Below the pieces are notes generated by a model. That model was not told where the DNA came from and ran no database searches. It worked only from the letters and a program-made list of their open reading frames with translations. Shown in pieces: positions 1 to 62,612 of a stretch of DNA of 62,612 nucleotides. Origin of the DNA: Candidatus Gastranaerophilales bacterium. Its GTDB lineage: Bacteria; Bacillota; Clostridia; Lachnospirales; Lachnospiraceae. Each line of letters opens with the position of its first letter. Within the stretch, counting starts at the first letter, position 1. The translations under genes and the position numbers were made by a program. The stretch covers positions 1 to 62,612 of the forward strand of contig JAMPHU010000013.1 in NCBI GenBank assembly GCA_023663225.1, written 5' to 3'.

Positions 1-1761
1 GGAACCACAGGAAGCGGTGCGCCGACCGTGCAGAAGGAGACCATGACGCCCGAGGAGGAAGCGCTTCGAGAGCGGTATGTGGATGTGGATGCGTATACAA
101 GCGGCATCAGGGGACCGATCGAGGCGGCGAAGGCGGAGGCTTCCAGGCTTGACAGTAATCCCATAGACTTTGACAATGCCGACGATATCATCGATGAACT
201 GGGAAAGACGTCGGACAAGCTGGAGAAGGTGTTAAACACCTTGTCTGAGCAGATAGCGGACTTGAGAAACAAATTGACAGAGTGTTCGGAGGAGCTGCGG
301 GGAAAAATCGAGGAGGAGATAGAGGATTTGGAACAGGTCTCCGCGTATGCCCCCGAATTTCGAAACACTTACCAGTTGATCGCCCAGACCTATGATGATA
401 AAACCCAAAACACACAAAATGAAGAAAAGATAGAGACAGGGCTCACCGATCTCGATTCTGCGGCGGACGCCATCTTGGCGGGGAGTCAGACTCCCGGGGC
501 AAAGGACTGGCCGCAGACGGTTTCTCTGGGATGGGGCGACTTCATGGATGTGAAGGAATCTTTTTACCAGATTCTTAAGAACCAGTGCGAGGCGGAAGGC
601 TCTGGAGCGGCGGGCGATAAGGGCGCCGGAGACAAGGAGATTGACCATGCCAACGGGGCGAAGGAGGAAGCTGAGAAAAGACTGAATGAGATGAGTGACG
701 CTACCTCAGCCAGGGATATCAACGCTTCTCTGGCCCAGGAACTTCAGACAGGCGGCGCGTCCTCAGAGGTTCCCGGTGTGTTTGATTCCTTCTCAGGAGG
801 GCTTTCTTTGGACGCGCTGGGGGAGAGCGGCACGATTTTGTTGGACAAATTTATGGTGGCCACCTATGACTTTGGCATGTTCTCCAGCCGTGTGACGGGA
901 GTGGAACCGCCGGAAGACGAAGGGCCGGACGTAGAAGGCATACCCGCAGGCGAAGAGTCAGACGGAGACGAAGGGGACTATGCGGATTACAGCATGACCA
1001 AGGTGAAGATGTCCGGGGACGTGAACTATCTCTATGGCGCGGAGCTGGAATATATCTTCGGAGGACATAATAAGTCAGAGTCCAACCTGAACGAGGTGCG
1101 GAACATTATCTGCGGCGTGCGGCTCACCATGAATTTTGCTTCGACTTACCTGATTCCTGATGTGGACAATATTATCAGCGAGATTTCCACCGCTGCCATG
1201 GAGGCCGTGGCGGCTACCGGAGCGGGAGCGCCCTTTGCGCCGTTGGTGAAGGTGGCTGTGAGCGGGGCGCTGCGCGCGGCTTTTGCCGCCATAGAGACGG
1301 CGGAAGATTGGAGCATGCTCATGGAGCGGGAGAGCGTGGTGTTCTTGAAGCGGGAGTTGGGAGATCTGAGCGCGGTTGCACTGCTGGAGGGTCTTTTGGG
1401 GAAGGATCTGAAGGGTGATAGCTCGGATTCTTCTAAATTGAAGCTCTCCTATGAGAATTATCTGTACATACTGCTCTATCTGTTCGTGGACAGCAATACG
1501 CTGCTGCAGCGGACCTCCGATTTGATCACTCTGAATGTGAATCAGGCGGCGCGGCAGGACAAAGGGCCGGAACTCACCCAACTGGATTTTAAGATGGCGG
1601 AAACCGTCACTGCGATAAAGGCTACCTGCAAGGTCAAAATGGACTTTGTGGTGGTGCCGCAGAATATTATGGAGTTGTTTTTAGAGGGGACGAGTACGGA
1701 CGCAAAGATTGAATTTCTGGAAAACCATTATTTCGGATATTCTGTGATACGGGGTTATTAA
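1..1761 (+). CDS. DUF5702-family TadG-like protein (5' end outside window)
   Basis: The reading frame is open back to base 1, so the gene begins upstream; the GTG at 28 is probably internal because DUF5702 proteins normally begin with a membrane anchor that is missing here. About 586 residues are visible. Roughly residues 40-150 are charged and heptad-like (coiled coil), and 295-330 are acidic. The C-terminal part (YENYLYILL, then LITLNVN, then a TCKVKMDF segment) has the same order of blocks as the second DUF5702 protein at 46541. Proteins of this family sit in Tad pilus operons and are thought to be envelope-anchored pilus or secretion partners. The next gene follows after about 10 bases, so it heads an operon with the TadE-like gene and the peptidase. 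The family is likely; the exact role is unknown. Confidence 0.75.
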   Translation, partial: GTTGSGAPTVQKETMTPEEEALRERYVDVDAYTSGIRGPIEAAKAEASRLDSNPIDFDNADDIIDELGKTSDKLEKVLNTLSEQIADLRNKLTECSEELRGKIEEEIEDLEQVSAYAPEFRNTYQLIAQTYDDKTQNTQNEEKIETGLTDLDSAADAILAGSQTPGAKDWPQTVSLGWGDFMDVKESFYQILKNQCEAEGSGAAGDKGAGDKEIDHANGAKEEAEKRLNEMSDATSARDINASLAQELQTGGASSEVPGVFDSFSGGLSLDALGESGTILLDKFMVATYDFGMFSSRVTGVEPPEDEGPDVEGIPAGEESDGDEGDYADYSMTKVKMSGDVNYLYGAELEYIFGGHNKSESNLNEVRNIICGVRLTMNFASTYLIPDVDNIISEISTAAMEAVAATGAGAPFAPLVKVAVSGALRAAFAAIETAEDWSMLMERESVVFLKRELGDLSAVALLEGLLGKDLKGDSSDSSKLKLSYENYLYILLYLFVDSNTLLQRTSDLITLNVNQAARQDKGPELTQLDFKMAETVTAIKATCKVKMDFVVVPQNIMELFLEGTSTDAKIEFLENHYFGYSVIRGY

Positions 1762-1771
1762 GAGGATACGA

Positions 1772-2620
1772 GTGATGCAGCGAAGAAAAGACAAAGAAAA
1801 AGGCATGATCACGGTGGAGGCGGTCTTGAGCTTGGTGCCGTTTATCATAGTGGTGCTGGGCATCATATCCTTTATCAATATTTTTATGGTACATAACAAA
1901 ATTCAATTTGCCATACAGCAGATGGGAAATGAATTATCCTGTTATACATACTTTTACCAGGCTTTGGGGATCCGCGCGGGAGATATGGCGTTAAACGGAG
2001 AGATTGACACGCAGACTGTGGGCGTGGACAATGCCTTGGAGGATGTGGGGAATTTCTTTGACGCGATGGGGGATCTGGGGGACAGCTATGAAGCGATGGG
2101 CAATGCTTCCTTGTCAAACCCGCAGGAGGCGGCAGACGCCGCTGGGAATTTTGGGGATGCGCTTCAAAACGCGGGAGAGACGGGGGGTCAGGCGATAGAT
2201 TCTGTCATAGGGCTTGCGAAAGATCCCAGGGGAACCATGAGAGGATTTGTCTATCTGGCGATGGAAATGGGTGAGGAAGCGGGCAAATCCCTGCTTTTGG
2301 ATCTGATATCTGCCGGTATGATAGACCCTTATCTGGAGACCGGTTCCACGGTAGGATTGGTTATGACGGCGGACGAGTATCTTCGGTACTTCGGCGTGAA
2401 GGACGGCAAGGCAGGGCTTGATTTTGGGGAGAGTTCTCTTTTTAGCAAAAACGCTCTGAGTGATCATTTGAGCTTTCGAATAATCGATATCGTGGTGGAA
2501 TATGACATAGAGGTCTATATTTTGAAACTGTTTTGGAAGGAGCCCACGATTCATGTGGTGCAGAGATGCAGTGTTCCGGCCTGGCTGGACGGGGACGGGC
2601 AGACTTATTATTCCAATTAG
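1772..2620 (+). CDS. TadE-like minor pseudopilin
   Basis: This 282-aa protein has a short positively charged leader, then a glycine followed by MITVEAV and about 20 hydrophobic residues. That matches a class III prepilin: cleavage after Gly11 would leave Glu at +5 of the mature protein. The body is long for a TadE, with an Ala/Gly/Asp-rich stretch at about 85-150. GTG at 1772 and ATG at 1775 are in the same frame and share the ribosome site in AAGAGGATACG. It lies between the DUF5702 gene and a prepilin peptidase that probably processes it. The prepilin class is clear from the N-terminus; its function as a minor pilin is inferred. Confidence 0.8.
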   Translation: MMQRRKDKEKGMITVEAVLSLVPFIIVVLGIISFINIFMVHNKIQFAIQQMGNELSCYTYFYQALGIRAGDMALNGEIDTQTVGVDNALEDVGNFFDAMGDLGDSYEAMGNASLSNPQEAADAAGNFGDALQNAGETGGQAIDSVIGLAKDPRGTMRGFVYLAMEMGEEAGKSLLLDLISAGMIDPYLETGSTVGLVMTADEYLRYFGVKDGKAGLDFGESSLFSKNALSDHLSFRIIDIVVEYDIEVYILKLFWKEPTIHVVQRCSVPAWLDGDGQTYYSN

Positions 2621-2632
2621 CGGGAGGGAGAG

Positions 2633-3292
2633 ATGGTAAAATACATGACATTGGCAGGAGCCATGCTCCTGATGCCCTGCCTCTATTGGACAGCCATGAG
2701 ACTGTACCAGCCATCCTTTGCGGAGGAGAAAAATCAAAGTCGAAAGCCCTTGCACTCTGCGGCGGAGATCGTCGTCATGCTGGCGGCGGAGGCGGCGCTG
2801 GTGCGCATTTGGCAGTCCCTTGGGGGATGCAGCGTGTGGGATTTAGAGTTTGAACTTTTATATATTATGTTGGTCGCCATGACGTTTTTCTGCATGACAG
2901 ATTATTGGGAGCGGGTGGTGCCGAATCGCATACTTTTGCTGCTCTTATGCCTCTTTGTCATTATCCTGGGGCTGCAGGGCATCCGAGATGGGAATGTCCT
3001 TTTGAAAAATCTGCCAGCCATTGTCTTGGGTTTTATCTTCTGTGCCATCTCCTTTGGCATCGGATATCTGGTGAGTCATGGCAATATGGGGGCGGGGGAT
3101 GTGAAGCTGGTGTTAGTCATGGGGCTGTATTTGACCGGAGAGTATGTGGTGGGAGCCGTTTTTTACGGATGCGTCATCGGTGCGCTTTATTCCGTCATAC
3201 AGTTGGCGCGCAGGAAATTATCCCGCAAGGATGCGATTCCTTTTGTGCCGTTTCTGTTTGCGGGGGTCATTTTAAGATATTTGATAGGGTAG
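2633..3292 (+). CDS. A24-family prepilin peptidase (TadV/CpaA-like)
   Basis: A 219-aa, strongly hydrophobic multi-spanning protein. It keeps both aspartates of the GxGD aspartyl proteases: Asp90 in MTDYWERVVPN and Asp156 in GAGDVKL. It lacks the N-terminal cysteine domain of the large prepilin peptidases, as is usual for Tad systems. It would cut the leader from the TadE-like and Flp-like prepilins at the cytoplasmic face of the membrane. A GGGAGGGAGAG ribosome site precedes the ATG, and the next gene follows after 7 bases. This is one of three A24-type proteins in the window (others at 41328 and 49166). Confidence 0.88.
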   Translation: MVKYMTLAGAMLLMPCLYWTAMRLYQPSFAEEKNQSRKPLHSAAEIVVMLAAEAALVRIWQSLGGCSVWDLEFELLYIMLVAMTFFCMTDYWERVVPNRILLLLLCLFVIILGLQGIRDGNVLLKNLPAIVLGFIFCAISFGIGYLVSHGNMGAGDVKLVLVMGLYLTGEYVVGAVFYGCVIGALYSVIQLARRKLSRKDAIPFVPFLFAGVILRYLIG

Positions 3293-3299
3293 GGATATT

Positions 3300-4637
3300 A
3301 TGGCAAAAAAGAAAAATGTAGTGAAAAAAACCAAAGGAACCATGAATTTTATCTTGATCGCGGCGGTGGCGCTGGGGTGGGCTTTGTCCGCAGTGACCAT
3401 CCTCACGAACAATGATGTGGCGGATCAAAACCGCATAATTAACGCTGCCAAGGTTCTTTTAGAAGATCAACTGTATGTGCGTGCCGCGGCGAGGTATCGG
3501 GAGGCGCTGAACACCTACCAGACCCAAAACAATCCGGTCTATGAGGCGGAGCTGTTGGCCATATACAGGGACGGGGGCATGACGGAGGAGTACTATGACA
3601 TGCTTGAGAGCCGCATTGCAAGCGGCAAGGCTGCTCCGGAGGAGTACCTTGCCAGGGCACAGGCTTATATTGACCAAGGTTCTAATGCCAGGGCGGTGAA
3701 ATTGCTGAAGCAGGGTATGGAGATATACGAGGACGAGCGGTTGACGGCGCTCTATGAGACGGTGTGTTATGAGTATTCTCAGATTTCTGCGTCTTTTGAA
3801 CAAATGGCCATGCCTTTCTCTAATTGGTATATCCCTGTCTATGACGGGGAGTATTGGGGATATGCGGGACGAAACGGCCGGTCTCTTTTAGCGTGCATCT
3901 ATGAGGAGGCGACTCCCTTTTCCGGCAATTATGCAGTGGTCAAACTGGACGGTGTTTACACGCTGATTGACAAAAACGGGTACCGGAATGCGGTGGACAA
4001 GAACGGGCTGGATGCGGTGACGGCTCTGGCGGGCACAAGACTCGCGGGGGTGAAGGACGGCCGATACGGCATATACAGCAACACTTTTCAGAAATTGGGA
4101 GAAGAGACTTATGATAACGTGTGCCTCAATGACAATGGGCTGATTCTGGTGCAGAAGGATGGAAAATGGGCCCTGCTTGACAGTGACTTGAAGCCGCTCA
4201 CGGACTATCGGTTCACGGATGTGGTATTTAACAGCAGAGGTCAGGCTTTTGACAAAGGTTATGCTGTGGTGGCGGATGAGGGCGGATACTTTCTGATCAA
4301 CAGTGCAGGGGAAGACTGTTTTGAAACACGCTTTCCGGCGGCCAAGGGCATGGAGGGAGGCTTGTATGCCGTGCAGGACGCTGGCGGGAAATGGGGCTTT
4401 GCAGATGAAAAGGGTCAGATCGTAGTGGAGTGTAGATATGAGGACGCCTGTTCCTTCTCCAACCACCTGGCCGCCGTGAGATATGCCGGAAAATGGGGAT
4501 ATGTCACAAAGAGCGGCGTGATGGCGGTGGAGGCGCAGTATGAGCAGGTCTATCCATTTCTGGAAGGAAGCGCGCTGGTGGTGGATGATATGGGTAAATA
4601 TCATGTTCTCACGTTAAAACATTATAGTCTATTTTGA
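3300..4637 (+). CDS. membrane-anchored TPR / WG-repeat protein
   Basis: The 445-aa protein has a basic N-terminus, one membrane segment (about 14-34) and then a helical TPR-like region (about 40-150). The C-terminal 270 residues are WG repeats, with units such as GYAGRNGR, GKWGFADEKG and GKWGYVTKSG, which usually form a beta-propeller-like fold. The topology puts the repeats outside the membrane. The domain plan matches the protein at 10687 and resembles the extracellular parts of the two kinases in this cluster. A sensory or scaffold role in the envelope is inferred; WG repeats by themselves do not define a ligand. Confidence 0.8.
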   Translation: MAKKKNVVKKTKGTMNFILIAAVALGWALSAVTILTNNDVADQNRIINAAKVLLEDQLYVRAAARYREALNTYQTQNNPVYEAELLAIYRDGGMTEEYYDMLESRIASGKAAPEEYLARAQAYIDQGSNARAVKLLKQGMEIYEDERLTALYETVCYEYSQISASFEQMAMPFSNWYIPVYDGEYWGYAGRNGRSLLACIYEEATPFSGNYAVVKLDGVYTLIDKNGYRNAVDKNGLDAVTALAGTRLAGVKDGRYGIYSNTFQKLGEETYDNVCLNDNGLILVQKDGKWALLDSDLKPLTDYRFTDVVFNSRGQAFDKGYAVVADEGGYFLINSAGEDCFETRFPAAKGMEGGLYAVQDAGGKWGFADEKGQIVVECRYEDACSFSNHLAAVRYAGKWGYVTKSGVMAVEAQYEQVYPFLEGSALVVDDMGKYHVLTLKHYSLF

Positions 4638-4656
4638 CAGGAAAAGGAGAAAAATC

Positions 4657-6123
4657 ATGTTGACGGATGTGGTAATCGCAAATAAGAGTTATACCAAGCT
4701 GAATCTATCGGAGGACAAAGTGGTGGACAATATCGCCCTCAAGGTCATAAAGCAGGATTGTCCCAATTTCCTGCTGCCCATAAAGGCCATTGAGATAGAC
4801 GGAGAGCTGGAGCTGCGCTACGAGTTGTTGGAAGGAATACGCCTCTGCTACAATACGATGAAAATGAGCAAAAATGAGTTTGTCGTGCTCTTGAAGAATA
4901 TGCTGACACCCTTTAAAATTTGCAGCGATTGGTTCCTGGATTACCACAATATCCTGATGGATGCAAATTACATATTGGTGGGAAAAGGGGGCCGGCCGGT
5001 CAGATATCTCTATCTCCCCGTGCCGGAGTATGCTCATTCCGATGCGGAGATTATGGACTTTTTCTGGAATATTGTGCTGAAGGCAGAGATAGAGGATGAT
5101 CCGCGGTATGCTATGAATCTGCTGCGGGTATTAAAGGGAGACAATGCGAATCTGATGACGCTTTTGGACTATGTATCAAAGGAGGAGGGCGCTCTGGAAC
5201 AGACGCCCGATTCCGCGCAGGAGGGTATGGGTTCGGCGGCTCCCGCGGCCAGACCTTTCCAGGAGGTGTCACCTGTTGTGAGACCGGTTCAGCCGGCGGG
5301 GGATACAGGGGCAGTATTCCGTCCTGCAACGCCCGCCGTGAATGTTTCGCCCACTCCGGAGAAGGAGAAAGCTTCCGGTGGGACGGACTACAAGGGAAGT
5401 ACAGGAGGTGCGGCAAGGCCCGGGCAGATGCCGAAGGAATTTGGCAAGCAAGACGTGGAGGGCCAACTGGTGGGGAGCCTTTTTGGAGATGACGAGGAGG
5501 ACGAGCCGGTAAAGAAGGGCAAGAAAGCCAAGACGCCCAAGCAGCCGAAAGCGCCCAAGGAGAAAAAGGAAAGCGGCCTGTTTGATCTTTTCAAGGGAAA
5601 AAACAAGAATGATGGAGCGAAGTCCTCCACTTTGACGGACGGGGGACAGGGAGCCATCGCAGGCGGAGCTGCAGTAGACAGGCCCGCGCCTGAGACCGGA
5701 TCGGTCCAGGGTGGCTGGCAAAGTTCGGGGGATTATGAAAAGGAGGACGTCACCGAGATTGTCGGAGAAGAGGAAGTTAATGACGGCAATCTGTTAAAGT
5801 TAAGCTTGGAGGATGGCGCGGGATATAACTGTCCCAAGTATATAGAGATCGATTTGAGCAAGGGATTTGCCACCGTGGGGAGACTGGACAAGAACGGTCA
5901 GAAACAGTCGGATTTCAATTTTGATGCCTCCCTGTCATTTGTCAGCCGCAGACATTTCCGTGTGGAAAAGGCGGGGGATGGGTGGAGGATCATCGATCTG
6001 GAATCCAAAAATGGGACTTTCTTAAACGGCGAACAGTTGAGTCCCAATATAGCATATCCTCTGCGCTCTGGTGACAGGATTATGATTTCCAGCAAAAACC
6101 GTTTGACGTATAGGGTAATTTGA
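4657..6123 (+). CDS. DUF6382-FHA domain protein (phosphothreonine reader)
   Basis: In this 488-aa soluble protein, residues 1-170 match the DUF6382 type of N-terminal domain that precedes FHA domains in clostridia. Residues about 185-370 are a Pro/Ala/Lys-rich low-complexity linker. The last 100 residues are an FHA domain with GRLDKNG, the SFVSRRHFRV block and the SKNGTFLNG block, which carry the conserved Arg/Ser/His/Asn residues that bind phosphothreonine. A strong GGAAAAGGAG site precedes the ATG. The gene is directly followed by a PP2C phosphatase and a Ser/Thr kinase, so it is the likely reader of their phosphorylation. A paralogue closes the second Tad operon at 50105. Confidence 0.87.
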   Translation: MLTDVVIANKSYTKLNLSEDKVVDNIALKVIKQDCPNFLLPIKAIEIDGELELRYELLEGIRLCYNTMKMSKNEFVVLLKNMLTPFKICSDWFLDYHNILMDANYILVGKGGRPVRYLYLPVPEYAHSDAEIMDFFWNIVLKAEIEDDPRYAMNLLRVLKGDNANLMTLLDYVSKEEGALEQTPDSAQEGMGSAAPAARPFQEVSPVVRPVQPAGDTGAVFRPATPAVNVSPTPEKEKASGGTDYKGSTGGAARPGQMPKEFGKQDVEGQLVGSLFGDDEEDEPVKKGKKAKTPKQPKAPKEKKESGLFDLFKGKNKNDGAKSSTLTDGGQGAIAGGAAVDRPAPETGSVQGGWQSSGDYEKEDVTEIVGEEEVNDGNLLKLSLEDGAGYNCPKYIEIDLSKGFATVGRLDKNGQKQSDFNFDASLSFVSRRHFRVEKAGDGWRIIDLESKNGTFLNGEQLSPNIAYPLRSGDRIMISSKNRLTYRVI

Positions 6124-6125
6124 CG

Positions 6126-6860
6126 ATGAAAGTTTGGATGGGCTGCATATCTGACAAGGGAAATTACAGGGAAAAGAATCAAGATCGGGCGGTATGCCAT
6201 GTCAGGAGAAAAGGCAAGTCTGTGCTTGCCGTGGCCTGTGTGTGCGACGGCATTGGCAGTTTTGAGAGAAGTGAAATTGCGGCGGAGATGATGACGTCGG
6301 GCATCTCCCGATGGTTTCACGGGATAGAAGCGTATTACCCGACTTCCATGGGGGAGAAGGAGCTTGTGGAGGACTTGAATGTCACCATATGCGAGTTGAA
6401 TGAGTTGGTGTACGATTATCGAATGGAGAATGGGATTGAAATTGGCTGCACCATGTCGGTCATGCTTCTAGTGGAGCGGAATTACTATATTTTTCATGCG
6501 GGCGACAGCCGCATCTACTGTGTGCGGGACGGGCTTTTGCAGATTACGCGGGACGAGGTCACGATGAAGGAGTCTCACGGGAAAGTGAAGCCCAGGCTGG
6601 CCAATTACATCGGAAAATCTAAGGAGCTTTGGATGAACGTGCTGGGCGGCACGGTGGAGGAGAAAGATGTCTACCTGCTGGGCTCGGACGGGCTGTTCAA
6701 GAAGCTCTTGTACGAGGATGTAAGGGGGATTGCAGGAAGCGTGAAGAACGACAAAAAGGCGCAGAAGGTCTGCAAGAGCCTGCTTGATGTGGTTTTGGAG
6801 AGAGGAGAGCGGGATAATGTGTCCTGTATCTTGCTCGCTATTGCGTCCGTTGACGGTTGA
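6126..6860 (+). CDS. PP2C-family Ser/Thr protein phosphatase
   Basis: About 244 aa, a compact stand-alone PP2C domain. All metal-binding signatures are visible: NQDR near the N-terminus, CDGIGS, AGDSRIY, GSDGLF and RDNVS near the C-terminus. It should remove phosphate from Ser/Thr residues modified by the neighbouring kinases. The start is uncertain: a TTG at 6120 overlaps the FHA stop codon (TTGA), while ATG 6126 lies just after it; I chose the ATG. The gene sits between the FHA reader and the kinase, with coupled junctions on both sides, which is the classic eraser-reader-writer arrangement. Confidence 0.92.
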   Translation: MKVWMGCISDKGNYREKNQDRAVCHVRRKGKSVLAVACVCDGIGSFERSEIAAEMMTSGISRWFHGIEAYYPTSMGEKELVEDLNVTICELNELVYDYRMENGIEIGCTMSVMLLVERNYYIFHAGDSRIYCVRDGLLQITRDEVTMKESHGKVKPRLANYIGKSKELWMNVLGGTVEEKDVYLLGSDGLFKKLLYEDVRGIAGSVKNDKKAQKVCKSLLDVVLERGERDNVSCILLAIASVDG

Positions 6861-6886
6861 AGACAAAAGAGGTATGTGAGATAGAT

Positions 6887-9193
6887 ATGGCAGCGTTGGA
6901 AAAAGGTACTATACTGGAAAATACATATGAGATCATCGAGGAGATAGGCTCCGGAGGAGGCGGTATTGTATTTAAAGCGCGGCACCTTCGACTGCAGACA
7001 GATGTGGTAGTAAAAAAGATCAAGGATGAGGTGCAGGGGAAGGTGAAGTCCCGTCAGGAAGCGGATATCTTAAAGCGGCTGAAGCATCCCTTTTTGCCCA
7101 GAGTATATGACTTTATTGAGACAGAGGATGGCGTGTACACGGTGATGGACTTCATTCAGGGGGAAGATCTGGATGAGGCTGTCAAAAAGCATGGCAAGTA
7201 TCCGCAGAAACAGGTAAAAAAATGGGCGGAACAGCTTGGCGAGGCCCTGGCCTATCTGCACGGCCAGAAACAGCCGATTATCCACAGTGATATCAAGCCT
7301 GCCAATATCATGTTGACAGGAGAGGGGAATGTCTGTCTGATCGACTTTAACATCTCTCTTGCCATGGGCGGGACAATGGAATCGGCGGTGGGCATCAGCG
7401 CCGGATTCTCTCCGCCGGAACAATACAGGGATCCCGCGCTGTATGCCAGAATGACGCACAACTACACTTTGCAAAATTCTCTCCGCATGGCAAAAGGGGA
7501 GGACGACAGAACGGAGACCTTGCCGCGGGAAGCGGAGGATGACACCACAGAGGTATTGCCGCGGGAAGCGGAGGACGACAGGACGGAGACTTTGCCGCGG
7601 GAAATGGAGGATGACACCACGGAACTCCTGTCACAGGAAGAGGATGACACCACAGAAACCCTGCCGCGGGAATCCTGGCAGAGAAGAGATAAGACGTCCG
7701 CTTTGAGCGGGAGCAATGTCCCTGGATATACAAAGTTTATCGGGAGGGGAATTGACGCCAGGTCGGACATCTACAGCCTGGGAGTCACATTATACTATGT
7801 ACTGACCGGTGTGAAGCCTTCGTATGACTTTGAGCAGAGAATCCCGGTCGGTGAGACGGGAGTCTATGTCAGTGAAGGCTTTGCCCTGATTTTGGAGAAA
7901 ATGATGGCATTATCGCCGGATGCGCGCTATCAGAACGGGGAAGAATTTCTGAAAGCGATTCGGAATTGCTATAAGTTGGATCGTCGTTATAAGGTCATGC
8001 ACCGTAGGCAGACCGGTATCCAGCTAGCCGCGCTGGCCTGTCTGGCGGCGGGGATGTTGGTGACTGCGGGCGGCATATACAAAATGCGCGCGGACAGAAA
8101 CAGCGCATATTATGAATTGATACAGCAGGCGGAAAGCGCCATAAGCCGGTACGGCTTTGATGAGGCGGGGGCTCTGCTGGTGAACGCGAAGGCATTGATT
8201 GAGACGAGGGTGGAGGCGTATGAGAACGAGGTATATCTTCTGTATCTGAACGGAAATTATGACGAGTGTATCTCCCTGGGGGAGAACTATATCAATACGA
8301 CTCCTTTTTTGCTGGAAACCGAAGAGGACGAGGAACGGTTTGGAAATATTTTTTATATCGTTGGAAATGCCTATTTTGAAAAAGAAGATTATCCCAATGC
8401 GAAAAATTTGTTTGAGTACGCTATAGAATATAATAACAAGAACGGATTGTACTACAGGGATTACGCGATCACACTGGCGAAAATGGGTCAGATCGAAGCG
8501 GCAAAGACGCAGTTGGAGCGGGGAATCGAAATGGGGATTGCCCAGGACTCTATTTATATGGCCCAGGGAGAGATCGCCCATGTAAAGGGGCTGTACGAGG
8601 AAGCGGCGGAGTACCTGACGCAGACGATAACGACGACTGCCGACGAGCAGATGAAGAAAAGGGCCATCCTGCTCTGTGTCAGCGCCTATAAGGCAATGGG
8701 CGGAGATGCTGTCAACAGAGAGATCACATTACTGGAACAGAACAAAGATCAGTTTGCGGGCAGCGGGAACCTGGTAATGACGGAATATCTGGCGGACGCA
8801 TACGCCAGGAAAGCGCAGATGGACGATGCGGAGGAATATTATCAGAAAGCGCTGGACCTGTTCCAGGTGATCTATGACGATGGTTATGTGACCTATCAAC
8901 TGCAGCAGAATATGGCTATTCTGTATGAGAGCATGGACCGCTTCGACGAGGCGGAATCGTTGCTGCTTCAGATGGCGGAGGAATATCCGGAGCGTTATGA
9001 AGTATATAAGAGACTGGCCTATCTGGAAGCCGATGTCCAGCAGACGAAGGAAAATGCGGACAGGGACTATGTGCAGATGCAGCTCTACTATGAGCGGGCG
9101 TTGGAGAAATATTCCGGAAAAGAACAAGACCTGGAGATGGACATGCTGGATGGGATGATGCAGGAGTTAAAGGATGGCGGATGGATCGAATAA
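6887..9193 (+). CDS. transmembrane Ser/Thr kinase with TPR ectodomain
   Basis: A 768-aa Hanks-type kinase. The glycine loop GSGGGGIVF is at 21-29, the lysine at about 43, the catalytic loop HSDIKPAN with Asp135, and metal-binding Asp153 in an unusual DFN instead of DFG. SPPEQY is the APE equivalent and DARSDIYSLG is subdomain IX. Between these last two lies a five-copy acidic Thr-rich repeat (residues 206-262). One membrane segment (about 376-400) leads to a large extracellular TPR region (about 410-750). The Arg of HRD is replaced by Ser, so it is a non-RD kinase. TTG 6857 overlaps the phosphatase stop and is an alternative start; ATG 6887 fits kinase N-termini better. Kinase activity is inferred. 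Confidence 0.9.
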   Translation: MAALEKGTILENTYEIIEEIGSGGGGIVFKARHLRLQTDVVVKKIKDEVQGKVKSRQEADILKRLKHPFLPRVYDFIETEDGVYTVMDFIQGEDLDEAVKKHGKYPQKQVKKWAEQLGEALAYLHGQKQPIIHSDIKPANIMLTGEGNVCLIDFNISLAMGGTMESAVGISAGFSPPEQYRDPALYARMTHNYTLQNSLRMAKGEDDRTETLPREAEDDTTEVLPREAEDDRTETLPREMEDDTTELLSQEEDDTTETLPRESWQRRDKTSALSGSNVPGYTKFIGRGIDARSDIYSLGVTLYYVLTGVKPSYDFEQRIPVGETGVYVSEGFALILEKMMALSPDARYQNGEEFLKAIRNCYKLDRRYKVMHRRQTGIQLAALACLAAGMLVTAGGIYKMRADRNSAYYELIQQAESAISRYGFDEAGALLVNAKALIETRVEAYENEVYLLYLNGNYDECISLGENYINTTPFLLETEEDEERFGNIFYIVGNAYFEKEDYPNAKNLFEYAIEYNNKNGLYYRDYAITLAKMGQIEAAKTQLERGIEMGIAQDSIYMAQGEIAHVKGLYEEAAEYLTQTITTTADEQMKKRAILLCVSAYKAMGGDAVNREITLLEQNKDQFAGSGNLVMTEYLADAYARKAQMDDAEEYYQKALDLFQVIYDDGYVTYQLQQNMAILYESMDRFDEAESLLLQMAEEYPERYEVYKRLAYLEADVQQTKENADRDYVQMQLYYERALEKYSGKEQDLEMDMLDGMMQELKDGGWIE
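7502..7672 (+). repeat. five-copy acidic Thr repeat inside kinase
   Basis: Four 36-base-type units plus one 33-base unit encode DDRTETLPREAE, DDTTEVLPREAE, DDRTETLPREME, DDTTELLSQEE and DDTTETLPRE. They lie in the kinase between the APE-like motif and subdomain IX, where kinases are often controlled by phosphorylation. Each unit presents one or two threonines in an acidic setting followed by a hydrophobic residue, like known FHA docking sites. Confidence 0.9.
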
Positions 9194-9220
9194 TTTCAGC
9201 CGGAAAGGGATGGTTTGGAT

Positions 9221-9355
9221 ATGAGTGCAACGGTTATGATGGGAACGGGAATTGGCATGATAGCGCTTTCCCTGATCTTGTTTGTAGTCAGCATCGTCTA
9301 CCGGAAAACGGCGGGCAGGAAGATTCGGGAAGAATTGCAAAGAGAGTATGAGTGA
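9221..9355 (+). CDS. 44-aa single-span membrane protein
   Basis: Starts at ATG 9221, 27 bases after the kinase stop. The protein has a short N-terminus, a hydrophobic segment (about 10-27) and a basic/acidic amphipathic tail ending in REELQREYE. It resembles the 53-aa protein at 15912 in length, layout and tail (KIKRKLEQEYGKR against KIREELQREYE), and that one also sits next to a kinase gene. The repeated association makes translation likely. It has no recognised family; a kinase accessory or regulator is a guess. Confidence 0.65.
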   Translation: MSATVMMGTGIGMIALSLILFVVSIVYRKTAGRKIREELQREYE

Positions 9356-9393
9356 GGGCAGCTATAAAGAACATAAAGCAGGAGAAAAGCAAA

Positions 9394-10461
9394 ATGAACA
9401 CAGAGAATAACGGGCAATTACCGGAAGCGGAGGATAAGGCCGCAAAATTGGTTGAGAATACAGGAGGTCAGGAAAAAGCAGGGAGAAAGAGATGGCTTTT
9501 TGTTGTTATAGGTCTGGTTTTGGTTCTGCTGGCGGCGATCATAATAGGCGTGACCATATTTAGAGACAGCGGTAGAAGACTGCAGGAACAGCTTGATCTG
9601 GGTGCAAAATATTTGGAGGAGATGGACTACGAGCAGGCGTTGGTGGCGTTTCATGCAGTGTTGGAGATAGAGCCGAGAAATGCGGACGCTTATCTGGGTA
9701 TCGTGGAAGTCTATATAAGGATGAATGATTTTGAGTCCGCACTGGAATATGCCAAGGAAGGTTATGAGGTTACTGAGGACGAGCGTCTGAAGGAAAAGAT
9801 CGACATGATAGAAAGCGGAGATATTTTCGCCTCTAATGGCTGGCAAATGAAAATGTCCGGTTATGACGGAGATGGGAATCTTATGTTTTGGCATGAATAT
9901 ACCTACAATCTACAGGGACAAATGGCGTCCGTTGCCAAATATAATGATCAGGGAGTGCAGGAACAATATTTGGAACTGGCTTATGATGAGGAGGGAAGAA
10001 AACTTATAAAATATGGTTATGGTGTAACAACGGGGTTTCTGAATAAAGCAACAATAGAATATAGTGGCAATAATTATCGAGAGACATGGTATGAGGGGAC
10101 AAGTGATATTGCAAGTTATTACCGTGAGTGTGAAGTGGATTCCGAGGGAAAGCCACTAATGTATACATACTGCAATATGGATGGCAGTGTAAGAAGTACG
10201 ACAGTTTACGAATATGATGAAGATGGTAAGAGAGTAAGAAGTGAAGGTTATAATGCGGACAATCAGTTGACTGGTTATATGATCTATACATATAACAGCG
10301 TGGGAAACTCTTTGCAGGATCAGCATTATGATGAGGAAGGAAATCTTATCTCATATAATGAATATGTTTATGATGACGACGGCAACCGCATAGGAACACG
10401 TAGTTATGATGGCAATGGAGTCCTACAGTCGGAGCGGGTATATAATAATCAATCTGAATAA
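9394..10461 (+). CDS. membrane-anchored TPR protein with YD-like repeats
   Basis: About 355 aa from ATG 9394, which has a CAGGAG site nine bases upstream; a GTG at 9352 overlapping the previous stop is a weaker alternative. A membrane segment (about 33-55) is followed by a TPR module (about 63-140) and then tandem beta-rich units such as YDEDGKR, YDEEGNLI and YDDDGNRI, similar to RHS/YD-type repeats. The first 140 residues are clearly paralogous to the WG-repeat protein at 10687 (both contain KYLEEMDYEQA). Topology predicts an extracytoplasmic C-terminus. Ligand and role are unknown; it belongs to the kinase cluster by position and strand. Confidence 0.75.
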   Translation: MNTENNGQLPEAEDKAAKLVENTGGQEKAGRKRWLFVVIGLVLVLLAAIIIGVTIFRDSGRRLQEQLDLGAKYLEEMDYEQALVAFHAVLEIEPRNADAYLGIVEVYIRMNDFESALEYAKEGYEVTEDERLKEKIDMIESGDIFASNGWQMKMSGYDGDGNLMFWHEYTYNLQGQMASVAKYNDQGVQEQYLELAYDEEGRKLIKYGYGVTTGFLNKATIEYSGNNYRETWYEGTSDIASYYRECEVDSEGKPLMYTYCNMDGSVRSTTVYEYDEDGKRVRSEGYNADNQLTGYMIYTYNSVGNSLQDQHYDEEGNLISYNEYVYDDDGNRIGTRSYDGNGVLQSERVYNNQSE

Positions 10462-10494
10462 AAATAGAAAATCGAAAAAACAGGGATCAGACAA

Positions 10495-10644
10495 ATGCGC
10501 ACAGTCATATTGGACAGCGATGAACAGCTTTGCGTACAGTATACCTTTGAAAATGATAAATTGCTCTGTGTAAAATACGGCTGCGGATTGCCGGACAACC
10601 TTAGAAGCAAAGCGCTTAACTGGCTGGGCAAGTTGATACGGTGA
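10495..10644 (+). CDS. 49-aa hypothetical ORF
   Basis: A short ORF from ATG 10495 to the stop at 10642-10644 fills the gap between two TPR genes. A weak purine-rich site (CAGGGA) lies upstream. The product has no membrane segment or known motif and ends in a basic stretch (NLRSKALNWLGKLIR). It may be a small gene or the leftover tail of a deleted paralogue. Family unknown. Confidence 0.35.
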   Translation: MRTVILDSDEQLCVQYTFENDKLLCVKYGCGLPDNLRSKALNWLGKLIR

Positions 10645-10686
10645 TCGTATTTGTGAGTTTGACAATATACGATGGAGGAACAAACG

Positions 10687-12165
10687 ATGGAAGAACAAGA
10701 GATAGAGAAACAGGAGATGACAAAGAAAAAGAAATGGATCCTATGCGCGGTCGCGATAGTGATATTATGCCTTATCGTGGCAGGGCTTCTTTTCATAATT
10801 TTAAACAGTGCCGAAAGACGGCTGTCGGCGCAACTGGAGTTGGGGCAGAAGTACTTGGAAGAGATGGATTATGAGCAGGCTATTGTGGCCTATGAGGCAG
10901 CCATTGCCATCGATCCGAAATGTATAGACGCCTATCTTGGCATGGCGGAAGCTTACATTGGGATGGGAGAATATGAAAACGCTCGGGAGAGTTTGAACAA
11001 GGCGCTGGAATTGGGCGAGGAGAACGAGCGGACGCTGGATATCCAACGCATCCTGGAGGAAGCGGAGCAGATACAGGTCACTGTCACAAAGACAGAGATT
11101 CAGGCGGACGGCGTGTTTAATCAAGAGGGGTATGGGAGTCTTACCATCAATGGGGTTGGCAGTCTGTGGGAAAATTGGGAGAATCCGGAGAGTGTCATTC
11201 CGCCTCAGAAAGCTTTGGTGGATGCCGACGGCAATTTTGTGTTCCCGTATCAGTCTACCTATCTGACTTATCGTATTTCGGATGGGGTGGTATCCTTGAC
11301 GGAGGATTCGCCTTATTATACATCAGATGGCTACGAAGAGACGGAGTATCTTCCGGCGTATTACAACCTGGACGGAAGCGGTGTGTTTGTGTCGGAGGTT
11401 GTCACGAGTGAACCGGATGAGCATACCGTGGAGACGACTTGGTGGCACTGCGGTCCTATGCAGGATGGATATGCGTTGGTGATTAAACATGTGAATACTA
11501 CTTATTGGGATGGTTTTGTTGGCGCCGGTGGGTTTGAAGAAATTTCCTATATTATGGACAAAAACGGAACGATCACATGTACTCTTCCGGAAGAATTTAA
11601 TGAAGCGATAGCAGATAGCCTTGGCGGTTTTGATGCCAAATATTCTCTGGGCTGGTGCGGCGAAGGTTTGTTTGCGGTCTTTGAGAATCATTACGATGAA
11701 GACTGGAACTATTTCAGCGAAGGGAAAGGGTATCTGGATTCTGCCGGAAATATGGCGATTGATTTGTCGGGGCGCGGTTTTACAAATCTCTGGCCTTTTT
11801 ATGAGGGACTTGCGGCTGTTTTGGGTGAAAACGGAATGATCGGCTTTATAGACAAAACCGGCGAGCTGGTGATCCCCTGTAGTTATGAAGGCGTTACCGG
11901 ATTTGGTGAAGGCATTTGCGGAGTGAAAAAAGACGGGAGATGGGGATATATCAATAGGGACGGCAGTGAAGTCATACCCTTTGAATACGACGGCGCCTAC
12001 GGCGCAGGCGGCGGTTTGGCTTCGGTGGTGAAGGACGGGAAATGCGGACTGGTCGATTACAGCAACCGTATTATCGTGCCGTTGGAATATGATGATATCA
12101 GTTCCTATGAAGGCGGTACCGCCTATGCCATAAAGGATGGAATTTTGTATATTATTTCCGAGTAA
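10687..12165 (+). CDS. membrane-anchored TPR / WG-repeat protein
   Basis: About 492 aa from ATG 10687, which has GGAGG eight bases upstream; ATG 10672 is in frame but lacks a site. The protein has a charged N-terminus, one membrane segment (about 16-38), two TPR-like helical pairs (about 48-115), a beta-rich middle and C-terminal WG repeats (about 300-490) such as GRWGYINRDGSEVI and GKCGLVDYSNRIIV. The N-terminal module matches the protein at 9394, while the C-terminal repeats resemble those at 3300. It is probably an extracellular sensor or scaffold of the kinase cluster; no ligand can be named. Confidence 0.78.
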   Translation: MEEQEIEKQEMTKKKKWILCAVAIVILCLIVAGLLFIILNSAERRLSAQLELGQKYLEEMDYEQAIVAYEAAIAIDPKCIDAYLGMAEAYIGMGEYENARESLNKALELGEENERTLDIQRILEEAEQIQVTVTKTEIQADGVFNQEGYGSLTINGVGSLWENWENPESVIPPQKALVDADGNFVFPYQSTYLTYRISDGVVSLTEDSPYYTSDGYEETEYLPAYYNLDGSGVFVSEVVTSEPDEHTVETTWWHCGPMQDGYALVIKHVNTTYWDGFVGAGGFEEISYIMDKNGTITCTLPEEFNEAIADSLGGFDAKYSLGWCGEGLFAVFENHYDEDWNYFSEGKGYLDSAGNMAIDLSGRGFTNLWPFYEGLAAVLGENGMIGFIDKTGELVIPCSYEGVTGFGEGICGVKKDGRWGYINRDGSEVIPFEYDGAYGAGGGLASVVKDGKCGLVDYSNRIIVPLEYDDISSYEGGTAYAIKDGILYIISE

Positions 12166-12195
12166 AAAACGAGTCTTGACGGGAGGAGAAGGAAA

Positions 12196-12572
12196 GTGAA
12201 AAAGCGAGAGCAAAAGACAATGCAAAAGAGGAGAATGAGACAGTGCCTGGCGGTTTTACTGGCGGTGTTCCTGGCGATGCCGGAGGTGCCCGCGTCTGCT
12301 GCAGAGACGGAAGTACAGGAGAATCCGACAGAGATTGTGGCGGAGGACGCCGCGGGAGAGGATGCTGCGGGAGAAGAACCGGCCAAGACAGAGGCACTGG
12401 AGGAGACCGCAGGGGACGATAGTGAGAGAACCGTCGGTGAGGCGGAAGAGCCGGAGGCAGGCGACGAGCAGATCGAGGCTTATGCGGAGGATATTGCCAA
12501 GCGAATCAAAACGTGATTGCCAGTCCGGAGCGTCTGCGCGTGGGACAGAAACTTGTGGTGCCTGGAAGATAA
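12196..12572 (+). pseudogene. deletion remnant of BspA/LysM surface gene
   Basis: An ORF with a good ribosome site starts at GTG 12196. It encodes a signal peptide and an acidic stretch that match the start of the intact gene at 12630 (RRMRQCLAVLLAVF, then VQENPTEIVAE, then DEQIEAYAEDIA). At about 12495 the sequence jumps to DNA nearly identical to the last 75 bases of the intact gene (the LysM tail, 15797-15869), but in another frame, so translation ends at 12516. All repeats and both LysM domains are lost. The 106-aa product, if made, would be a secreted acidic peptide without a known function. Confidence 0.85.
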
Positions 12573-12629
12573 ACCAGTTGTTCGCAAATTAAAAGTAGTG
12601 ATAGTTAAAATGGTTAGGAGGTAAGAGAG

Positions 12630-15600
12630 ATGAGGAGAATGAGACAATGCCTGGCGGTTTTGATGGCGGTGTTCATGGCGATGCCGGGGCTGCCTGCGTC
12701 TGCCGCAGGGGCGCAAGTACAGGAGAATCCGACAGAGATTGTGGCGGAGGCAGGCGATGAGCAGATCGAGGCCTATGCGGAGGATATTGCCAGCGGAACT
12801 TCCGGTGGGATTACCTGGAGGATTGACGGGGACGGGAAACTTTTTGTGAGCGGGAGCGGAGATTGGGACAGTATTTATGCTCCATGGTCTGATTACGGGG
12901 AACAGATTGTTTCAGCGGAGGTTAATGTGACGGGCATGACCACTGCAAGCAGTATGTTTTTGAACTGCAGCAATTTAAGCAGCGTGGACTTGAGCAGATT
13001 AGACACGAGCAGCGTGACAATCATGGGTCATATGTTTTCTGGCTGTAACAGTTTAAGCAGCGTGGACTTAAGCGGATTAAACACTAGCAACGTGACGAGC
13101 ATGTGGTGTATGTTTTCTGACTGTAGTGGTTTGAGCAGTGTGAACTTGAGCGGATTAGACACGAGCAGCGTGACGAACATGGAAAGCATGTTTTCTAACT
13201 GCAGCAGTTTGAGCAGTTTGGACATGGGCGGATTAGACACGAGCAGTGTGTTGAACATGAACTCTATGTTTAGCGGATGCAGCAGTTTGAGTAGCCTGGA
13301 TGTAAGCGGCTTCAACACGAGCAGCGTGACGAGCATGAAATTTATGTTTTCTGGTTGTAGTAGTTTGAGCAGTCTGGATGTGAGCAATTTTAACACAGGC
13401 AGTGTGACAAACATGAGCGGTATGTTTTCTGGGTGTAGTAACCTAAGCAGCGTGGATGTGAGAGGCATTGACACGAGCAGCGTGACGGACATGAGCGGTA
13501 TGTTTGAGTTGTGCAGCGGTTTAAAGAGCCTTGATTTAAGCGGTTTTGACGTGGGCAGTGTGGAACAATTTTATACGGGGCCGCCGGCTGCCTCTACATA
13601 TTGGGGGATGGTAGGGATGTTTTCCGGCTGTGAGAATTTACTCACAATTCGTTCTCCCTATAATAATACTGGGACGACAGAGCTTCCCGATGTCGCTAGT
13701 GGCACTTGGAAGCTTTCCGACGGCACACAAATCACGGAGCTGCCTCTCGGTTTAAGCGAGAGCGTTCTGATCACTCGGAACCTGGAAATAAGCGGAATCA
13801 GCGGTGGGATTACCTGGGGGATCGACAGACACGGGAAACTCTTTGTGAGCGGAACCGGAGATTGGGACAGTGAAGTTACTTACAATCCATGGTATGATTA
13901 CTGTCGCAATATTACTTCGGCGGAAGTCAATGTGACGGGCATGACTTCTACTGCCAATATGTTTCGTGACTGTACGTATTTAAGCAGCGTGGACTTGAGT
14001 GGATTAGACACGAGCAGCGTGACAGATATGGCGGGTATGTTTTATGGCTGTACCCGTTTAAGCAGTCTGGACGTGAGCGGCTTAGACACGAGCAGTGTGA
14101 CGAATATGAGCAATATGTTTATAAAGTGCCGCGAATTAAGAAGCCTGGACTTGAGTGGATTTAACACGGGCAACGTGACGGATATGAGCGATATGTTTGA
14201 AGGTTGCTCCGAATTGAGGAGCGTGGACGTGAGTGGATTTAATACGAGCAATGTGACGAACATGTACCAGATGTTTATGCATTGCGGAGTTTTAAGCGAG
14301 CTGGACTTGAGTAGCTTTCATACGAGTAGTGTGACGAATATGGGGCAGATGTTTCATGGCTGCAGCAGTTTAAGCAGCGTGAATGTGAGTAGTTTTGATA
14401 CGAGTAATGTGACGAGTATAGGCGATATGTTTACTATGTGTAGTAGTTTAAGCAGTTTAGATCTGAGCAGTTTTGATTTGCGCAATGTGTCGAGTATAGA
14501 GCCTGGTATTGGGAGCATGATTTCAAGCTGCAGCAATTTAACTTCGATCAATGCGCCGTGTAATGTGAACGCAGCAATCAACTTCCCTTTCGTTATCAAC
14601 ACCGAATGGTATCGTGAGGATAACGGAGAAGTGGTGACGGAACTGCCTCGGAATTTGAGCGAAAGCGTCCTGATTCTTCGGCGCGACACCGCACCCACCA
14701 TCACCACCACGACCACTGATCTCAACATGGAGGACGTGATCAGAGTCAAGTACGTGCCTTACTTCTACACCGTTCGTACCAGCAATACGGACGAGGACAA
14801 CGTAGTCACCTTCTCCGTGGTGGAAGGACGGCTGGCGAAAGGGTTAGAGATGTACCCTGACACCGGTGAGATTTACGGTGTGCCCCTGGAGGCGGGAGAA
14901 TTTAAGGTGACAGTGAAAGCCTCCTACAGCAATTCGGACTACGAGCCCGCCTATGCGGAGCTCACTTTGATCGTGTTGGAAAATACAGATGCGAACGTGA
15001 GCAAGGCCTCAGACGCGGGATATGAGATTATTGAGCCTGTGCCTGATCTGGACCTGGGAAGCCTGTCGGGAGACGGCAGCCACACGGTGGTCTCCAAGGG
15101 CGAGTATGATCATTTTTGCTATGTATTTCTGGACGGCAGGAGGCTGGAGAAAGACGAATATACTTCAGAGGAAGGGAGCACCCGCGTCACCATTGTGAAT
15201 CAGACCTTTGTGGAGGCAGGGGCCGGGAACCATACTCTGGGTCTTGAATTTTATAATCGGGAAACAGGAGAGAGAAAACGTGCGGCGCAGAATATCACGG
15301 TCTCCAAAGTGGGTGAAAACGGCGGAAATACAAGCAATAATGGAAATGGAAGCACTGATAACAACGGAGATACCGGCAATGCCGGAGGCACGGGAAGCGG
15401 CGGCAACAGCGGCGATAACAGTAGTGACGACAGCGGCGACGCGGGGGACAGCGCAAGCCTGGTTTCAGCGGTTTCCAATGCGAACAGCTCCACCACCGTC
15501 ATCTACACGGTAGCGCCGGGCGATACCCTGTGGAAAATCGCGGTAAAGTTCTACGGAGCAGGTGGAATGTGGAGAAGGATCTATGAGGAAAATGCGGGTG

Positions 15601-15869
15601 TGATACGGGATCCCGGCAAGCTTTATGTGGGCCAGAAGCTTGTGATCCGCTTATCGGGTGCCGCAGGGACGACAACGATGACGGCAGCGGCGGCGTCCGG
15701 AGAGGCGAGCTCCTATCAGGTGCAGTCTGGGGACAGCCTATGGAAGATTGCGCAGAGATTTTATGGAAAAGGCGGACTTTGGGAACGTATTTACCAAGCG
15801 AATCAAAACGCGATTGCCAGTCCGGATCGTCTGCGCGTGGGACAGAAGCTTGTGGTGCCTGGAAGATAA
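12630..15869 (+). CDS. secreted BspA-type repeat protein with two LysM domains
   Basis: 1079 aa. A signal peptide ends near Ala25-Ala27 (PASAAG). A beta-rich block GGITWRIDGDGKL precedes the first set of BspA-like (DUF285) repeats at about 95-310, and a second copy of the block at about 392 precedes a second repeat set at about 425-620. Units have the pattern LSGLDTSSVTNM plus SMFSGCSSL. A cadherin-like domain (about 700-795), another beta domain and a Gly/Asn/Ser linker follow, then LysM domains at 959-1007 and 1029-1078 that should bind peptidoglycan. GGAGG precedes the ATG. It is probably an adhesin or matrix-sensing protein held at the wall by LysM. Position between kinase genes suggests a partner or substrate of the signalling system. 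Confidence 0.88.
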   Translation: MRRMRQCLAVLMAVFMAMPGLPASAAGAQVQENPTEIVAEAGDEQIEAYAEDIASGTSGGITWRIDGDGKLFVSGSGDWDSIYAPWSDYGEQIVSAEVNVTGMTTASSMFLNCSNLSSVDLSRLDTSSVTIMGHMFSGCNSLSSVDLSGLNTSNVTSMWCMFSDCSGLSSVNLSGLDTSSVTNMESMFSNCSSLSSLDMGGLDTSSVLNMNSMFSGCSSLSSLDVSGFNTSSVTSMKFMFSGCSSLSSLDVSNFNTGSVTNMSGMFSGCSNLSSVDVRGIDTSSVTDMSGMFELCSGLKSLDLSGFDVGSVEQFYTGPPAASTYWGMVGMFSGCENLLTIRSPYNNTGTTELPDVASGTWKLSDGTQITELPLGLSESVLITRNLEISGISGGITWGIDRHGKLFVSGTGDWDSEVTYNPWYDYCRNITSAEVNVTGMTSTANMFRDCTYLSSVDLSGLDTSSVTDMAGMFYGCTRLSSLDVSGLDTSSVTNMSNMFIKCRELRSLDLSGFNTGNVTDMSDMFEGCSELRSVDVSGFNTSNVTNMYQMFMHCGVLSELDLSSFHTSSVTNMGQMFHGCSSLSSVNVSSFDTSNVTSIGDMFTMCSSLSSLDLSSFDLRNVSSIEPGIGSMISSCSNLTSINAPCNVNAAINFPFVINTEWYREDNGEVVTELPRNLSESVLILRRDTAPTITTTTTDLNMEDVIRVKYVPYFYTVRTSNTDEDNVVTFSVVEGRLAKGLEMYPDTGEIYGVPLEAGEFKVTVKASYSNSDYEPAYAELTLIVLENTDANVSKASDAGYEIIEPVPDLDLGSLSGDGSHTVVSKGEYDHFCYVFLDGRRLEKDEYTSEEGSTRVTIVNQTFVEAGAGNHTLGLEFYNRETGERKRAAQNITVSKVGENGGNTSNNGNGSTDNNGDTGNAGGTGSGGNSGDNSSDDSGDAGDSASLVSAVSNANSSTTVIYTVAPGDTLWKIAVKFYGAGGMWRRIYEENAGVIRDPGKLYVGQKLVIRLSGAAGTTTMTAAAASGEASSYQVQSGDSLWKIAQRFYGKGGLWERIYQANQNAIASPDRLRVGQKLVVPGR
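12950..14520 (+). repeat. BspA-type tandem repeats (two blocks)
   Basis: About 70-75 base units encode the LSxLDTSSVTNMxxMFxxCxxL pattern; two blocks (about 12950-13560 and 13950-14500) are separated by a non-repeat spacer. Such repeats recombine readily, which fits the deleted neighbour copy at 12196. Confidence 0.8.
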
Positions 15870-15911
15870 CAATATTATGATGGGCGCCGCGTAACGGCCA
15901 AGGAGGACGAT

Positions 15912-16073
15912 ATGGGATTGTCAGGGAGTGAGATGCTTTTTTACGGCGGATTGGGCGCCATGGCGGCAGCGGTGGCGCTGGCGGTAGTGTGCGCGGTGAT
16001 TTTGTCTGCGAGCGGCAAAAAGATCAAGAGAAAACTGGAACAGGAATACGGGAAACGAAAGTCTGATAAGTAA
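15912..16073 (+). CDS. 53-aa single-span membrane protein
   Basis: ATG 15912 follows a strong AAGGAGGAC site. A short N-terminus leads to a long hydrophobic segment (about 8-32) and a basic amphipathic tail (SGKKIKRKLEQEYGKRK). It resembles the 44-aa protein at 9221, and each sits beside one of the two kinases. The kinase gene starts 12 bases downstream, so the two are likely translated together. No family recognised. Confidence 0.72.
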   Translation: MGLSGSEMLFYGGLGAMAAAVALAVVCAVILSASGKKIKRKLEQEYGKRKSDK

Positions 16074-16085
16074 GGAAGTGCAAAG

Positions 16086-18992
16086 ATGGCGCAAGTAATT
16101 GCTGGTATGTATGAAATACGGGAAAAAATCGGAGCCGGCGGCGGTGGCGTGGTCTACCTGGGGTGGAACCAGCGTTTGAAGAAACAGGTGGTGCTCAAGG
16201 CGGACAAACGTAGGCTGAGCGCCTCCGAGGAGGCGCTGCGCAGGGAAGTGGACATGCTCAAAGGTTTGAGCCATACTTACATTCCGCAGGTATACGATTT
16301 TGTGCAGGAAGACGGTGTAGTCTACACGGTGATCGACTTTATCGAAGGGGAGAGCATGGACAAGCTTCTGGCCAGAAAGCAGCGTCCCAGTCAGCCCCAG
16401 GTGATCCAGTGGGCATGCCAGCTCTTGGAGGCGCTCGCCTATCTTCACAGCAGGCCGCCGTATGGTATATTGCACGGGGACATAAAACCCGCCAATATTA
16501 TGCTGCGTCCACAGGGGGATGTGTGTCTGATTGACTTCAATATTGCCCTGGCTCTGGGAGAAGACGGCGCGGTGAAGGTAGGTTTCAGCCGAGGATATGC
16601 TTCTCCGGAGCATTACGGGGCGGATTATATCAACAGCAACCGTCTGGCCAAGGCGGACGCGACGATGACGGACGAGGCTTCGGAAACTATGGCAGAAGGA
16701 GATTCGGACGAAACGGTGGCGGACAGCGGGGGAGAGGAGCGCAGCAGGGGGAAATCCGTGTCTGTGGGGAAAGGTTCCACGCAGGAAAAGGGTGGCGTTA
16801 AATTGGACGTGCGGTCGGATATTTACAGCCTTGGGGCAACGCTCTATCATCTTTTGTCCGGCAGCCGTCCGGAGCAGGACGCCAGGCAGGTGACGCCTCT
16901 GGGGGCGGATGTGTGCAGTCCAGCGGTGGCGGCCATCATAAGCAAGTCCATGGATCCCGACCCTGATTTGCGCTATCAGACAGCCGAGGAAATGCGCAAT
17001 GCGTTTCTTGCGCTGCATAAAAAAGATCCCAGGATCGTCCGGCACAGGAGGCGGACAATGACCTGTGCGGCAATCTTGTCCGCTGTCTTTTTGGCGGGCG
17101 GCGGATGTACTTTCGTGGGACTAAAGCAGATGGAACAGAGACAGACGGCTCTCGCCATGGCGGAATATTCGGCCAATGCGTTGGCAGAGGGAAATGTGTC
17201 GGAGGCTGTAAACCTGGCCCTTGGGGCCATTCCTCTGGAGAAAAGCCTTCTTTGTGCGCCTGTCACGGCGCAAGCCCAGAAGGCGTTGACGGATGCTTTG
17301 GGTGTCTATGATTTGTCGGACGGCTTCAAGGCACTGGACGCACTGGAGCTTCCGGCGGAACCCTTTGGCATTGCGGTCTCTCCTAGGGGAACTCGATTTG
17401 CAGCTACCTATGCCTATGAGACTGCCGTGTATGCCATGGAGGACGGACAGCGCATAGCTGTGCTTCCGATACAGAACTCTGCGCTTTCGGATGTAGTCTT
17501 TGTGGATGAAAACAGGATCGTCTATGCGGGAGAGACGGGCATAACGGCCTATGACTTGGACGGACAGAAAGAACTGTGGTCAGGTGAAATTGCCACCACA
17601 TTGGCGGTTTCGGGAGATGGGGCTATCGTTGCGGCGGTCAATCGGAATGAGGATCATGCGGTGATCTACAGGATGTCGGACGGCGTAAAGCTGACGGAAT
17701 GTTCCTTTGACGGGCTGTATCTGTCGGTGGCGGCCAATGATATTTTTGCGGATCCTGATAATAATCTGTTTGCGTTAAATGAGGACGGAAGCCTTCTGGC
17801 GGTGAGTTTCTACAATGGAGGGCTTGCGCTTTTGGATTGGGAGCGCCCTGACGAGAGTCTGATTATTTATGACGAGTCAGATTATGTGCGCTTCGGGGGC
17901 GGTTTTTTTGACGGATATTTTGCTTTTGCCGCGCAGAGAAGCGGCGAATCCCAATTTGGACTGATCGATGTCAAGGAGGCGGCTTACGCGGGGGGATACA
18001 GCTCCCAAAATGGCCTGCTGATCCAGTCGGACGGGCGCGGAATTTATCTGGCGGACGGAAATCTTTTGGTGAGTCTGGAGGTCGGCAGGGACGGTTCCCT
18101 GGAAGAGCGTGAGATGGCTTACACAGGGAATGTAAATATCAATGCTTTTTCCATAGGGGACGGTTATGTTATGGTGGCGACGGACGATCAGTGTTTTTCT
18201 TTCTATGACGCGGGAGCAAATTTGGCCTCCACGGAAGTCTGCGGTGAGAATAGCGATTTTGTGGCATTGGCCGGCGGCTATGCCATTGCCGGAAATCGAA
18301 ATGAGCCGTCTCTGCGCGTATTGAAGTTGGAGAGACATGAGGAAACGCAGGTTTTGTCCTACGATGCCCGCTACAGCCATGAGGAGGCAAGAATTAGCGG
18401 GGACGGGAAAAGCGTTATGCTGTTCGACTATCAGGGTTTCTGCATTTACGATATCGGCGGCGATCTGCGGACGCAGGTACAGATGCCGGATGCCGGAAAT
18501 ATCTATGACCAACAGTATAGAAAGGGTGAGGACGGCTCCTATTTGGAGGTCATATGGTATGACGGGACTGTCCGCAAATATGACGGGACGGACGGCAGCC
18601 TGCTTTCGGAGGAAGCAGGAGAGCCTCCGGCAAAGGATCTGTATGAAGAATTTTACACCGAACAATATCGAGTGGCGTCTGCCCTTCACTCTGCTCCGGA
18701 AGTTTATGACTTGAAAACAGGGAAGCTGATCGCTACCTTGGAGAAGGATGCCTTTCTCACCTACGTGACGCAGATGGGGGATTATCTTGTCACGGAATAT
18801 ATCAGTGCGTCAGGGGAGCGTTACGGACTTTTGCTGGACAAGGATTTTCAGACATTAGCCTATCTGCCCGGACTCTGTGATGTCAATGGCGATAGCTTTC
18901 TCTTTGACTACGAATCCGGTAATCTGCGGCAGAGCAGACTGTATTCTTTAGAGGAACTGGTGGAGTTGGGAGAGGCTTTGATAGAAAAGTAA
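16086..18992 (+). CDS. transmembrane Ser/Thr kinase with propeller-like ectodomain
   Basis: 968 aa. Hanks-type kinase domain (about 8-310) with glycine loop GAGGGGVVYLG at 16-26, Lys38, catalytic loop HGDIKPAN (Asp132), a DFN motif (Asp150), SPEHY and DVRSDIYSLG. Like its paralogue at 6887 it is non-RD and has DFN in place of DFG. The segment between SPEHY and subdomain IX is expanded and rich in Thr/Ser/Asp/Glu (for example SETMAEGDSDETVAD). A membrane segment (about 325-346) is followed by some 600 extracellular residues of beta-rich repeats resembling a WD40-like propeller. It would sense an envelope signal and phosphorylate cytoplasmic targets. Start is supported by GGAAG before ATG 16086. 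Confidence 0.88.
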   Translation: MAQVIAGMYEIREKIGAGGGGVVYLGWNQRLKKQVVLKADKRRLSASEEALRREVDMLKGLSHTYIPQVYDFVQEDGVVYTVIDFIEGESMDKLLARKQRPSQPQVIQWACQLLEALAYLHSRPPYGILHGDIKPANIMLRPQGDVCLIDFNIALALGEDGAVKVGFSRGYASPEHYGADYINSNRLAKADATMTDEASETMAEGDSDETVADSGGEERSRGKSVSVGKGSTQEKGGVKLDVRSDIYSLGATLYHLLSGSRPEQDARQVTPLGADVCSPAVAAIISKSMDPDPDLRYQTAEEMRNAFLALHKKDPRIVRHRRRTMTCAAILSAVFLAGGGCTFVGLKQMEQRQTALAMAEYSANALAEGNVSEAVNLALGAIPLEKSLLCAPVTAQAQKALTDALGVYDLSDGFKALDALELPAEPFGIAVSPRGTRFAATYAYETAVYAMEDGQRIAVLPIQNSALSDVVFVDENRIVYAGETGITAYDLDGQKELWSGEIATTLAVSGDGAIVAAVNRNEDHAVIYRMSDGVKLTECSFDGLYLSVAANDIFADPDNNLFALNEDGSLLAVSFYNGGLALLDWERPDESLIIYDESDYVRFGGGFFDGYFAFAAQRSGESQFGLIDVKEAAYAGGYSSQNGLLIQSDGRGIYLADGNLLVSLEVGRDGSLEEREMAYTGNVNINAFSIGDGYVMVATDDQCFSFYDAGANLASTEVCGENSDFVALAGGYAIAGNRNEPSLRVLKLERHEETQVLSYDARYSHEEARISGDGKSVMLFDYQGFCIYDIGGDLRTQVQMPDAGNIYDQQYRKGEDGSYLEVIWYDGTVRKYDGTDGSLLSEEAGEPPAKDLYEEFYTEQYRVASALHSAPEVYDLKTGKLIATLEKDAFLTYVTQMGDYLVTEYISASGERYGLLLDKDFQTLAYLPGLCDVNGDSFLFDYESGNLRQSRLYSLEELVELGEALIEK

Positions 18993-19002
18993 TATCTAAA
19001 AT

Positions 19003-19464
19003 TTACAAAGCAATGTGTATCAACATAAGCACCGCCCCGTAAGCGACGTGATATCCCGCAAAGAGCAGGATGCCCTTAGCTGCGGGGCGGTAGTTGCCTT
19101 TGCAGCGGAGCAGCAAAACGATCGAGATGAGCAGCATCCACAAAAGGGTCAGAATAAGAGGATGCTCCCAAAGAAGGAAAAAACTCAGGCCATAATATAA
19201 CATAAATCCGCCTTCCACAATGGGATAGGATTTGGATATCGCTGTGTGACAATAATGGCATTTGCCGTTCAACAAAAGCCAGCTTATCACAGGAATCTGA
19301 TGGGATGTGGGCAGAATATGACCGCATGACGGGCAATGGCAATGTCTGGTGACAAGCAGCTCATCGCAGCGTATCCGATACGCTACTGTGCCAAGATATG
19401 CGCCCATGACGCTTCCAAAGACTACCGTGCATAAGAAAAGTGATATAAATTCAGGCAGAGTCAT
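19003..19464 (-). CDS. stand-alone N-terminal domain of prepilin peptidase
   Basis: About 153 aa from the ATG at 19464, which has AGAGGGG about eight bases upstream; a longer form from 19506 is less likely. It has several membrane segments and a four-cysteine arrangement CPSC and CHYC about 20 residues apart, the pattern of the DiS_P_DiS domain of large type IV prepilin peptidases. The catalytic GxGD half is absent: after the last Cys pair there are only two or three membrane helices and no aspartate motif. The Tad peptidases here lack this domain, so it could complement them or be a leftover of PilD. It converges on the kinase gene with a 10-base gap. Confidence 0.7.
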   Translation of the reverse strand: MTLPEFISLFLCTVVFGSVMGAYLGTVAYRIRCDELLVTRHCHCPSCGHILPTSHQIPVISWLLLNGKCHYCHTAISKSYPIVEGGFMLYYGLSFFLLWEHPLILTLLWMLLISIVLLLRCKGNYRPAAKGILLFAGYHVAYGAVLMLIHIAL

Positions 19465-19512
19465 GAGCAGTTCCCCTCTAAGGTAGATTGTGCATATTGT
19501 ATACATGTTTTT

Positions 19513-19541
19513 ATTTTAGAGGAAGGACAGGAGGATGTCAA
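19513..19541 (-). promoter_or_regulatory. sigma-A promoter for the - strand gene
   Basis: On the - strand, TTGACA and TAAAAT are separated by exactly 17 bases, about 50 bases upstream of the start at 19464. It is divergent from the oppA promoter. Confidence 0.6.
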
Positions 19542-19598
19542 TAAAATCTGTACGTTAAAAAAGTCCACAATATATGGGAAAAACGGAAAAATAAGGAC

Positions 19599-19627
19599 TT
19601 GAATTTATTGTGATAATGTGTTAAACT
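19599..19627 (+). promoter_or_regulatory. sigma-A promoter for opp operon
   Basis: TTGAAT and TAAACT with a 17-base spacer lie about 75 bases upstream of oppA, leaving a plausible leader and a strong AAGGAGGAG ribosome site before the ATG. Confidence 0.6.
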
Positions 19628-19703
19628 AAATTTCGACGCAAAGATGCGGTATACAATGATACGGGCTCTTTGCGTTATTTAGTAAAACAAGGAGGAGAAT
19701 ATT

Positions 19704-21404
19704 ATGAAAAGAACCAAGGCGCTTTTAGCCATTGCTTTGGCTACGGCAATGGTGGTAGGTCTTGTGGGATGCGGCAATGATTCGGCTGCCAATTCCAACA
19801 ATACCGGTTCAGGCCAGCAGAGTTCCGGCACGCCCAATTCGGGCGCGGCGAGCTCATCTGATCTGAATGTAATGCTTGAGACTCCCGTGGAATCACTGGA
19901 TCCTCAGCAGGCCACAGACGGAACTTCTTTTGAAGTGATCGCTAACTTTACAGATGGTTTGATGCAGATGGACGCGGACGGACAGGCAGTCAATGCCCTC
20001 TGTGATCACTATGATCTCACGGACGACGGTCTGACTTATACTTTTTACATCCGTGAGGATGCCAACTGGAGCAACGGTACTCCCGTTACGGCGGCAGACT
20101 TTGTGTTTGCATGGCAGAGAGCGGTGGATCCCAATGTGGCATCCGAGTATTCCTACATGATGAGCGATATCGGACAGATTAAGAATGCGGCGGAGATCAT
20201 CGCAGGCTCCAAGGACAAGAGCGAGCTGGGTGCAACCGCTCTGGATGACAAGACCCTGCAGGTCGAGCTGAATGTTCCTGTCAGCTATTTCCTGTCCTTA
20301 TTGTATTTCCCCACTTACTATCCGGTAAATGAGGAGTTCTTCAACTCTTGTGGAGATACCTTTGCGACCAGTCCCGACACGGTTCTCTCCAACGGAGCGT
20401 TTATTTTGGACAGCTACGAGCCCGCGGCAACGGCGTTCCACCTGACCAAGAATCCCGACTACTATGATGCGGCCAGAGTACAGCTTGCAGGTCTGAACTA
20501 TCAGGTCATCCAGGATTCTCAGCAGGCGTTGATGAGCTATCAGACCGGCGATCTGGACACCACGCTGGTAAACGGCGAGCAGGTTGATCAGGTTAAGGAT
20601 GATCCCGAGTTTAGGGCGATCGGCGCAGGTTATCTGTGGTACGTGAGTCCTAATATCGATGCGGTTCCCGAGCTGGCGAATCTGAATATCCGTATGGCTA
20701 TGACGATGGCGATCAACCGTGAAGCGATCGCTACCGATGTCTTAAAGGATGGTTCCACCCCGACCTATACCGCCGTTCCGATTGAGTTTGCGGCAGGTCC
20801 CGACGGTTCCGACTTCTCTGGCGATCAGAGCAAGTTTTCGGATGTCTGTGCGTATGATGCAGCCAAGGCTGCAGAGTATTGGACTGCAGGTCTGAGTGAA
20901 CTTGGCATTTCCGAGCTTACGCTGTCTATGGTAGTGGATGCCGACGATGCACCTCAGAAAGTGGCACAGGTGTTGAAGGAACAGTGGGAGACCACTCTTA
21001 CCGGACTCACTGTGAATCTTGTGGTTGAGCCCAAGAAGCAGAGAGTGGAAGACATGCAGGACGGCAACTTTGAGTTGGGACTTACCCGTTGGGGTCCTGA
21101 CTATGCGGATCCTATGACCTATCTTGGCATGTGGATCACTGATAACAATAACAACTACGGTCTGTGGAGCAACGCTGAGTATGACGCGATCATTGCTGAG
21201 TGTACCACAGGAGATCTTTGCACGGATCCTGAGGGACGTTGGGCAAGGCTTTATGACGCAGAGAAGCTTGTGATGGATGAGGCGGTTATCTTTCCTCTCT
21301 ACACACAGTGTAATGCGGAGATGATGTCCTCTAAGGTTACCGGCGTGGAATTCCACCCTGTAGCTTTGAACCGTGTGTACAAGAATGCTGTAAAAGCTGA
21401 TTAA
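19704..21404 (+). CDS. oppA: oligopeptide-binding lipoprotein OppA
   Basis: 566 aa. The signal peptide ends in the lipobox LVGC, so the protein is lipid-anchored outside the membrane. A Ser/Asn/Gly linker (about 28-55) leads into a family 5 solute-binding domain, with the typical ETPVESLDPQQATD start, YTFYIREDANWSNGTPVTAADF block and the RWGPDYADPMTYLGM region near the C-terminus. It captures peptides for the OppBCDF transporter encoded immediately downstream. A stem-loop follows the gene, which may keep its transcript more abundant than the transporter part. Ligand specificity cannot be read from the sequence. Confidence 0.93.
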   Translation: MKRTKALLAIALATAMVVGLVGCGNDSAANSNNTGSGQQSSGTPNSGAASSSDLNVMLETPVESLDPQQATDGTSFEVIANFTDGLMQMDADGQAVNALCDHYDLTDDGLTYTFYIREDANWSNGTPVTAADFVFAWQRAVDPNVASEYSYMMSDIGQIKNAAEIIAGSKDKSELGATALDDKTLQVELNVPVSYFLSLLYFPTYYPVNEEFFNSCGDTFATSPDTVLSNGAFILDSYEPAATAFHLTKNPDYYDAARVQLAGLNYQVIQDSQQALMSYQTGDLDTTLVNGEQVDQVKDDPEFRAIGAGYLWYVSPNIDAVPELANLNIRMAMTMAINREAIATDVLKDGSTPTYTAVPIEFAAGPDGSDFSGDQSKFSDVCAYDAAKAAEYWTAGLSELGISELTLSMVVDADDAPQKVAQVLKEQWETTLTGLTVNLVVEPKKQRVEDMQDGNFELGLTRWGPDYADPMTYLGMWITDNNNNYGLWSNAEYDAIIAECTTGDLCTDPEGRWARLYDAEKLVMDEAVIFPLYTQCNAEMMSSKVTGVEFHPVALNRVYKNAVKAD

Positions 21405-21423
21405 AACGCTACTGTAAATATTT

Positions 21424-21457
21424 GCAGCCGCACTGAGGGCAACTTTGGTGCGGCTGT
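21424..21457 (+). promoter_or_regulatory. stem-loop between oppA and oppB
   Basis: GCAGCCGCAC pairs perfectly with GTGCGGCTGT across a 14-base loop. There is no T-run after it, so it is more likely an mRNA-stabilising or partial attenuating hairpin than a full terminator. Confidence 0.6.
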
Positions 21458-21483
21458 AACATTAAAAGCGAGGAGGCAAAAGA

Positions 21484-22419
21484 GTGAAGAAGTACATATT
21501 AAAACGAGTGCTCACATCGATTTTTACGCTTTTGGCGATTCTGCTGGTTTTATTTGTTCTGATGCAGCTCATGCCGGGTTCCCCGTTTAACGACGAAAAG
21601 TTAAATGCTGATCAGCGGGCGGCCCTTTATGCGAAGTATGGGTTGGACCAGCCGATCGTTGTACAGTTTTTTAAGTATGTGGGCAGTATGTTGAGAGGCG
21701 ATTTGGGTGTGAGCTACAATATTTCCAAAAATACCCCGATAGCGCAGTTGATCCAGACCAGGCTCCCCATATCCATCAGGATTGGCGGATGCGCGGTGGC
21801 GATCGGGGCGGTTGTGGGGCTGTTGCTGGGTCTGGTGGCCGCGTTGAAGCGTGACACGATCTTTGATACGCTCGCCACGATCATTTCCGTGATCGGCGTG
21901 TCAGTGCCTTCCTATGTGTTCGCGCTGGCGCTGAGTTATAATTTTGGGTTTAAGTTGCGATGGTTTCCCATGTTGTTCTCGCAGCAGGCAGTATTCAGTT
22001 CTAGTGTGTTGCCGAGTATCTCCCTGTCCATGTTTACCATGGCGTCTATCGCCCGATTTACCAGGAGTGAGATGTTGGAGGTGCTGGGAAGCGATTATAT
22101 GCTGTTGGCGGAGAGTAAAGGAATATCCGGTTCGGCGCTGATTTTCAGACATGCGCTGCGCAACGCTTTGATTCCCATTATCACAGTGCTGGCGCCTTTG
22201 ATCGTGGATCTGATGACCGGTTCTTTGGTGGTGGAAAAGATTTTTGCGATCCCGGGAGTGGGAAGTCTTTTGGTGAATGCGATTCAGTCCAATGACTATA
22301 ATGTGGTCATTTCACTGAGTTTTATATATTCTGCAATGTACATAGGCATTATGCTGGTGGTCGATATCCTTTACGGTATCATCGATCCCAGGATCCGGCT
22401 TGCGAAGAAAGGAGATTAG
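21484..22419 (+). CDS. oppB: oligopeptide ABC transporter permease OppB
   Basis: 311 aa beginning at GTG 21484 behind an AGGAGG site. Six membrane segments are expected; the N-terminus KKYILKRVLTSIFTLLAILL and the LMPGSPF motif are typical of OppB/DppB, and the EAA-type loop for ATPase contact appears as SKGISGSALIFRHALRNALI. It forms the membrane channel with OppC. The gene follows oppA after a stem-loop and precedes oppC by four bases. Confidence 0.93.
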   Translation: MKKYILKRVLTSIFTLLAILLVLFVLMQLMPGSPFNDEKLNADQRAALYAKYGLDQPIVVQFFKYVGSMLRGDLGVSYNISKNTPIAQLIQTRLPISIRIGGCAVAIGAVVGLLLGLVAALKRDTIFDTLATIISVIGVSVPSYVFALALSYNFGFKLRWFPMLFSQQAVFSSSVLPSISLSMFTMASIARFTRSEMLEVLGSDYMLLAESKGISGSALIFRHALRNALIPIITVLAPLIVDLMTGSLVVEKIFAIPGVGSLLVNAIQSNDYNVVISLSFIYSAMYIGIMLVVDILYGIIDPRIRLAKKGD

Positions 22420-22423
22420 GAGT

Positions 22424-23491
22424 ATGGCGAGAGTGAACATGGCAGCCCCGACACGGACGTCTGCAGCGTATATTCCGATCGACGCAGATTTCCGATTGAA
22501 GGATAATGCCGGAGAGATAGAAATTGATGAAAACTTTGCCGCACAGAGCTTTTGGAAGGATGTATTGATCCGTTATTTCCGCAAAGCGAGCGCTGTGATC
22601 GGCCTGGTCCTGATCGTGTTGATCACACTGATGGCTGTGATCGGTCCCGGAATGAACGAGTATACTTATTCAGGGCAGGAGCTCAGTCAGAAAAATTTTG
22701 CGCCCAGGATCATAGCATTGGAAAGATTCGGTATCTTTGACGGGAGTGAGACCATGCGTACCACTACCGGTTCAAGGACTGTTAATTATTATAAAGAGCA
22801 AGGGTTGGACAACCTGGAATATTGGTTCGGAAGCGACAATTTTGGGCGCGATATCTGGACCCGCACTTGGTCGGGGGCGAGAGTATCCCTGATTATCGCC
22901 GTGGCAGCAGCCATCATTGACATGGTGATCGGAATGAGTTACGGCTTGATCTCCGGTTATTTTGGGGGAAGAGTGGATATGGTGATGCAGCGTGTTTTGG
23001 AGATTGCCAACGGTATTCCCAGATTGGTCATTGTGACCTTGTTGCTGTTGGTGCTGCAACCCGGTATGATTACGATCATTTTTGCGCTGATGCTGACGGA
23101 ATGGGTGGGCATGAGCCGGATTGCCAGAGCGGAGATGTTGAAATTGAAAGAGCAGGAGTTTGTCCTGGCTTCCAGAACTTTAGGCGCAGGTCATTTCTTC
23201 ATTATCTTCAAGGAAGTGCTGCCGAATATCATCGGGCCGATCATCACGCAGGTGATGTTCTCCATTCCCACCGCTATTTTTACGGAGGCTTTCTTAAGTT
23301 TTGTGGGTCTGGGGATTCCGGTTCCCCAGTGCTCTTTGGGATCTCTGATCTCAGAAGGGTTTAACAGCTTTACCACTCATCCTTATCAGATCATACCGCC
23401 TATCGTGGTGATGGCTCTTTTGATGTTGAGCTTTAACCTGGTGGCGGACGGGCTGCGCGAGGCGCTTGACCCGAAGATGAAGGAAATGTAA
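22424..23491 (+). CDS. oppC: oligopeptide ABC transporter permease OppC
   Basis: About 355 aa from ATG 22424, with AAAGGAG and TAGGAG upstream; a longer start at 22400 overlaps oppB and is less likely. The protein has an N-terminal cytoplasmic stretch, a first membrane helix near 50-70, a periplasmic-side segment with the typical GSDNFGRDIWTRTWSGARVS block, and the EAA loop ASRTLGAGHFFIIFKEVLPN. It pairs with OppB. The N-terminal 40-residue tail is somewhat long for OppC. Confidence 0.93.
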   Translation: MARVNMAAPTRTSAAYIPIDADFRLKDNAGEIEIDENFAAQSFWKDVLIRYFRKASAVIGLVLIVLITLMAVIGPGMNEYTYSGQELSQKNFAPRIIALERFGIFDGSETMRTTTGSRTVNYYKEQGLDNLEYWFGSDNFGRDIWTRTWSGARVSLIIAVAAAIIDMVIGMSYGLISGYFGGRVDMVMQRVLEIANGIPRLVIVTLLLLVLQPGMITIIFALMLTEWVGMSRIARAEMLKLKEQEFVLASRTLGAGHFFIIFKEVLPNIIGPIITQVMFSIPTAIFTEAFLSFVGLGIPVPQCSLGSLISEGFNSFTTHPYQIIPPIVVMALLMLSFNLVADGLREALDPKMKEM

Positions 23492-23513
23492 GGGTGGAAA
23501 GAAAGCGAGGTAT

Positions 23514-24605
23514 ATGATGTCAGGAGAAAAAGATAAGATCCTTCAGATAAGGGATTTGGATATTACGTTCCGCACGACTGCCGGCCCTGTCCATGCGATC
23601 CGAGGTGTCGATATCGATCTGTGCAAAGGGGAAACAGTAGCGATCGTGGGGGAATCCGGTTCGGGCAAATCGGTCACCATGAAGGCGGCTATGGGAATTT
23701 TGGCCTCCAATGCCACCGTCGCAGGCGGCACCATTGAATTTTCGTATCATCATGCGGATGGCAGTCCCGAGACAGTGGACATTCTCAAAAAAGACAAGAA
23801 ATGGATCCGCCGCCATATCAATGGCAAGCGGATTGCGATGGTATTCCAGGATCCTATGACCAGTCTGGATCCCACCATGACCATTGGAAAACAGATTATG
23901 GAGGGGATGATCTGGCATTTTAAAACGCCCAAGAAAGAGGCGTGGGATAAGGCCGTCGGTCTGCTCAAGGAAGTGGGCATAGAGGATGCGGAGAAGCGGA
24001 TGAAGAATTATCCGCACCAACTTTCGGGGGGGATGAGACAGAGGGTTGTAATAGCGATCGCATTGGCGTGTAATCCCGACCTGCTGATCTGCGATGAGCC
24101 CACCACCGCTCTGGATGTGACCATTCAGGCCAAGATTATTGAGTTGATCCGCAAGATACAGGAGGAGAGAGGAATCTCCGTGATTTATATTACGCACGAC
24201 TTGGGCGTTGTGGCCAAAGTGGCCGATTATGTGAATGTTATGTATGCGGGCAAGATCGTGGAAAAGGGCACCATTGATGAGATATTCTATGATCCCCGCC
24301 ATCCTTACACTTGGGGACTTTTGTCCGCTATGCCGGATCTGAATACGGACGACGAGAGGCTCTATACGATCCCCGGCTCGCCGCCAAATCTGCTCCATGA
24401 GAAGGAGGGAGATGCTTTCGCACCGCGCAACCGTTATGCGCTGGAAGTGGATGACAAGGCGGAGCCTCCCATGTTCCAGATCACGGACACCCATTATGCG
24501 GCGACTTGGCTGTTGGACAAAAGAGCGCCCAAGGTGGAGATGCCGGAGGAGCTTAGAGCCAGGCTTGAGCGTATGAAGAAGGAGGCGGAAAATTATGGCA
24601 GTTGA
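23514..24605 (+). CDS. oppD: oligopeptide ABC transporter ATPase OppD
   Basis: 363 aa. Walker [10 protein letters not shown]-loop [13 protein letters not shown], signature LSGGMRQRV, Walker [14 protein letters not shown] and the switch histidine in YITHDLGV are all intact. The C-terminal oligopeptide/dipeptide extension with the RHPYTWGLL motif is present. ATG 23514 and 23517 are adjacent and equally possible. The end overlaps oppF by 11 bases, indicating translational coupling. It hydrolyses ATP to drive peptide uptake with OppF. Confidence 0.94.
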
Positions 24606-25530
24606 TTATAATGTGATGCCGATCCTCACAGTGGAAGGACTAAAGCAGTATTTTAAGGTGAGCAGCAGTTTCACTGTGCACGCTGTGGAAAACGTGTCCT
24701 TTCAGATTTATCCCGGCGAGACTTATGGGTTGGTGGGGGAATCCGGTTCCGGCAAATCCACGATCGGCAGAAGTATCATTCGCCTGTACGACCCCACCGC
24801 AGGCAAGATTACCTTTAACGGTACGGATATCAGCGCCAAATTGGGCAAGGCCAAAAGTCAGACTTTGCGGACGCAGATGCAGATGATTTTCCAGGATCCC
24901 ATGGCGTCTCTGAATCCCAGAAAAAAGATTGGAGATATCATAGGTGAGGGCCTTGACATTCATCATATGTACAAGACAGGGGCAGAGCGGGAAGAAAAGA
25001 TCAAGGCTATCCTGCAGAAGGTAGGACTTGCGCCGGAACATGCCACCCGTTATCCCCACCAGTTCTCCGGCGGGCAGAGGCAGCGCGTGGGTATTGCCAG
25101 GGCGTTGATTATGAATCCAAAGTTGATCATAGCGGATGAGTGTATTTCTGCTTTGGACGTGTCCATACAGGCCCAGGTGGTCAATCTGATGAAGGACATT
25201 CAGCAGGAGACGGGGACGGCATATTTGTTCATCGCCCATGATCTGTCCATGGTAAAATATATCTCTGACCGTATAGGAGTGCTGCATTTGGGCCATTTGC
25301 TGGAAACTGGCACCACAGAAGAGATTTTTACCAATCCCATACATCCGTACACCAAGAGTTTGCTCTCCGCTATTCCGGAGCCGAATCCTGTGGTGGAGAA
25401 GAACCGTATCGCTCTGACTTATGATTATAAATCCTCAGGAATCGATTACAATGCGGGCACGGAGCATCTGGCAGGCGGAAGTCATTTTGTAAAATGTACG
25501 GACAACGAATTTGAGAAGTGGACAAAATAA
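24595..25530 (+). CDS. oppF: oligopeptide ABC transporter ATPase OppF
   Basis: 311 aa. Walker [11 protein letters not shown]-loop MIFQDPMASLNPR, signature FSGGQRQRVGIARAL, Walker B LIIADECISALDV and the His of IAHDLSM are present; the C-terminal IHPYTKSLLSAIPEPNP block is typical of OppF. The usual DEP of Walker B reads DEC, a common conservative variant that keeps the catalytic Glu. The start lies within the end of oppD. It completes the opp operon. Confidence 0.94.
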   Translation: MAVDYNVMPILTVEGLKQYFKVSSSFTVHAVENVSFQIYPGETYGLVGESGSGKSTIGRSIIRLYDPTAGKITFNGTDISAKLGKAKSQTLRTQMQMIFQDPMASLNPRKKIGDIIGEGLDIHHMYKTGAEREEKIKAILQKVGLAPEHATRYPHQFSGGQRQRVGIARALIMNPKLIIADECISALDVSIQAQVVNLMKDIQQETGTAYLFIAHDLSMVKYISDRIGVLHLGHLLETGTTEEIFTNPIHPYTKSLLSAIPEPNPVVEKNRIALTYDYKSSGIDYNAGTEHLAGGSHFVKCTDNEFEKWTK

Positions 25531-25548
25531 AGGGCGGTATGCTATACT
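25519..25548 (+). promoter_or_regulatory. sigma-A promoter for DHH gene
   Basis: TGGACA and TATACT are separated by 18 bases and overlap the end of oppF. They lie about 80 bases upstream of the DHH gene start. Confidence 0.5.
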
Positions 25549-25629
25549 ATAAACAGCGTTGACAAAAAGGGCTCCCACAGACGGAAGCAGGTCGGCGAGA
25601 GAAGGAAGTATAGCGAGGAGGAAGTAGCG

Positions 25630-26550
25630 GTGAGATTAGTTACACGTTCTGATTTTGATGGTTTAGCATGTGGCGCTCTGCTGTTGGAGGCCGGCATCAT
25701 TGATAGTTGGAAGTTTGCGCATCCGAAGGATCTACAGGACGGTCTTGTGGAGATCAATGAGAATGACTGTCTGGCCAACGTGCCCTTTGTGGAGGGATGC
25801 GGGTTGTGGTTCGACCATCATTCCAGCGAGTTCGAGCGGAATCAGTTGGAGGGCAAGTACAAGGGAGAGAGCCGGATCACTCCCTCCTGTGCGCGGATCA
25901 TATATGAGTATTATGGCGGCAGGGAGCGTTTTCCCCAATTTGACGATATGATGGTAGCCGTGGACAAGGTGGACTCGGGAGATCTGACTGTGGATGAGGT
26001 GATGAATCCGCAGGGTTGGATATTGGTTGGATTTCTGATGGATCCCCGCACCGGTCTGGGCAGATGGAGGCAGTTTTCCATCTCTAACTATCAACTGATG
26101 GAGAAGTTGATGCATTGCTGCCGTACCATGAGCACCGCCGAGATTTTGGAGTTGTCGGATGTGAAGGAGCGTATCGAAGTATACAACGAGCAGACCGAGA
26201 AATTTAAGGCGATGGTGACGGAGCATACCCGCGTGGAGGGGAATGTGATCATCAGCGATCTGAGGGGAGTGGATCCCATTTATACGGGCAACCGTTTTAT
26301 GATCTACAGCATGTATCCGGAGCAGAATATTTCTGCCTGGATCGTCAGCGGCAGAGGCGGCATGGGTTGCTCCGCGGCGGTGGGATACAGTATTTTGAAC
26401 AAGACCTCGGATGTCAATGTGGGCAGTCTGATGTTGAAATATAACGGCGGCGGACATAAGAAGGTGGGAACCTGTCAGTTTACGGATGAAAACATGAACA
26501 CTGACCTTCCCAAGATGTTGGAAGAACTTTGTCAGATGGCAAATAAGTGA
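25630..26550 (+). CDS. DHH-family phosphoesterase
   Basis: 306 aa from GTG 25630 with AGGAGG eight bases upstream. The N-terminus TRSDFDGLACGALL and the FDHHSSE block are the metal-binding motifs of the DHH superfamily, and the C-terminal GGGHKKVGTCQF is the DHHA1 substrate-binding motif. Relatives include exopolyphosphatases, nanoRNases and cyclic-dinucleotide phosphodiesterases. The protein is cytoplasmic without membrane or extra sensor domains, so it is not a GdpP. The exact substrate cannot be told. It is a single-gene unit with its own promoter and a strong terminator. Confidence 0.85.
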   Translation: MRLVTRSDFDGLACGALLLEAGIIDSWKFAHPKDLQDGLVEINENDCLANVPFVEGCGLWFDHHSSEFERNQLEGKYKGESRITPSCARIIYEYYGGRERFPQFDDMMVAVDKVDSGDLTVDEVMNPQGWILVGFLMDPRTGLGRWRQFSISNYQLMEKLMHCCRTMSTAEILELSDVKERIEVYNEQTEKFKAMVTEHTRVEGNVIISDLRGVDPIYTGNRFMIYSMYPEQNISAWIVSGRGGMGCSAAVGYSILNKTSDVNVGSLMLKYNGGGHKKVGTCQFTDENMNTDLPKMLEELCQMANK

Positions 26551-26564
26551 TCAAAGTTGCAGAT

Positions 26565-26630
26565 AAGAGTGTCGCAAAATGATAAAGGTGTACAAATGGA
26601 CCAGAACTCATTTTGCGACACTCTTTTTTT
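26565..26630 (+). terminator. rho-independent terminator after DHH gene
   Basis: An 18-bp perfect stem (26565-26582 with 26608-26625) encloses a 25-base loop and runs into eight T residues. It lies 14 bases after the stop codon. Confidence 0.9.
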
Positions 26631-26706
26631 TCCAAATGAAGGTGTAAGCGGCGTGCCAAAAGGTTACACTATGAGCAACATAGTATAAACCAGAATGGAG
26701 GACGTT

Positions 26707-27264
26707 ATGAAAAAAATAGGTGCAGTTTTGATACTTGGTATGCTCTTGTTTCCTCTGGCAGCGTGCGCGGACGGCGCAGGGCCGACCACCGGACAAGTGT
26801 CTGGAGAAGATCAGGAAAGCGCGGATCTGGAACAGATCAGGGATGCTGTGGCGGTTGTGTTGGAAGAGGATTACTGGCCTGATACGCAGGTGACGCCGGA
26901 TCTTTTGGAGGGAATTTATGGGATTTCGTCGGAACTGTATGAGAATTATCTGGCGGAAGTGTGTATGATAAGCGCAAATGTTGATACTTTATTGATTATA
27001 GAGGCAAAAAGTGATAAGGTAGAGGAAGTGGAGAAGATTTTGCACAGTTACCATGACAGTCAAGTCAATGAGGTCCGGCAGTATCCTATGAATATAGGGA
27101 AAGTGCAGGCATCCAGGGTTGAGAGTATTGGCAATTATGTATGTTTTGTCCAGTTGGGTGCGGATGCGGTGGATGAGGAAGATACCGACACCGCCATCGA
27201 GCTGTGCAGAGATCAGAATGAGCTGGTGATCGAGATCATCCGGCAGAAGATTCAAAGTGAGTAA
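26707..27264 (+). CDS. DUF4358-like lipoprotein
   Basis: About 185 aa from ATG 26707, which has GGAGG just upstream; an in-frame ATG at 26695 lacks a site. The signal peptide ends in a lipobox (LAAC), so the mature protein is anchored outside the cell. The rest is a small acidic alpha/beta domain of the DUF4358 type. In related bacteria such genes are found beside MBOAT and DHHW genes, as here, which suggests a role in the modification of a surface polymer. Function is otherwise unknown. Confidence 0.7.
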   Translation: MKKIGAVLILGMLLFPLAACADGAGPTTGQVSGEDQESADLEQIRDAVAVVLEEDYWPDTQVTPDLLEGIYGISSELYENYLAEVCMISANVDTLLIIEAKSDKVEEVEKILHSYHDSQVNEVRQYPMNIGKVQASRVESIGNYVCFVQLGADAVDEEDTDTAIELCRDQNELVIEIIRQKIQSE

Positions 27265-27287
27265 TCTGAAAGGTATGATTTAAAGGG

Positions 27288-28652
27288 ATGGTTTTCAGCA
27301 GTATAATATTTTTGTTCCGATTTCTTCCGATTTTTTTAATCTGCTATTTTCTGGTTCCCCAGAGGATGAAAAATGTCATCCTCTTTTTGGGGAGTCTGAT
27401 TTTTTATGCCTGGGGAGAGCCGGTGTATGTGCTGTTGATGTTGTTTTCAACTGTTGTGGACTTTCTTTTGGGAAGGCTAATCTACGCCAACAGGGGCAGG
27501 ACGGCAGCCAAAATATTTTTGGCGGTGTCTGTTCTGATCAATCTGTCTTTGCTGTGTGTGTTTAAATATATGAAATTTTTGCCGCTGCCGATCGGAATTT
27601 CTTTCTATACCTTCCAGACCATGTCCTATACCATAGATGTCTATCGCGGAGAGACAAAGGTTCAGAAGAATCTGTTGGATTTCGGTGTCTATGTGGCGAT
27701 GTTCCCGCAGTTGATCGCCGGGCCGATCGTGAAATATAAAGAGGTGGAGCAGTATCTTCACACAAGGAAGATCGACTTGGAGCAGATCAGCGGCGGCGCG
27801 AAGCGTTTTGTCATCGGTCTTGCCAAAAAGACGCTGATCGCTAACAATATGGGAGAGCTGTGGAATGTTATTTCCGCGGGGGACATAGGCGGTATGAGCG
27901 TACTTACTGCGTGGCTTGGGATCTTGGCCTTCGCGTTTCAGATATATTTTGATTTTTCGGGATACTCCGATATGGCGATCGGACTGGGAGCCATCATGGG
28001 ATTTCGTTTGCCGGAGAACTTCCGTTACCCTTATATTGCATCATCTGTCACAGATTTTTGGAGGAGATGGCATATTTCGCTGGGCAGTTGGTTTCGGGAT
28101 TATGTGTACATTCCGCTGGGCGGCAATCGCAGAGGATTATGGCGGCAGATTGTGAACATTTTGACAGTGTGGGTGCTTACCGGCATCTGGCACGGCGCGG
28201 GTTACAATTTTTTGTTGTGGGGATTGTGGTTTGCAGTTTTCCTGATCTTGGAGAAGGCTGTCTTGGGAAAAGTGTTAAAGATCATGCCGCAGATGTTCGG
28301 CAGGGTCTATACCTGGCTGGTGGTGCTGCTTGGCTGGGTATTCTTTTCCATAGAGACTCCAGGGGGAATCCTCTCCTATCTGAGCGCGCTTTTTGGCGGC
28401 AGCAGCGGAGGTCTTGTTGACAATCAGGGATTATATTTGGGCGGAGAATACGTCATTTTGTTTTTGGTTGCGGTCATAGCTTCCACGCCGATTCCAGCGA
28501 GTGTGGCAAGCCGGCTGGGCAATGCACGAACCGGTTATGCTCTGGCTGTATACCGTCTGGGGGAAAAACTGATTCCGGCGGCGCTGTTTATCTTGTCCAT
28601 TACATATGTAGTGGCTGCGACTTACAATCCTTTTCTGTATTTCAGGTTTTGA
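27288..28652 (+). CDS. MBOAT-family O-acyltransferase (AlgI/DltB-like)
   Basis: 454 aa, with about ten membrane segments. The family signature is clear: FYTFQTMSYTIDVYRGE, the YFDFSGYSDMAIGLG block, FRYPYIASSVTDFWRRWHIS and the catalytic histidine region WVLTGIWHGAGYNF. These enzymes move acyl, usually acetyl, groups across the membrane onto polysaccharides or teichoic acids. It is followed 40 bases later by a DHHW protein, the usual extracellular partner. The acceptor polymer is not identifiable here. Confidence 0.92.
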   Translation: MVFSSIIFLFRFLPIFLICYFLVPQRMKNVILFLGSLIFYAWGEPVYVLLMLFSTVVDFLLGRLIYANRGRTAAKIFLAVSVLINLSLLCVFKYMKFLPLPIGISFYTFQTMSYTIDVYRGETKVQKNLLDFGVYVAMFPQLIAGPIVKYKEVEQYLHTRKIDLEQISGGAKRFVIGLAKKTLIANNMGELWNVISAGDIGGMSVLTAWLGILAFAFQIYFDFSGYSDMAIGLGAIMGFRLPENFRYPYIASSVTDFWRRWHISLGSWFRDYVYIPLGGNRRGLWRQIVNILTVWVLTGIWHGAGYNFLLWGLWFAVFLILEKAVLGKVLKIMPQMFGRVYTWLVVLLGWVFFSIETPGGILSYLSALFGGSSGGLVDNQGLYLGGEYVILFLVAVIASTPIPASVASRLGNARTGYALAVYRLGEKLIPAALFILSITYVVAATYNPFLYFRF

Positions 28653-28692
28653 CCGAGATAGCAGGAGAAGGTTTTGTCTGTTGAGGAAGTAG

Positions 28693-29814
28693 GTGAAAGG
28701 ATTGGATGAAAAGAAAAATGCAGTAATCACAATCTGTTTTCTGGCTGTGATCTTGATAGTGTTTATGGCGGCGGATTTTGTGAATGGGGACAGGCTGTAT
28801 TCGGATATGGAAAATCGTCTGTTGGCAGAGAAGCCGGTCTTTGAGAAAGAATATTTCCTGAGCGGAGAATTTGGACAGGATTATGAGAATTATGTGTCGG
28901 ATCAGTTTGTGAGCAGAGATAAATGGGTGGAGATCAAGACCCGTCTGGATATTTTGTTTCAAAAGAAGGATATCAATGGAGTGTATCTTGGAAAGGATGA
29001 TTATCTGATCGAACAGCATTTGCCGGATGCCTATACTGTGGAGATGGAGCAGGAGAAAGTAGCAATGTTGGGGCAGATGGCAAAGGAGTGGGATATCCGC
29101 GTTATGTTAATTCCCACAGCCGACAATATTTTGACGGATAAGCTCCCCGCTTATGCCTCTTATTATGATGAGACGGGATTGTTGGAGTTGGTGAGGGAAA
29201 CGGTGGGGGAAGACCATTATGTGGATGTGTATCGTATCCTGACAGAACATCAGGATGAAGAGATTTATTATCGGACAGATCATCACTGGACCAGCCTGGG
29301 GGCGTACTACGGATATTGTGTCTGGTCACAGGACAAATTCATTCAATACGCTTATGATGTGGAGAATATGACAGTTGTGTCGGACGATTTTCAAGGCACG
29401 CTTCACTCCAGGGTGCCTGTAGTGAATACCTATGATAAGATCACAGTCTTTCCCGAATTAGCAGAGAAAACGTTTTCTGTGACTTATGATCGAAATCAGA
29501 CGGCGGACTCGCTGTTTGAGGAACATTATCTGGATGGCAAAAATCAGTATGGATATTTTTTGGACGATAATCATGGATTGGTGGAGATCGAGACCAACTA
29601 CCGCAACGGAAAGACGTTGTTTGTGGTCAAAGATTCCTATGCCAACAGTCTGATTCCCATGCTGACGCCCTATTATCAGAGAATATATGTGGTGGATATG
29701 CGTTATTATCGGGGGCGTTTAAGTGAGTTGATGGAGGAGTGCGAGCCGGAATATGGCATGGATGTGCTGGTGGTCTATAACTGTATTCATTTCTTGGAGG
29801 AGTTTCGATACTGA
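28693..29814 (+). CDS. DHHW-family protein (AlgX/AlgJ-like partner)
   Basis: 373 aa from GTG 28693 (GAGGAAGTAG upstream). An N-terminal membrane anchor (about 10-27) is followed by MENRLLAEKPVF, YVSDQFVSRDKW and the family signature TDHHWTSLGAYYGY, with catalytic Asp/His of an SGNH-like acetyl esterase/transferase fold. It probably completes acyl transfer outside the membrane with the MBOAT protein. The stop codon overlaps the start of ksgA (TGATG), an unusual partner. Confidence 0.85.
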   Translation: MKGLDEKKNAVITICFLAVILIVFMAADFVNGDRLYSDMENRLLAEKPVFEKEYFLSGEFGQDYENYVSDQFVSRDKWVEIKTRLDILFQKKDINGVYLGKDDYLIEQHLPDAYTVEMEQEKVAMLGQMAKEWDIRVMLIPTADNILTDKLPAYASYYDETGLLELVRETVGEDHYVDVYRILTEHQDEEIYYRTDHHWTSLGAYYGYCVWSQDKFIQYAYDVENMTVVSDDFQGTLHSRVPVVNTYDKITVFPELAEKTFSVTYDRNQTADSLFEEHYLDGKNQYGYFLDDNHGLVEIETNYRNGKTLFVVKDSYANSLIPMLTPYYQRIYVVDMRYYRGRLSELMEECEPEYGMDVLVVYNCIHFLEEFRY

Positions 29815-30671
29815 TGGCAGATTTGGGTATTCCGCAGAATACGATAGCGGTATTGCAGAAATATCATTTTATTTTTCGGAAAAAGTTTGGGCAGAATTTT
29901 TTGATCGATCCGTCTGTGTTAGAGAGGATTGTGGATGCGGCGCAGATCACGGATGAGGATTGTGTGTTGGAGATCGGCCCCGGCATTGGCACATTGACAC
30001 AATATCTGGCAGAGCGCGCCAGAGAGGTGGTGGCGGTGGAGATTGACAGAGATCTGATCTCTATTTTGGGGGATACTTTGTCTGCTTATCAGAATGTGAC
30101 GGTGATCAATGCCGATATTTTGAAGGTAGATATCAGACAACTTGTGGAAGAAAAAAACGGGGGACGGCCCATCAAGGTGGTGGCAAATCTCCCCTATTAT
30201 ATTACCACGCCCATTATCATGGGATTGTTGGAAAGCCGCGTGCCCTTACAGAATATTACGGTCATGGTGCAGAGGGAAGTGGCGGAACGTATGCAGGAAG
30301 GGCCGGGAAGCAAGGAGTATGGAGCGCTCTCTCTGGCGGTACAGTATTATGCCTATCCGGAGATTGTAGCGAATGTGCCGCCCAACTGCTTTATGCCGCG
30401 TCCCAAAGTGGGCAGCGCTGTGGTGCGCATGACCAGATATGAGCAGCCGCCTGTGCAGGTGCAGGACGAGAAATGGATGTTTGCGATCATCCGCGCTTCC
30501 TTTAACCAGCGCCGCAAAACGTTGGTGAACGGATTGAGCAATGCGCCGGAATTGAAATTGTCCAAGGAAAAGGTGAGCGAGGCGTTAGAACAGATGGGAC
30601 TGTCCTCCACTGTGCGGGGAGAGACGTTTACCCTACAACAATTTGCGATATTGAGCGATTTGCTAGGGTAA
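29814..30671 (+). CDS. ksgA: 16S rRNA dimethyladenosine transferase KsgA
   Basis: 285 aa, the usual length. Motifs of the family: KKFGQNFLID near the N-terminus, SAM-binding EIGPGIGTLT, ANADI-like VINADIL, and the catalytic NLPYYITTPI, with a C-terminal helical domain containing ASFNQRRKTL. It dimethylates two adjacent adenines near the 3' end of 16S rRNA. The start shares one base with the stop of the DHHW gene, so it is translated from the same message. Confidence 0.96.
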   Translation: MADLGIPQNTIAVLQKYHFIFRKKFGQNFLIDPSVLERIVDAAQITDEDCVLEIGPGIGTLTQYLAERAREVVAVEIDRDLISILGDTLSAYQNVTVINADILKVDIRQLVEEKNGGRPIKVVANLPYYITTPIIMGLLESRVPLQNITVMVQREVAERMQEGPGSKEYGALSLAVQYYAYPEIVANVPPNCFMPRPKVGSAVVRMTRYEQPPVQVQDEKWMFAIIRASFNQRRKTLVNGLSNAPELKLSKEKVSEALEQMGLSSTVRGETFTLQQFAILSDLLG

Positions 30672-30687
30672 ATTCTTTCACTTTATT

Positions 30688-30717
30688 TTGACAGATACAT
30701 GAGGGGTATGATAAACT
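30688..30717 (+). promoter_or_regulatory. sigma-A promoter before TPR gene
   Basis: TTGACA and TAAACT with an 18-base spacer, about 50 bases upstream of the TTG start at 30769. Confidence 0.6.
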
Positions 30718-30768
30718 AAGATGTAATGATGAATGTGTGACCAATGATTAGTAAAGGATGAGAACATC

Positions 30769-33759
30769 TTGGATAAGTACGAATATAGAGTAAGAGCAGA
30801 TGAAATCAAAGAGCTGATCGCGCAGGAAGAGTATTCGCAAGCCGCAGAGATTGCAGATACGATAGATTGGCGGCGTGTCAAGAGTGTTATGATGTTGTGT
30901 ACGATCAGCGATCTGTATAAAATCAACCGAAGATATGAAGATGCCAGGGACATGCTGTTGCTGGCGTATGAGCGCAGACCGGGCGGTAAGACGATCTGCT
31001 ATTCTTTGTGTGAGTTGTCGATCAAGACAGAAGAATTTGTTCAGGCGGTGGAATATTATAAGGAATTTGTCCAGGTGGCGCCCAAGGATCCCGGCCGTTA
31101 TATTCTGCAATACAAGCTTTACGAGGCGCAGGATGTGAGTTTGGAGGAGAGGATTGACGTCCTGGAGGAGTTCAAGAAGCGGGATTATCGGGAGAAGTGG
31201 GCATATGAGCTGGCTTATCTATATCATCGCATTGGTCTGGCCACCAAATGTGTGGAGGAATGTGATGAGTTGATTTTGTGGTTTGGCGAGGGAAAGTACG
31301 TGACGAAGGCTATGGAACTCAAAATGCTCCACCAGCCATTGAGTCCCAGCCAGCAGGAACGCTATGACCATCGCTTTGATCCCTCCTATACTGCGGAGCC
31401 TCAAAACAGCGAGGAGGAGCCGGTGGAGGACTTGGCCGGAGAGCCGACGGAATATGAGAATTTTCAGGAATATTTTGAGGAGACGCAAGGTGAAGGGATG
31501 GTCATGGAGTATCCCGAAGAACCGGCGCCTTATGAGGAACAGAGTTACTCAGAGACTTTTTTGCCGGAGGAGTCAGAGGTTTCTCCCAATGTGGAAGACG
31601 GGCACACTAAGATCTATGGGGCGGTGCAGCCTGAGGACGAGCTGGATATTTATGTGAAACCGATGGATATGGGGAAATACAACACCCTGAACCTGCAGGC
31701 AGAATTGGCGGCTGGCTTGAAGGAAGTGCTTGACGATGATCACAAAGCAGACCGCAACAGCGCTATTACCAGAGCCATCGTGGCGCCCATGTTGGAGGAG
31801 ACTGACACGGAGTCACTGGACTATCCACAGATTGAGGAGGTAAATGAGGAGGATCTGGAGCCGGAAACCGAGATTGAAGAAATGGAAGAATCGGAAGTTT
31901 TCTTCGGTGAGACCGGTGAGATCGTAAATGTCGCCACACAGACCTTGAAACAGTATAAAGAGGAGCCTGCCGATCTTACTGCGGCGAAAGTTATGGAAGA
32001 ACTGCGTCAGGAAAGCCTTGTGCAGCAAAATCCGGAGCAAACGGTCGGTCAGATCATAAATGTCGAGCCGCCTAAGGAGATCGCTCATGTGCTGACACAG
32101 GAGTCCGACGGCCAGCTTACCTTGCTGATGCCGGAGAATACCAGCGTCGAGAAGCAGATTACCGGACAGATGAATATAACGGACATTCTTGCGGAGTGGG
32201 AGCGCATGAAAAAGGAGAGCGAGGAGCGCCGCAAGGAGGAGGTCAGACAGCGCGTGCTGGAACAGACCGGCGATATGTTTACGGAGTTTGAGGCATCTGT
32301 CAGGGATGGGTTGTTGGAGAAATTGGAAAATGACACAATCTCGGATGATATGACAGAGGAGGTCTTGGAAGAGTTAGAGGAAGTTGTAGAAGAACTTGCC
32401 GAGACTGTCACGGAGGATATTGTAGAAGACCTAGTCGAAGCCTCGCCAGAGGATGTAGTAGAAGACCTTGCCGAAGCTATGACGGAGGAAATGGTAGAAG
32501 ACTATGCCGAGGCTGAGACGGAAGATATAGTAGAAGACTATGCTGAGACTGAGACGGAGGATATAGTAGAAGATTATGCTGAGGCAGAGACGGAGGAAAT
32601 GGTAGAAGACTATGCTGAGGCAGAGACGGAGGAAATAGTAGAAGACTATGCCGAAGCGGAGGCGGAGGATATGGTAGAAGAGTCTGCCGAAGCTGCGCAA
32701 GAGGATATGGTAGAAGAGTCTGCCGAAGCTGCGCCGGAGGATATGGTAGAAGAGTCTGCTGAGGCTATGGCAGAGGACGAGATAGAAGAACTTGTTGAGG
32801 ATATTTCTGAAAGTGTTGAGGAAGAATTCGTACAGGAATCCGCGGCCGATTCTGAGGGAGAGCTTATTGAGGAAATCTTAGAGGAAGTGATAGAGGAAAC
32901 GGCCTCTGCTTCAGAGAAAGATGGATACCAGGAGAGGATACCGGAGAGTCTGGCATATCAGACCGGTTCTGCGGACGAGCCGTCCGATGAAGAGGATTCA
33001 GGGAGGCCGCCTGTGCGTGCCCTTACCAAGGAAGAAAGGGAACTGTTTGCTCCTTTTATACAGAGCAGATCCGCCAGAGAGCAGTTGGTCAATGTGGTGG
33101 ACAATATCAGCATGGCTGCCTATGAAGGCAACGTTATCATCACCGGCGAGGAAGGTATGGATACTTTGACGCTGGCGAAGAATATCGTGCGGGAAGTGAA
33201 GATGACGGACAGTAATTTCTCCGGCAAGGTTGCAAAGATATCCGGACGATCTTTCCTCAGCAAGAGTGTGGATGAAACGATTGCCCAGCTTCCGGGCGGA
33301 GCGCTGATCATCCAGCATGCGTCCGCTATGCCGGATGATGTGGCGGAGGAGCTTTACAAGGCGCTACAACAGGAGAATCAAGGTATTGTCGTCATCTTGG
33401 AGGATACCAAAAAAGCCATGGATAAGTTTCTTGCTCAAAATGCCCAGCTTGCTACCTGCTTTACGGCACGCATGGATGTGGAGGCGCTGAGCAACGATAC
33501 CTTGGTGGCGTTTGGCAGGCAGTACGCGCGGGAAATGGAGTATTCCATTGATGAATTTGGTATATTGGCCTTACATACCAGGATAGAGGAGAGGCAGACG
33601 ATCGACCACGCCGTGACGGTGATTGAAGTGAAAAAGCTTGTAGATGACGCGATCCGTCATGCCAACCGCAAAACATTAGGTCATTTCTTCGACGTCCTGT
33701 TTGCAAAACGGTATGATGAAGAAGATATGATTATATTAGGTGAAAAAGATTTTATTTAA
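30769..33759 (+). CDS. TPR protein with acidic repeats and degenerate AAA-like C-terminus
   Basis: 996 aa from TTG 30769, with GGATGAG upstream; no better start is visible. Residues 1-200 are TPR-like helices. The middle (about 205-760) is very acidic and probably unstructured, and includes eleven 12-residue repeats (about 546-677). Residues about 765-985 resemble an AAA+ ATPase core, but the P-loop reads [11 protein letters not shown] without the Lys, so ATP hydrolysis is doubtful. No signal peptide or membrane segment is seen. It sits alone between ksgA and glgB under its own promoter. Function unknown; scaffolding is a guess. Confidence 0.75.
32404..32799 (+). repeat. eleven 36-base tandem repeats
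   Basis: Eleven units encode 12-residue acidic motifs such as [12 protein letters not shown] and [12 protein letters not shown]. The units grade from one variant to another, as expected for copy-number change by recombination or slippage. Confidence 0.9.
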
Positions 33760-33774
33760 GGGAGGTTTTTTTCA

Positions 33775-35688
33775 ATGGCAAAGGCAGGAACAAAGCAAAA
33801 GGTATTTATTTCAAAGGATGACTTGTACCTGTTCGGTCAAGGAACACATTACGACATTTATGAAAAGCTGGGAGCGCATCTGTCGGAAGAAAAAGGCAAA
33901 AAGGGCGTTTTTTTTGCGGTGTGGGCGCCCAATGCCAAAGAAGTGCATGTGGTGGGCAGCTTTAACGGATGGGATGAGAATCTGCATCCTATGAAAAAGC
34001 TGGGTGATATCGGTATTTGGAGCTGTTTTATACCCGGTGTGGAGTCGGGAGAAATGTACAAATTCCTGATTACCACCGCAGACGACAGAAAGTTGTACAA
34101 GGCGGATCCTTATGCGAATCAGGCGGAGTATCGTCCGGGGACGGCATCTATTGTGACAGACCTGTCAGGTTTTGCCTGGAAGGATAATAAATGGATGGAG
34201 GAGCGGGACAAAAAGGATATCAACAAGCAGCCTATGGCAATCTATGAATGTCATATCGGTTCTTTTATGAAACATCCCGATGGCACAGAGGAAGGTTTCT
34301 ACAATTATCGGGAATTTGCGACCAGGATCGTAGAGTATTTGAAGGAGATGAGATACACCCATGTGGAGTTGATGGGTATTTTGGAGCATCCTTTTGACGG
34401 TTCCTGGGGATATCAAGTCACCGGTTTTTACGCGCCGACTTCCCGATATGGAGAACCCAAGGACTTTATGTACCTGGTCAATGAATTACATAAGGCGGGG
34501 ATCGGTGTGATCTTGGATTGGGTGCCCGCTCATTTTGCCACGGATGCGCATGGACTGGGTGAATTTGACGGACAATGTATCTATGAGCATCCCGATCCAC
34601 GTCTGGGAGAGCACCCCGATTGGGGCACCAAGATATTCAATTACGGAAAAGCGGAGGTCAAGAATTTCCTGATCGCCAATGTGTTGTTCTGGTTAAAGAA
34701 GTTCCATGTGGATGGGATCCGTGTGGACGCCGTAGCCTCTATGCTCTATTTGGATTATGGCAGGCGCGAGGGACAGTGGGTGCCGAACAAATTCGGCGGT
34801 AATAAAAACCTGGAGGCAATCGAGTTTTTCCGCCATCTGAATTCTGTAGTGCGGGGCACCTATCCGGGTTTCCTCACGATCGCGGAGGAATCTACCGCTT
34901 GGCCCAATGTCACCGGTGAGATCGGAGGGGAAGGACTTGGTTTCTCCTTCAAGTGGAATATGGGATGGATGCATGATTTCTGTGAGTACATGAAACTGGA
35001 TCCGGTGTTCCGCAAGGGCAATCATTATGCTATGACCTTTGCCATGAGCTACAATGAGAGTGAGAATTATATTTTGCCATTGTCTCACGACGAGGTGGTG
35101 CATTTGAAGTGTTCTATGGTGAACAAAATGCCCGGATATAAAGTGGATAAATATGCCAACCTGCGGGTGGGTTACACCTATATGTTTGGTCATTCCGGCA
35201 AGAAACTGCTGTTCATGGGACAGGACTTCGGACAGGAGAGAGAGTGGAGCGAGGCGAGAGAATTAGACTGGTATCTGTTGGGCGAGCAGTACAATTTGGG
35301 CCTGCACGATTATATGAAAGAGCTTTTGACGCTCTATCGCAAGTATCCCGCTATGTATGAGATCGACAATAGTTGGGATGGATTTGAGTGGATGAATGCG
35401 GACGATGCGGACAGAAGTATCTATTCCTTTGTCAGAAGATCGTCCACCGGCAGGAACAGTCTGTTGTTTATATTGAACATGACCCCCATGAAATGGGATC
35501 AATATGTGGTGCCCGTGCCGAAGAAGAAAAAATACAAGCTGCTTTTAAACAGTGATGAGGAGCGTTTTGGCGGCTGGGGGAACGCGCTTCCCGCGGAGCT
35601 TACGGCTGTGAAAGATGCCAGCCCCTACCATGATTATGCCGTCACGCTGGATGTACCGCCCTATTGTGCGGCTGTCTATTTGTTCTGA
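33775..35688 (+). CDS. glgB: 1,4-alpha-glucan branching enzyme GlgB
   Basis: 637 aa. An N-terminal CBM48-type domain (VWAPNAKEVHVVGSFNGW) is followed by a GH13 barrel. Catalytic residues are visible: nucleophile Asp in DGIRVDAVASMLY, acid/base Glu in TIAEEST and the third Asp in LSHDEVVHLK; QVTGFYAPTSRYG and FMGQDFGQ are branching-enzyme blocks. It makes alpha-1,6 branches in glycogen. A GGGAGG site precedes the ATG and a terminator follows. No other glycogen genes are next to it. Confidence 0.95.
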   Translation: MAKAGTKQKVFISKDDLYLFGQGTHYDIYEKLGAHLSEEKGKKGVFFAVWAPNAKEVHVVGSFNGWDENLHPMKKLGDIGIWSCFIPGVESGEMYKFLITTADDRKLYKADPYANQAEYRPGTASIVTDLSGFAWKDNKWMEERDKKDINKQPMAIYECHIGSFMKHPDGTEEGFYNYREFATRIVEYLKEMRYTHVELMGILEHPFDGSWGYQVTGFYAPTSRYGEPKDFMYLVNELHKAGIGVILDWVPAHFATDAHGLGEFDGQCIYEHPDPRLGEHPDWGTKIFNYGKAEVKNFLIANVLFWLKKFHVDGIRVDAVASMLYLDYGRREGQWVPNKFGGNKNLEAIEFFRHLNSVVRGTYPGFLTIAEESTAWPNVTGEIGGEGLGFSFKWNMGWMHDFCEYMKLDPVFRKGNHYAMTFAMSYNESENYILPLSHDEVVHLKCSMVNKMPGYKVDKYANLRVGYTYMFGHSGKKLLFMGQDFGQEREWSEARELDWYLLGEQYNLGLHDYMKELLTLYRKYPAMYEIDNSWDGFEWMNADDADRSIYSFVRRSSTGRNSLLFILNMTPMKWDQYVVPVPKKKKYKLLLNSDEERFGGWGNALPAELTAVKDASPYHDYAVTLDVPPYCAAVYLF

Positions 35689-35699
35689 TCGGCAAGGGT

Positions 35700-35726
35700 T
35701 AAGAAATACTTGTTTTATACCGAAAT
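35700..35726 (+). promoter_or_regulatory. possible sigma-28-like promoter
   Basis: TAAG, 15 bases, then ACCGAAAT resembles the flagellar sigma consensus (TAAA-15-GCCGATAT) with three mismatches. It abuts the left arm of the glgB terminator, so transcripts starting there would lack part of the stem. Weak match. Confidence 0.25.
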
Positions 35727-35763
35727 AAAAGGTGAGTGCGGTAGATGGCACTCACCTTTTTTA
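35727..35763 (+). terminator. rho-independent terminator after glgB
   Basis: AAAAGGTGAGTGC pairs with GCACTCACCTTTT across an eight-base loop and is followed by more T residues. It lies about 40 bases after the glgB stop. Confidence 0.85.
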
Positions 35764-35777
35764 AACAGGGAGACTAG

Positions 35778-35911
35778 ATTGAGAAATAAGCTTGATAGCT
35801 TATTTCTCAATCGGCTATTTGTTTCTGAGCGAAAACAAATAGCCTTGATGGCAGACGAGAAATCGCCTTCGCGAATTTCTCGTCGCCGCTTCGCGACAAG
35901 TCGCTCAGAAA
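35778..35911 (+). other. cluster of near-perfect inverted repeats in leader of flagellar genes
   Basis: Three hairpins stand in a row: a 14-bp perfect stem (35778-35791/35798-35811), a 12-bp perfect stem (35813-35824/35833-35844) with an 8-base loop, and a 10-bp stem (35854-35863/35875-35884). In addition, 35822-35832 around the second loop is exactly complementary to 35901-35911, just before the DUF6240 start, so an alternative long-range pairing is possible. The cluster may be a mobile palindromic repeat or a structured leader RNA. Confidence 0.75.
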
Positions 35912-35922
35912 TGGGGACGAGG

Positions 35923-38787
35923 ATGAAAATTACATTTCAAAACCATGATGTAGCGGAGACTGGGAAAAGTTTCCAGGAGAGAACGTCGGTGAAGGGTGGA
36001 AATGGCGCACAGAGAGCGTCAGAGGCCTATCAGGTGAGTTTTCAGGCAAAGGAAGACCGGATGTGGGCCCAGGACGGTATGATCGAAAAGGAAAAGGGCA
36101 AGAGCCTGTCGGAGATACAACAGGAGGCGGGCAATATTGACGTGGGCGTGCAGCAGGATTATATGACGGTCATGTCCAATACCATGTCCGAGGAAGATTA
36201 CGCAGAGCTGGAGAAGGAAGGCTTTCATTTTCAGAGCATGGATCCCGAGGAGGCCGTGTCGATCGTAGATAAGATCAAGGCTGAGCTTGCCCGCTCCGGC
36301 AAGGATATCGAGGGATACACGGATGATTTGGACATGGATACGTTGATTGCGGCCGTTGGCAGCGAAGAGTTGGCCCGCGCGCTGGCGGAGAGCTTTCGCA
36401 AGGCGGATGTTCCCCTTACACCGGAGAATATTGAGAAGACGCTTCGGGCGTGGGATATGGCATCTCAACTGGAACAGCCGACCGATGGGGCTTACCGTTA
36501 TATGATAGACAATCAGATGGAGCCAGAGATATGGGACCTCTATCGGGCCCAGAGCAGCGGCGCGCAGTCTATGAGCGGATCGCCCCGTTATTATGCGGAG
36601 GAGATCCCCGGATATTACACGCAAAGCGCACAATCTGCGGCAGGGGAAAATCTGCAGGAGCAGATTGACAGAGTGATAGAACATGCCGGTCTGGAGGCCA
36701 ATGAGGAGAATAGACAGGCGGCAGATTTTCTGTTGGAACAGGGCTTGCCCTTGACAGAGGAGAATCTGAAGCGTTTAAAGGAACTGCAGGAGGTTTCTTT
36801 TCCCGTGGAGGAGAGAACGTTTGCGGAGGCGGCGGCAAACGCTGTCGCAGAGGGAAAAGATCCCGTCCACGCGAATCTCTCCGAGAGTGAAAATATTTAT
36901 GAGAAAGCACAAAGAGTGTGGGAGCATTACCAGACAGATGTGGACCTGGCGGATCTAGGTGACATTACCGCCAGGAAGCAGTTGGAGGAAATCCGCCTGC
37001 GCATGACGGCGGAGGTGAATGTAAAGCTGTTAAAGAGCGGTTTTGCCATAGACACGGCTCCTATGGAACAGTTATTAGACGCCCTTCGGCGCGCGGAAAA
37101 AGATGTGGCTGACAGTTATTTTCCCGACGATTCTCAGTCGGTGGAAAAGTACCATCAGTACAATGAGACGGATCGGATCGTAAAAGAGCTGCCGGGTATG
37201 CCGCTGCAAATGATGGGGTCTTATAGTGTGAGGGAGACGGATGTCAGCCTGTCACAGTTCCATGAGGATGGCAAGGCTCTGCAGGAAACCTATGAGAAGG
37301 CGAACGAGAGTTATGAAGCTTTGATGACGGTGCCGAGAAAAGATTTGGGGGACAGCATCCGCAAGGCGTTTGCCAATGTGGAAGATATTGTCCGCGACTT
37401 GGGATTGGAGGTAAACGAGGAGAATAAAAGGGCTATCCGAATCCTGGGATACAATCACATGGACATGACAAAAGAAAACGTCGAACAGGTGAGAGAAGCC
37501 TATGAGCAGGTCTGCTCTGTCATAGAAAAAATGACGCCTGCGTCAACTCTTAAGATGATTCGGGATGGGATCAATCCTCTGGAGAAAAGTTTTGAGGAGT
37601 TGGAGCGTTATTTTAGTGACGATTCCCGAACTTATGAGGAGAGTGCGGAGAGCTATAGTCGTTTTCTGTATGGTATGGAGAAAAACAAAGAGATCACCGA
37701 ACAGGAGAAGGACGCTTATATTGGGATCTACCGGCTGATCCGGCAGATCGAACGCTCCGACGGGGCCGTTGTGGGAGCGGTGGTCAACACGCAGGCGGAA
37801 TTGCAGTTTTCCAATTTGCTTTCCGCTGTGCGCAGCAATCGCTTTAAGGGATTGGACGTAAAAGTGGAGGACTCCTTTGGAGCGCTCGCCGAGCTGGTGA
37901 GAAAGGGCGAGAGTATTTCAGATCAAATCTCCAAGGGTTTTTTGCAGGATGTGAAAAGTGAACTGACAGAAATGTCATACAGTGAAGAGAGCGCGGCGGC
38001 ATATCGCGAGGAGGAATTGGCACAGATCAGAGAGGCTGCTCTGACGGAGGAGGATGCGATCCTGCTTCTGCAAAAAGGAGAGATTCCTGCCAATGCGGAC
38101 AATCTGTTGGCAGCACAGGCGCTTCTGCACGGGGAGAAAAATCTGTTCAAAATGCTGCAAGAGCAAGGCAAGGAGGAAGAGCTTCCCACTGACGCCTGGG
38201 AGAGCCTGGATGAAGGTGAGACTTTCCGCGAGCAGTACGGGCAGATGATAGCAGATATGCAGACTTTGGTGGAGGAGACCGATCTGGAACAGGTGGAGTC
38301 CTACGTGGACTTAAAGGATATGCAGTTGGTGCACAAGCAGCTTGCCGTCGCGGGGAAACTGGCTGCTTCTGAGGAATACATCCTTCCTATGTACATTGGA
38401 GAGGAGTTGACCAAAATACACCTGACTTTGGAGCATGACGAGGCCAGAAAAGGAGATATCCATCTTACGATGGAGTGGTCGCAGGAGAAGCGGGTAGAAG
38501 CGCATCTTTCGGTCAAGGACGACACTGTCAGCGGTTTTTTGATAGGAAATACAGCGGAAGAGGTTACGAAATGGAATCAGGCTGTCGATATATTCACTGA
38601 CCGGCTTGATATGAAGGTGACAGAGCTGCCCGTTGTGAGCGGGAACGCTTATCATGCGTCCGCGGGTCATCCCCGTAAACAGGTCGAAAAACAGGACGCA
38701 GCCACCAATGCGGATCTGTATCGGGTGGCAAAAGTATTTTTACAAGCAGTAAAGGAAGCAGAGGTAGAATATGAGAATCAATTATAA
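35923..38787 (+). CDS. DUF6240-type protein, FliK-like C-terminus
   Basis: About 954 aa from ATG 35923; the frame is open further upstream to 35710, but that part is the terminator and the hairpin cluster. The protein is hydrophilic and helical. It has recurring modules of the kind NEENRQAADFLLEQGLPLTEENL (for example near 265, 545 and 795), typical of DUF6240. Near the C-terminus, MYIGEELTKIHLTLEHDE and the following 60 residues resemble the hook-length domain of FliK. The end overlaps the flagellin start by 17 bases. A role in flagellar hook or filament assembly is inferred from context and the C-terminus. Confidence 0.7.
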   Translation: MKITFQNHDVAETGKSFQERTSVKGGNGAQRASEAYQVSFQAKEDRMWAQDGMIEKEKGKSLSEIQQEAGNIDVGVQQDYMTVMSNTMSEEDYAELEKEGFHFQSMDPEEAVSIVDKIKAELARSGKDIEGYTDDLDMDTLIAAVGSEELARALAESFRKADVPLTPENIEKTLRAWDMASQLEQPTDGAYRYMIDNQMEPEIWDLYRAQSSGAQSMSGSPRYYAEEIPGYYTQSAQSAAGENLQEQIDRVIEHAGLEANEENRQAADFLLEQGLPLTEENLKRLKELQEVSFPVEERTFAEAAANAVAEGKDPVHANLSESENIYEKAQRVWEHYQTDVDLADLGDITARKQLEEIRLRMTAEVNVKLLKSGFAIDTAPMEQLLDALRRAEKDVADSYFPDDSQSVEKYHQYNETDRIVKELPGMPLQMMGSYSVRETDVSLSQFHEDGKALQETYEKANESYEALMTVPRKDLGDSIRKAFANVEDIVRDLGLEVNEENKRAIRILGYNHMDMTKENVEQVREAYEQVCSVIEKMTPASTLKMIRDGINPLEKSFEELERYFSDDSRTYEESAESYSRFLYGMEKNKEITEQEKDAYIGIYRLIRQIERSDGAVVGAVVNTQAELQFSNLLSAVRSNRFKGLDVKVEDSFGALAELVRKGESISDQISKGFLQDVKSELTEMSYSEESAAAYREEELAQIREAALTEEDAILLLQKGEIPANADNLLAAQALLHGEKNLFKMLQEQGKEEELPTDAWESLDEGETFREQYGQMIADMQTLVEETDLEQVESYVDLKDMQLVHKQLAVAGKLAASEEYILPMYIGEELTKIHLTLEHDEARKGDIHLTMEWSQEKRVEAHLSVKDDTVSGFLIGNTAEEVTKWNQAVDIFTDRLDMKVTELPVVSGNAYHASAGHPRKQVEKQDAATNADLYRVAKVFLQAVKEAEVEYENQL

Positions 38788-40024
38788 TGTGTCGGCTATG
38801 CTGGCGAACAATTCATTGGCAAACAATAACGACCTCCTGTCCAAATCACTGGAACGACTTTCTTCGGGTTTGAAGGTCAATCACGCAAAGGATAATCCGG
38901 CGGGTCTGGCTATGGCAAAGAGGATGGACGCGCAGATAACAGGTCTGGATGTGGCCAGCCAAAACGCTTCTGACGGCATTTCCGTTATAGAGATAGCAGA
39001 CGGTGCGCTCACTGAGATCACGGAGATGATCCAGCGAATGAACGAGCTGGCGATCAAGTCCGCGAACGGCACTTTGTCTGATAATGACAGGGAGCTGGTG
39101 CAGAAGGAGGTCGCGCAGTTGAAGGAGGAGATCGACAGAATCTCCGAGGTTACAGAGTTTAACGGTCAGCCTTTGCTGAACGGCGACTATGAGCTGAAGG
39201 GTTACACCAATAACGTAGATATTAAAGTGAATTACTACAGCCCTGATGTGCCAGTGAGAGAATATACCTTAAACAGCCTGGTGGTGAGCAAGGTGACTGC
39301 GCCGGTTGTCTCGGGCACTACGGCAACCGTGGAAGTGTCGGCCAATATGGCATCTACTACCGCGGCGAACACCAAAATGGTATTTCAGATAGACAATATT
39401 GAATTTGGCGCAGGTTTTCCGGAGGACGCCATCGCTGAAGTCAAGGATGATTTTCTGATTATCAAGGCGAGCAATGGCTTTTTGATGAAGTTGGATATCA
39501 CTCGCGCAGAGGATGGAAAAGATTATGGGACGACGCCCATTGTATCTAACGGGACATCCGCAGCGGTAGGAACTGCCGCTGTGACGGGAACGGCAGCGAG
39601 TACGGGACTTTTGATCGATGCGACAGGGATCGGCCCCATGCGTCTGCAAGTGGGCGCAAATGAGGGACAGATTTTGGAAGTCTGTATTCCCGCCATGTCG
39701 TTAAAGAATCTGTCCATTGACAGATTGGATGTGAGCACCAAGACGGGCGCTTTGGAGGGCATCATACGAATTACGGATGCGCTGGCCTATGTGAACGAGG
39801 TGCGGGGGCGCTTGGGCGCATATCAGAACCGTTTGGAATCCACGACCAGGAATTTGGACGTTACGAGTGAAAATATGACGGCGGCTTATTCCCGCATTAT
39901 GGATGTGGATATGGCGGAGGAGATGACGAACTATACCACCAACCAAGTGTTGGTGCAGGCGGGCACATCGATGTTGGCCCAGGCTAACGAGAGGCCGTCT
40001 CAGGTATTGCAACTGTTGCAGTAA
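38771..40024 (+). CDS. flagellin
   Basis: 417 aa. The conserved D0/D1 N-terminus (NNNDLLSKSLERLSSGLKVN, then NASDGISVIEIADGAL and NELAIKSANGT) and C-terminus (RLGAYQNRLESTTRNLDV and a tail TNQVLVQAGTSMLAQANERP) are typical. The central part (about 140-310) is variable and surface exposed. Flagellin is exported and polymerises into the filament. A GGAAGCAGAGG site lies inside the end of the DUF6240 gene. A FliS-like chaperone gene follows after 34 bases. Confidence 0.94.
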   Translation: MRINYNVSAMLANNSLANNNDLLSKSLERLSSGLKVNHAKDNPAGLAMAKRMDAQITGLDVASQNASDGISVIEIADGALTEITEMIQRMNELAIKSANGTLSDNDRELVQKEVAQLKEEIDRISEVTEFNGQPLLNGDYELKGYTNNVDIKVNYYSPDVPVREYTLNSLVVSKVTAPVVSGTTATVEVSANMASTTAANTKMVFQIDNIEFGAGFPEDAIAEVKDDFLIIKASNGFLMKLDITRAEDGKDYGTTPIVSNGTSAAVGTAAVTGTAASTGLLIDATGIGPMRLQVGANEGQILEVCIPAMSLKNLSIDRLDVSTKTGALEGIIRITDALAYVNEVRGRLGAYQNRLESTTRNLDVTSENMTAAYSRIMDVDMAEEMTNYTTNQVLVQAGTSMLAQANERPSQVLQLLQ

Positions 40025-40058
40025 TATATTTTTTGAGTGAAGGAGTCGTGAGGAAAAC

Positions 40059-40535
40059 ATGACAAAGGAATGTAAGCAGCAGTTTACATTGCGGATCACG
40101 CAGGCGAATTCTACAGAATTGGTTGTGATATTGTATGAAATGCTTTTATGCTATTTGGAGGAAGGCGAGGAGGCATGTCGCGCCGGGGAGGACGTGGCGC
40201 TCAGGGAGGCTGCCCGCAAGGTGCGCGGCTGCCTGAACGAGCTTTTGCACTCCCTGAATCTGAAATATGAACCTGCTCCCAATCTGATGCAGCTCTATCT
40301 GTATTGTATCAGAAGGCTGGCTGTCTGCGAGGGACGCAGGCAGACGGAAGGTTTTGATGAGATCCGTCGGGTGATACAGCCTCTCCATGATGTCTACAAA
40401 GAAATTGCAAAGCAAAATCATAACGGGCCCGTTATGAACAATTCTCAGACAGTGTATGCAGGGTTGACCTATGGCAGAAACACATTAACTGAAAACATGA
40501 CTGACCAGGGTGCGAATCGCGGAATGTTGGTATAG
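40059..40535 (+). CDS. FliS-like flagellar export chaperone
   Basis: 158 aa, all helical, with TLRITQANSTELVVILYEMLLCYLEEG near the N-terminus, close to the FliS pattern in which this surface binds the flagellin C-terminus. The C-terminal 35 residues are an extra polar tail. The position directly after flagellin supports the role: it would keep flagellin unfolded before export. The last 51 bases overlap the convergent DUF2508 gene. Confidence 0.78.
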   Translation: MTKECKQQFTLRITQANSTELVVILYEMLLCYLEEGEEACRAGEDVALREAARKVRGCLNELLHSLNLKYEPAPNLMQLYLYCIRRLAVCEGRRQTEGFDEIRRVIQPLHDVYKEIAKQNHNGPVMNNSQTVYAGLTYGRNTLTENMTDQGANRGMLV

Positions 40536-40781
40536 ACGTTCCGTGTCTGCTGCTGGTTCCAGAGCGGCAAGGGTTGTCAGATGCTTGTATCGCTTCTGGA
40601 GAGAATTAATTTCATAAATATAACTGTCGATCAGATCGATCTCCACAGCATTGTTAAAACCCGCATAGGCGATTTCCAAGTCTTGACGGGTTTTTTCTAA
40701 TGAGTCTTGGATATTCACTGGCGTAAAATCTTCTTCCAGGACACTGGGAGTTTCTATCGTTTTATGAAAGTCAAGCTTCAC
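40485..40781 (-). CDS. DUF2508-family protein (YaaL-like)
   Basis: About 98 aa from GTG 40781, with AAGGAAG upstream; an ATG start at 40853 would add 24 unlikely residues. The protein is helical and contains AGFNNAVEIDLIDSYIYEIN and RYKHLTTLAA, typical of the small DUF2508 family. In Bacillus subtilis the family member yaaL lies directly before bofA; here a BofA-family gene also lies next to it, but divergently. The function is unknown. Its 3' end overlaps the end of the FliS-like gene. Confidence 0.7.
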   Translation of the reverse strand: MKLDFHKTIETPSVLEEDFTPVNIQDSLEKTRQDLEIAYAGFNNAVEIDLIDSYIYEINSLQKRYKHLTTLAALEPAADTERLYQHSAIRTLVSHVFS

Positions 40782-40907
40782 AATACATCTTCCTTTCTGC
40801 TTTGTTATTAAAAGTATAGACACTGAACAAGAAAAATATTCCATTTTTTTCATATTTTACCAGTTTTGGACATAAAGTGTAGCAAAGGCAGGTAAGCTGA
40901 GGGAAAT

Positions 40908-41180
40908 GTGGAAAACGAGACAGGGATGTTGTTGATCATAGGCGCATGTATCATAGTGCTGTTAATCGGCGCGGTGCGAAAAAAGGTGGAATGGCTGTTG
41001 AATTTTGCGTTGCGAAGTATTTTGGGAACGGTTGCGATCTATTTTGTGAATGGAGCGTTAGAGTCCATCGGGATTTCCTTGGGAGTCGGAATTAATATAA
41101 CTACGGTTTTGACATCCGGAATCCTTGGAATTCCAGGGCTTGTAGCACTTTATGGAATTGGGTTTTACAGAATTTTGTAG
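40908..41180 (+). CDS. bofA: BofA-family membrane protein
   Basis: 90 aa from GTG 40908 (GAGGG upstream). Two or three membrane segments and the C-terminal signature GINITTVLTSGILGIPGLVA are typical of the pro-sigma-K processing inhibitor BofA. In spore formers BofA holds the SpoIVFB protease inactive in the forespore membrane. The nearby DUF2508 gene supports the assignment. Whether this organism sporulates cannot be told here. Confidence 0.83.
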   Translation: MENETGMLLIIGACIIVLLIGAVRKKVEWLLNFALRSILGTVAIYFVNGALESIGISLGVGINITTVLTSGILGIPGLVALYGIGFYRIL

Positions 41181-41191
41181 GATTTTACTAA

Positions 41192-41220
41192 TTGAAAAAT
41201 TGACAGAGTATGTGTATAAT
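41192..41220 (+). promoter_or_regulatory. sigma-A promoter for Tad operon
   Basis: TTGAAA and a perfect TATAAT are separated by 17 bases. It lies about 110 bases upstream of the first Tad gene, leaving a sizeable leader with a weak GAGGC/GCCTC hairpin near 41269-41285. Confidence 0.72.
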
Positions 41221-41327
41221 TCAATTCATAAGCGGCCGACGGGCTGCTGATCATTCTATATAATCTTTGAGGCAGGATCCGCCTCGGATTTCACGAAAGA
41301 ATATTGACTGAGTACAAAGGAGATGAT

Positions 41328-41831
41328 GTGTTGGCAGTACTGTGTTTTTTGTTGCTACTTGCCTGTTGTTTTGATTACATCAGGCAGAAAATACCTAATT
41401 TGCTTCTGCTGGGAATTTTGGCGGCGGGGCTTGTGGATGCCTTTCGGGGAGGAGGCATGGGGATCCCGATCTTTATTGCCAGAAGTTTGGCGGTGATCGC
41501 AGCGTTTTATCCATTTTTCCGAATCGGGACGATCGGAGCCGGAGATATCAAGTTGTTGGGCATTTGCGCGGGATATTTTTCCGGCGGCAGAATTTTATCT
41601 TTCTTGTTTGTTTCTATGCTGGTCTCAGCGATATTTTCCCTGATCAAGTTATGCAGAGAGAAAAATATACGACAGCGCCTACTGTATTTGGGGGAGTATG
41701 TGACGGATGTGGTCCGTACCGGCAATCTGCGCCTGTATTTTGAGGACAAGAGAGAATTGAAGGCGGCGGGTATCTGTCTGTCGGGGCCTGTTTTGATCAG
41801 TGCGCTGATGAGTTGGGGAGGTGTCTATTGA
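41328..41831 (+). CDS. A24-family prepilin peptidase (TadV/CpaA-like)
   Basis: About 167 aa from GTG 41328, which has AAAGGAG six bases upstream; TTG 41304 is less likely. It is a multi-spanning protein with the two catalytic aspartates: Asp16 in CFDYIRQKIPN and Asp73 in GAGDIKLLG. It is the first gene of a complete Tad operon and is expected to process the Flp and TadE-like prepilins downstream. The stop overlaps the TTG start of the next gene. Confidence 0.88.
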   Translation: MLAVLCFLLLLACCFDYIRQKIPNLLLLGILAAGLVDAFRGGGMGIPIFIARSLAVIAAFYPFFRIGTIGAGDIKLLGICAGYFSGGRILSFLFVSMLVSAIFSLIKLCREKNIRQRLLYLGEYVTDVVRTGNLRLYFEDKRELKAAGICLSGPVLISALMSWGGVY

Positions 41832-42841
41832 GCGAGATGAAGAAGCATACGGAAATACTGGTTTTGTGTGACAGGGAGGAAGAATATGCCAGACTGATGA
41901 CAGAATATTTAAAGCGGCGCAGGGATCTTCCTTGGGAAGTTCACACCTACACAGATATGGAGGAACTGATCAAAGGGGAGAAGGCGGAGGAAGTGTCGCT
42001 GATGGTGGTCGCTGAGTCTACATATCAGGAGGAGCTTGAAGAGCTGATGCCGCGGGGGATGGTGATTTTAAATGAGAGCGGGACAGTGAGATGGGACCAG
42101 ATAAAAAATATAGACAAATATCAACGGGCGGAAAATGTGTTGAGAGAACTTTTGGAAACTTATATGGAGATTGTCGGGGAGACTTTGCCGCAACTGACGA
42201 TCTGCGGTCAGACAAAATTTGTGGGGATGTACTCGCCGATACGCCGTTGTCTGCAGACTACCTTCGCCATCACCATGAGTCAGATGTTGGCGAGAGAGCA
42301 TCGCACATTGTACATGAATTTTGAGCACTATGCGGGTATTACAGAGTTACTCCCCGATATGCAGACCAGAGATATGGCTGATCTGCTCTATTTCCTCACG
42401 GCGCAGAAGGACAAGTTCAAGTTACGATTGCAGGCGATCATCCAAAAAAGAGGCAATCTGGACTATATACCGCCTATGCGGTCAGGTCAGAATCTCCTTG
42501 GCATCTCGGGGGCGGAGTGGCTTAAGCTGCTGCAGAAGATTGGAGAGTTTGGAGGATATGAATACGTTGTGCTTGACTTGACGGAGAACATGCAAGGGCT
42601 TTTTGAAATTCTGCGACAATGTGTGCAGGTGTTTACCCTGACCAAAAATGACCGAGTGGCCAAGTGCAAACTGACACAATACGAGCAAATTCTGGCTCTT
42701 TACGACTATGAGGATGTGTTGCACAAGACGAAAAGATGCAGCTTGCCTCAAATACGCAGACTGCCGGAAGATATGGAGCAATATACCAAGAGCGATCTGG
42801 CGGAGTATGTACAGGCACAGATCAAAGAATTTGCCGAGTAG
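41828..42841 (+). CDS. TadZ/CpaE-like protein with degenerate P-loop
   Basis: About 337 aa from TTG 41828, preceded by GGGGAGGTG. The N-terminal 120 residues resemble a receiver-like domain; the C-terminal part resembles the MinD/ParA-type ATPase of TadZ. The expected Walker A (normally with a GKTT core) reads SPIRRCLQTTFA, without the glycine-lysine pair, so ATP binding is doubtful. The later YEYVVLDLTEN corresponds to Walker B. TadZ proteins set the location of the pilus machine. The position just before cpaF supports the call. Confidence 0.75.
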   Translation: MSEMKKHTEILVLCDREEEYARLMTEYLKRRRDLPWEVHTYTDMEELIKGEKAEEVSLMVVAESTYQEELEELMPRGMVILNESGTVRWDQIKNIDKYQRAENVLRELLETYMEIVGETLPQLTICGQTKFVGMYSPIRRCLQTTFAITMSQMLAREHRTLYMNFEHYAGITELLPDMQTRDMADLLYFLTAQKDKFKLRLQAIIQKRGNLDYIPPMRSGQNLLGISGAEWLKLLQKIGEFGGYEYVVLDLTENMQGLFEILRQCVQVFTLTKNDRVAKCKLTQYEQILALYDYEDVLHKTKRCSLPQIRRLPEDMEQYTKSDLAEYVQAQIKEFAE

Positions 42842-42849
42842 GAGGGACA

Positions 42850-44067
42850 ATGGAATATACAGAGCTGAAAAAGGAATTTCGCCGAAAAGTACAAGAAAGA
42901 ATGGACTATGGGAGAGATTTTACCGACGAAGAGGTGGAGGAGGCCATCGACGAGGTGTTGTTGGGACAGGAATGTCTGGCGGTCTGCTCCGTGGAGATGC
43001 GAATAAGGTTAAAAAGGGAGCTTTTTGATTCTCTGAGGCGGCTGGATATCTTGCAGGAGCTTGTAGATGACAGCGCGGTGACGGAGATTATGGTCAATGG
43101 CAGAGATCGTATCTTTATTGAAAAAAGCGGACGGCTCATGCGGTTGGACATCGGTTTTGAATCGACAGAGAAGCTGCAGGATGTGATACAACAGATTGTG
43201 GCAGGCTGTAATCGTGCGGTCAATGAGGCGTCGCCGATTGTGGATGCCCGATTGTCCAACGGTTCCCGCGTAAACATTGTGATGGATCCCATCGCCCTAA
43301 ACGGGCCGATCATAACCATACGCAGATTTCCGGATAAACCGATCACGATGAGTCAACTCATACAAAAACATTCTATTTCCAATGAAGCTGCCGAATTTTT
43401 AGAAAAACTGGTACGCGCCAAATACAATATTTTTATCAGCGGCGGAACAGGCAGCGGTAAGACCACTTTTCTCAATGTCCTGTCTGGTTTCATCCCAACT
43501 GACGAACGTGTCATAACTATTGAGGACAGTGCGGAGCTGCAACTGCAGGGGATCGAGAATTTGGTTCGCTTAGAGACGAGAAGCGGTAATGCGGAAGGCT
43601 GTAATGAGATTACGATCAGAGAATTGATCCGTACCTCTCTGCGTATGCGGCCTGACAGGATTATCGTGGGCGAGGTCAGAGGCGCGGAAGCGGTAGACAT
43701 GATGCAATGTCTGAATACAGGCCATGACGGGAGCATGTCCACAGGACATGCAAACAGCGCAGGCGATATGCTTTCCCGTCTGGAGAATATGGTGCTCATG
43801 GGAATGGAGATTCCGCTTGCGGCGATTCGGCAGCAGATCGCTTCGGGGATCGATATTATTGTACATTTGGGCAGACTGCGGGATAAAAGCCGTCGGGTGA
43901 TGGAAATAACGGAGGTGGCGGCATATGAAAACGATCGGATACGGTTAAATCCACTATATCGATTAGAGGAGGAGGGACAGGACAGTGAAGGAAACATTTT
44001 GGGAAGGCTTGAGAAAAAAGGGAATCTGCTCTATCAGGACAAACTTAAAGCGGCGGGACTATCATAA
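42850..44067 (+). CDS. cpaF: Tad pilus assembly ATPase CpaF/TadA
   Basis: About 405 aa from ATG 42850 with GGAGGGACA upstream. Type II/IV secretion ATPase: Walker A GGTGSGKTT at 198-206, the Asp box TIEDSAELQLQ, Walker B RMRPDRIIVGEVRGAEA and the His box NTGHDGSMSTGHAN. The N-terminal part has the CpaF-type LVDDSAVTEIMVNG block. It is a hexameric cytoplasmic motor that powers pilin assembly through TadB/TadC. The end overlaps tadB by 83 bases in another frame. Confidence 0.95.
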   Translation: MEYTELKKEFRRKVQERMDYGRDFTDEEVEEAIDEVLLGQECLAVCSVEMRIRLKRELFDSLRRLDILQELVDDSAVTEIMVNGRDRIFIEKSGRLMRLDIGFESTEKLQDVIQQIVAGCNRAVNEASPIVDARLSNGSRVNIVMDPIALNGPIITIRRFPDKPITMSQLIQKHSISNEAAEFLEKLVRAKYNIFISGGTGSGKTTFLNVLSGFIPTDERVITIEDSAELQLQGIENLVRLETRSGNAEGCNEITIRELIRTSLRMRPDRIIVGEVRGAEAVDMMQCLNTGHDGSMSTGHANSAGDMLSRLENMVLMGMEIPLAAIRQQIASGIDIIVHLGRLRDKSRRVMEITEVAAYENDRIRLNPLYRLEEEGQDSEGNILGRLEKKGNLLYQDKLKAAGLS

Positions 44068-44806
44068 ATATGCATGGAAAAAGGGAGAATTGGCGCTGAC
44101 TGTCCTGGAGGCGGCAGGAGCGGTATGTTTTTTGGCGTATTTCTTTTATCGCAGCATATGGGCAGTATTACCGCTCTCTGTGGTGGGTGTGTTCTTTTTC
44201 AAGCATCTTGTGGAGAAAAAAGCAATGCGCAGCAGGGAAGAGTTGACGGTTCAGTTTAAGGAATGTATTTTATCTGTGTCCGCTTCCTTGAAAGCGGGAT
44301 ATGCGGTGGAAAATGCCTTTTTGGAGAGCAGAGCAGACATGCGGCTTCTCTATGGCGAACATTCTTTTATCTATCAAGAATTGGAGCTGATTCGCAGGGG
44401 AATGGTGATCAATATCACATTGGAGGAACAGTTGGCAGATCTCGCGGAACGAAGCGGCAGCGAAGAGATCGGGCAGTTTGCACAGATTTTTGCGATTGCC
44501 AAGAGAAGCGGAGGCAACCTGCCTGAGATCATACGCGTCTCTGTGGAGATCATTGGGCGGCGTATCGATGTCAGACAGGAGATGCAGACGGTGTTGAGTG
44601 GGAGAAGGATGGAACAAAATATTATGAAAGCGATTCCTTTTGTGATTCTCACATACATAGAGGTTACTTATCCGGGTTACTTTGACAGTCTTTATCACAA
44701 TCTGCAGGGTGTCGCTGTTATGACAGGATGTCTGACGCTGTATCTGGCTGCGTATGTGGCGGGTGATCACATTCTCGCCAAGATTCAGACGGAGATCGGC
44801 GGTTGA
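43985..44806 (+). CDS. tadB: Tad inner-membrane platform protein TadB
   Basis: 273 aa from GTG 43985, behind a GAGGAGGAGGG stretch inside cpaF. Two N-terminal membrane helices, then a cytoplasmic T2SSF domain with QFKECILSVSASLKAGYAVE and FAIAKRSGGNLPEIIR, and two C-terminal helices. It forms the assembly platform with TadC. An 83-base overlap with cpaF is long but supported by the ribosome site and by residues in the overlap with a plausible N-terminal composition. Confidence 0.87.
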   Translation: MKETFWEGLRKKGICSIRTNLKRRDYHKYAWKKGELALTVLEAAGAVCFLAYFFYRSIWAVLPLSVVGVFFFKHLVEKKAMRSREELTVQFKECILSVSASLKAGYAVENAFLESRADMRLLYGEHSFIYQELELIRRGMVINITLEEQLADLAERSGSEEIGQFAQIFAIAKRSGGNLPEIIRVSVEIIGRRIDVRQEMQTVLSGRRMEQNIMKAIPFVILTYIEVTYPGYFDSLYHNLQGVAVMTGCLTLYLAAYVAGDHILAKIQTEIGG

Positions 44807-44819
44807 AGGGAGGTGTGGG

Positions 44820-46277
44820 ATGTATCTGGCTGCAGGTGTTGTGTTCGTCCTATATTTGATATTAGGATTTTTGTCCCGAAATGAAGAAGTGGGAGAGACC
44901 AAGCAAAAGATTTTGATTCCTTTTGCCCGCATGGGAATGTTTCTGTATAAGCGCGCATGTATCAGGAAACTTTCGGTTTTCTCCAACAGGCAGGTGGCAA
45001 AAGATTTGGAGATCACCCATCCCGGGGAGAACACGGAGAGGCTTTGTGTTCTGTATTATGTGGAAAAGTTAAGTCTGTCTCTGCTGCTGTTTCTCGCGGG
45101 CACACTGTTGGGGATGCTTCTCTTTATCAAATCACAAAGTGAGAGGATCTTGGATGATTCGGGAAGTATCGCGAGAGGTTCTTATCAGGAACCCCAAAAG
45201 GAATTGGAGCTGGAGGCGGTTTTGGGATCACAGTCGGATGAGGCGAAACAGATTTTTCACATTCAAGTAGAGCCGCAGAGATTGACCAAAGAACAGGCGG
45301 AAGAGTTGTTCTTGGTATTTCGGGAGGAGCTGCCTCTTGTAATGGCCGGAGAAAATGAAGATCTGTGGAATGTGACAAAGGATTTGAATCTGGTGGAATC
45401 TCTGGAGAATTACCCGTTTGCGGTGGAGTGGGAGAGTGATCGCCCCGATCTGGTGAGCGCTTCAGGGACAGTGTGGGAGGTGGAGGAGGCGGAGACAGTT
45501 TGCTTGGGCGCGGAGATTTCTTATGAGGATATGGAGTGGAAGGAGGAATTTACCGTTCGCCTGACACCGATACAGTTATCTTCATCAGAACAGTTGCACC
45601 GAGAATTGGAAGAATTGCTCGCTGTGTCACAACAGACGCAAAGAGAACAAGAAATATGGAATCTTCCCGAAGAATTAAACGGGCAGGAGATTGTTTGGAG
45701 TCAGGTGTCGCAGGACAGTAGTATCTTGTTATGGGCAGGTGGACTTATGGTGGCGGTTCTGGTCTACTTTTTGGCAGATAAAGATCTGCATGACAAGCTG
45801 GAAGAAAGGAAACGAAAAATGAAACTGGAGTATCCGGATGTCGTACAGAAGTTGGCGCTGTATCTGGGTGCAGGAATGACAGTGAGGGGAACGTTTCTGA
45901 AAGTTGCGGGAGAGTATGAGCAAAAACGGGGAAAGGGCGGTAGGGAAAGCTTTATTTTGGAGGAAATGTTGTATATCTGTCGGGAACTGCAAGCGGGAAT
46001 ATCGGAGGGTGCGGCATATGAACATTTTGGAAGACGAACGGGACTGCAGGAGTACATTCGCTTGAGTACATTGCTTCAACAAAATTTAAAAAAGGGCAAT
46101 AGTATGCTTTTGACAAGGCTTCGAGAGGAGGCGGATCAATCCATGCAGGAGCGCACGCAAAATTGCAGGAGAATGGGAGAGGAGGCTGTGACAAAACTGC
46201 TCGTGCCTATGGTTATGATGTTGCTTGTAGTGATGGTAATGATTATGATTCCGGCATTTTCTTCCACAGCGCTGTAA
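44820..46277 (+). CDS. tadC: TadC-like platform protein with large inserted domain
   Basis: About 485 aa from ATG 44820, with AAGGGAGGTG upstream. A normal TadC is near 300 aa. Here, after the second membrane helix (about 79-97), there is a soluble insert (about 105-300) before the next helix; it includes an Ig-like beta stretch (VEWESDRPDLVSASGTVWEV and the following EISYEDMEWKEEFTV) resembling the atrophied bacterial Ig type. The C-terminal T2SSF domain (EYPDVVQKLALYLGAGMTVR) and last hydrophobic helix are standard. Topology would put the insert outside the membrane. Confidence 0.82.
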   Translation: MYLAAGVVFVLYLILGFLSRNEEVGETKQKILIPFARMGMFLYKRACIRKLSVFSNRQVAKDLEITHPGENTERLCVLYYVEKLSLSLLLFLAGTLLGMLLFIKSQSERILDDSGSIARGSYQEPQKELELEAVLGSQSDEAKQIFHIQVEPQRLTKEQAEELFLVFREELPLVMAGENEDLWNVTKDLNLVESLENYPFAVEWESDRPDLVSASGTVWEVEEAETVCLGAEISYEDMEWKEEFTVRLTPIQLSSSEQLHRELEELLAVSQQTQREQEIWNLPEELNGQEIVWSQVSQDSSILLWAGGLMVAVLVYFLADKDLHDKLEERKRKMKLEYPDVVQKLALYLGAGMTVRGTFLKVAGEYEQKRGKGGRESFILEEMLYICRELQAGISEGAAYEHFGRRTGLQEYIRLSTLLQQNLKKGNSMLLTRLREEADQSMQERTQNCRRMGEEAVTKLLVPMVMMLLVVMVMIMIPAFSSTAL

Positions 46278-46346
46278 GATTGAGACTGTGGGAAAGAAAC
46301 AAAGACACTTACAAAAGAAAAGCGCAGAGCGCAGAAGGAGGATTTT

Positions 46347-46523
46347 ATGAACGATCTGAAAGGAATAAGACAGTTGTTGGTTGAAGAGGACGGTATGGGA
46401 ACGGTGGAGATCATACTGATTATCGTGGTGTTGGTGGGGCTGGTTCTGGTCTTTAAGGAACAGATCACCAAGATCGTCAATTCTATTTTCTCCAAGATCA
46501 CATCACAGACCAACAAAGTATAA
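46347..46523 (+). CDS. flp: Flp-type major pilin
   Basis: 58 aa from ATG 46347 with AAGGAGG upstream. Class III prepilin: a 16-residue charged leader ending EEDG, then MGTVEIILIIVVLVGLVLVF. Cleavage after Gly16 leaves Glu at +5, and the Lys/Thr/Ser-rich tail is typical. It is the filament subunit assembled by CpaF/TadB/TadC. It has its own strong ribosome site and a 69-base gap after tadC. Confidence 0.9.
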   Translation: MNDLKGIRQLLVEEDGMGTVEIILIIVVLVGLVLVFKEQITKIVNSIFSKITSQTNKV

Positions 46524-46540
46524 GTGGGAGGAGGCGGACA

Positions 46541-48106
46541 ATGTCTTTTGACAGAAGAAAGGATCCTGCTTATCTGACGGTGTATCTGGCATTGACATTG
46601 TCCGTGTTGATCTCGCTTTGTCTGGCGTTGATCGAAGGTGCGCGGAGCAATGGGATCCGCTTGGAAACCGAATGTGTGGCAGATATTGGATTGAACAGTA
46701 TTTTTGCGGAATATCATAGAGAGTTGTTAGAACAGTATAATCTGTTTGCCATTGACAGTTCATACGGCTCCGGCTATGCCGCAAGTGAAAATGTGACGCA
46801 GCATTTAAGGCAGTATTTGGAGAGAAATCTTTCCATGGAGGATGTCTTTTTGTCTGATTTTATTTATCGGGATTTTTTTGCGATGTCGGTGAGTGATGTG
46901 AATCTGACAAGAGCTTTGATTCTGACAGACGATGGCGGCGCGGTTTTTCGCAGACGCGCTGCCGCCGCCGTCTGGAGTGATGTGGGATTGTCTCTCTTGG
47001 GAGAGCTGCAGCAATGGATGCAGGTAGTGGATGCAAATGATTTGACTTCCCGAGATGTGGAGGCGGAAAAGGCTGCTGTGGATCAGGAGATTCAACAACT
47101 GTTGGAGTATGCGGAGAATGAGGAAATCAGCAAAACTGAAGAAATCGGCAAAGCTGAGGAAACCGGCAAAACTGAAGAAAGCGGTAAAACTGAGGAAACC
47201 GGAGGAACTGAAGAGACGAAGGAAACGGAAGAAATCGGAGAAACCAGAGGAAGCATAGATAATCCCACAGATTATTTGGAAGAGGTCAGACAGGAAGGCA
47301 TACTAAAATGGGTTATTGAAGATCCTCAGACTCTCTCTGGTCGGTCTATTGTCCAGGATAATTTGGCGGCAAGTCGGATGGAACAGGGGATATTAAATCA
47401 GGGCAATTTTACTCTGGAGGAGTTGTCCCCGGAAGAGACATTTTTGGAGCGATTTGTTTTTCAGGAATATTTGCTTCAATATATGGGGCGGTATGGGCAG
47501 GAGGATGAGGAGAACGCTCTTTTGTATCAGATAGAATATTTGGTGGCAGGTGAGTCAAGCGATCTGGAAAATCTTCGCAGCGTGGCAAATCGTCTCTGTC
47601 TGCTGCGCGAAGTGGCCAACACCGTTTATATCTTGTCGGATGAAATGAAATGTATGGAAGCGGAACTGCTTGCCACTATTTTGTCGGCGATCGTGCAGCT
47701 CCCAGAGTTGATGGAACCCTTGAAACTGGCAATTCTCTTAGGCTGGGCATACGCGGAGAGCCTGTATGATGTGGAAACACTTTTGGCTGGCGGAAGAGTC
47801 CCTTTGATGAAGGATGAGGATACTTGGCATTACAGTTTGCAGGGGGCATTGTCGGCCAGTGACAAGGGAGATGGAAGGGAAGGAGAAGGATTGTCTTATG
47901 AGGATTACCTCAGAATCTTTATGACATTGACAGAACTGGATGTTTTGACCGGCAGAGCCATGAATCTGGTGGAAGCGGATATTCGGCAGACTGCCGGAAA
48001 TGAAGCGTTCCGTCTGGATGGATGTTACGATCGCGTGGAGGCGTGTATTCAGATCAAAAGCGCTTATGGATATGAGTATAGCATTACCAGACAGAGAAGT
48101 TATTGA
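46541..48106 (+). CDS. DUF5702-family TadG-like protein
   Basis: 521 aa, starting after GGGAGGAGG. The N-terminal membrane segment (YLTVYLALTLSVLISLCLAL, about 12-31) followed by EGARSNGIRLETEC is the DUF5702/TadG hallmark. A Glu/Lys/Thr hexapeptide-like repeat lies at about 194-236, and the C-terminus has YEDYLRIFMTLTELDVLTGRAM and a FRLDGCYDRVEACIQIKS end comparable to the protein at base 1. The bulk should be outside the membrane. It probably supports the pilus at the cell wall; the role is not established. Confidence 0.8.
   Translation: MSFDRRKDPAYLTVYLALTLSVLISLCLALIEGARSNGIRLETECVADIGLNSIFAEYHRELLEQYNLFAIDSSYGSGYAASENVTQHLRQYLERNLSMEDVFLSDFIYRDFFAMSVSDVNLTRALILTDDGGAVFRRRAAAAVWSDVGLSLLGELQQWMQVVDANDLTSRDVEAEKAAVDQEIQQLLEYAENEEISKTEEIGKAEETGKTEESGKTEETGGTEETKETEEIGETRGSIDNPTDYLEEVRQEGILKWVIEDPQTLSGRSIVQDNLAASRMEQGILNQGNFTLEELSPEETFLERFVFQEYLLQYMGRYGQEDEENALLYQIEYLVAGESSDLENLRSVANRLCLLREVANTVYILSDEMKCMEAELLATILSAIVQLPELMEPLKLAILLGWAYAESLYDVETLLAGGRVPLMKDEDTWHYSLQGALSASDKGDGREGEGLSYEDYLRIFMTLTELDVLTGRAMNLVEADIRQTAGNEAFRLDGCYDRVEACIQIKSAYGYEYSITRQRSY
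47120..47248 (+). repeat. short Glu/Thr/Gly tandem repeats
   Basis: Hexapeptide units of the form EEIGKT/EETGKT (18 bases each), about seven copies, within the DUF5702 gene. Low complexity and likely variable in number. Confidence 0.75.
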
Positions 48107-48125
48107 GAGACAAAAAGGAAGGTGG

Positions 48126-49112
48126 ATGGCGATGTCCCTTTTGTGGAGGAATGACAGACCAACAAAAAAAGAAAATAAAATGCCTTCTCCAAAGCATAGC
48201 ACAGGGAGATCGGATCACGCCCTGACCCGAAAACTCTGGGAAAAGTTCACTACGTCCATAAAGGGGATATCGCCATCCGCCTTCCTTGACTTATTTTTGT
48301 CCGGCAAAGTGCGTGCGAGCATGACTGTCGAGGCTGCGATCGTACTGCCGATTTTTCTGTTCTTTTTCATCAACATGGGATGTGCGATAGAAATGATCCG
48401 GCTGCATGGAAATCTGGAGCTGGCGCTACGGGAGACCGGAAACAAGCTGAGTGTATACGGTTATGTGCTGGAGCGGGATGATGCGGCCGAAAAGGATGGT
48501 AGCGGCTTGGGTCAGGAGGTTTTAGATATTGCCTTTTCCTACACCTATGTAAAAGGACAGATCATAAACTACGCAGGCAAAGAATATTTGAACCAGTCGC
48601 CGCTCATCTATGGAACAGATGGGTTGCAGTTTGTTGAAAGCGAGATTTTTACAGGAGAAGATCAGTTTGAGTTGGTATTGACATACGCTGTGTCCCCGTG
48701 GATGCAGATGCCGGGAGTGAGACCATTCCGCATGGCAAACAAATACTACGGACATATTTGGAATGGGTATGAGTTGGGAAATATGCCACGTGACAATAGT
48801 GTCACAAAGGATTATGTTTACTTGGCCAGAAATGGCACAGTGTACCATGAGAGTCCAAACTGTACCCATCTGGCGCTGACAATTCGCGAGGTAAGCATGT
48901 CGCGGGTGCCTTATGAGAGAAATGAGAGCGGAGGGAAATATACCTGTTGTGAAAAGTGCGGCAGAGGGGTAAGTCCAGAGACCGTATACATTGGTGTGCA
49001 AGGGGATCGTTACCACTATGACCGAGATTGCCCTGGTTTGCGGAGAAGTATTTACACGCTGGAAAGGGAAGAGGCGCAAGCAAGATACAGGCCGTGTAGC
49101 CGCTGTGGATAA
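48126..49112 (+). CDS. TadE-like protein with two C-terminal Cys modules
   Basis: About 328 aa from ATG 48126 behind AAGGAAGGTGG; an upstream in-frame ATG at 48000 lies within the DUF5702 gene. The basic N-terminal stretch of about 60 residues is long. The pilin-like segment SMTVEAAIVLPIFLFFFI (about 66-83) is a TadE hallmark. The C-terminal 100 residues hold two similar modules, YHESPNCTHLAL to YTCCEKCG and YHYDRDCPGLRR to YRPCSRCG, each with one Cys/His site and a CxxC pair, probably metal-binding. It is likely a minor pilin carrying a surface-exposed binding head. Confidence 0.78.
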   Translation: MAMSLLWRNDRPTKKENKMPSPKHSTGRSDHALTRKLWEKFTTSIKGISPSAFLDLFLSGKVRASMTVEAAIVLPIFLFFFINMGCAIEMIRLHGNLELALRETGNKLSVYGYVLERDDAAEKDGSGLGQEVLDIAFSYTYVKGQIINYAGKEYLNQSPLIYGTDGLQFVESEIFTGEDQFELVLTYAVSPWMQMPGVRPFRMANKYYGHIWNGYELGNMPRDNSVTKDYVYLARNGTVYHESPNCTHLALTIREVSMSRVPYERNESGGKYTCCEKCGRGVSPETVYIGVQGDRYHYDRDCPGLRRSIYTLEREEAQARYRPCSRCG

Positions 49113-49165
49113 AACTGTGAGAGAAACTGTGTAAAGCCAGTTCAAAATGCCAATGAGGAGAGCCT

Positions 49166-49615
49166 ATGTGGAGAACAGTTGGGATATTAGCCTATTTGTC
49201 CATCCTCAGTGTGATGGATATCAAAGAGAAAAAGGTCAATGTGTTATTTCTTATAACAGGAGTATTTGCCATATGTGTGATATGGCTGTGGGGGATGTGT
49301 CTGACAGACGCAGATTGGAAAGAAATTTTGCTAAGCGGAGCGTTGGGACTGATTCCGGGAATATTTTTGCTGGCGATTGCCCGATTGACAGGAAAGGCTG
49401 GGTATGCGGATGGAATGGTGGTGGCAGTCCTCGGGATGGAGCAGGGATATCTGGGCGGCGTGGTTCTGTTATGTATCAGCCTGTTATATCTGTCCGTTTG
49501 TTCGATAGCGCTGCTTTTATGCAGACGAGTGAAAGGGAATACGAGGATGCCGTATTTGCCGTTTTTGACGGCGGCATATTTGAGTATCCTGTGGTTGGAG
49601 CAGAGAAGTGTGTGA
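49166..49615 (+). CDS. A24-like prepilin peptidase, second motif altered
   Basis: 149 aa, from ATG 49166 with GAGGAG upstream. Four or five membrane segments are seen. The first aspartate is present (Asp18 in LSVMDIKEKKVN), but the second motif reads GYADGMVV (Asp82) instead of GxGD, with Ala at the third position. The catalytic pair could still form. It is a second peptidase in the same operon and may serve the TadE-like proteins flanking it. Its activity is uncertain. Confidence 0.7.
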   Translation: MWRTVGILAYLSILSVMDIKEKKVNVLFLITGVFAICVIWLWGMCLTDADWKEILLSGALGLIPGIFLLAIARLTGKAGYADGMVVAVLGMEQGYLGGVVLLCISLLYLSVCSIALLLCRRVKGNTRMPYLPFLTAAYLSILWLEQRSV

Positions 49616-49642
49616 CGAAGAGGAGTGTGTGACGAGAGGAGT

Positions 49643-50104
49643 ATGATGAAAAAAGAGATTATGAGAAAAACGAAGATAGGAGCTTATTTTACGTTGGAGG
49701 CGGCTTTGATATTTCCAATCGTGTTAAGTGTGGTCTTGCTGGTGATCTACCTTTTGTTCTATGAGTATGACAGATGTTTGATGGAGCAGGATATGGGAGC
49801 GCTGTCAATGTACGGCGCTACCGTACAGGCGGAGGATAATGAAGAAAGATTGCGTCTTTTGATGGCAAGAAAAAATGCTTTGTATGAAGAAAAATATATT
49901 GCGTGGAATCAAGGGGAAGTCGGCTTGAGGCTGGAAAAAGGGAAAGTACAAGTGGAGAGAAGCGGGACATTGCTATTTCCTTTTTTGGGATTGAGCTTTT
50001 GGAGCAGTGACAGCAGTTGGGGAACGACGGTACAATATGAGAGCGTAGTGCTATCCCCGACATCTATGATCAGAAATTGGCGAAAATTGACAGGAGGAAA
50101 ATAA
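49643..50104 (+). CDS. TadE-like minor pseudopilin
   Basis: About 153 aa. The N-terminus has a basic leader, a Gly, and AYFTLEAALIFPIVLSVVLL, a TadE-type class III pilin segment with Glu near +6. The rest is a small mixed domain. ATG 49643 and 49646 follow AGAGGAG; GTG 49625 is possible but lies on the duplicated junction. The next gene starts immediately after the stop, so they are coupled. Confidence 0.78.
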   Translation: MMKKEIMRKTKIGAYFTLEAALIFPIVLSVVLLVIYLLFYEYDRCLMEQDMGALSMYGATVQAEDNEERLRLLMARKNALYEEKYIAWNQGEVGLRLEKGKVQVERSGTLLFPFLGLSFWSSDSSWGTTVQYESVVLSPTSMIRNWRKLTGGK

Positions 50105-51481
50105 ATGTTGCAAACAGAATATGTGAAGAACTTACATTGCAATTATGAGAAAGTGTTGCTGGATAAAAAGCCGGAGGAGAGACGATATCAGTATTGTATT
50201 TTGTCCAGGGGCGGAATCAAGGGGTTGCTGTCCTGTAGTCTGCGTTATTTGAACGGACAGGCGTATCTGTACTATGATATCACGTCTAAGCAAAACGTGG
50301 CGCAGTTGTTTCTCAAAAAAAAGATCACCAGAGAGTGGGTAAAAGATTTCATGTGGAGTTTTCAGCAAATTCGTCTGGAACTTGGAAGATTTTTGTTGGA
50401 GGAACATAATATTCTATGGTATCCGGAGCAGATTTTTCAAGATTTGGATCAAAAGGTGTTTTCCTTTTTGTATATGCCGTATCACGAAGGAGAAAATGGT
50501 TTTCAGGAGTTTCTGGAATTTTTGGTGGAACATGCTGACTATGAGGACGAGGTGTTGGTGGAGTGCATTTATAAGATGTACGAGCAATATGAACAAAACG
50601 GAGAACTTTATCTGCAGGGTCAGATTTTAGAGGACGTGAAACTGTTGGACCAGGAAAGAGAACCAGATGGGGTGCGTATCTGTGAAAAATATGGATATGA
50701 AGAAGCCAGATATGGAGAAAAGGGGTATGAGGACAGAGGATATGAAGAAAAGGAATATGGAGACGGCGGATATGGAGAAAAGAGGTATGGGGACAGCGGA
50801 TATGGAGAAAAGAGGTATGGAGACAGCGGATATGAAGAAAAGGGGTATGAGGACAGAGGATACAGAGAAAAAAGGTATAGGGATAGGGAATACGGAGAGA
50901 AAAAATATGGAAAGTATGGGCGCATAGAACAGGAACGATATCAGACGAGTGGGGAGACAGAGGGGAAGGCTGAAAATATGCCAACAGATTCCGGAGAAGC
51001 CATGCGATCAGAAAAAAGAGGACTTTTCTCCTTTTTGGAAGGAAAACGGCGTAGAAACAGAGAGCAGAGGGAAGCTTATCATCATAGCATACAGCTTGCC
51101 ATGGAAGGCCATATGGTGGCAGAGGAGCCTTCCTATGAGGATCAGGATTATGGAAGAACGGTCTATATTGCGGCGCCGAAGGAGAAGAAAGAGATCATTC
51201 ACAGGTTGTATACTCCGGAGGGAAGAATTGTTTCCATGTTGGATAACGATTGTCTGATCATTGGAAAGAAAAAAGGGGAATCGGATTTGGTTTTGGAGGA
51301 TCAATCTGTGAGCCGAGTACACGCCAGGATCATCAGAGAAGGGGAGGACTATTACTTGGAAGATATGAATTCGACCAATGGAACGGCTAAAAACGGTTTA
51401 CGCCTGCAGCCTTATGAACGCCGGAAATTAGAGGAAGAAGACGAAATCTGCCTGGGGACAGTAGAATTGATCTTCCGATAA
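50105..51481 (+). CDS. DUF6382-FHA domain protein with YG repeats
   Basis: 458 aa, starting directly after the TadE-like stop with GGAGG upstream. Residues 1-190 are the DUF6382-type domain (RYQYCILSRGGIKGLLSCSL). Residues about 198-267 are seven 10-residue Tyr/Gly/Glu/Lys repeats. The C-terminal FHA domain has IIGKKKGESDLVL, SVSRVHARI and MNSTNGTAKNG, carrying the Ser/Arg/His/Asn residues of phosphothreonine binding. It is the last Tad gene, yet this operon has no kinase or phosphatase. It may read phosphorylation made by the kinases of the first cluster. Confidence 0.85.
   Translation: MLQTEYVKNLHCNYEKVLLDKKPEERRYQYCILSRGGIKGLLSCSLRYLNGQAYLYYDITSKQNVAQLFLKKKITREWVKDFMWSFQQIRLELGRFLLEEHNILWYPEQIFQDLDQKVFSFLYMPYHEGENGFQEFLEFLVEHADYEDEVLVECIYKMYEQYEQNGELYLQGQILEDVKLLDQEREPDGVRICEKYGYEEARYGEKGYEDRGYEEKEYGDGGYGEKRYGDSGYGEKRYGDSGYEEKGYEDRGYREKRYRDREYGEKKYGKYGRIEQERYQTSGETEGKAENMPTDSGEAMRSEKRGLFSFLEGKRRRNREQREAYHHSIQLAMEGHMVAEEPSYEDQDYGRTVYIAAPKEKKEIIHRLYTPEGRIVSMLDNDCLIIGKKKGESDLVLEDQSVSRVHARIIREGEDYYLEDMNSTNGTAKNGLRLQPYERRKLEEEDEICLGTVELIFR
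50696..50905 (+). repeat. seven 30-base tandem repeats
   Basis: Seven units encode 10-residue motifs such as YGDSGYGEKR and YEDRGYEEKE in the linker of the FHA protein. Adjacent units are nearly identical, suggesting recent change in copy number. Confidence 0.9.
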
Positions 51482-51529
51482 AGCTTTTACCTGACACATC
51501 TGCGGCAGTTTGTGGTAAAATATACGCAA

Positions 51530-51647
51530 AGGGCAGAGTCAAGTGCCCAAAGAAGCAGATGCCGTGCTTGCACGGGCAGATGATTTTTTGGGCATTTGAC
51601 GAGCGAAGCGAACCCGTAAAACCGAAGGTTTTGCGGGTCTCTGCCCT
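51530..51647 (+). other. predicted three-way-junction RNA or palindromic element
   Basis: Stem P1 (9 bp) pairs 51530-51538 with 51639-51647. P2 (13 bp, one G-U) pairs 51539-51551 with 51587-51599 and holds a small inner hairpin near 51562-51575. P3 (12 bp, one G-U) pairs 51612-51623 with 51627-51638 over a three-base loop. P1 abuts both P2 and P3 without spare bases, and a 12-base linker joins P2 to P3. It fills the gap between the FHA and rhomboid genes. It could be a structured RNA, a mobile palindrome or a poor terminator. Confidence 0.75.
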
Positions 51648-51672
51648 GTAACTTGCCAAAGGAGACCATTTT

Positions 51673-52269
51673 ATGAGTAGATGGAAAGATCTGCCGATCA
51701 TGAGTATCGCGCTGGTATCCGTAAATGTACTGGTGTTTTTCATGTGTAATCTCACAGGGAGTCAGTTGTATGATAAGGGTATGTTGGATCTGCGGTCTGT
51801 TCTGATAGAGGGGGAATACCTCCGAATACTGTGGGCATTATTTTTGCATGGAGACATGGGGCATATTTTTCACAATATGTTGATCCTTTTCTTTCTGGGA
51901 GCGATGATTGAGAAAGAAGTCGGACATGTCTGGTATACGATATTCTATTTTTTGTCAGGTATCGGCGGGAATCTTCTGTCCTTGTTTTACAAGGCTTGGA
52001 GCAATGATATGGCGGGGAGCATCGGCGCCAGCGGGGCAGTATTTGGCCTGGATGGCGTGTTGTTGGCGATGGTACTATTTTCCGGCAGGAGAATGGAAAA
52101 TGTTACACTTCCAAGAGTGTTTTTGATGATCTTTTATTCTCTTTACAGTGGTTTTACCGGACGCAATGTGGATAATGCCGCTCATATTGGGGGACTTCTC
52201 ACCGGTTTTGTGGTGGCATCCTTTATGTGCTTGATACAGAGGCACATGAAAAGACGTCATCCTTTATAG
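51673..52269 (+). CDS. rhomboid-family intramembrane protease
   Basis: 198 aa with six membrane segments. The catalytic Ser lies in GSIGASGAVFG and the catalytic His in DNAAHIGGLLTG; HGDMGHIFHNML is the conserved region of the second helix. An AAAGGAG site precedes the ATG. Rhomboids cut membrane proteins within the bilayer; the substrate is unknown, but the position after the Tad operon makes a pilus or surface protein plausible. It ends 13 bases inside the convergent acyltransferase gene. Confidence 0.9.
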   Translation: MSRWKDLPIMSIALVSVNVLVFFMCNLTGSQLYDKGMLDLRSVLIEGEYLRILWALFLHGDMGHIFHNMLILFFLGAMIEKEVGHVWYTIFYFLSGIGGNLLSLFYKAWSNDMAGSIGASGAVFGLDGVLLAMVLFSGRRMENVTLPRVFLMIFYSLYSGFTGRNVDNAAHIGGLLTGFVVASFMCLIQRHMKRRHPL

Positions 52270-53309
52270 CGCGCAAGCAGTTTTTTCAAGCCGGTTATTT
52301 TTTTCAGCCATTCCAACAAAATGGAGTATAACAGGCTGGAAAGCAGCAGAAGCAGAAATGTGATTCCAGCATAGCGGAATCGGTATATATATTGCCGCCA
52401 TAGAATCATATAGAAAAAAGTGTGCACGAGATAGATATTCATGGCATGTTTGCCGATAAAAGAGAATGTCTTATTCAAAACAGGAACCGTACCGATCACT
52501 CCTGATACAAAATAGATTAAAAATAAAGCGATGAAGGCATCCACCAGATAAATATAGTATTCCTGCACAACATAATTTTGGCGGATCAGTATACATAGGA
52601 CAAAACCGACGATACTCACCCCCCACCGGATCAGCGAATGTACTTTTAAATTCAGCAGTTTGTCCAGCCATTTTCCATAGGCGGCACACACGCCGAGAAC
52701 GGATACGAACAGATAGCGTTTCATATCGGGATGGAAGTTGATCAAAAATGGCAGGAAATAGGTCAACAGCAGGGCGGAGTATCCAAGCTTTTTAACGAGC
52801 CATGTCACAAAAGGAACCAAAAAGATCAGAAGATAAGCAATCTCCATATACCACCACGTTGCGTTTAGGGTAGGCGTGTTAAAATACATGGACATACCTG
52901 TCGCATCGGTCAGAAGATAGAGAAAACCCTGTTTGTTCAGGCCATAGAGGGAGTCATAGTCAAGAAAATATCCCCACAGCAGATTGACGCTCAGGTACAG
53001 TACGAAAAAGTTTGTCAATAAAATTACAAAACGCTTTACCGCCTGCTCGTAAGCGGAAGCAGGTGAGAAGCCTTCTCCCTGGGCGAGCAGTCCGGTGGCG
53101 ATGCCGAAGGATGTGAGGAATACAAAAATGGATACGCACACATTCCCGAATCTGGTAACCAGGAGAAACGTAGACAGAGAAAATGGCGCATAGATCACAT
53201 CCATGGATGTGACCAGATCTTCTGTCTCGAATAAATGGTAGATCAATAACAGCATAATTGCAAAGCCCTTGGCTATGAGAGAATGATTTTTGGTAAATTG
53301 TTTTTCCAT
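52257..53309 (-). CDS. membrane acyltransferase (acyltransferase-3 type)
   Basis: About 350 aa from the ATG at 53309, with GAGGATAAGG upstream; a longer frame to 53516 runs inside the next gene. About ten membrane segments are seen. The N-terminus KGFAIMLLLIYHLFETEDL places a histidine as in the catalytic Arg/His region of acyltransferase family 3, and the C-terminus KHAMNIYLVHTFFYMIL is also typical. It probably acylates a surface glycan. It starts two bases after the stop of the upstream gene, so both form one operon. Confidence 0.78.
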   Translation of the reverse strand: MEKQFTKNHSLIAKGFAIMLLLIYHLFETEDLVTSMDVIYAPFSLSTFLLVTRFGNVCVSIFVFLTSFGIATGLLAQGEGFSPASAYEQAVKRFVILLTNFFVLYLSVNLLWGYFLDYDSLYGLNKQGFLYLLTDATGMSMYFNTPTLNATWWYMEIAYLLIFLVPFVTWLVKKLGYSALLLTYFLPFLINFHPDMKRYLFVSVLGVCAAYGKWLDKLLNLKVHSLIRWGVSIVGFVLCILIRQNYVVQEYYIYLVDAFIALFLIYFVSGVIGTVPVLNKTFSFIGKHAMNIYLVHTFFYMILWRQYIYRFRYAGITFLLLLLSSLLYSILLEWLKKITGLKKLLARYKG

Positions 53310-53311
53310 CC

Positions 53312-55117
53312 TTATCCTCGCTTTTTCGTGCCTGTCAGTGTAAAACCATACAAAAATGGTAATGTGAACAAAATGGGAAATGCGTATCGTGGGTGTCTGA
53401 AAAAGCAGGGTGAGGCCATACATACCAAGAGACTGACCCACAGGGGAATACCTGCGCAGATGGCAGCGGTCTGCCTCAACCTTTTTTGATAAACCGTAAG
53501 GAGGAACAATGCCCATACTGCCGCGCCAATGTTTTCCAGAAGCCCTAGTAATGTGATGCGTCCGGCATACCGATAATAGAAGATCAGGAGTTTGTCCGCA
53601 TAAGGGAAGAGGCCGCCTTGTCGGATCGTATCATAACTGTCAACCTCATATCGGATTGTATTGCTGACAGAAGGAGTGAACCAGCCATATATATGAAGGA
53701 AAAACGCGTCAAAGTAGGCAGAGGGATGTTTGCACAGACCTTGTATCCAGGCTTTTACATAGGCGGAGAGTTCTTCGGTGGAAGCGTCCGCTTTGAATAA
53801 GGCTTTAACGGGATCGGAGCTTTCCGGATCATAGCTTGCGGCAACGGTGTCCACATCGCCCAATATTGCCTCAATAGCGGTACGTTCCTCCAAACTGATC
53901 TCCTCTTTGTATAACTGAAGGTATCGGGCAGTCTGTTGGAAAGGAACCGAGAGCATTTCCCCGATACTGCCGGAGGAAGCAGAACATGCCTGTACCAAAA
54001 GAAATAGTGTCAATCTTGCCGCAAGGATACTTCCCGCGAAAGCAGTTGTAAAACAAAGACATTTTTTGCGCTGACGGAATTTTTTCCACAGATAGACCAG
54101 GCTTACGATGCCGCTAAACAGCACAAGATACAGGCCATTGTTGCGCAAAAGGATAACCCCTATCTGGAGCATTGCAAATACAAACATGTTTTTTGGAGAT
54201 TCGATTCGTTCCGGTTCCTCCAGAAGTAAAGCAAGGCATACCACATATGCGATCACAAAGGCACAGTAGGGCACGTCCTTGATCACTGTGGAGGCCATGT
54301 TTGAGTAGGCGGGCGTGATGCAGTAAATGAGGAGCAGGCAGAGCAACAGGCGGAATTTTGCGCCCCGTCTTGAGAGCACGGCGATGGTGGCGGCCAGCGC
54401 CGCTGCCAAAAGAGCTGACTGAAACAGGATATAGGTAAACAGTCCGATTTCATAGGAATGAAACAATACATACCCTGCCTTTGTGAGGCCGCCCATGATC
54501 AGGGTGGGGAGAAGCGGATGGTGCGTGCTGTAGCCGGAAGCCCCGATTACCTGTTCTATCTGACCTATGGCATCCCAGCATAGATTTCCGGGATAACTGA
54601 GCAGCAGAAAAGGCATATAGGATCCCCATATGATGAAAAAGGCTTTTGAGAAAGTATGTCGGGTAAAAAAATGCTCCTCTTCTGAGACAAAAGAAGTAGA
54701 ATCAAAAAATGTATACAGCAAGCCGATCAGGGTGTAGAATAAAATCAGGAATCCTGACAATGCTAATACAAATTTGCAGACATTGACAAGGCTGCCAAAG
54801 CAATAGACGCAGGAACCGGTCTCATAATAGCTCTGTCCCAGCAACAGGCAAAGAGCAAAAAAAACAGATAAAAAAATGGAAGAGCGGCAATGAGAGGGCG
54901 TCCTTTTTGTCCGATAAAAAAAGAAAGCGAGTATCAATATCAGAAAAAATTTAAAATCATAGTTCCCCAGCAGTTCGTAGACGGATGCGATGATATAATC
55001 GAGAGTATTCTCATAATCAGTAGGATTCAGAGGCAGAGCAAACACCACAGATAAAGCATACGCTGTCAAAAAACTTTTGCAGACGGCTTTTACATAAGAA
55101 GGGAAATTAGCTTTCAT
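53312..55117 (-). CDS. DUF6020-like polytopic membrane protein
   Basis: About 601 aa from ATG 55117 (AAGAGGAAC upstream); a start at 55153 is possible. Twelve or more membrane segments are predicted. Blocks such as LLLSYPGNLCWDAIGQIEQV, STHHPLLPTLIMGG and MASTVIKDVPYCAF match the DUF6020 family, which looks like glycosyltransferase-39-type membrane enzymes with acidic and His residues in the first outer loop. A soluble part lies at about 400-480. It is probably a surface glycan enzyme working with the acyltransferase; substrate unknown. Confidence 0.72.
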   Translation of the reverse strand: MKANFPSYVKAVCKSFLTAYALSVVFALPLNPTDYENTLDYIIASVYELLGNYDFKFFLILILAFFFYRTKRTPSHCRSSIFLSVFFALCLLLGQSYYETGSCVYCFGSLVNVCKFVLALSGFLILFYTLIGLLYTFFDSTSFVSEEEHFFTRHTFSKAFFIIWGSYMPFLLLSYPGNLCWDAIGQIEQVIGASGYSTHHPLLPTLIMGGLTKAGYVLFHSYEIGLFTYILFQSALLAAALAATIAVLSRRGAKFRLLLCLLLIYCITPAYSNMASTVIKDVPYCAFVIAYVVCLALLLEEPERIESPKNMFVFAMLQIGVILLRNNGLYLVLFSGIVSLVYLWKKFRQRKKCLCFTTAFAGSILAARLTLFLLVQACSASSGSIGEMLSVPFQQTARYLQLYKEEISLEERTAIEAILGDVDTVAASYDPESSDPVKALFKADASTEELSAYVKAWIQGLCKHPSAYFDAFFLHIYGWFTPSVSNTIRYEVDSYDTIRQGGLFPYADKLLIFYYRYAGRITLLGLLENIGAAVWALFLLTVYQKRLRQTAAICAGIPLWVSLLVCMASPCFFRHPRYAFPILFTLPFLYGFTLTGTKKRG

Positions 55118-55159
55118 GGAAGTTCCTCTTAACTGAAAAATATTTGGATTCATTTCTAT

Positions 55160-55188
55160 ATTTTATATCAGCGGCAGAAAAAAGACAA
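55160..55188 (-). promoter_or_regulatory. putative promoter for DUF6020-like gene
   Basis: On the - strand TTGTCT and TAAAAT are 17 bases apart, about 43 bases upstream of the start at 55117. Confidence 0.4.
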
Positions 55189-55241
55189 GAGAAAATTCGG
55201 ACAGGCTCAAAAGTTAGGCTCTAAAGTATTTAGAGAAATAG

Positions 55242-55270
55242 TTGTGATTCAGGAAGCTTTCATGTATAAT
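55242..55270 (+). promoter_or_regulatory. sigma-A promoter
   Basis: TTGTGA and a perfect TATAAT with a 17-base spacer lie about 33 bases before the GTG start at 55303. Confidence 0.65.
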
Positions 55271-55302
55271 TGTGAAAGAAATGCATTTTATAAGGAAGAG
55301 GT

Positions 55303-56304
55303 GTGGCCTTGAATATTAACATTTATTACGGTGGAAGAGGGATCATTGATGATCCGACCATATTTGTCATCAATAAAGTGCAGGAGGTCTTGGAAGAGCT
55401 GCGCGTCAAAGTGACGCGTTACAATCTTTTTGAGAATAAACATGCGATTGCGACGCTGCCGCAGACATTGAAGGAAGCAGACGGGATCATTCTCGCCACC
55501 ACTGTGGAGTGGTATGGGATCGGCGGTTACATGCAGCAGTTTTTGGACGCGTGCTGGCTGTTTGGCGACAAGGAAAGGATCGGACAAATCTATATGGCGC
55601 CGATCGTTATGGCTACCACTTATGGAGAGAGAGAAGCCAAGCTGAACCTGACAACGGCGTGGGAGATTCTGGGCGGTCGTCCATGCAGCGGTCTCTGCGG
55701 CTACATCGAGAATACGTTGACGCTGGAGATGAACGAGCAATATCACCACGTTATAGAAAAGAAAGCGGAGAATATATATCGCACGATCAATCAGCGCACG
55801 GCATGTTTTCCTGCCAGCAATCAGGCGGTGAAGTCGATCACCGCTCCACCTCGGGCGATCGATCTCACTCCGCAAGAGACGGAACAGCTCTCCCAGTATG
55901 TGACGGATGATAGCTATGTGCAGAGACAAAAAGAAGATATTCAGGAATTGACCAGTCTGTTCCGAGACAAGATGAACAACGAAGGCGCTGAAGGCGAGGA
56001 AGAGTATCTGGCTGAACTGCGAAAGGCATTTAGACCCCAGCCGGGAGTGGAGGCATCGTATCTGATCGCTATAGAGGAAAAACCGAGTCCGCTGTTTATA
56101 AAAATAAGCGGAGCGGAAATGGAGTGTTTTTATGGGGCAGAGGAATCGGTAAATGTGGAGATGCAGGTGAATCGTTCTACCATGGAGGATATTGTAAATG
56201 GAAGGATGACCTTTCAACGGGCGTTTATGTCCGGCGCAATGAAGATGAAGGGCGATTTCCGTATTTTGAGGAATCTGGATCAGATTTTTATATTTGAGGG
56301 ATAG
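55303..56304 (+). CDS. flavodoxin-like fold protein with SCP2-like C-terminus
   Basis: 333 aa from GTG 55303 with AAGGAAGAGG upstream. The N-terminal 200 residues have a flavodoxin/NADPH-FMN-reductase-like plan: NINIYYGGRGIIDDP, ADGIILATTVEWYGIGGYMQ and PIVMATTYGEREAK. The C-terminal 100 residues (ASYLIAIEEKPSPLFIKI to AFMSGAMKMKGDFRILRNLD) resemble an SCP2 sterol-carrier domain. A redox or lipid-related role is possible. The HIT gene follows within 20 bases. Confidence 0.7.
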   Translation: MALNINIYYGGRGIIDDPTIFVINKVQEVLEELRVKVTRYNLFENKHAIATLPQTLKEADGIILATTVEWYGIGGYMQQFLDACWLFGDKERIGQIYMAPIVMATTYGEREAKLNLTTAWEILGGRPCSGLCGYIENTLTLEMNEQYHHVIEKKAENIYRTINQRTACFPASNQAVKSITAPPRAIDLTPQETEQLSQYVTDDSYVQRQKEDIQELTSLFRDKMNNEGAEGEEEYLAELRKAFRPQPGVEASYLIAIEEKPSPLFIKISGAEMECFYGAEESVNVEMQVNRSTMEDIVNGRMTFQRAFMSGAMKMKGDFRILRNLDQIFIFEG

Positions 56305-56324
56305 AGAAAGGAGATCGGTTGACG

Positions 56325-56735
56325 ATGAGAAAAGAGGATTGTATTTTTTGCAGGATAGTGAGTGGGGAGATCCCGTCCAAGACTTTGTATGAGGATGATG
56401 CGTTTAAGGTTATTTTGGATTTGGAGCCTGCCACGAAAGGACATGCGCTGATACTGCCCAAGAGCCATGCGGCGAATCTTTTTGAACTGCCTGATGAGAC
56501 AGCTTCCAAGGTACTGGTGTTGGCGAAGAAACTGGCAGTACAGATGACGGATAAACTGCACTGTGACGGGGTGAATCTGGTACAGAATAATGGAGAAGCG
56601 GCGGGGCAGACCGTAATGCACTTCCATCTTCATATGATTCCACGGTATCAGGAGGACGGGCAAAAGATCAACTGGCAGCCTGGGAAGTCCACGCCGGAGG
56701 GACTGGAGGAGATCCGGAAGCAGTTTGCGGAATAA
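56325..56735 (+). CDS. HIT-family nucleotide hydrolase
   Basis: About 136 aa from ATG 56325; TTG 56319 is also possible and sits nearer the AAAGGAG site. The CIFCRIVSGEIPS start and the histidine triad in HFHLHMIPRY (H-x-H-x-H) are diagnostic of the HINT/HIT type, with the zinc-like Cys pair at the N-terminus. It hydrolyses nucleoside phosphoramidates or similar adenylated molecules. It is co-transcribed with the preceding gene and the fumarase genes. Confidence 0.93.
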   Translation: MRKEDCIFCRIVSGEIPSKTLYEDDAFKVILDLEPATKGHALILPKSHAANLFELPDETASKVLVLAKKLAVQMTDKLHCDGVNLVQNNGEAAGQTVMHFHLHMIPRYQEDGQKINWQPGKSTPEGLEEIRKQFAE

Positions 56736-56745
56736 GGGAGCACAT

Positions 56746-57588
56746 ATGAGGACGATAGATGTTAATACGATCACGCAGAACATAAAAGAAATGTGTATCG
56801 AGGCGAATCATTTCCTGTCGGAGGATATGCGGGAGAGACTGCAGCTTTCCAAGGAACGGGAAGAGTCTCCTCTGGGGCGGCAGATATTGGAACAGTTGCA
56901 GGAAAATATGAAAATTGCCGGTGAAGATATGATCCCCATCTGTCAGGATACCGGAATGGCTGTGATTTTTTTGGAGATTGGACAAGAGGTGCATTTTGAG
57001 GGCGGTATTTTGGAGGATGCTGTCAACGAGGGCGTTCGTCAGGGTTATGTAGACGGGTATTTGAGGAAATCCGTGGTGGGAGATCCGCTCTTTCGGGAGA
57101 ATACGAAGGACAATACGCCCGCGGTCATTTATTATGAAATGACGTCTGGCAGTCAGGTTACGATCACTGTGGCTCCAAAAGGATTTGGAAGTGAAAATAT
57201 GAGTCGCATCTTTATGCTGAAACCGGCTGATGGAGTAGAAGGTGTAAAAAACGCCGTGCTTACTGCTGTGAGAGATGCCGGTCCCAATGCCTGCCCGCCT
57301 ATGGTAGTGGGCATAGGGATAGGGGGTACTTTTGAGAAGTGTGCGCTGTTGGCCAAGAAAGCGTTGACGCGTTCTGTGAAGGAACGCTCGCCAATTCCTT
57401 ATGTAAAAGAGCTCGAGGAGGAATTGTTGGAGAGGATCAACCGTTCCGGAATTGGTCCGGGCGGCTTGGGAGGAAGCACAACAGCGTTGGCTGTGAATAT
57501 TAACACTTATCCCACTCATATAGCGGGGTTGCCCGTAGCTGTGAATATATGCTGTCATGTAAACAGACATGCAGTCAGAACAATATAA
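56746..57588 (+). CDS. fumA: class I fumarate hydratase, alpha subunit
   Basis: About 280 aa from ATG 56746, ten bases after the HIT stop. It matches the N-terminal Fe-S hydro-lyase domain of class I fumarases: MIPICQDTGMAVIF, NACPPMVVGIGIGG and EKCALLAKKAL provide the Cys residues of the [4Fe-4S] cluster, and GIGPGGLGGSTTAL is a conserved loop. With the next gene it forms the two-subunit enzyme that interconverts fumarate and malate. A tartrate dehydratase is the main alternative. Confidence 0.9.
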   Translation: MRTIDVNTITQNIKEMCIEANHFLSEDMRERLQLSKEREESPLGRQILEQLQENMKIAGEDMIPICQDTGMAVIFLEIGQEVHFEGGILEDAVNEGVRQGYVDGYLRKSVVGDPLFRENTKDNTPAVIYYEMTSGSQVTITVAPKGFGSENMSRIFMLKPADGVEGVKNAVLTAVRDAGPNACPPMVVGIGIGGTFEKCALLAKKALTRSVKERSPIPYVKELEEELLERINRSGIGPGGLGGSTTALAVNINTYPTHIAGLPVAVNICCHVNRHAVRTI

Positions 57589-57605
57589 GACAAACGGAGG
57601 CATGA

Positions 57606-58166
57606 ATGGATAGAGAGATAACGGTTCCATTGTCCCGAGAGGATGCGCGTTCTCTGCGGGCGGGAGATTATGTATACTTGACAGGCACAATCTATACGGC
57701 GAGGGATGCAGCTCACAAGAGGATGCAGGAAGCGTTGGCACAGGGTGAGAGTCTTCCGATAAAAATGGAGGGCAATGTGATCTATTATATGGGGCCATCC
57801 CCCGCGCGGGAAGGGAGAGCGATCGGCTCGGCCGGGCCTACTACCGCAAGCCGTATGGATCGCTATGCTCCGGCGCTGTTGGATTTAGGCTTGAGGGGCA
57901 TGATAGGAAAAGGGAAACGAAGCGAAGAGGTTCGCCAAGCCATTGTGAAAAACGGGGCGGTATATTTTGCAGCCGTAGGCGGGGCGGGGGCGTTGCTGTC
58001 AAGGTCCATTATCCGATCAGAGGTGATCGCCTATGACGATCTGGGGACAGAGGCGATCCGCAGACTGGAGGTTGAGCAGTTTCCGGTCATTGTTGTGATA
58101 GATTCCGAGGGAAATAATCTGTATGAAACCGCCGCTGCGGCATATTGTAAGGAGTTGCTTAGTTAG
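57606..58166 (+). CDS. fumB: class I fumarate hydratase, beta subunit
   Basis: 186 aa. The sequence matches the C-terminal domain of class I fumarases: LRAGDYVYLTGTIYTARDAA, then IYYMGPSPAREGRAIGSAGP, TTASRMDRYAPALLDLG and GAVYFAAVGGAGALL. A GGAGG site precedes the ATG. It pairs with the alpha subunit encoded 17 bases upstream. The next gene is on the opposite strand. Confidence 0.9.
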   Translation: MDREITVPLSREDARSLRAGDYVYLTGTIYTARDAAHKRMQEALAQGESLPIKMEGNVIYYMGPSPAREGRAIGSAGPTTASRMDRYAPALLDLGLRGMIGKGKRSEEVRQAIVKNGAVYFAAVGGAGALLSRSIIRSEVIAYDDLGTEAIRRLEVEQFPVIVVIDSEGNNLYETAAAAYCKELLS

Positions 58167-58190
58167 TATAACTATCATACAGCAGTCTGC

Positions 58191-59267
58191 TTATGAAACT
58201 TCATGTTTTGCAAAAAAGCTACGGGAGATAAAAACACCAATTCCCATAAATATCAATGCAACTGGTACAGCCATTAGTGCGTAAAGTATATTACCGTTTA
58301 TCTGTTTTACCGACATAAGAGAAACAAACTGTGCATGATACAGCGGCAAAAGCGTAATGATTTTGAATAATGAGCTCGTTTCGGTAACAGGCAGCATGAC
58401 AGGGAAAAGGTAAATCGCCGCAGAAGCGACTAATGCCACTGTTTGATTTTTGCATAGAGCAGATAAAACTAATGTGATACCTGTAATACTGATCGTGCCG
58501 GTAAAAGCCAAAAGTATTTGATATTCCAGCAATGTACCGCAGGTGATATTAAATGGGATATAGTCCGTGGCAAAAACCACAGGAGCAAAAAGAATACTGC
58601 AATCCAGTCCATCGCTTCCGTATAGTATAAAAGCATATATAAGGTTAATTGCCAAGGTGGTGGCAGTTACAATCAACGCGGCTAAAATACTTCCCATGAT
58701 TTTTGCTGCGGCGCATTTTGTTTTTCCGTATTTGCTTGTCAAAATGATATTGTCAACGCCCCCATATTCTCCCGAAAAAACGGGTGCGGTCATAATGGCG
58801 GCAACTAATGATAAAACAAGAAATATTTTTACCATATTTTGACTTGTCGTGAGCCAGCCGTATGTATATCCAATTTTGATTTCCTCATTCCCGAATACGT
58901 CAGAAACACTAAGACCATTCCAGTTTCCATTCAAATCAGAGAAGTTGCGAAACAAAGCCGATTGTAAGGCATTTTGATAAAGATATACTGCATTCATACC
59001 ATGCAAATCCTGTGTAGGCTTAAACTCTGCCATCATTTGTTGTACCTTTTCATCAGTCAACATTCCCTCATATTTTTCTGCGATAGACTTATCAATTTCA
59101 ACAGCCGTCCGTCCTGTCCCCTCGCGGCTTTTTCCGTTAAAGGCATACATATTTTGATAAGACGAAAAGTCCAAAAGGAACGACAAAAGCAACAATGCAA
59201 GCAAAGAAACTTGTGTAAGGCGTTTTGAAAATATTTTCCGCAATTCAAATTGAATTAGTTTTTTCAT
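58191..59267 (-). CDS. ABC-2 type permease
   Basis: About 358 aa from ATG 59267, preceded by GGAGATATGG; a start at 59303 is less likely. The protein has a membrane segment at the N-terminus (about 15-35), a roughly 110-residue outer loop, and then five hydrophobic segments (YGWLTTSQNMVKIFLVLSLV onward), typical of ABC-2 permeases. It is the last gene of the regulator-kinase-ATPase-permease operon, as in lantibiotic or bacitracin-type resistance. The transported molecule is unknown. Confidence 0.82.
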   Translation of the reverse strand: MKKLIQFELRKIFSKRLTQVSLLALLLLSFLLDFSSYQNMYAFNGKSREGTGRTAVEIDKSIAEKYEGMLTDEKVQQMMAEFKPTQDLHGMNAVYLYQNALQSALFRNFSDLNGNWNGLSVSDVFGNEEIKIGYTYGWLTTSQNMVKIFLVLSLVAAIMTAPVFSGEYGGVDNIILTSKYGKTKCAAAKIMGSILAALIVTATTLAINLIYAFILYGSDGLDCSILFAPVVFATDYIPFNITCGTLLEYQILLAFTGTISITGITLVLSALCKNQTVALVASAAIYLFPVMLPVTETSSLFKIITLLPLYHAQFVSLMSVKQINGNILYALMAVPVALIFMGIGVFISRSFFAKHEVS

Positions 59268-59311
59268 TCTTCCATATCTCCTTTGAAAAATTTCAAACAA
59301 CAAAAATTATG

Positions 59312-60172
59312 TTATTTGAAATAGAATAAATATAAGTCTTCCAAATTCGGTTGTACTTTTACTGCATTTTCCATAGGCGGGCGATCAGAAATGATTCTTA
59401 ATATTGTTTCGCCCTGATCTGTGTTGCGAAGATTGCTTGTATTAAATGAAGCGGCATACTTTTCTGCATGAGCAGTTGGGACAATACATTCCCATACTTG
59501 TCCGTTAAGCTCCGAAGTGATTTCCTGCGGTTCTCCAAAGTGGACAATCTGCCCCGATTTCATCATAATGATTTCTTCTGCGATAAACTCTACATCGGAA
59601 ACGATATGTGTTGACAAAATCACAATGCGGTTTTTGGCAAAGGCACTTATCAAATTACGGAAGCGCACCCGCTCTTTTGGGTCAAGCCCCGCCGTTGGTT
59701 CATCTAAAATTAAAATGTGAGGGTCGTTAAGCATTGCCTGTGCAATCCCCAAACGTTGCTTCATGCCGCCGGAAAAGGTCTTAATTTTATGTCTGCTCTC
59801 CGCAGATAAGCCAACAGCTTCAAGCAGTTCTTTTGATTTTTTCTTTGCGCTTGTTTCACTTAATCCTTTTAAGGCAGATACATACAACAAAAAATCAAGT
59901 GCTGTAAAATCGGGATAATAGCCAAAGTGTTGTGGGAGATAACCTAATAGATCACGGTATTTTTCGTTAAGTCCCACAATATTTTTACCATTCAAAACAA
60001 TTTTTCCGGATGTGGGAGTTTGAATGTTGCATAGCAGCCGCATGAGTGTAGTTTTTCCAGCTCCATTTGCACCTAACAAGCCATAAACGCCATTTGTAAG
60101 GGTTATATTCAAATGGTTTACAGCGGTCTTTTGGCCAAATTTTTTAGTCAGCTCGATTGTTTTTAATTCCAT
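59312..60172 (-). CDS. ABC transporter ATPase
   Basis: 286 aa from ATG 60172 with AAAGGAG upstream. Walker A GANGAGKTTL, signature FSGGMKQRLGIAQAM, Walker B ILILDEPTAGLDP and the switch His in STHIVSD are present. A C-terminal part of about 75 residues is typical of drug or antibiotic exporters of the NatA/BcrA type. It energises the ABC-2 permease encoded just downstream. Confidence 0.93.
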   Translation of the reverse strand: MELKTIELTKKFGQKTAVNHLNITLTNGVYGLLGANGAGKTTLMRLLCNIQTPTSGKIVLNGKNIVGLNEKYRDLLGYLPQHFGYYPDFTALDFLLYVSALKGLSETSAKKKSKELLEAVGLSAESRHKIKTFSGGMKQRLGIAQAMLNDPHILILDEPTAGLDPKERVRFRNLISAFAKNRIVILSTHIVSDVEFIAEEIIMMKSGQIVHFGEPQEITSELNGQVWECIVPTAHAEKYAASFNTSNLRNTDQGETILRIISDRPPMENAVKVQPNLEDLYLFYFK

Positions 60173-60202
60173 AGAAAACTCCTTTCTTCAATTATCTACT
60201 TT

Positions 60203-61384
60203 TTATCTACAAGGCAATGATTTGAAAAATGCAGACACTTTTGAACCATTTGGAACATTATCAATTTTCAAGCAGCCGCCGTGATGTTCGCAGAGTAATT
60301 TACAGATATATAGTCCAAGTCCAAAGTGTTCGGAGCAGTCTGTTTCTTCCGTGAAATAGGGAGCCATTACCTTATGCAGACTATTTTTATCAAAGCCTTT
60401 TCCGTCGTCTGATACCGAAAGTAGAAAAATGTTATCCTGTAAATCGAAAGATAATATTACCGTAGTTCGGGCATACCGTACAGCATTTGAGATCAGATTA
60501 TTACATACCTGCGCAATAAACGAACTGTCAAGAGTGAGCTGTGAAACAGACACTTCATTTTGCAAACGCAGTCTTTTTTCATTTTGTGCGCATACAATTT
60601 TTGCACTTTCATACAGGGAAGATAGGAATGGCAGTAAAAGAACAGGTTTGTACTCCGGCTGTGTATCTTCTATGCGGTGGAGTTTGCTCATGCTGCTTAC
60701 ATAGGTTTCCATACGCGATATATGCTTCCCCATAGTAACGGCGATTTCTCTCGTCCCCGTATGTTCGCTTGTCTGTAGCATTTCATTATACCCTTTCAAT
60801 ACTGTAAGCGGAGTGCGCAGATCATGCGCAAAGGCGGTATTAAGTCGCCCCCGTTCCTCGATTTGCCGCCACATTTCAGAAAAATTACCCGCAAGAGTAG
60901 TCCGCATGATCTCAAAGGAAGTGCATAGCTGCCCTAATTCGTCTTTGCTGTCATATCGAAAAGAAAAGTCCAAATTGTTGTTTGCTATTTTTTCAGACGC
61001 CGCCCGCAGTTCTGCAAGCGGAATTTTCAGTTTATTTCTATAAAACAATAAAGACGCTGCCAAGACACATAAGGCAGAATAAACAGGTGCAGCAATTATA
61101 GGTATCAGCTCCAACAGGGTTATTATGCGTTCATCCTGTTCAGACATTGGGACAGTTGTATTACCGATAAAAGTGCCATTACCCAACTGTTCACCCTGTT
61201 CATTCGTCAAGTAATACTTTTCACCGGTTAAAGGATAAGATGATCTGATTTTATCAGCGCTGCCGCTACATATCGAAAACGTCACCTCTGAAAGAATTAT
61301 GGCAATAACGGCAAAGACAACAATATAAAATATAAGGCTTTTTCGGAGAGATAAATTCTGTCCGGGACGTTCTATTTTATCCAC
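60203..61384 (-). CDS. membrane sensor histidine kinase
   Basis: About 393 aa from GTG 61384 (with GGGGGTGTGG upstream), overlapping the end of the regulator gene by 13 bases; a start at 61402 is also open. Two membrane helices (about 12-35 and 90-115) enclose a short outer loop. A HAMP-like segment follows, then the phospho-acceptor His in AFAHDLRTPLTVL and the ATPase motifs NNLISNAVRYA and VSDDGKGF. It should phosphorylate the response regulator encoded upstream, probably on contact with a peptide antibiotic. Confidence 0.92.
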   Translation of the reverse strand: MDKIERPGQNLSLRKSLIFYIVVFAVIAIILSEVTFSICSGSADKIRSSYPLTGEKYYLTNEQGEQLGNGTFIGNTTVPMSEQDERIITLLELIPIIAAPVYSALCVLAASLLFYRNKLKIPLAELRAASEKIANNNLDFSFRYDSKDELGQLCTSFEIMRTTLAGNFSEMWRQIEERGRLNTAFAHDLRTPLTVLKGYNEMLQTSEHTGTREIAVTMGKHISRMETYVSSMSKLHRIEDTQPEYKPVLLLPFLSSLYESAKIVCAQNEKRLRLQNEVSVSQLTLDSSFIAQVCNNLISNAVRYARTTVILSFDLQDNIFLLSVSDDGKGFDKNSLHKVMAPYFTEETDCSEHFGLGLYICKLLCEHHGGCLKIDNVPNGSKVSAFFKSLPCR

Positions 61385-62046
61385 TTGTAACCACACCCCC
61401 AAACTGTTTCAATATATATTCGGTCAGTGTACGCTGCAATTTTTGTCCGTATCCTGCGGATGTGTTCTGTTACAACGCTGCTGTCCCCCTCGCTGTCGTA
61501 ACCCCAAATACGTTCGTAGATCCTTTCCTTATCAAAGACCTGTCCCGGATTCCGGGATAGCAGTTCCACAATATCAAATTCCTTTTTTGCAAGCGGGGCA
61601 CGTTTATCAGAGAAAAACAGACAACGCTCCAAATAGTCAATCGTCAAATCGCCGGAAAATCTCACTTGCGCTTCAAAGCTGTGCCGCTTTTCCCGCCGCA
61701 AGTGGGCGATTACTCTTGCTTCAAGCTCCATAAGCGAAAAAGGCTTGACTATATAATCATCGCCACCAGCGGCGAACCCCCTCACCTTATCCGTATCTTC
61801 AATTCGGGCAGTTAAAAAAAGGATCGGACAAGATATATAACTGCGAATACGTTCACAAACTTCTAAGCCAGTGAGTCCGGGCATATTGATATCAAGCAGA
61901 ATAATGTCAGGCTGCTGTTCTATTTGTTTTAATGCTTCTTCGCCATTTGTGGCAGATAAAACAAGATAGCCTTTTCTTTCAAAAAAACTGCGGAGCATTA
62001 ACACAATGTCTATTTCATCATCAACGATCAATATTTTTGTATTCAT
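61372..62046 (-). CDS. OmpR-family response regulator
   Basis: 224 aa from ATG 62046 behind GGAGGTGG. Receiver domain with acidic pair DDE near 9-11, phospho-acceptor Asp in ILLDINMPG, the Thr of LTARIED and the Lys of IVKPFSLMEL; then a winged-helix DNA-binding domain ending WGCGYKWIK. It likely controls the ABC genes of its own operon. No operator was recognised. Confidence 0.94.
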   Translation of the reverse strand: MNTKILIVDDEIDIVLMLRSFFERKGYLVLSATNGEEALKQIEQQPDIILLDINMPGLTGLEVCERIRSYISCPILFLTARIEDTDKVRGFAAGGDDYIVKPFSLMELEARVIAHLRREKRHSFEAQVRFSGDLTIDYLERCLFFSDKRAPLAKKEFDIVELLSRNPGQVFDKERIYERIWGYDSEGDSSVVTEHIRRIRTKIAAYTDRIYIETVWGCGYKWIK

Positions 62047-62093
62047 TTTGCCACCTCCGTATCAAATTGAAGATAACAGACAATTCTCAATTA

Positions 62094-62122
62094 TTTATCT
62101 ACTTTTTTCAAAACTTTATCAA
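62094..62122 (-). promoter_or_regulatory. putative promoter for the regulator operon
   Basis: On the - strand TTGATA and GATAAA are 17 bases apart, about 50 bases upstream of the regulator start. The region is AT-rich, so chance matches are likely. Confidence 0.35.
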
Positions 62123-62348
62123 TCATAATTATATGTGTCCGGCCGAATGGTTTCAAGGAAATTACTGGAACTGCTCTAAAAACCGCTATAATGACTCTGA
62201 CTTAACTAAACAGATTACAAAATTTAATTGACATATTTGACGCATTTTAATCTAATGCTATTAGAAATGGAGTAATCTGCCATCGAAAATATTGTTCGCA
62301 CACCGTCTGCGACTAATAAATATACGGTTCGAAAGTCTTATGTTAAAT

Positions 62349-62391
62349 GAAGCCACACCTGCTGAATAATAGCAGGCATGGCTTCTAATTT
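62349..62391 (+). terminator. hairpin with T-rich tail
   Basis: GAAGCC/GGCTTC and CCTGCT/AGCAGG pair around a seven-base loop with a 3-by-3 internal loop, and a TAATTTTT tail follows on the + strand. On the - strand it lies about 50 bases after the permease fragment, so it may end that gene too. The rest of 62123-62348 shows no convincing gene. Confidence 0.5.
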
Positions 62392-62439
62392 TTACAATTG
62401 CTGACATAATTATAAACAACACGGTTTTTATTTGCAGAC

Positions 62440-62612
62440 TTATTTTAATTTTATTTCATAGTTTTTGAAAAACCACCTTGCCAAAAGAATAATAGCAACA
62501 ATAATAGATAGCAATCCCAATAGGTTATTAAAAATTATTTCTGGAAAGAAATAATTTACTCAAACTTCCCACACCATTTGGTGTGATACACCTTGAAAAT
62601 TCAATACTTTAG
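62440..62612 (-). pseudogene. C-terminal fragment of a second ABC-2 permease, apparently frameshifted
   Basis: On the - strand a stop at 62440 ends a frame encoding NNLLGLLSIIVAIILLARWF and FKNYEIKLK, a hydrophobic helix plus basic tail typical of lantibiotic-type ABC-2 permeases. Upstream, the same frame has a TGA about 17 residues before NNLLG, and a neighbouring frame continues with ITPNGVGSLSK, so a frameshift near 62560 is likely. The gene runs out of the window. Confidence 0.4.

Follow-up and report, generated by a model that had tools for sequence, protein, structure and literature searches.

What role do two membrane Ser/Thr kinases, a phosphatase and a phosphothreonine-binding FHA protein play beside pilus genes, and is that role confined to pili? 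The question arises from the window analysed here, a stretch of 62,612 nucleotides which is the whole of contig C16 in a draft genome of 111 contigs. A sequence-only reading had proposed a dedicated phosphothreonine circuit that senses the surface and controls a pilus-like apparatus, encoded by one + strand array with an FHA protein, a PP2C phosphatase and two kinases. The array itself was borne out: from the window ORFs and Pfam, all the named genes lie on the + strand in a single array, in the order DUF5702, TadE-like, A24 peptidase, WG, DUF6382-FHA, PP2C, STK1, TPR, TPR-WG, BspA fragment, BspA-LysM and STK2. Its features, and those of the gene that follows on the other strand, are:

1..1761, + strand: DUF5702 protein with its 5′ end missing (PF18960, 69.9 bits; frame open from base 1, first start codon at 28)
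1772..2620, + strand: TadE-like pseudopilin (PF07811, 25.7 bits against a cut-off of 22.9; single hydrophobic helix at residues 17-35)
2633..3292, + strand: A24 prepilin peptidase (PF01478, 49.5 bits)
3300..4637, + strand: membrane-anchored WG-repeat protein (PF14903, 119 bits; helix at 17-35; in relatives it usually adjoins the FHA gene)
4657..6123, + strand: DUF6382-FHA reader (DUF6382 at residues 9-148, 41.0 bits; FHA at 406-477, 58.4 bits)
5743..5763, + strand: candidate phospho-acceptor motif EDVTEIV before the FHA domain (T366, codon 5752-5754)
6120..6860, + strand: PP2C-type phosphatase (PF13672, 36.9 bits; PF00481, 35.5 bits)
6857..9193, + strand: Ser/Thr kinase STK1 (PF00069, 136 bits; helix at 390-408; TPR ectodomain; HSDIKPAN at 143, DFN at 163)
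7427..7753, + strand: STK1 insert, residues 191-299, after the APE-equivalent motif (five tandem units of EDDxTExLPRE type)
9352..10461, + strand: membrane-anchored TPR protein, C-terminal part YD-like (PF14559, 36.5 bits)
10672..12165, + strand: membrane-anchored TPR-WG protein (PF14903, 109 bits, plus TPR)
12196..12516, + strand: short ORF, a BspA fragment similar to the N-terminal part of the gene downstream (51% match to the BspA protein)
12630..15869, + strand: secreted BspA-type (DUF285/PARCEL repeat) protein with two C-terminal LysM domains (PF03382, 303 bits; LysM, 85.6 bits; TIGR02167, 403 bits)
16086..18992, + strand: Ser/Thr kinase STK2 (PF00069, 121 bits; helix at 328-346; HGDIKPAN at 130, DFN at 150)
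16617..16805, + strand: STK2 insert, residues 178-240 (TMTD, TMAE and TVAD; looser motif only, strict pattern absent)
19003..19506, - strand: A24 N-terminal domain protein (PF06750, 79.7 bits)

Since the contig begins within the DUF5702 gene, the array starts at base 1 or earlier; an oligopeptide ABC transporter comes after it, which sets its end at about 19.0 kb. The pseudopilin and peptidase genes had been placed within 4657..18992 and in fact precede position 4657. The array appears to be the tail of a Tad locus, and the contig begins inside that tail. Both Tad markers in the window, TadE-like PF07811 and A24 PF01478, score above their cut-offs, which upholds this part of the initial description; TadA, TadB and TadC are missing from the array as seen and lie upstream in relatives.

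Both kinases retain the catalytic Lys, HxD, Asn and Asp motifs. The WG, TPR and BspA proteins and the two kinases each have a single hydrophobic helix, from which we infer that the repeat regions of the former and the C-terminal portions of the kinases face the outside of the cell. A hydrophobic helix was looked for in the DUF6382-FHA protein (4657..6123) and none was found. Repeat-built ectodomains of WG, TPR and BspA type were recovered by Pfam, the last as BspA-type LRR repeats in the LysM protein (12630..15869); Pfam gave no match for the YD repeats proposed for 9352-10461 and recognised no TPR in 3300-4637. As for the sensor parts attributed to the kinases, the TPR ectodomain of STK1 stands, and the propeller suggested for STK2 is unproven. 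The STK2 ectodomain comprises about 620 aa (alignment of 32 rows, mean identity 50%), and is possibly a propeller: its profile gave marginal matches to the PDB, the best with E 4e-5 to 'Tako8', which we take to be a designed propeller, and no single stretch passes alone.

Is this gene set a unit? A search of 61 genomes of the genus with the FHA protein matched 36, in most cases by nothing more than the FHA domain; hits that span most of the protein came from G004, G037, G001 and G043, all with the same neighbours. A profile of the STK2 ectodomain found 15 of 299 family genomes (the window's own included), every one in a different genus, and a scan of named genomes yielded 38 loci, mostly from Lachnospiraceae with some from Oscillospiraceae or other Clostridia. 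Removal of five duplicates left 52 loci, and 51 once G004, which has no STK2, was set aside; counts of STK2 loci rest on home-made profiles built from the first loci. Tad genes are present in 39 of these 51, TadA, B or C in 15 (within the stretch fetched) and BspA in 42, while FHA and PP2C genes lie no more than 80 bases apart in 36.

The order in relatives, with some variation, is TadZ-TadA-TadB-TadC-TadE-DUF5702-TadE-A24-WG-FHA-PP2C-STK2-BspA, in full or to the contig edge in most. Their intact DUF5702 proteins measure 824-1195 aa and are encoded downstream of TadC; small unassigned ORFs of 64-106 aa also follow TadC in relatives. The BspA-type gene usually adjoins STK2, and the A24_N gene often lies between PP2C and STK2, mostly on the opposite strand. 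Variants place A24 and WG ahead of DUF5702 (G043, G184, L146), STK2 ahead of the Tad genes (G118, G298, L117, L141) or PP2C after BspA (G074). The sequence-only reading had offered gene order in relatives as a way to refute it, and the order proved to be conserved, FHA>PP2C>STK2 in 33 of the 37 STK2 loci having both FHA and PP2C. Because of this conservation the array is more than a chance gene cluster, an explanation that we rejected.

The Tad motor belonging to the window's array lies off the contig and was not found in the assembly, where the sole close TadA (59% identity) is that of a second Tad locus, located in the window itself at 41304-51481 and including a DUF6382-FHA gene of its own. 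A set of genes on contig C46 was considered as the array's own Tad motor, located on another contig; its ATPase is only 26-29% similar to the TadA of relatives and the set was for that reason not accepted as the missing part. DUF6382 occurs in 292 of the 299 family genomes. In the DUF6382 loci fetched, an A24-like gene lies within 1.5 kb in 30 of 30 and a TadE-like gene in 20 of 30 (home-made profiles, E 1e-3), neighbours which indicate that DUF6382-FHA belongs with Tad machinery; most of these loci seem to be other Tad loci.

The Tad setting is not exclusive, however. Among the 12 STK2 loci without Tad genes, four have type VII secretion system (T7SS) genes, namely WXG100 genes in G127 and L147 and an EssC-type ATPase in G161 and L149 (the L149 gene being on the other strand); the other eight have neither marker, six of these lying on stretches of at most 16 kb and two (L142, L144) on 21.9 kb. 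STK1-type kinases divide in the same manner. They are found beside Tad genes in G000, G004, G144, G116, G184, L145 and L152, and in T7SS loci in G062 (two kinases) and G071, with matches of nearly full length; seven loci (G130 twice, G136, G174, G182, G193 and G204) were assigned to neither setting. The kinases of G195 and G110 adjoin EssC-type ATPases but match STK1 in the kinase domain only and were left out of the STK1-type count. The sister kinase of the window's STK1, in G071, is 64% identical and sits between EssC and WXG100 genes, in a locus where Pfam confirmed FtsK/SpoIIIE together with an FHA protein and WXG100.

Partner genes show the same distribution. Relatives of the TPR protein at 9352-10461 follow the kinase in G062 (29% identity) and, as two genes of 43% and 35% identity, in G071. 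A block of kinase, zinc-ribbon, vWA and TPR-RCC1-like genes (zinc ribbon and vWA by Pfam, RCC1-like by eye) precedes the Tad genes of G004 and the EssC gene of G062. Whether the locus is of Tad or T7SS kind, BspA or TPR partners go with their type of kinase. The window itself contains the kinase, the PPM phosphatase and the DUF6382-FHA protein that serve to recognise subtype T7SSe, and an EssC-type ATPase and WXG100 proteins are absent from every one of its ORFs. The part of the earlier proposal that survives is a conserved, Tad-tied unit with intact-looking kinase, phosphatase and FHA components; dedication to the pilus does not, given that kinases of these types are also found in type VII secretion loci.

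A quick tree of 56 kinase domains, with inserts removed, has starred support on five of 53 branches and some long ends. In it the window's STK1 pairs with the T7SS kinase of G071 (SH-aLRT 99; 80% identity over the domain, 64% over the whole protein). The T7SS label applies to seven of 48 labelled kinases; six changes are needed on the tree, of which the starred branches force at least four. Clustering of the label does not exceed that of shuffled labels, 133 of 500 of which scored as low. Overall, the tree supports repeated exchange between Tad and T7SS settings, without indicating a direction.

Alternatively, the circuit may have no functional link to Tad and be a mobile module for envelope stress or adhesion, made up of a kinase with BspA, TPR or WG surface proteins, for which secretion loci are just convenient conserved sites. 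The related kinases with related partners in both kinds of locus, and the eight STK2 loci with neither marker, would fit such a module, as would the near ubiquity of DUF6382 and the second Tad locus, whose FHA gene has no further kinase to go with it on the contig and, in the neighbourhood scanned, no PP2C. Against this, the FHA and PP2C genes are embedded, with short gaps, between the pseudopilin and peptidase genes and the kinase, and the A24-like and TadE-like neighbours recur across the DUF6382 loci. We regard a module unlinked to the secretion machine as improbable, and favour a circuit that acts on it.

How might such a circuit be wired? In every one of the 56 kinases DFG is replaced by D[FY]N, and H[GSAC]D is present, in a listing for which HxD or HxN was required. 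In 55 of the 56, an insert of 36-192 aa separates the APE-equivalent motif from a helix starting near RSDIY. These inserts contain the motif [DE].T.[VILM] 75 times against 13.0 expected, and none of 2000 shuffles was as high, with a pattern chosen post hoc, shuffles that take no account of kinship and tandem copies that do not count as independent. The serine form is not enriched in the inserts (10 against 13.6 expected). The strict motif is present in 35 of the 55 inserts (11.3 expected) and absent from 20, including that of the window's STK2; a loose form is found in 49 (34.0 expected) and absent from six, among them the inserts of the T7SS-linked STK2 kinases of G161 and L149. STK1-type kinases, a second and partly independent set, gave 20 motifs against 2.8 expected, with n=10 including L145, whose insert came out empty, and G000 and G004, which were among the kinases where the motif was first noticed. 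Control kinases have only 5-21 aa at the insert position and lack the strict motif (n=18, after 20 kinases were parsed from 46 loci and two with inserts, in the G062 T7SS locus, were excluded).

In several kinases the motif is arranged in tandem: five units each in the window's STK1, in G004, G001 and G144 and in the STK1-type kinase of L152, and four in G037, with a different spacer in each. The DNA of the window's STK1 array, as delimited by Tandem Repeats Finder, extends over 7494-7672 with a period of 36 and 5.1 copies. The units take lineage-specific forms in which the core is kept, such as EDDTTEVLPRE, DDDRTQI, DDDRTEV, DVTQVEPDGMPVGS, DSDSTQVDGYAGA and DDDKTEVLDAYA. The array of G316 consists of eight or nine DSDVTEREQTFP units, in which position +2 is Arg and not hydrophobic. 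This departure, like the lack of the strict motif in the window's STK2, weighs against the docking circuit proposed below.

Arrays of this kind might be functionless, low-complexity acidic tandem repeats expanded by slippage, with the threonine pattern as a by-product. Their turnover is indeed fast, the units and copy numbers of the window's STK1 and its G071 sister differing at 64% identity, and the six inserts without even the loose motif also fit. A mere by-product would, on the other hand, hardly keep the threonine core in units of otherwise unrelated sequence while its serine versions are not enriched, nor account for a like threonine, nearly invariant, in the FHA protein. We consider functionless repeats very improbable, and take the inserts to be candidate phosphorylation sites.

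The threonine in the reader is T366, just N-terminal of the FHA domain, and it is at least 90% conserved (24-row alignment, mean column identity 26%). With a looser FHA finder, which placed the domain in 29 of 36 proteins (the seven missed have T-x-[VIL] stretches before FHA by eye), [DE].{0,2}T.[VILMF] occurs in the 70 residues before FHA in 27 of 29 against 7.1 expected, and in the rest of the linker in 2 of 29. A stricter finder, which retained only 10 proteins, gave no clear enrichment (2 against 1.1). In FHA proteins of other DUF6382 loci (14 proteins: 13 parsed from 30 loci, and the second FHA protein of the window) the acidic motif is not enriched (3 of 14, 1.6 expected), and T-x-[VIL]-[VILM], a pattern set post hoc, precedes FHA in 11 of 14 against 1.4 expected.

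The motif classes of the kinase insert and of the pre-FHA segment go together (15, 9, 3 and 0 of 27 loci; Fisher p 4.7e-5), with classes defined after inspection and starred branches that give only two independent pairs. Because there are just two such pairs, the covariation of kinase and reader can be explained by kinship, and we treat it as exploratory. Among 14 gene groups, only the kinases, the FHA proteins and TadA exceeded every shuffle. TadA was considered as a phosphosubstrate; its motif, in 14 of 15 sequences, corresponds to the conserved ATPase stretches ITEVMING and EITEV, and the idea was dropped for that reason. The idea of DUF6382 as an EssB-like pseudokinase was likewise left without a match, an 18-sequence profile finding no PDB sequence to E 10.

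The FHA domain itself varies at a position which we take to be the serine contacting phosphate in known FHA domains: it is Gly in 21 of 35 loci and Ser in 14, and NGT is often NHT. To judge from these substitutions, phosphothreonine binding may be weaker in such proteins. This variation is one reason to consider that the inserts are only kinase-activation or substrate segments, that FHA reads some other target, for example a Tad or T7SS component, and that the arrays set the activity of the kinase or the load on the phosphatase. The core of the motif may simply reflect which substrates the kinase prefers, the FHA-linker motif often differs from the insert motif at +3, and in type VI secretion the FHA partner is a part of the machine, TssL (PMC3953482). 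Set against these points is the restriction of the enrichment to kinase and reader, no other of the 14 groups showing it save for the conserved TadA stretch. Moreover, kinases with H[GSAC]D, that is non-RD kinases, usually do without activation-loop phosphorylation. We judge that inserts acting within the kinase alone are unlikely, though this is the strongest of the competing explanations.

A like motif in kinase and reader, a non-RD kinase and an FHA domain together suggest kinases that phosphorylate both their own inserts and the threonine ahead of FHA, with one or both then bound by FHA. We therefore lean, with modest confidence, towards a reading of the array as the regulatory tail of a Tad-family locus that holds a phosphothreonine circuit of swappable sensor cassettes, in which the kinase insert and the pre-FHA threonine would act as FHA docks or as a switch and PP2C would reset the system. 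A cassette would consist of a membrane kinase with its own ectodomain and an envelope partner: STK1 with the TPR protein, STK2 with the BspA-type protein. The ectodomains and the BspA or TPR partners are likely the input side. On reading the state of the envelope, an ectodomain would turn its kinase on, and the kinase would then phosphorylate threonines of its own long insert after APE and the threonine just before FHA. The FHA domain could be held by the phosphorylated kinase insert or, in a GarA/OdhI-like switch, by its own pre-FHA phosphothreonine; by analogy, such closing and recruitment as in the T6SS would both be possible. Capture of FHA would alter the action of DUF6382 on the secretion machine until PP2C resets the circuit. 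Many kinases would offer more than one docking site, so that more repeats could mean more recruitment.

A broader proposal, which we advance tentatively and with rather less confidence, is that Tad pili and type VII secretion, unrelated machines of Clostridia, are run by one interchangeable phosphothreonine unit. Its kinases would swap ectodomain-partner cassettes and expand or shrink their tandem insert arrays. On these arrays FHA would dock multivalently, and the number of copies would set the response. The BspA, TPR, WG and STK2 ectodomains are candidate inputs that might couple the state of the envelope or surface to pili and protein secretion in gut commensals. The arrays suggest a kinase design in which docking sites, repeated in tandem within the kinase domain, are gained and lost in the manner of minisatellites. 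The phosphosites are predicted to the residue, and the predicted binding partners are short motifs and a small FHA domain.

Several known systems share parts of this arrangement. The loci of relatives resemble Tad pilus loci in having TadZ, TadA, TadB, TadC, TadE-like and A24 peptidase genes; the additional kinase, phosphatase, FHA, WG and BspA genes of the array go beyond standard Tad loci. The kinase/PP2C pair is like Stk1/PknB-PASTA with Stp1 and belongs to the same superfamilies; a PASTA match was sought by Pfam in the window proteins and none was found, the NCBIfam model for PASTA kinases (NF033483) scored 140.8 and 135.6 against a cut-off of 450, and the model nearest to the PP2C protein, NF033484 for Stp1, scored 111.7 against 230.

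In OdhI and GarA the kinase-targeted threonine lies near the N-terminus, ahead of the FHA domain. To our knowledge OdhI has no DUF6382. The threonine concerned in OdhI is Thr14, a target of PknG (PMC9769921), and the candidate T366 of the window's FHA protein is placed in a like position; OdhI is a 15-kDa metabolic regulator without a pilus locus, whereas the window protein is not a small FHA-only protein of GarA/OdhI type and has 488 aa with DUF6382.

The T6SS threonine phosphorylation pathway includes a phosphatase, PppA, in a ppkA-pppA pair. In this pathway PpkA, Fha and phospho-TssL participate, and phosphothreonine read by FHA switches the machine on (PMC3953482). It is like the window in having a kinase, a phosphatase and an FHA protein beside a secretion machine. 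It differs in that the window's reader is of DUF6382-FHA type and the candidate phosphosites are in the kinase and the reader and not, so far, in a machine part. None of the T6SS families was found among the window proteins scanned, TIGR03354 (VI_FHA) reaching 28.4 bits against a cut-off of 120.

The closest parallel is with T7SS. In the parts of PMC11217815 available to us, the T7SSc-f variants are described with a kinase (TscD, TsdD or TseD), a PPM phosphatase (TscF, TseF or TsfF) and a DUF6382-FHA protein (TseJ or TsfJ), so that the triad itself is not new; the sequence-only reading had known of no description of its exact, larger combination. As in the window, a membrane kinase with a cytoplasmic N-terminal kinase domain, the phosphatase and DUF6382-FHA share one secretion locus; the window differs in that its triad lies within a Tad locus without T7SS genes. 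The same parts of that account are without these ectodomain types, BspA or TPR partners, Thr-motif inserts or Tad-T7SS exchange. A search by title and abstract opening, mostly outside subscription journals, found no description of the triad in Tad loci or of Thr arrays. Within the literature searched, the kinase-phosphatase-FHA set is known from T7SS subtypes and FHA-read threonine phosphorylation as a secretion switch from the T6SS; the triad in a Tad locus and the Thr-motif inserts appear to be new. T7SSg and T7SSh loci adjoin Tad genes, and whether the two are regulated together was posed as a question (PMC11217815); the kinase types and partners found here in both settings offer a candidate answer for neighbouring Tad and T7SS machines.

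The window carries a second Tad locus, in which the A24, T2SSE (TadA), T2SSF and DUF5702 genes were assigned by Pfam, a TadZ-like gene by similarity and a TadE-like ORF by eye.

41304-51481, second Tad locus
50105-51481, its DUF6382-FHA gene

The DUF6382-FHA protein of this locus includes a pre-FHA Thr (RTVYI). Throughout the contig, this locus included, no kinase genes were found besides those of the main array. One flagellin gene and one FliS gene (38771-40535) lie immediately ahead of the locus, and its TadC-like gene (44754-46277) includes an aBig_2 (atrophied bacterial Ig) domain. A third ATPase set, with two T2SSF genes, occurs elsewhere in the source genome (L035, G000:C46); its ATPase is only 26-29% similar.

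Two small genes lie in and beside the main array.

12196-12516, 106 aa ORF resembling the N-terminal part of the BspA gene
19003-19506, minus strand, A24 N-terminal domain gene without the catalytic A24 part

The first is probably a remnant or partial duplication. The second adjoins PP2C/STK2 in many relatives too.

The G071 sister kinase of the window STK1 (L231, 7228-9819, minus strand) has an extra N-terminal zinc ribbon. A type VII secretion locus of another genome (L090, G161) includes two STK2 copies: the first is broken into two ORFs (343 and 630 aa), and from the second the acidic Thr motif is missing. In two loci, L145 and L233 (the latter from genome G144), four or five consecutive WG or TPR-WG genes are located 3′ of the kinase. 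In two further loci, zinc-ribbon proteins adjoin STK1-type kinases.

L037 14930-15541, minus strand, zinc-ribbon protein carrying EDATIL
L184 9064-9846, minus strand, zinc-ribbon protein carrying EDLTEV

Judging from these motifs, both may be further phosphosubstrates.
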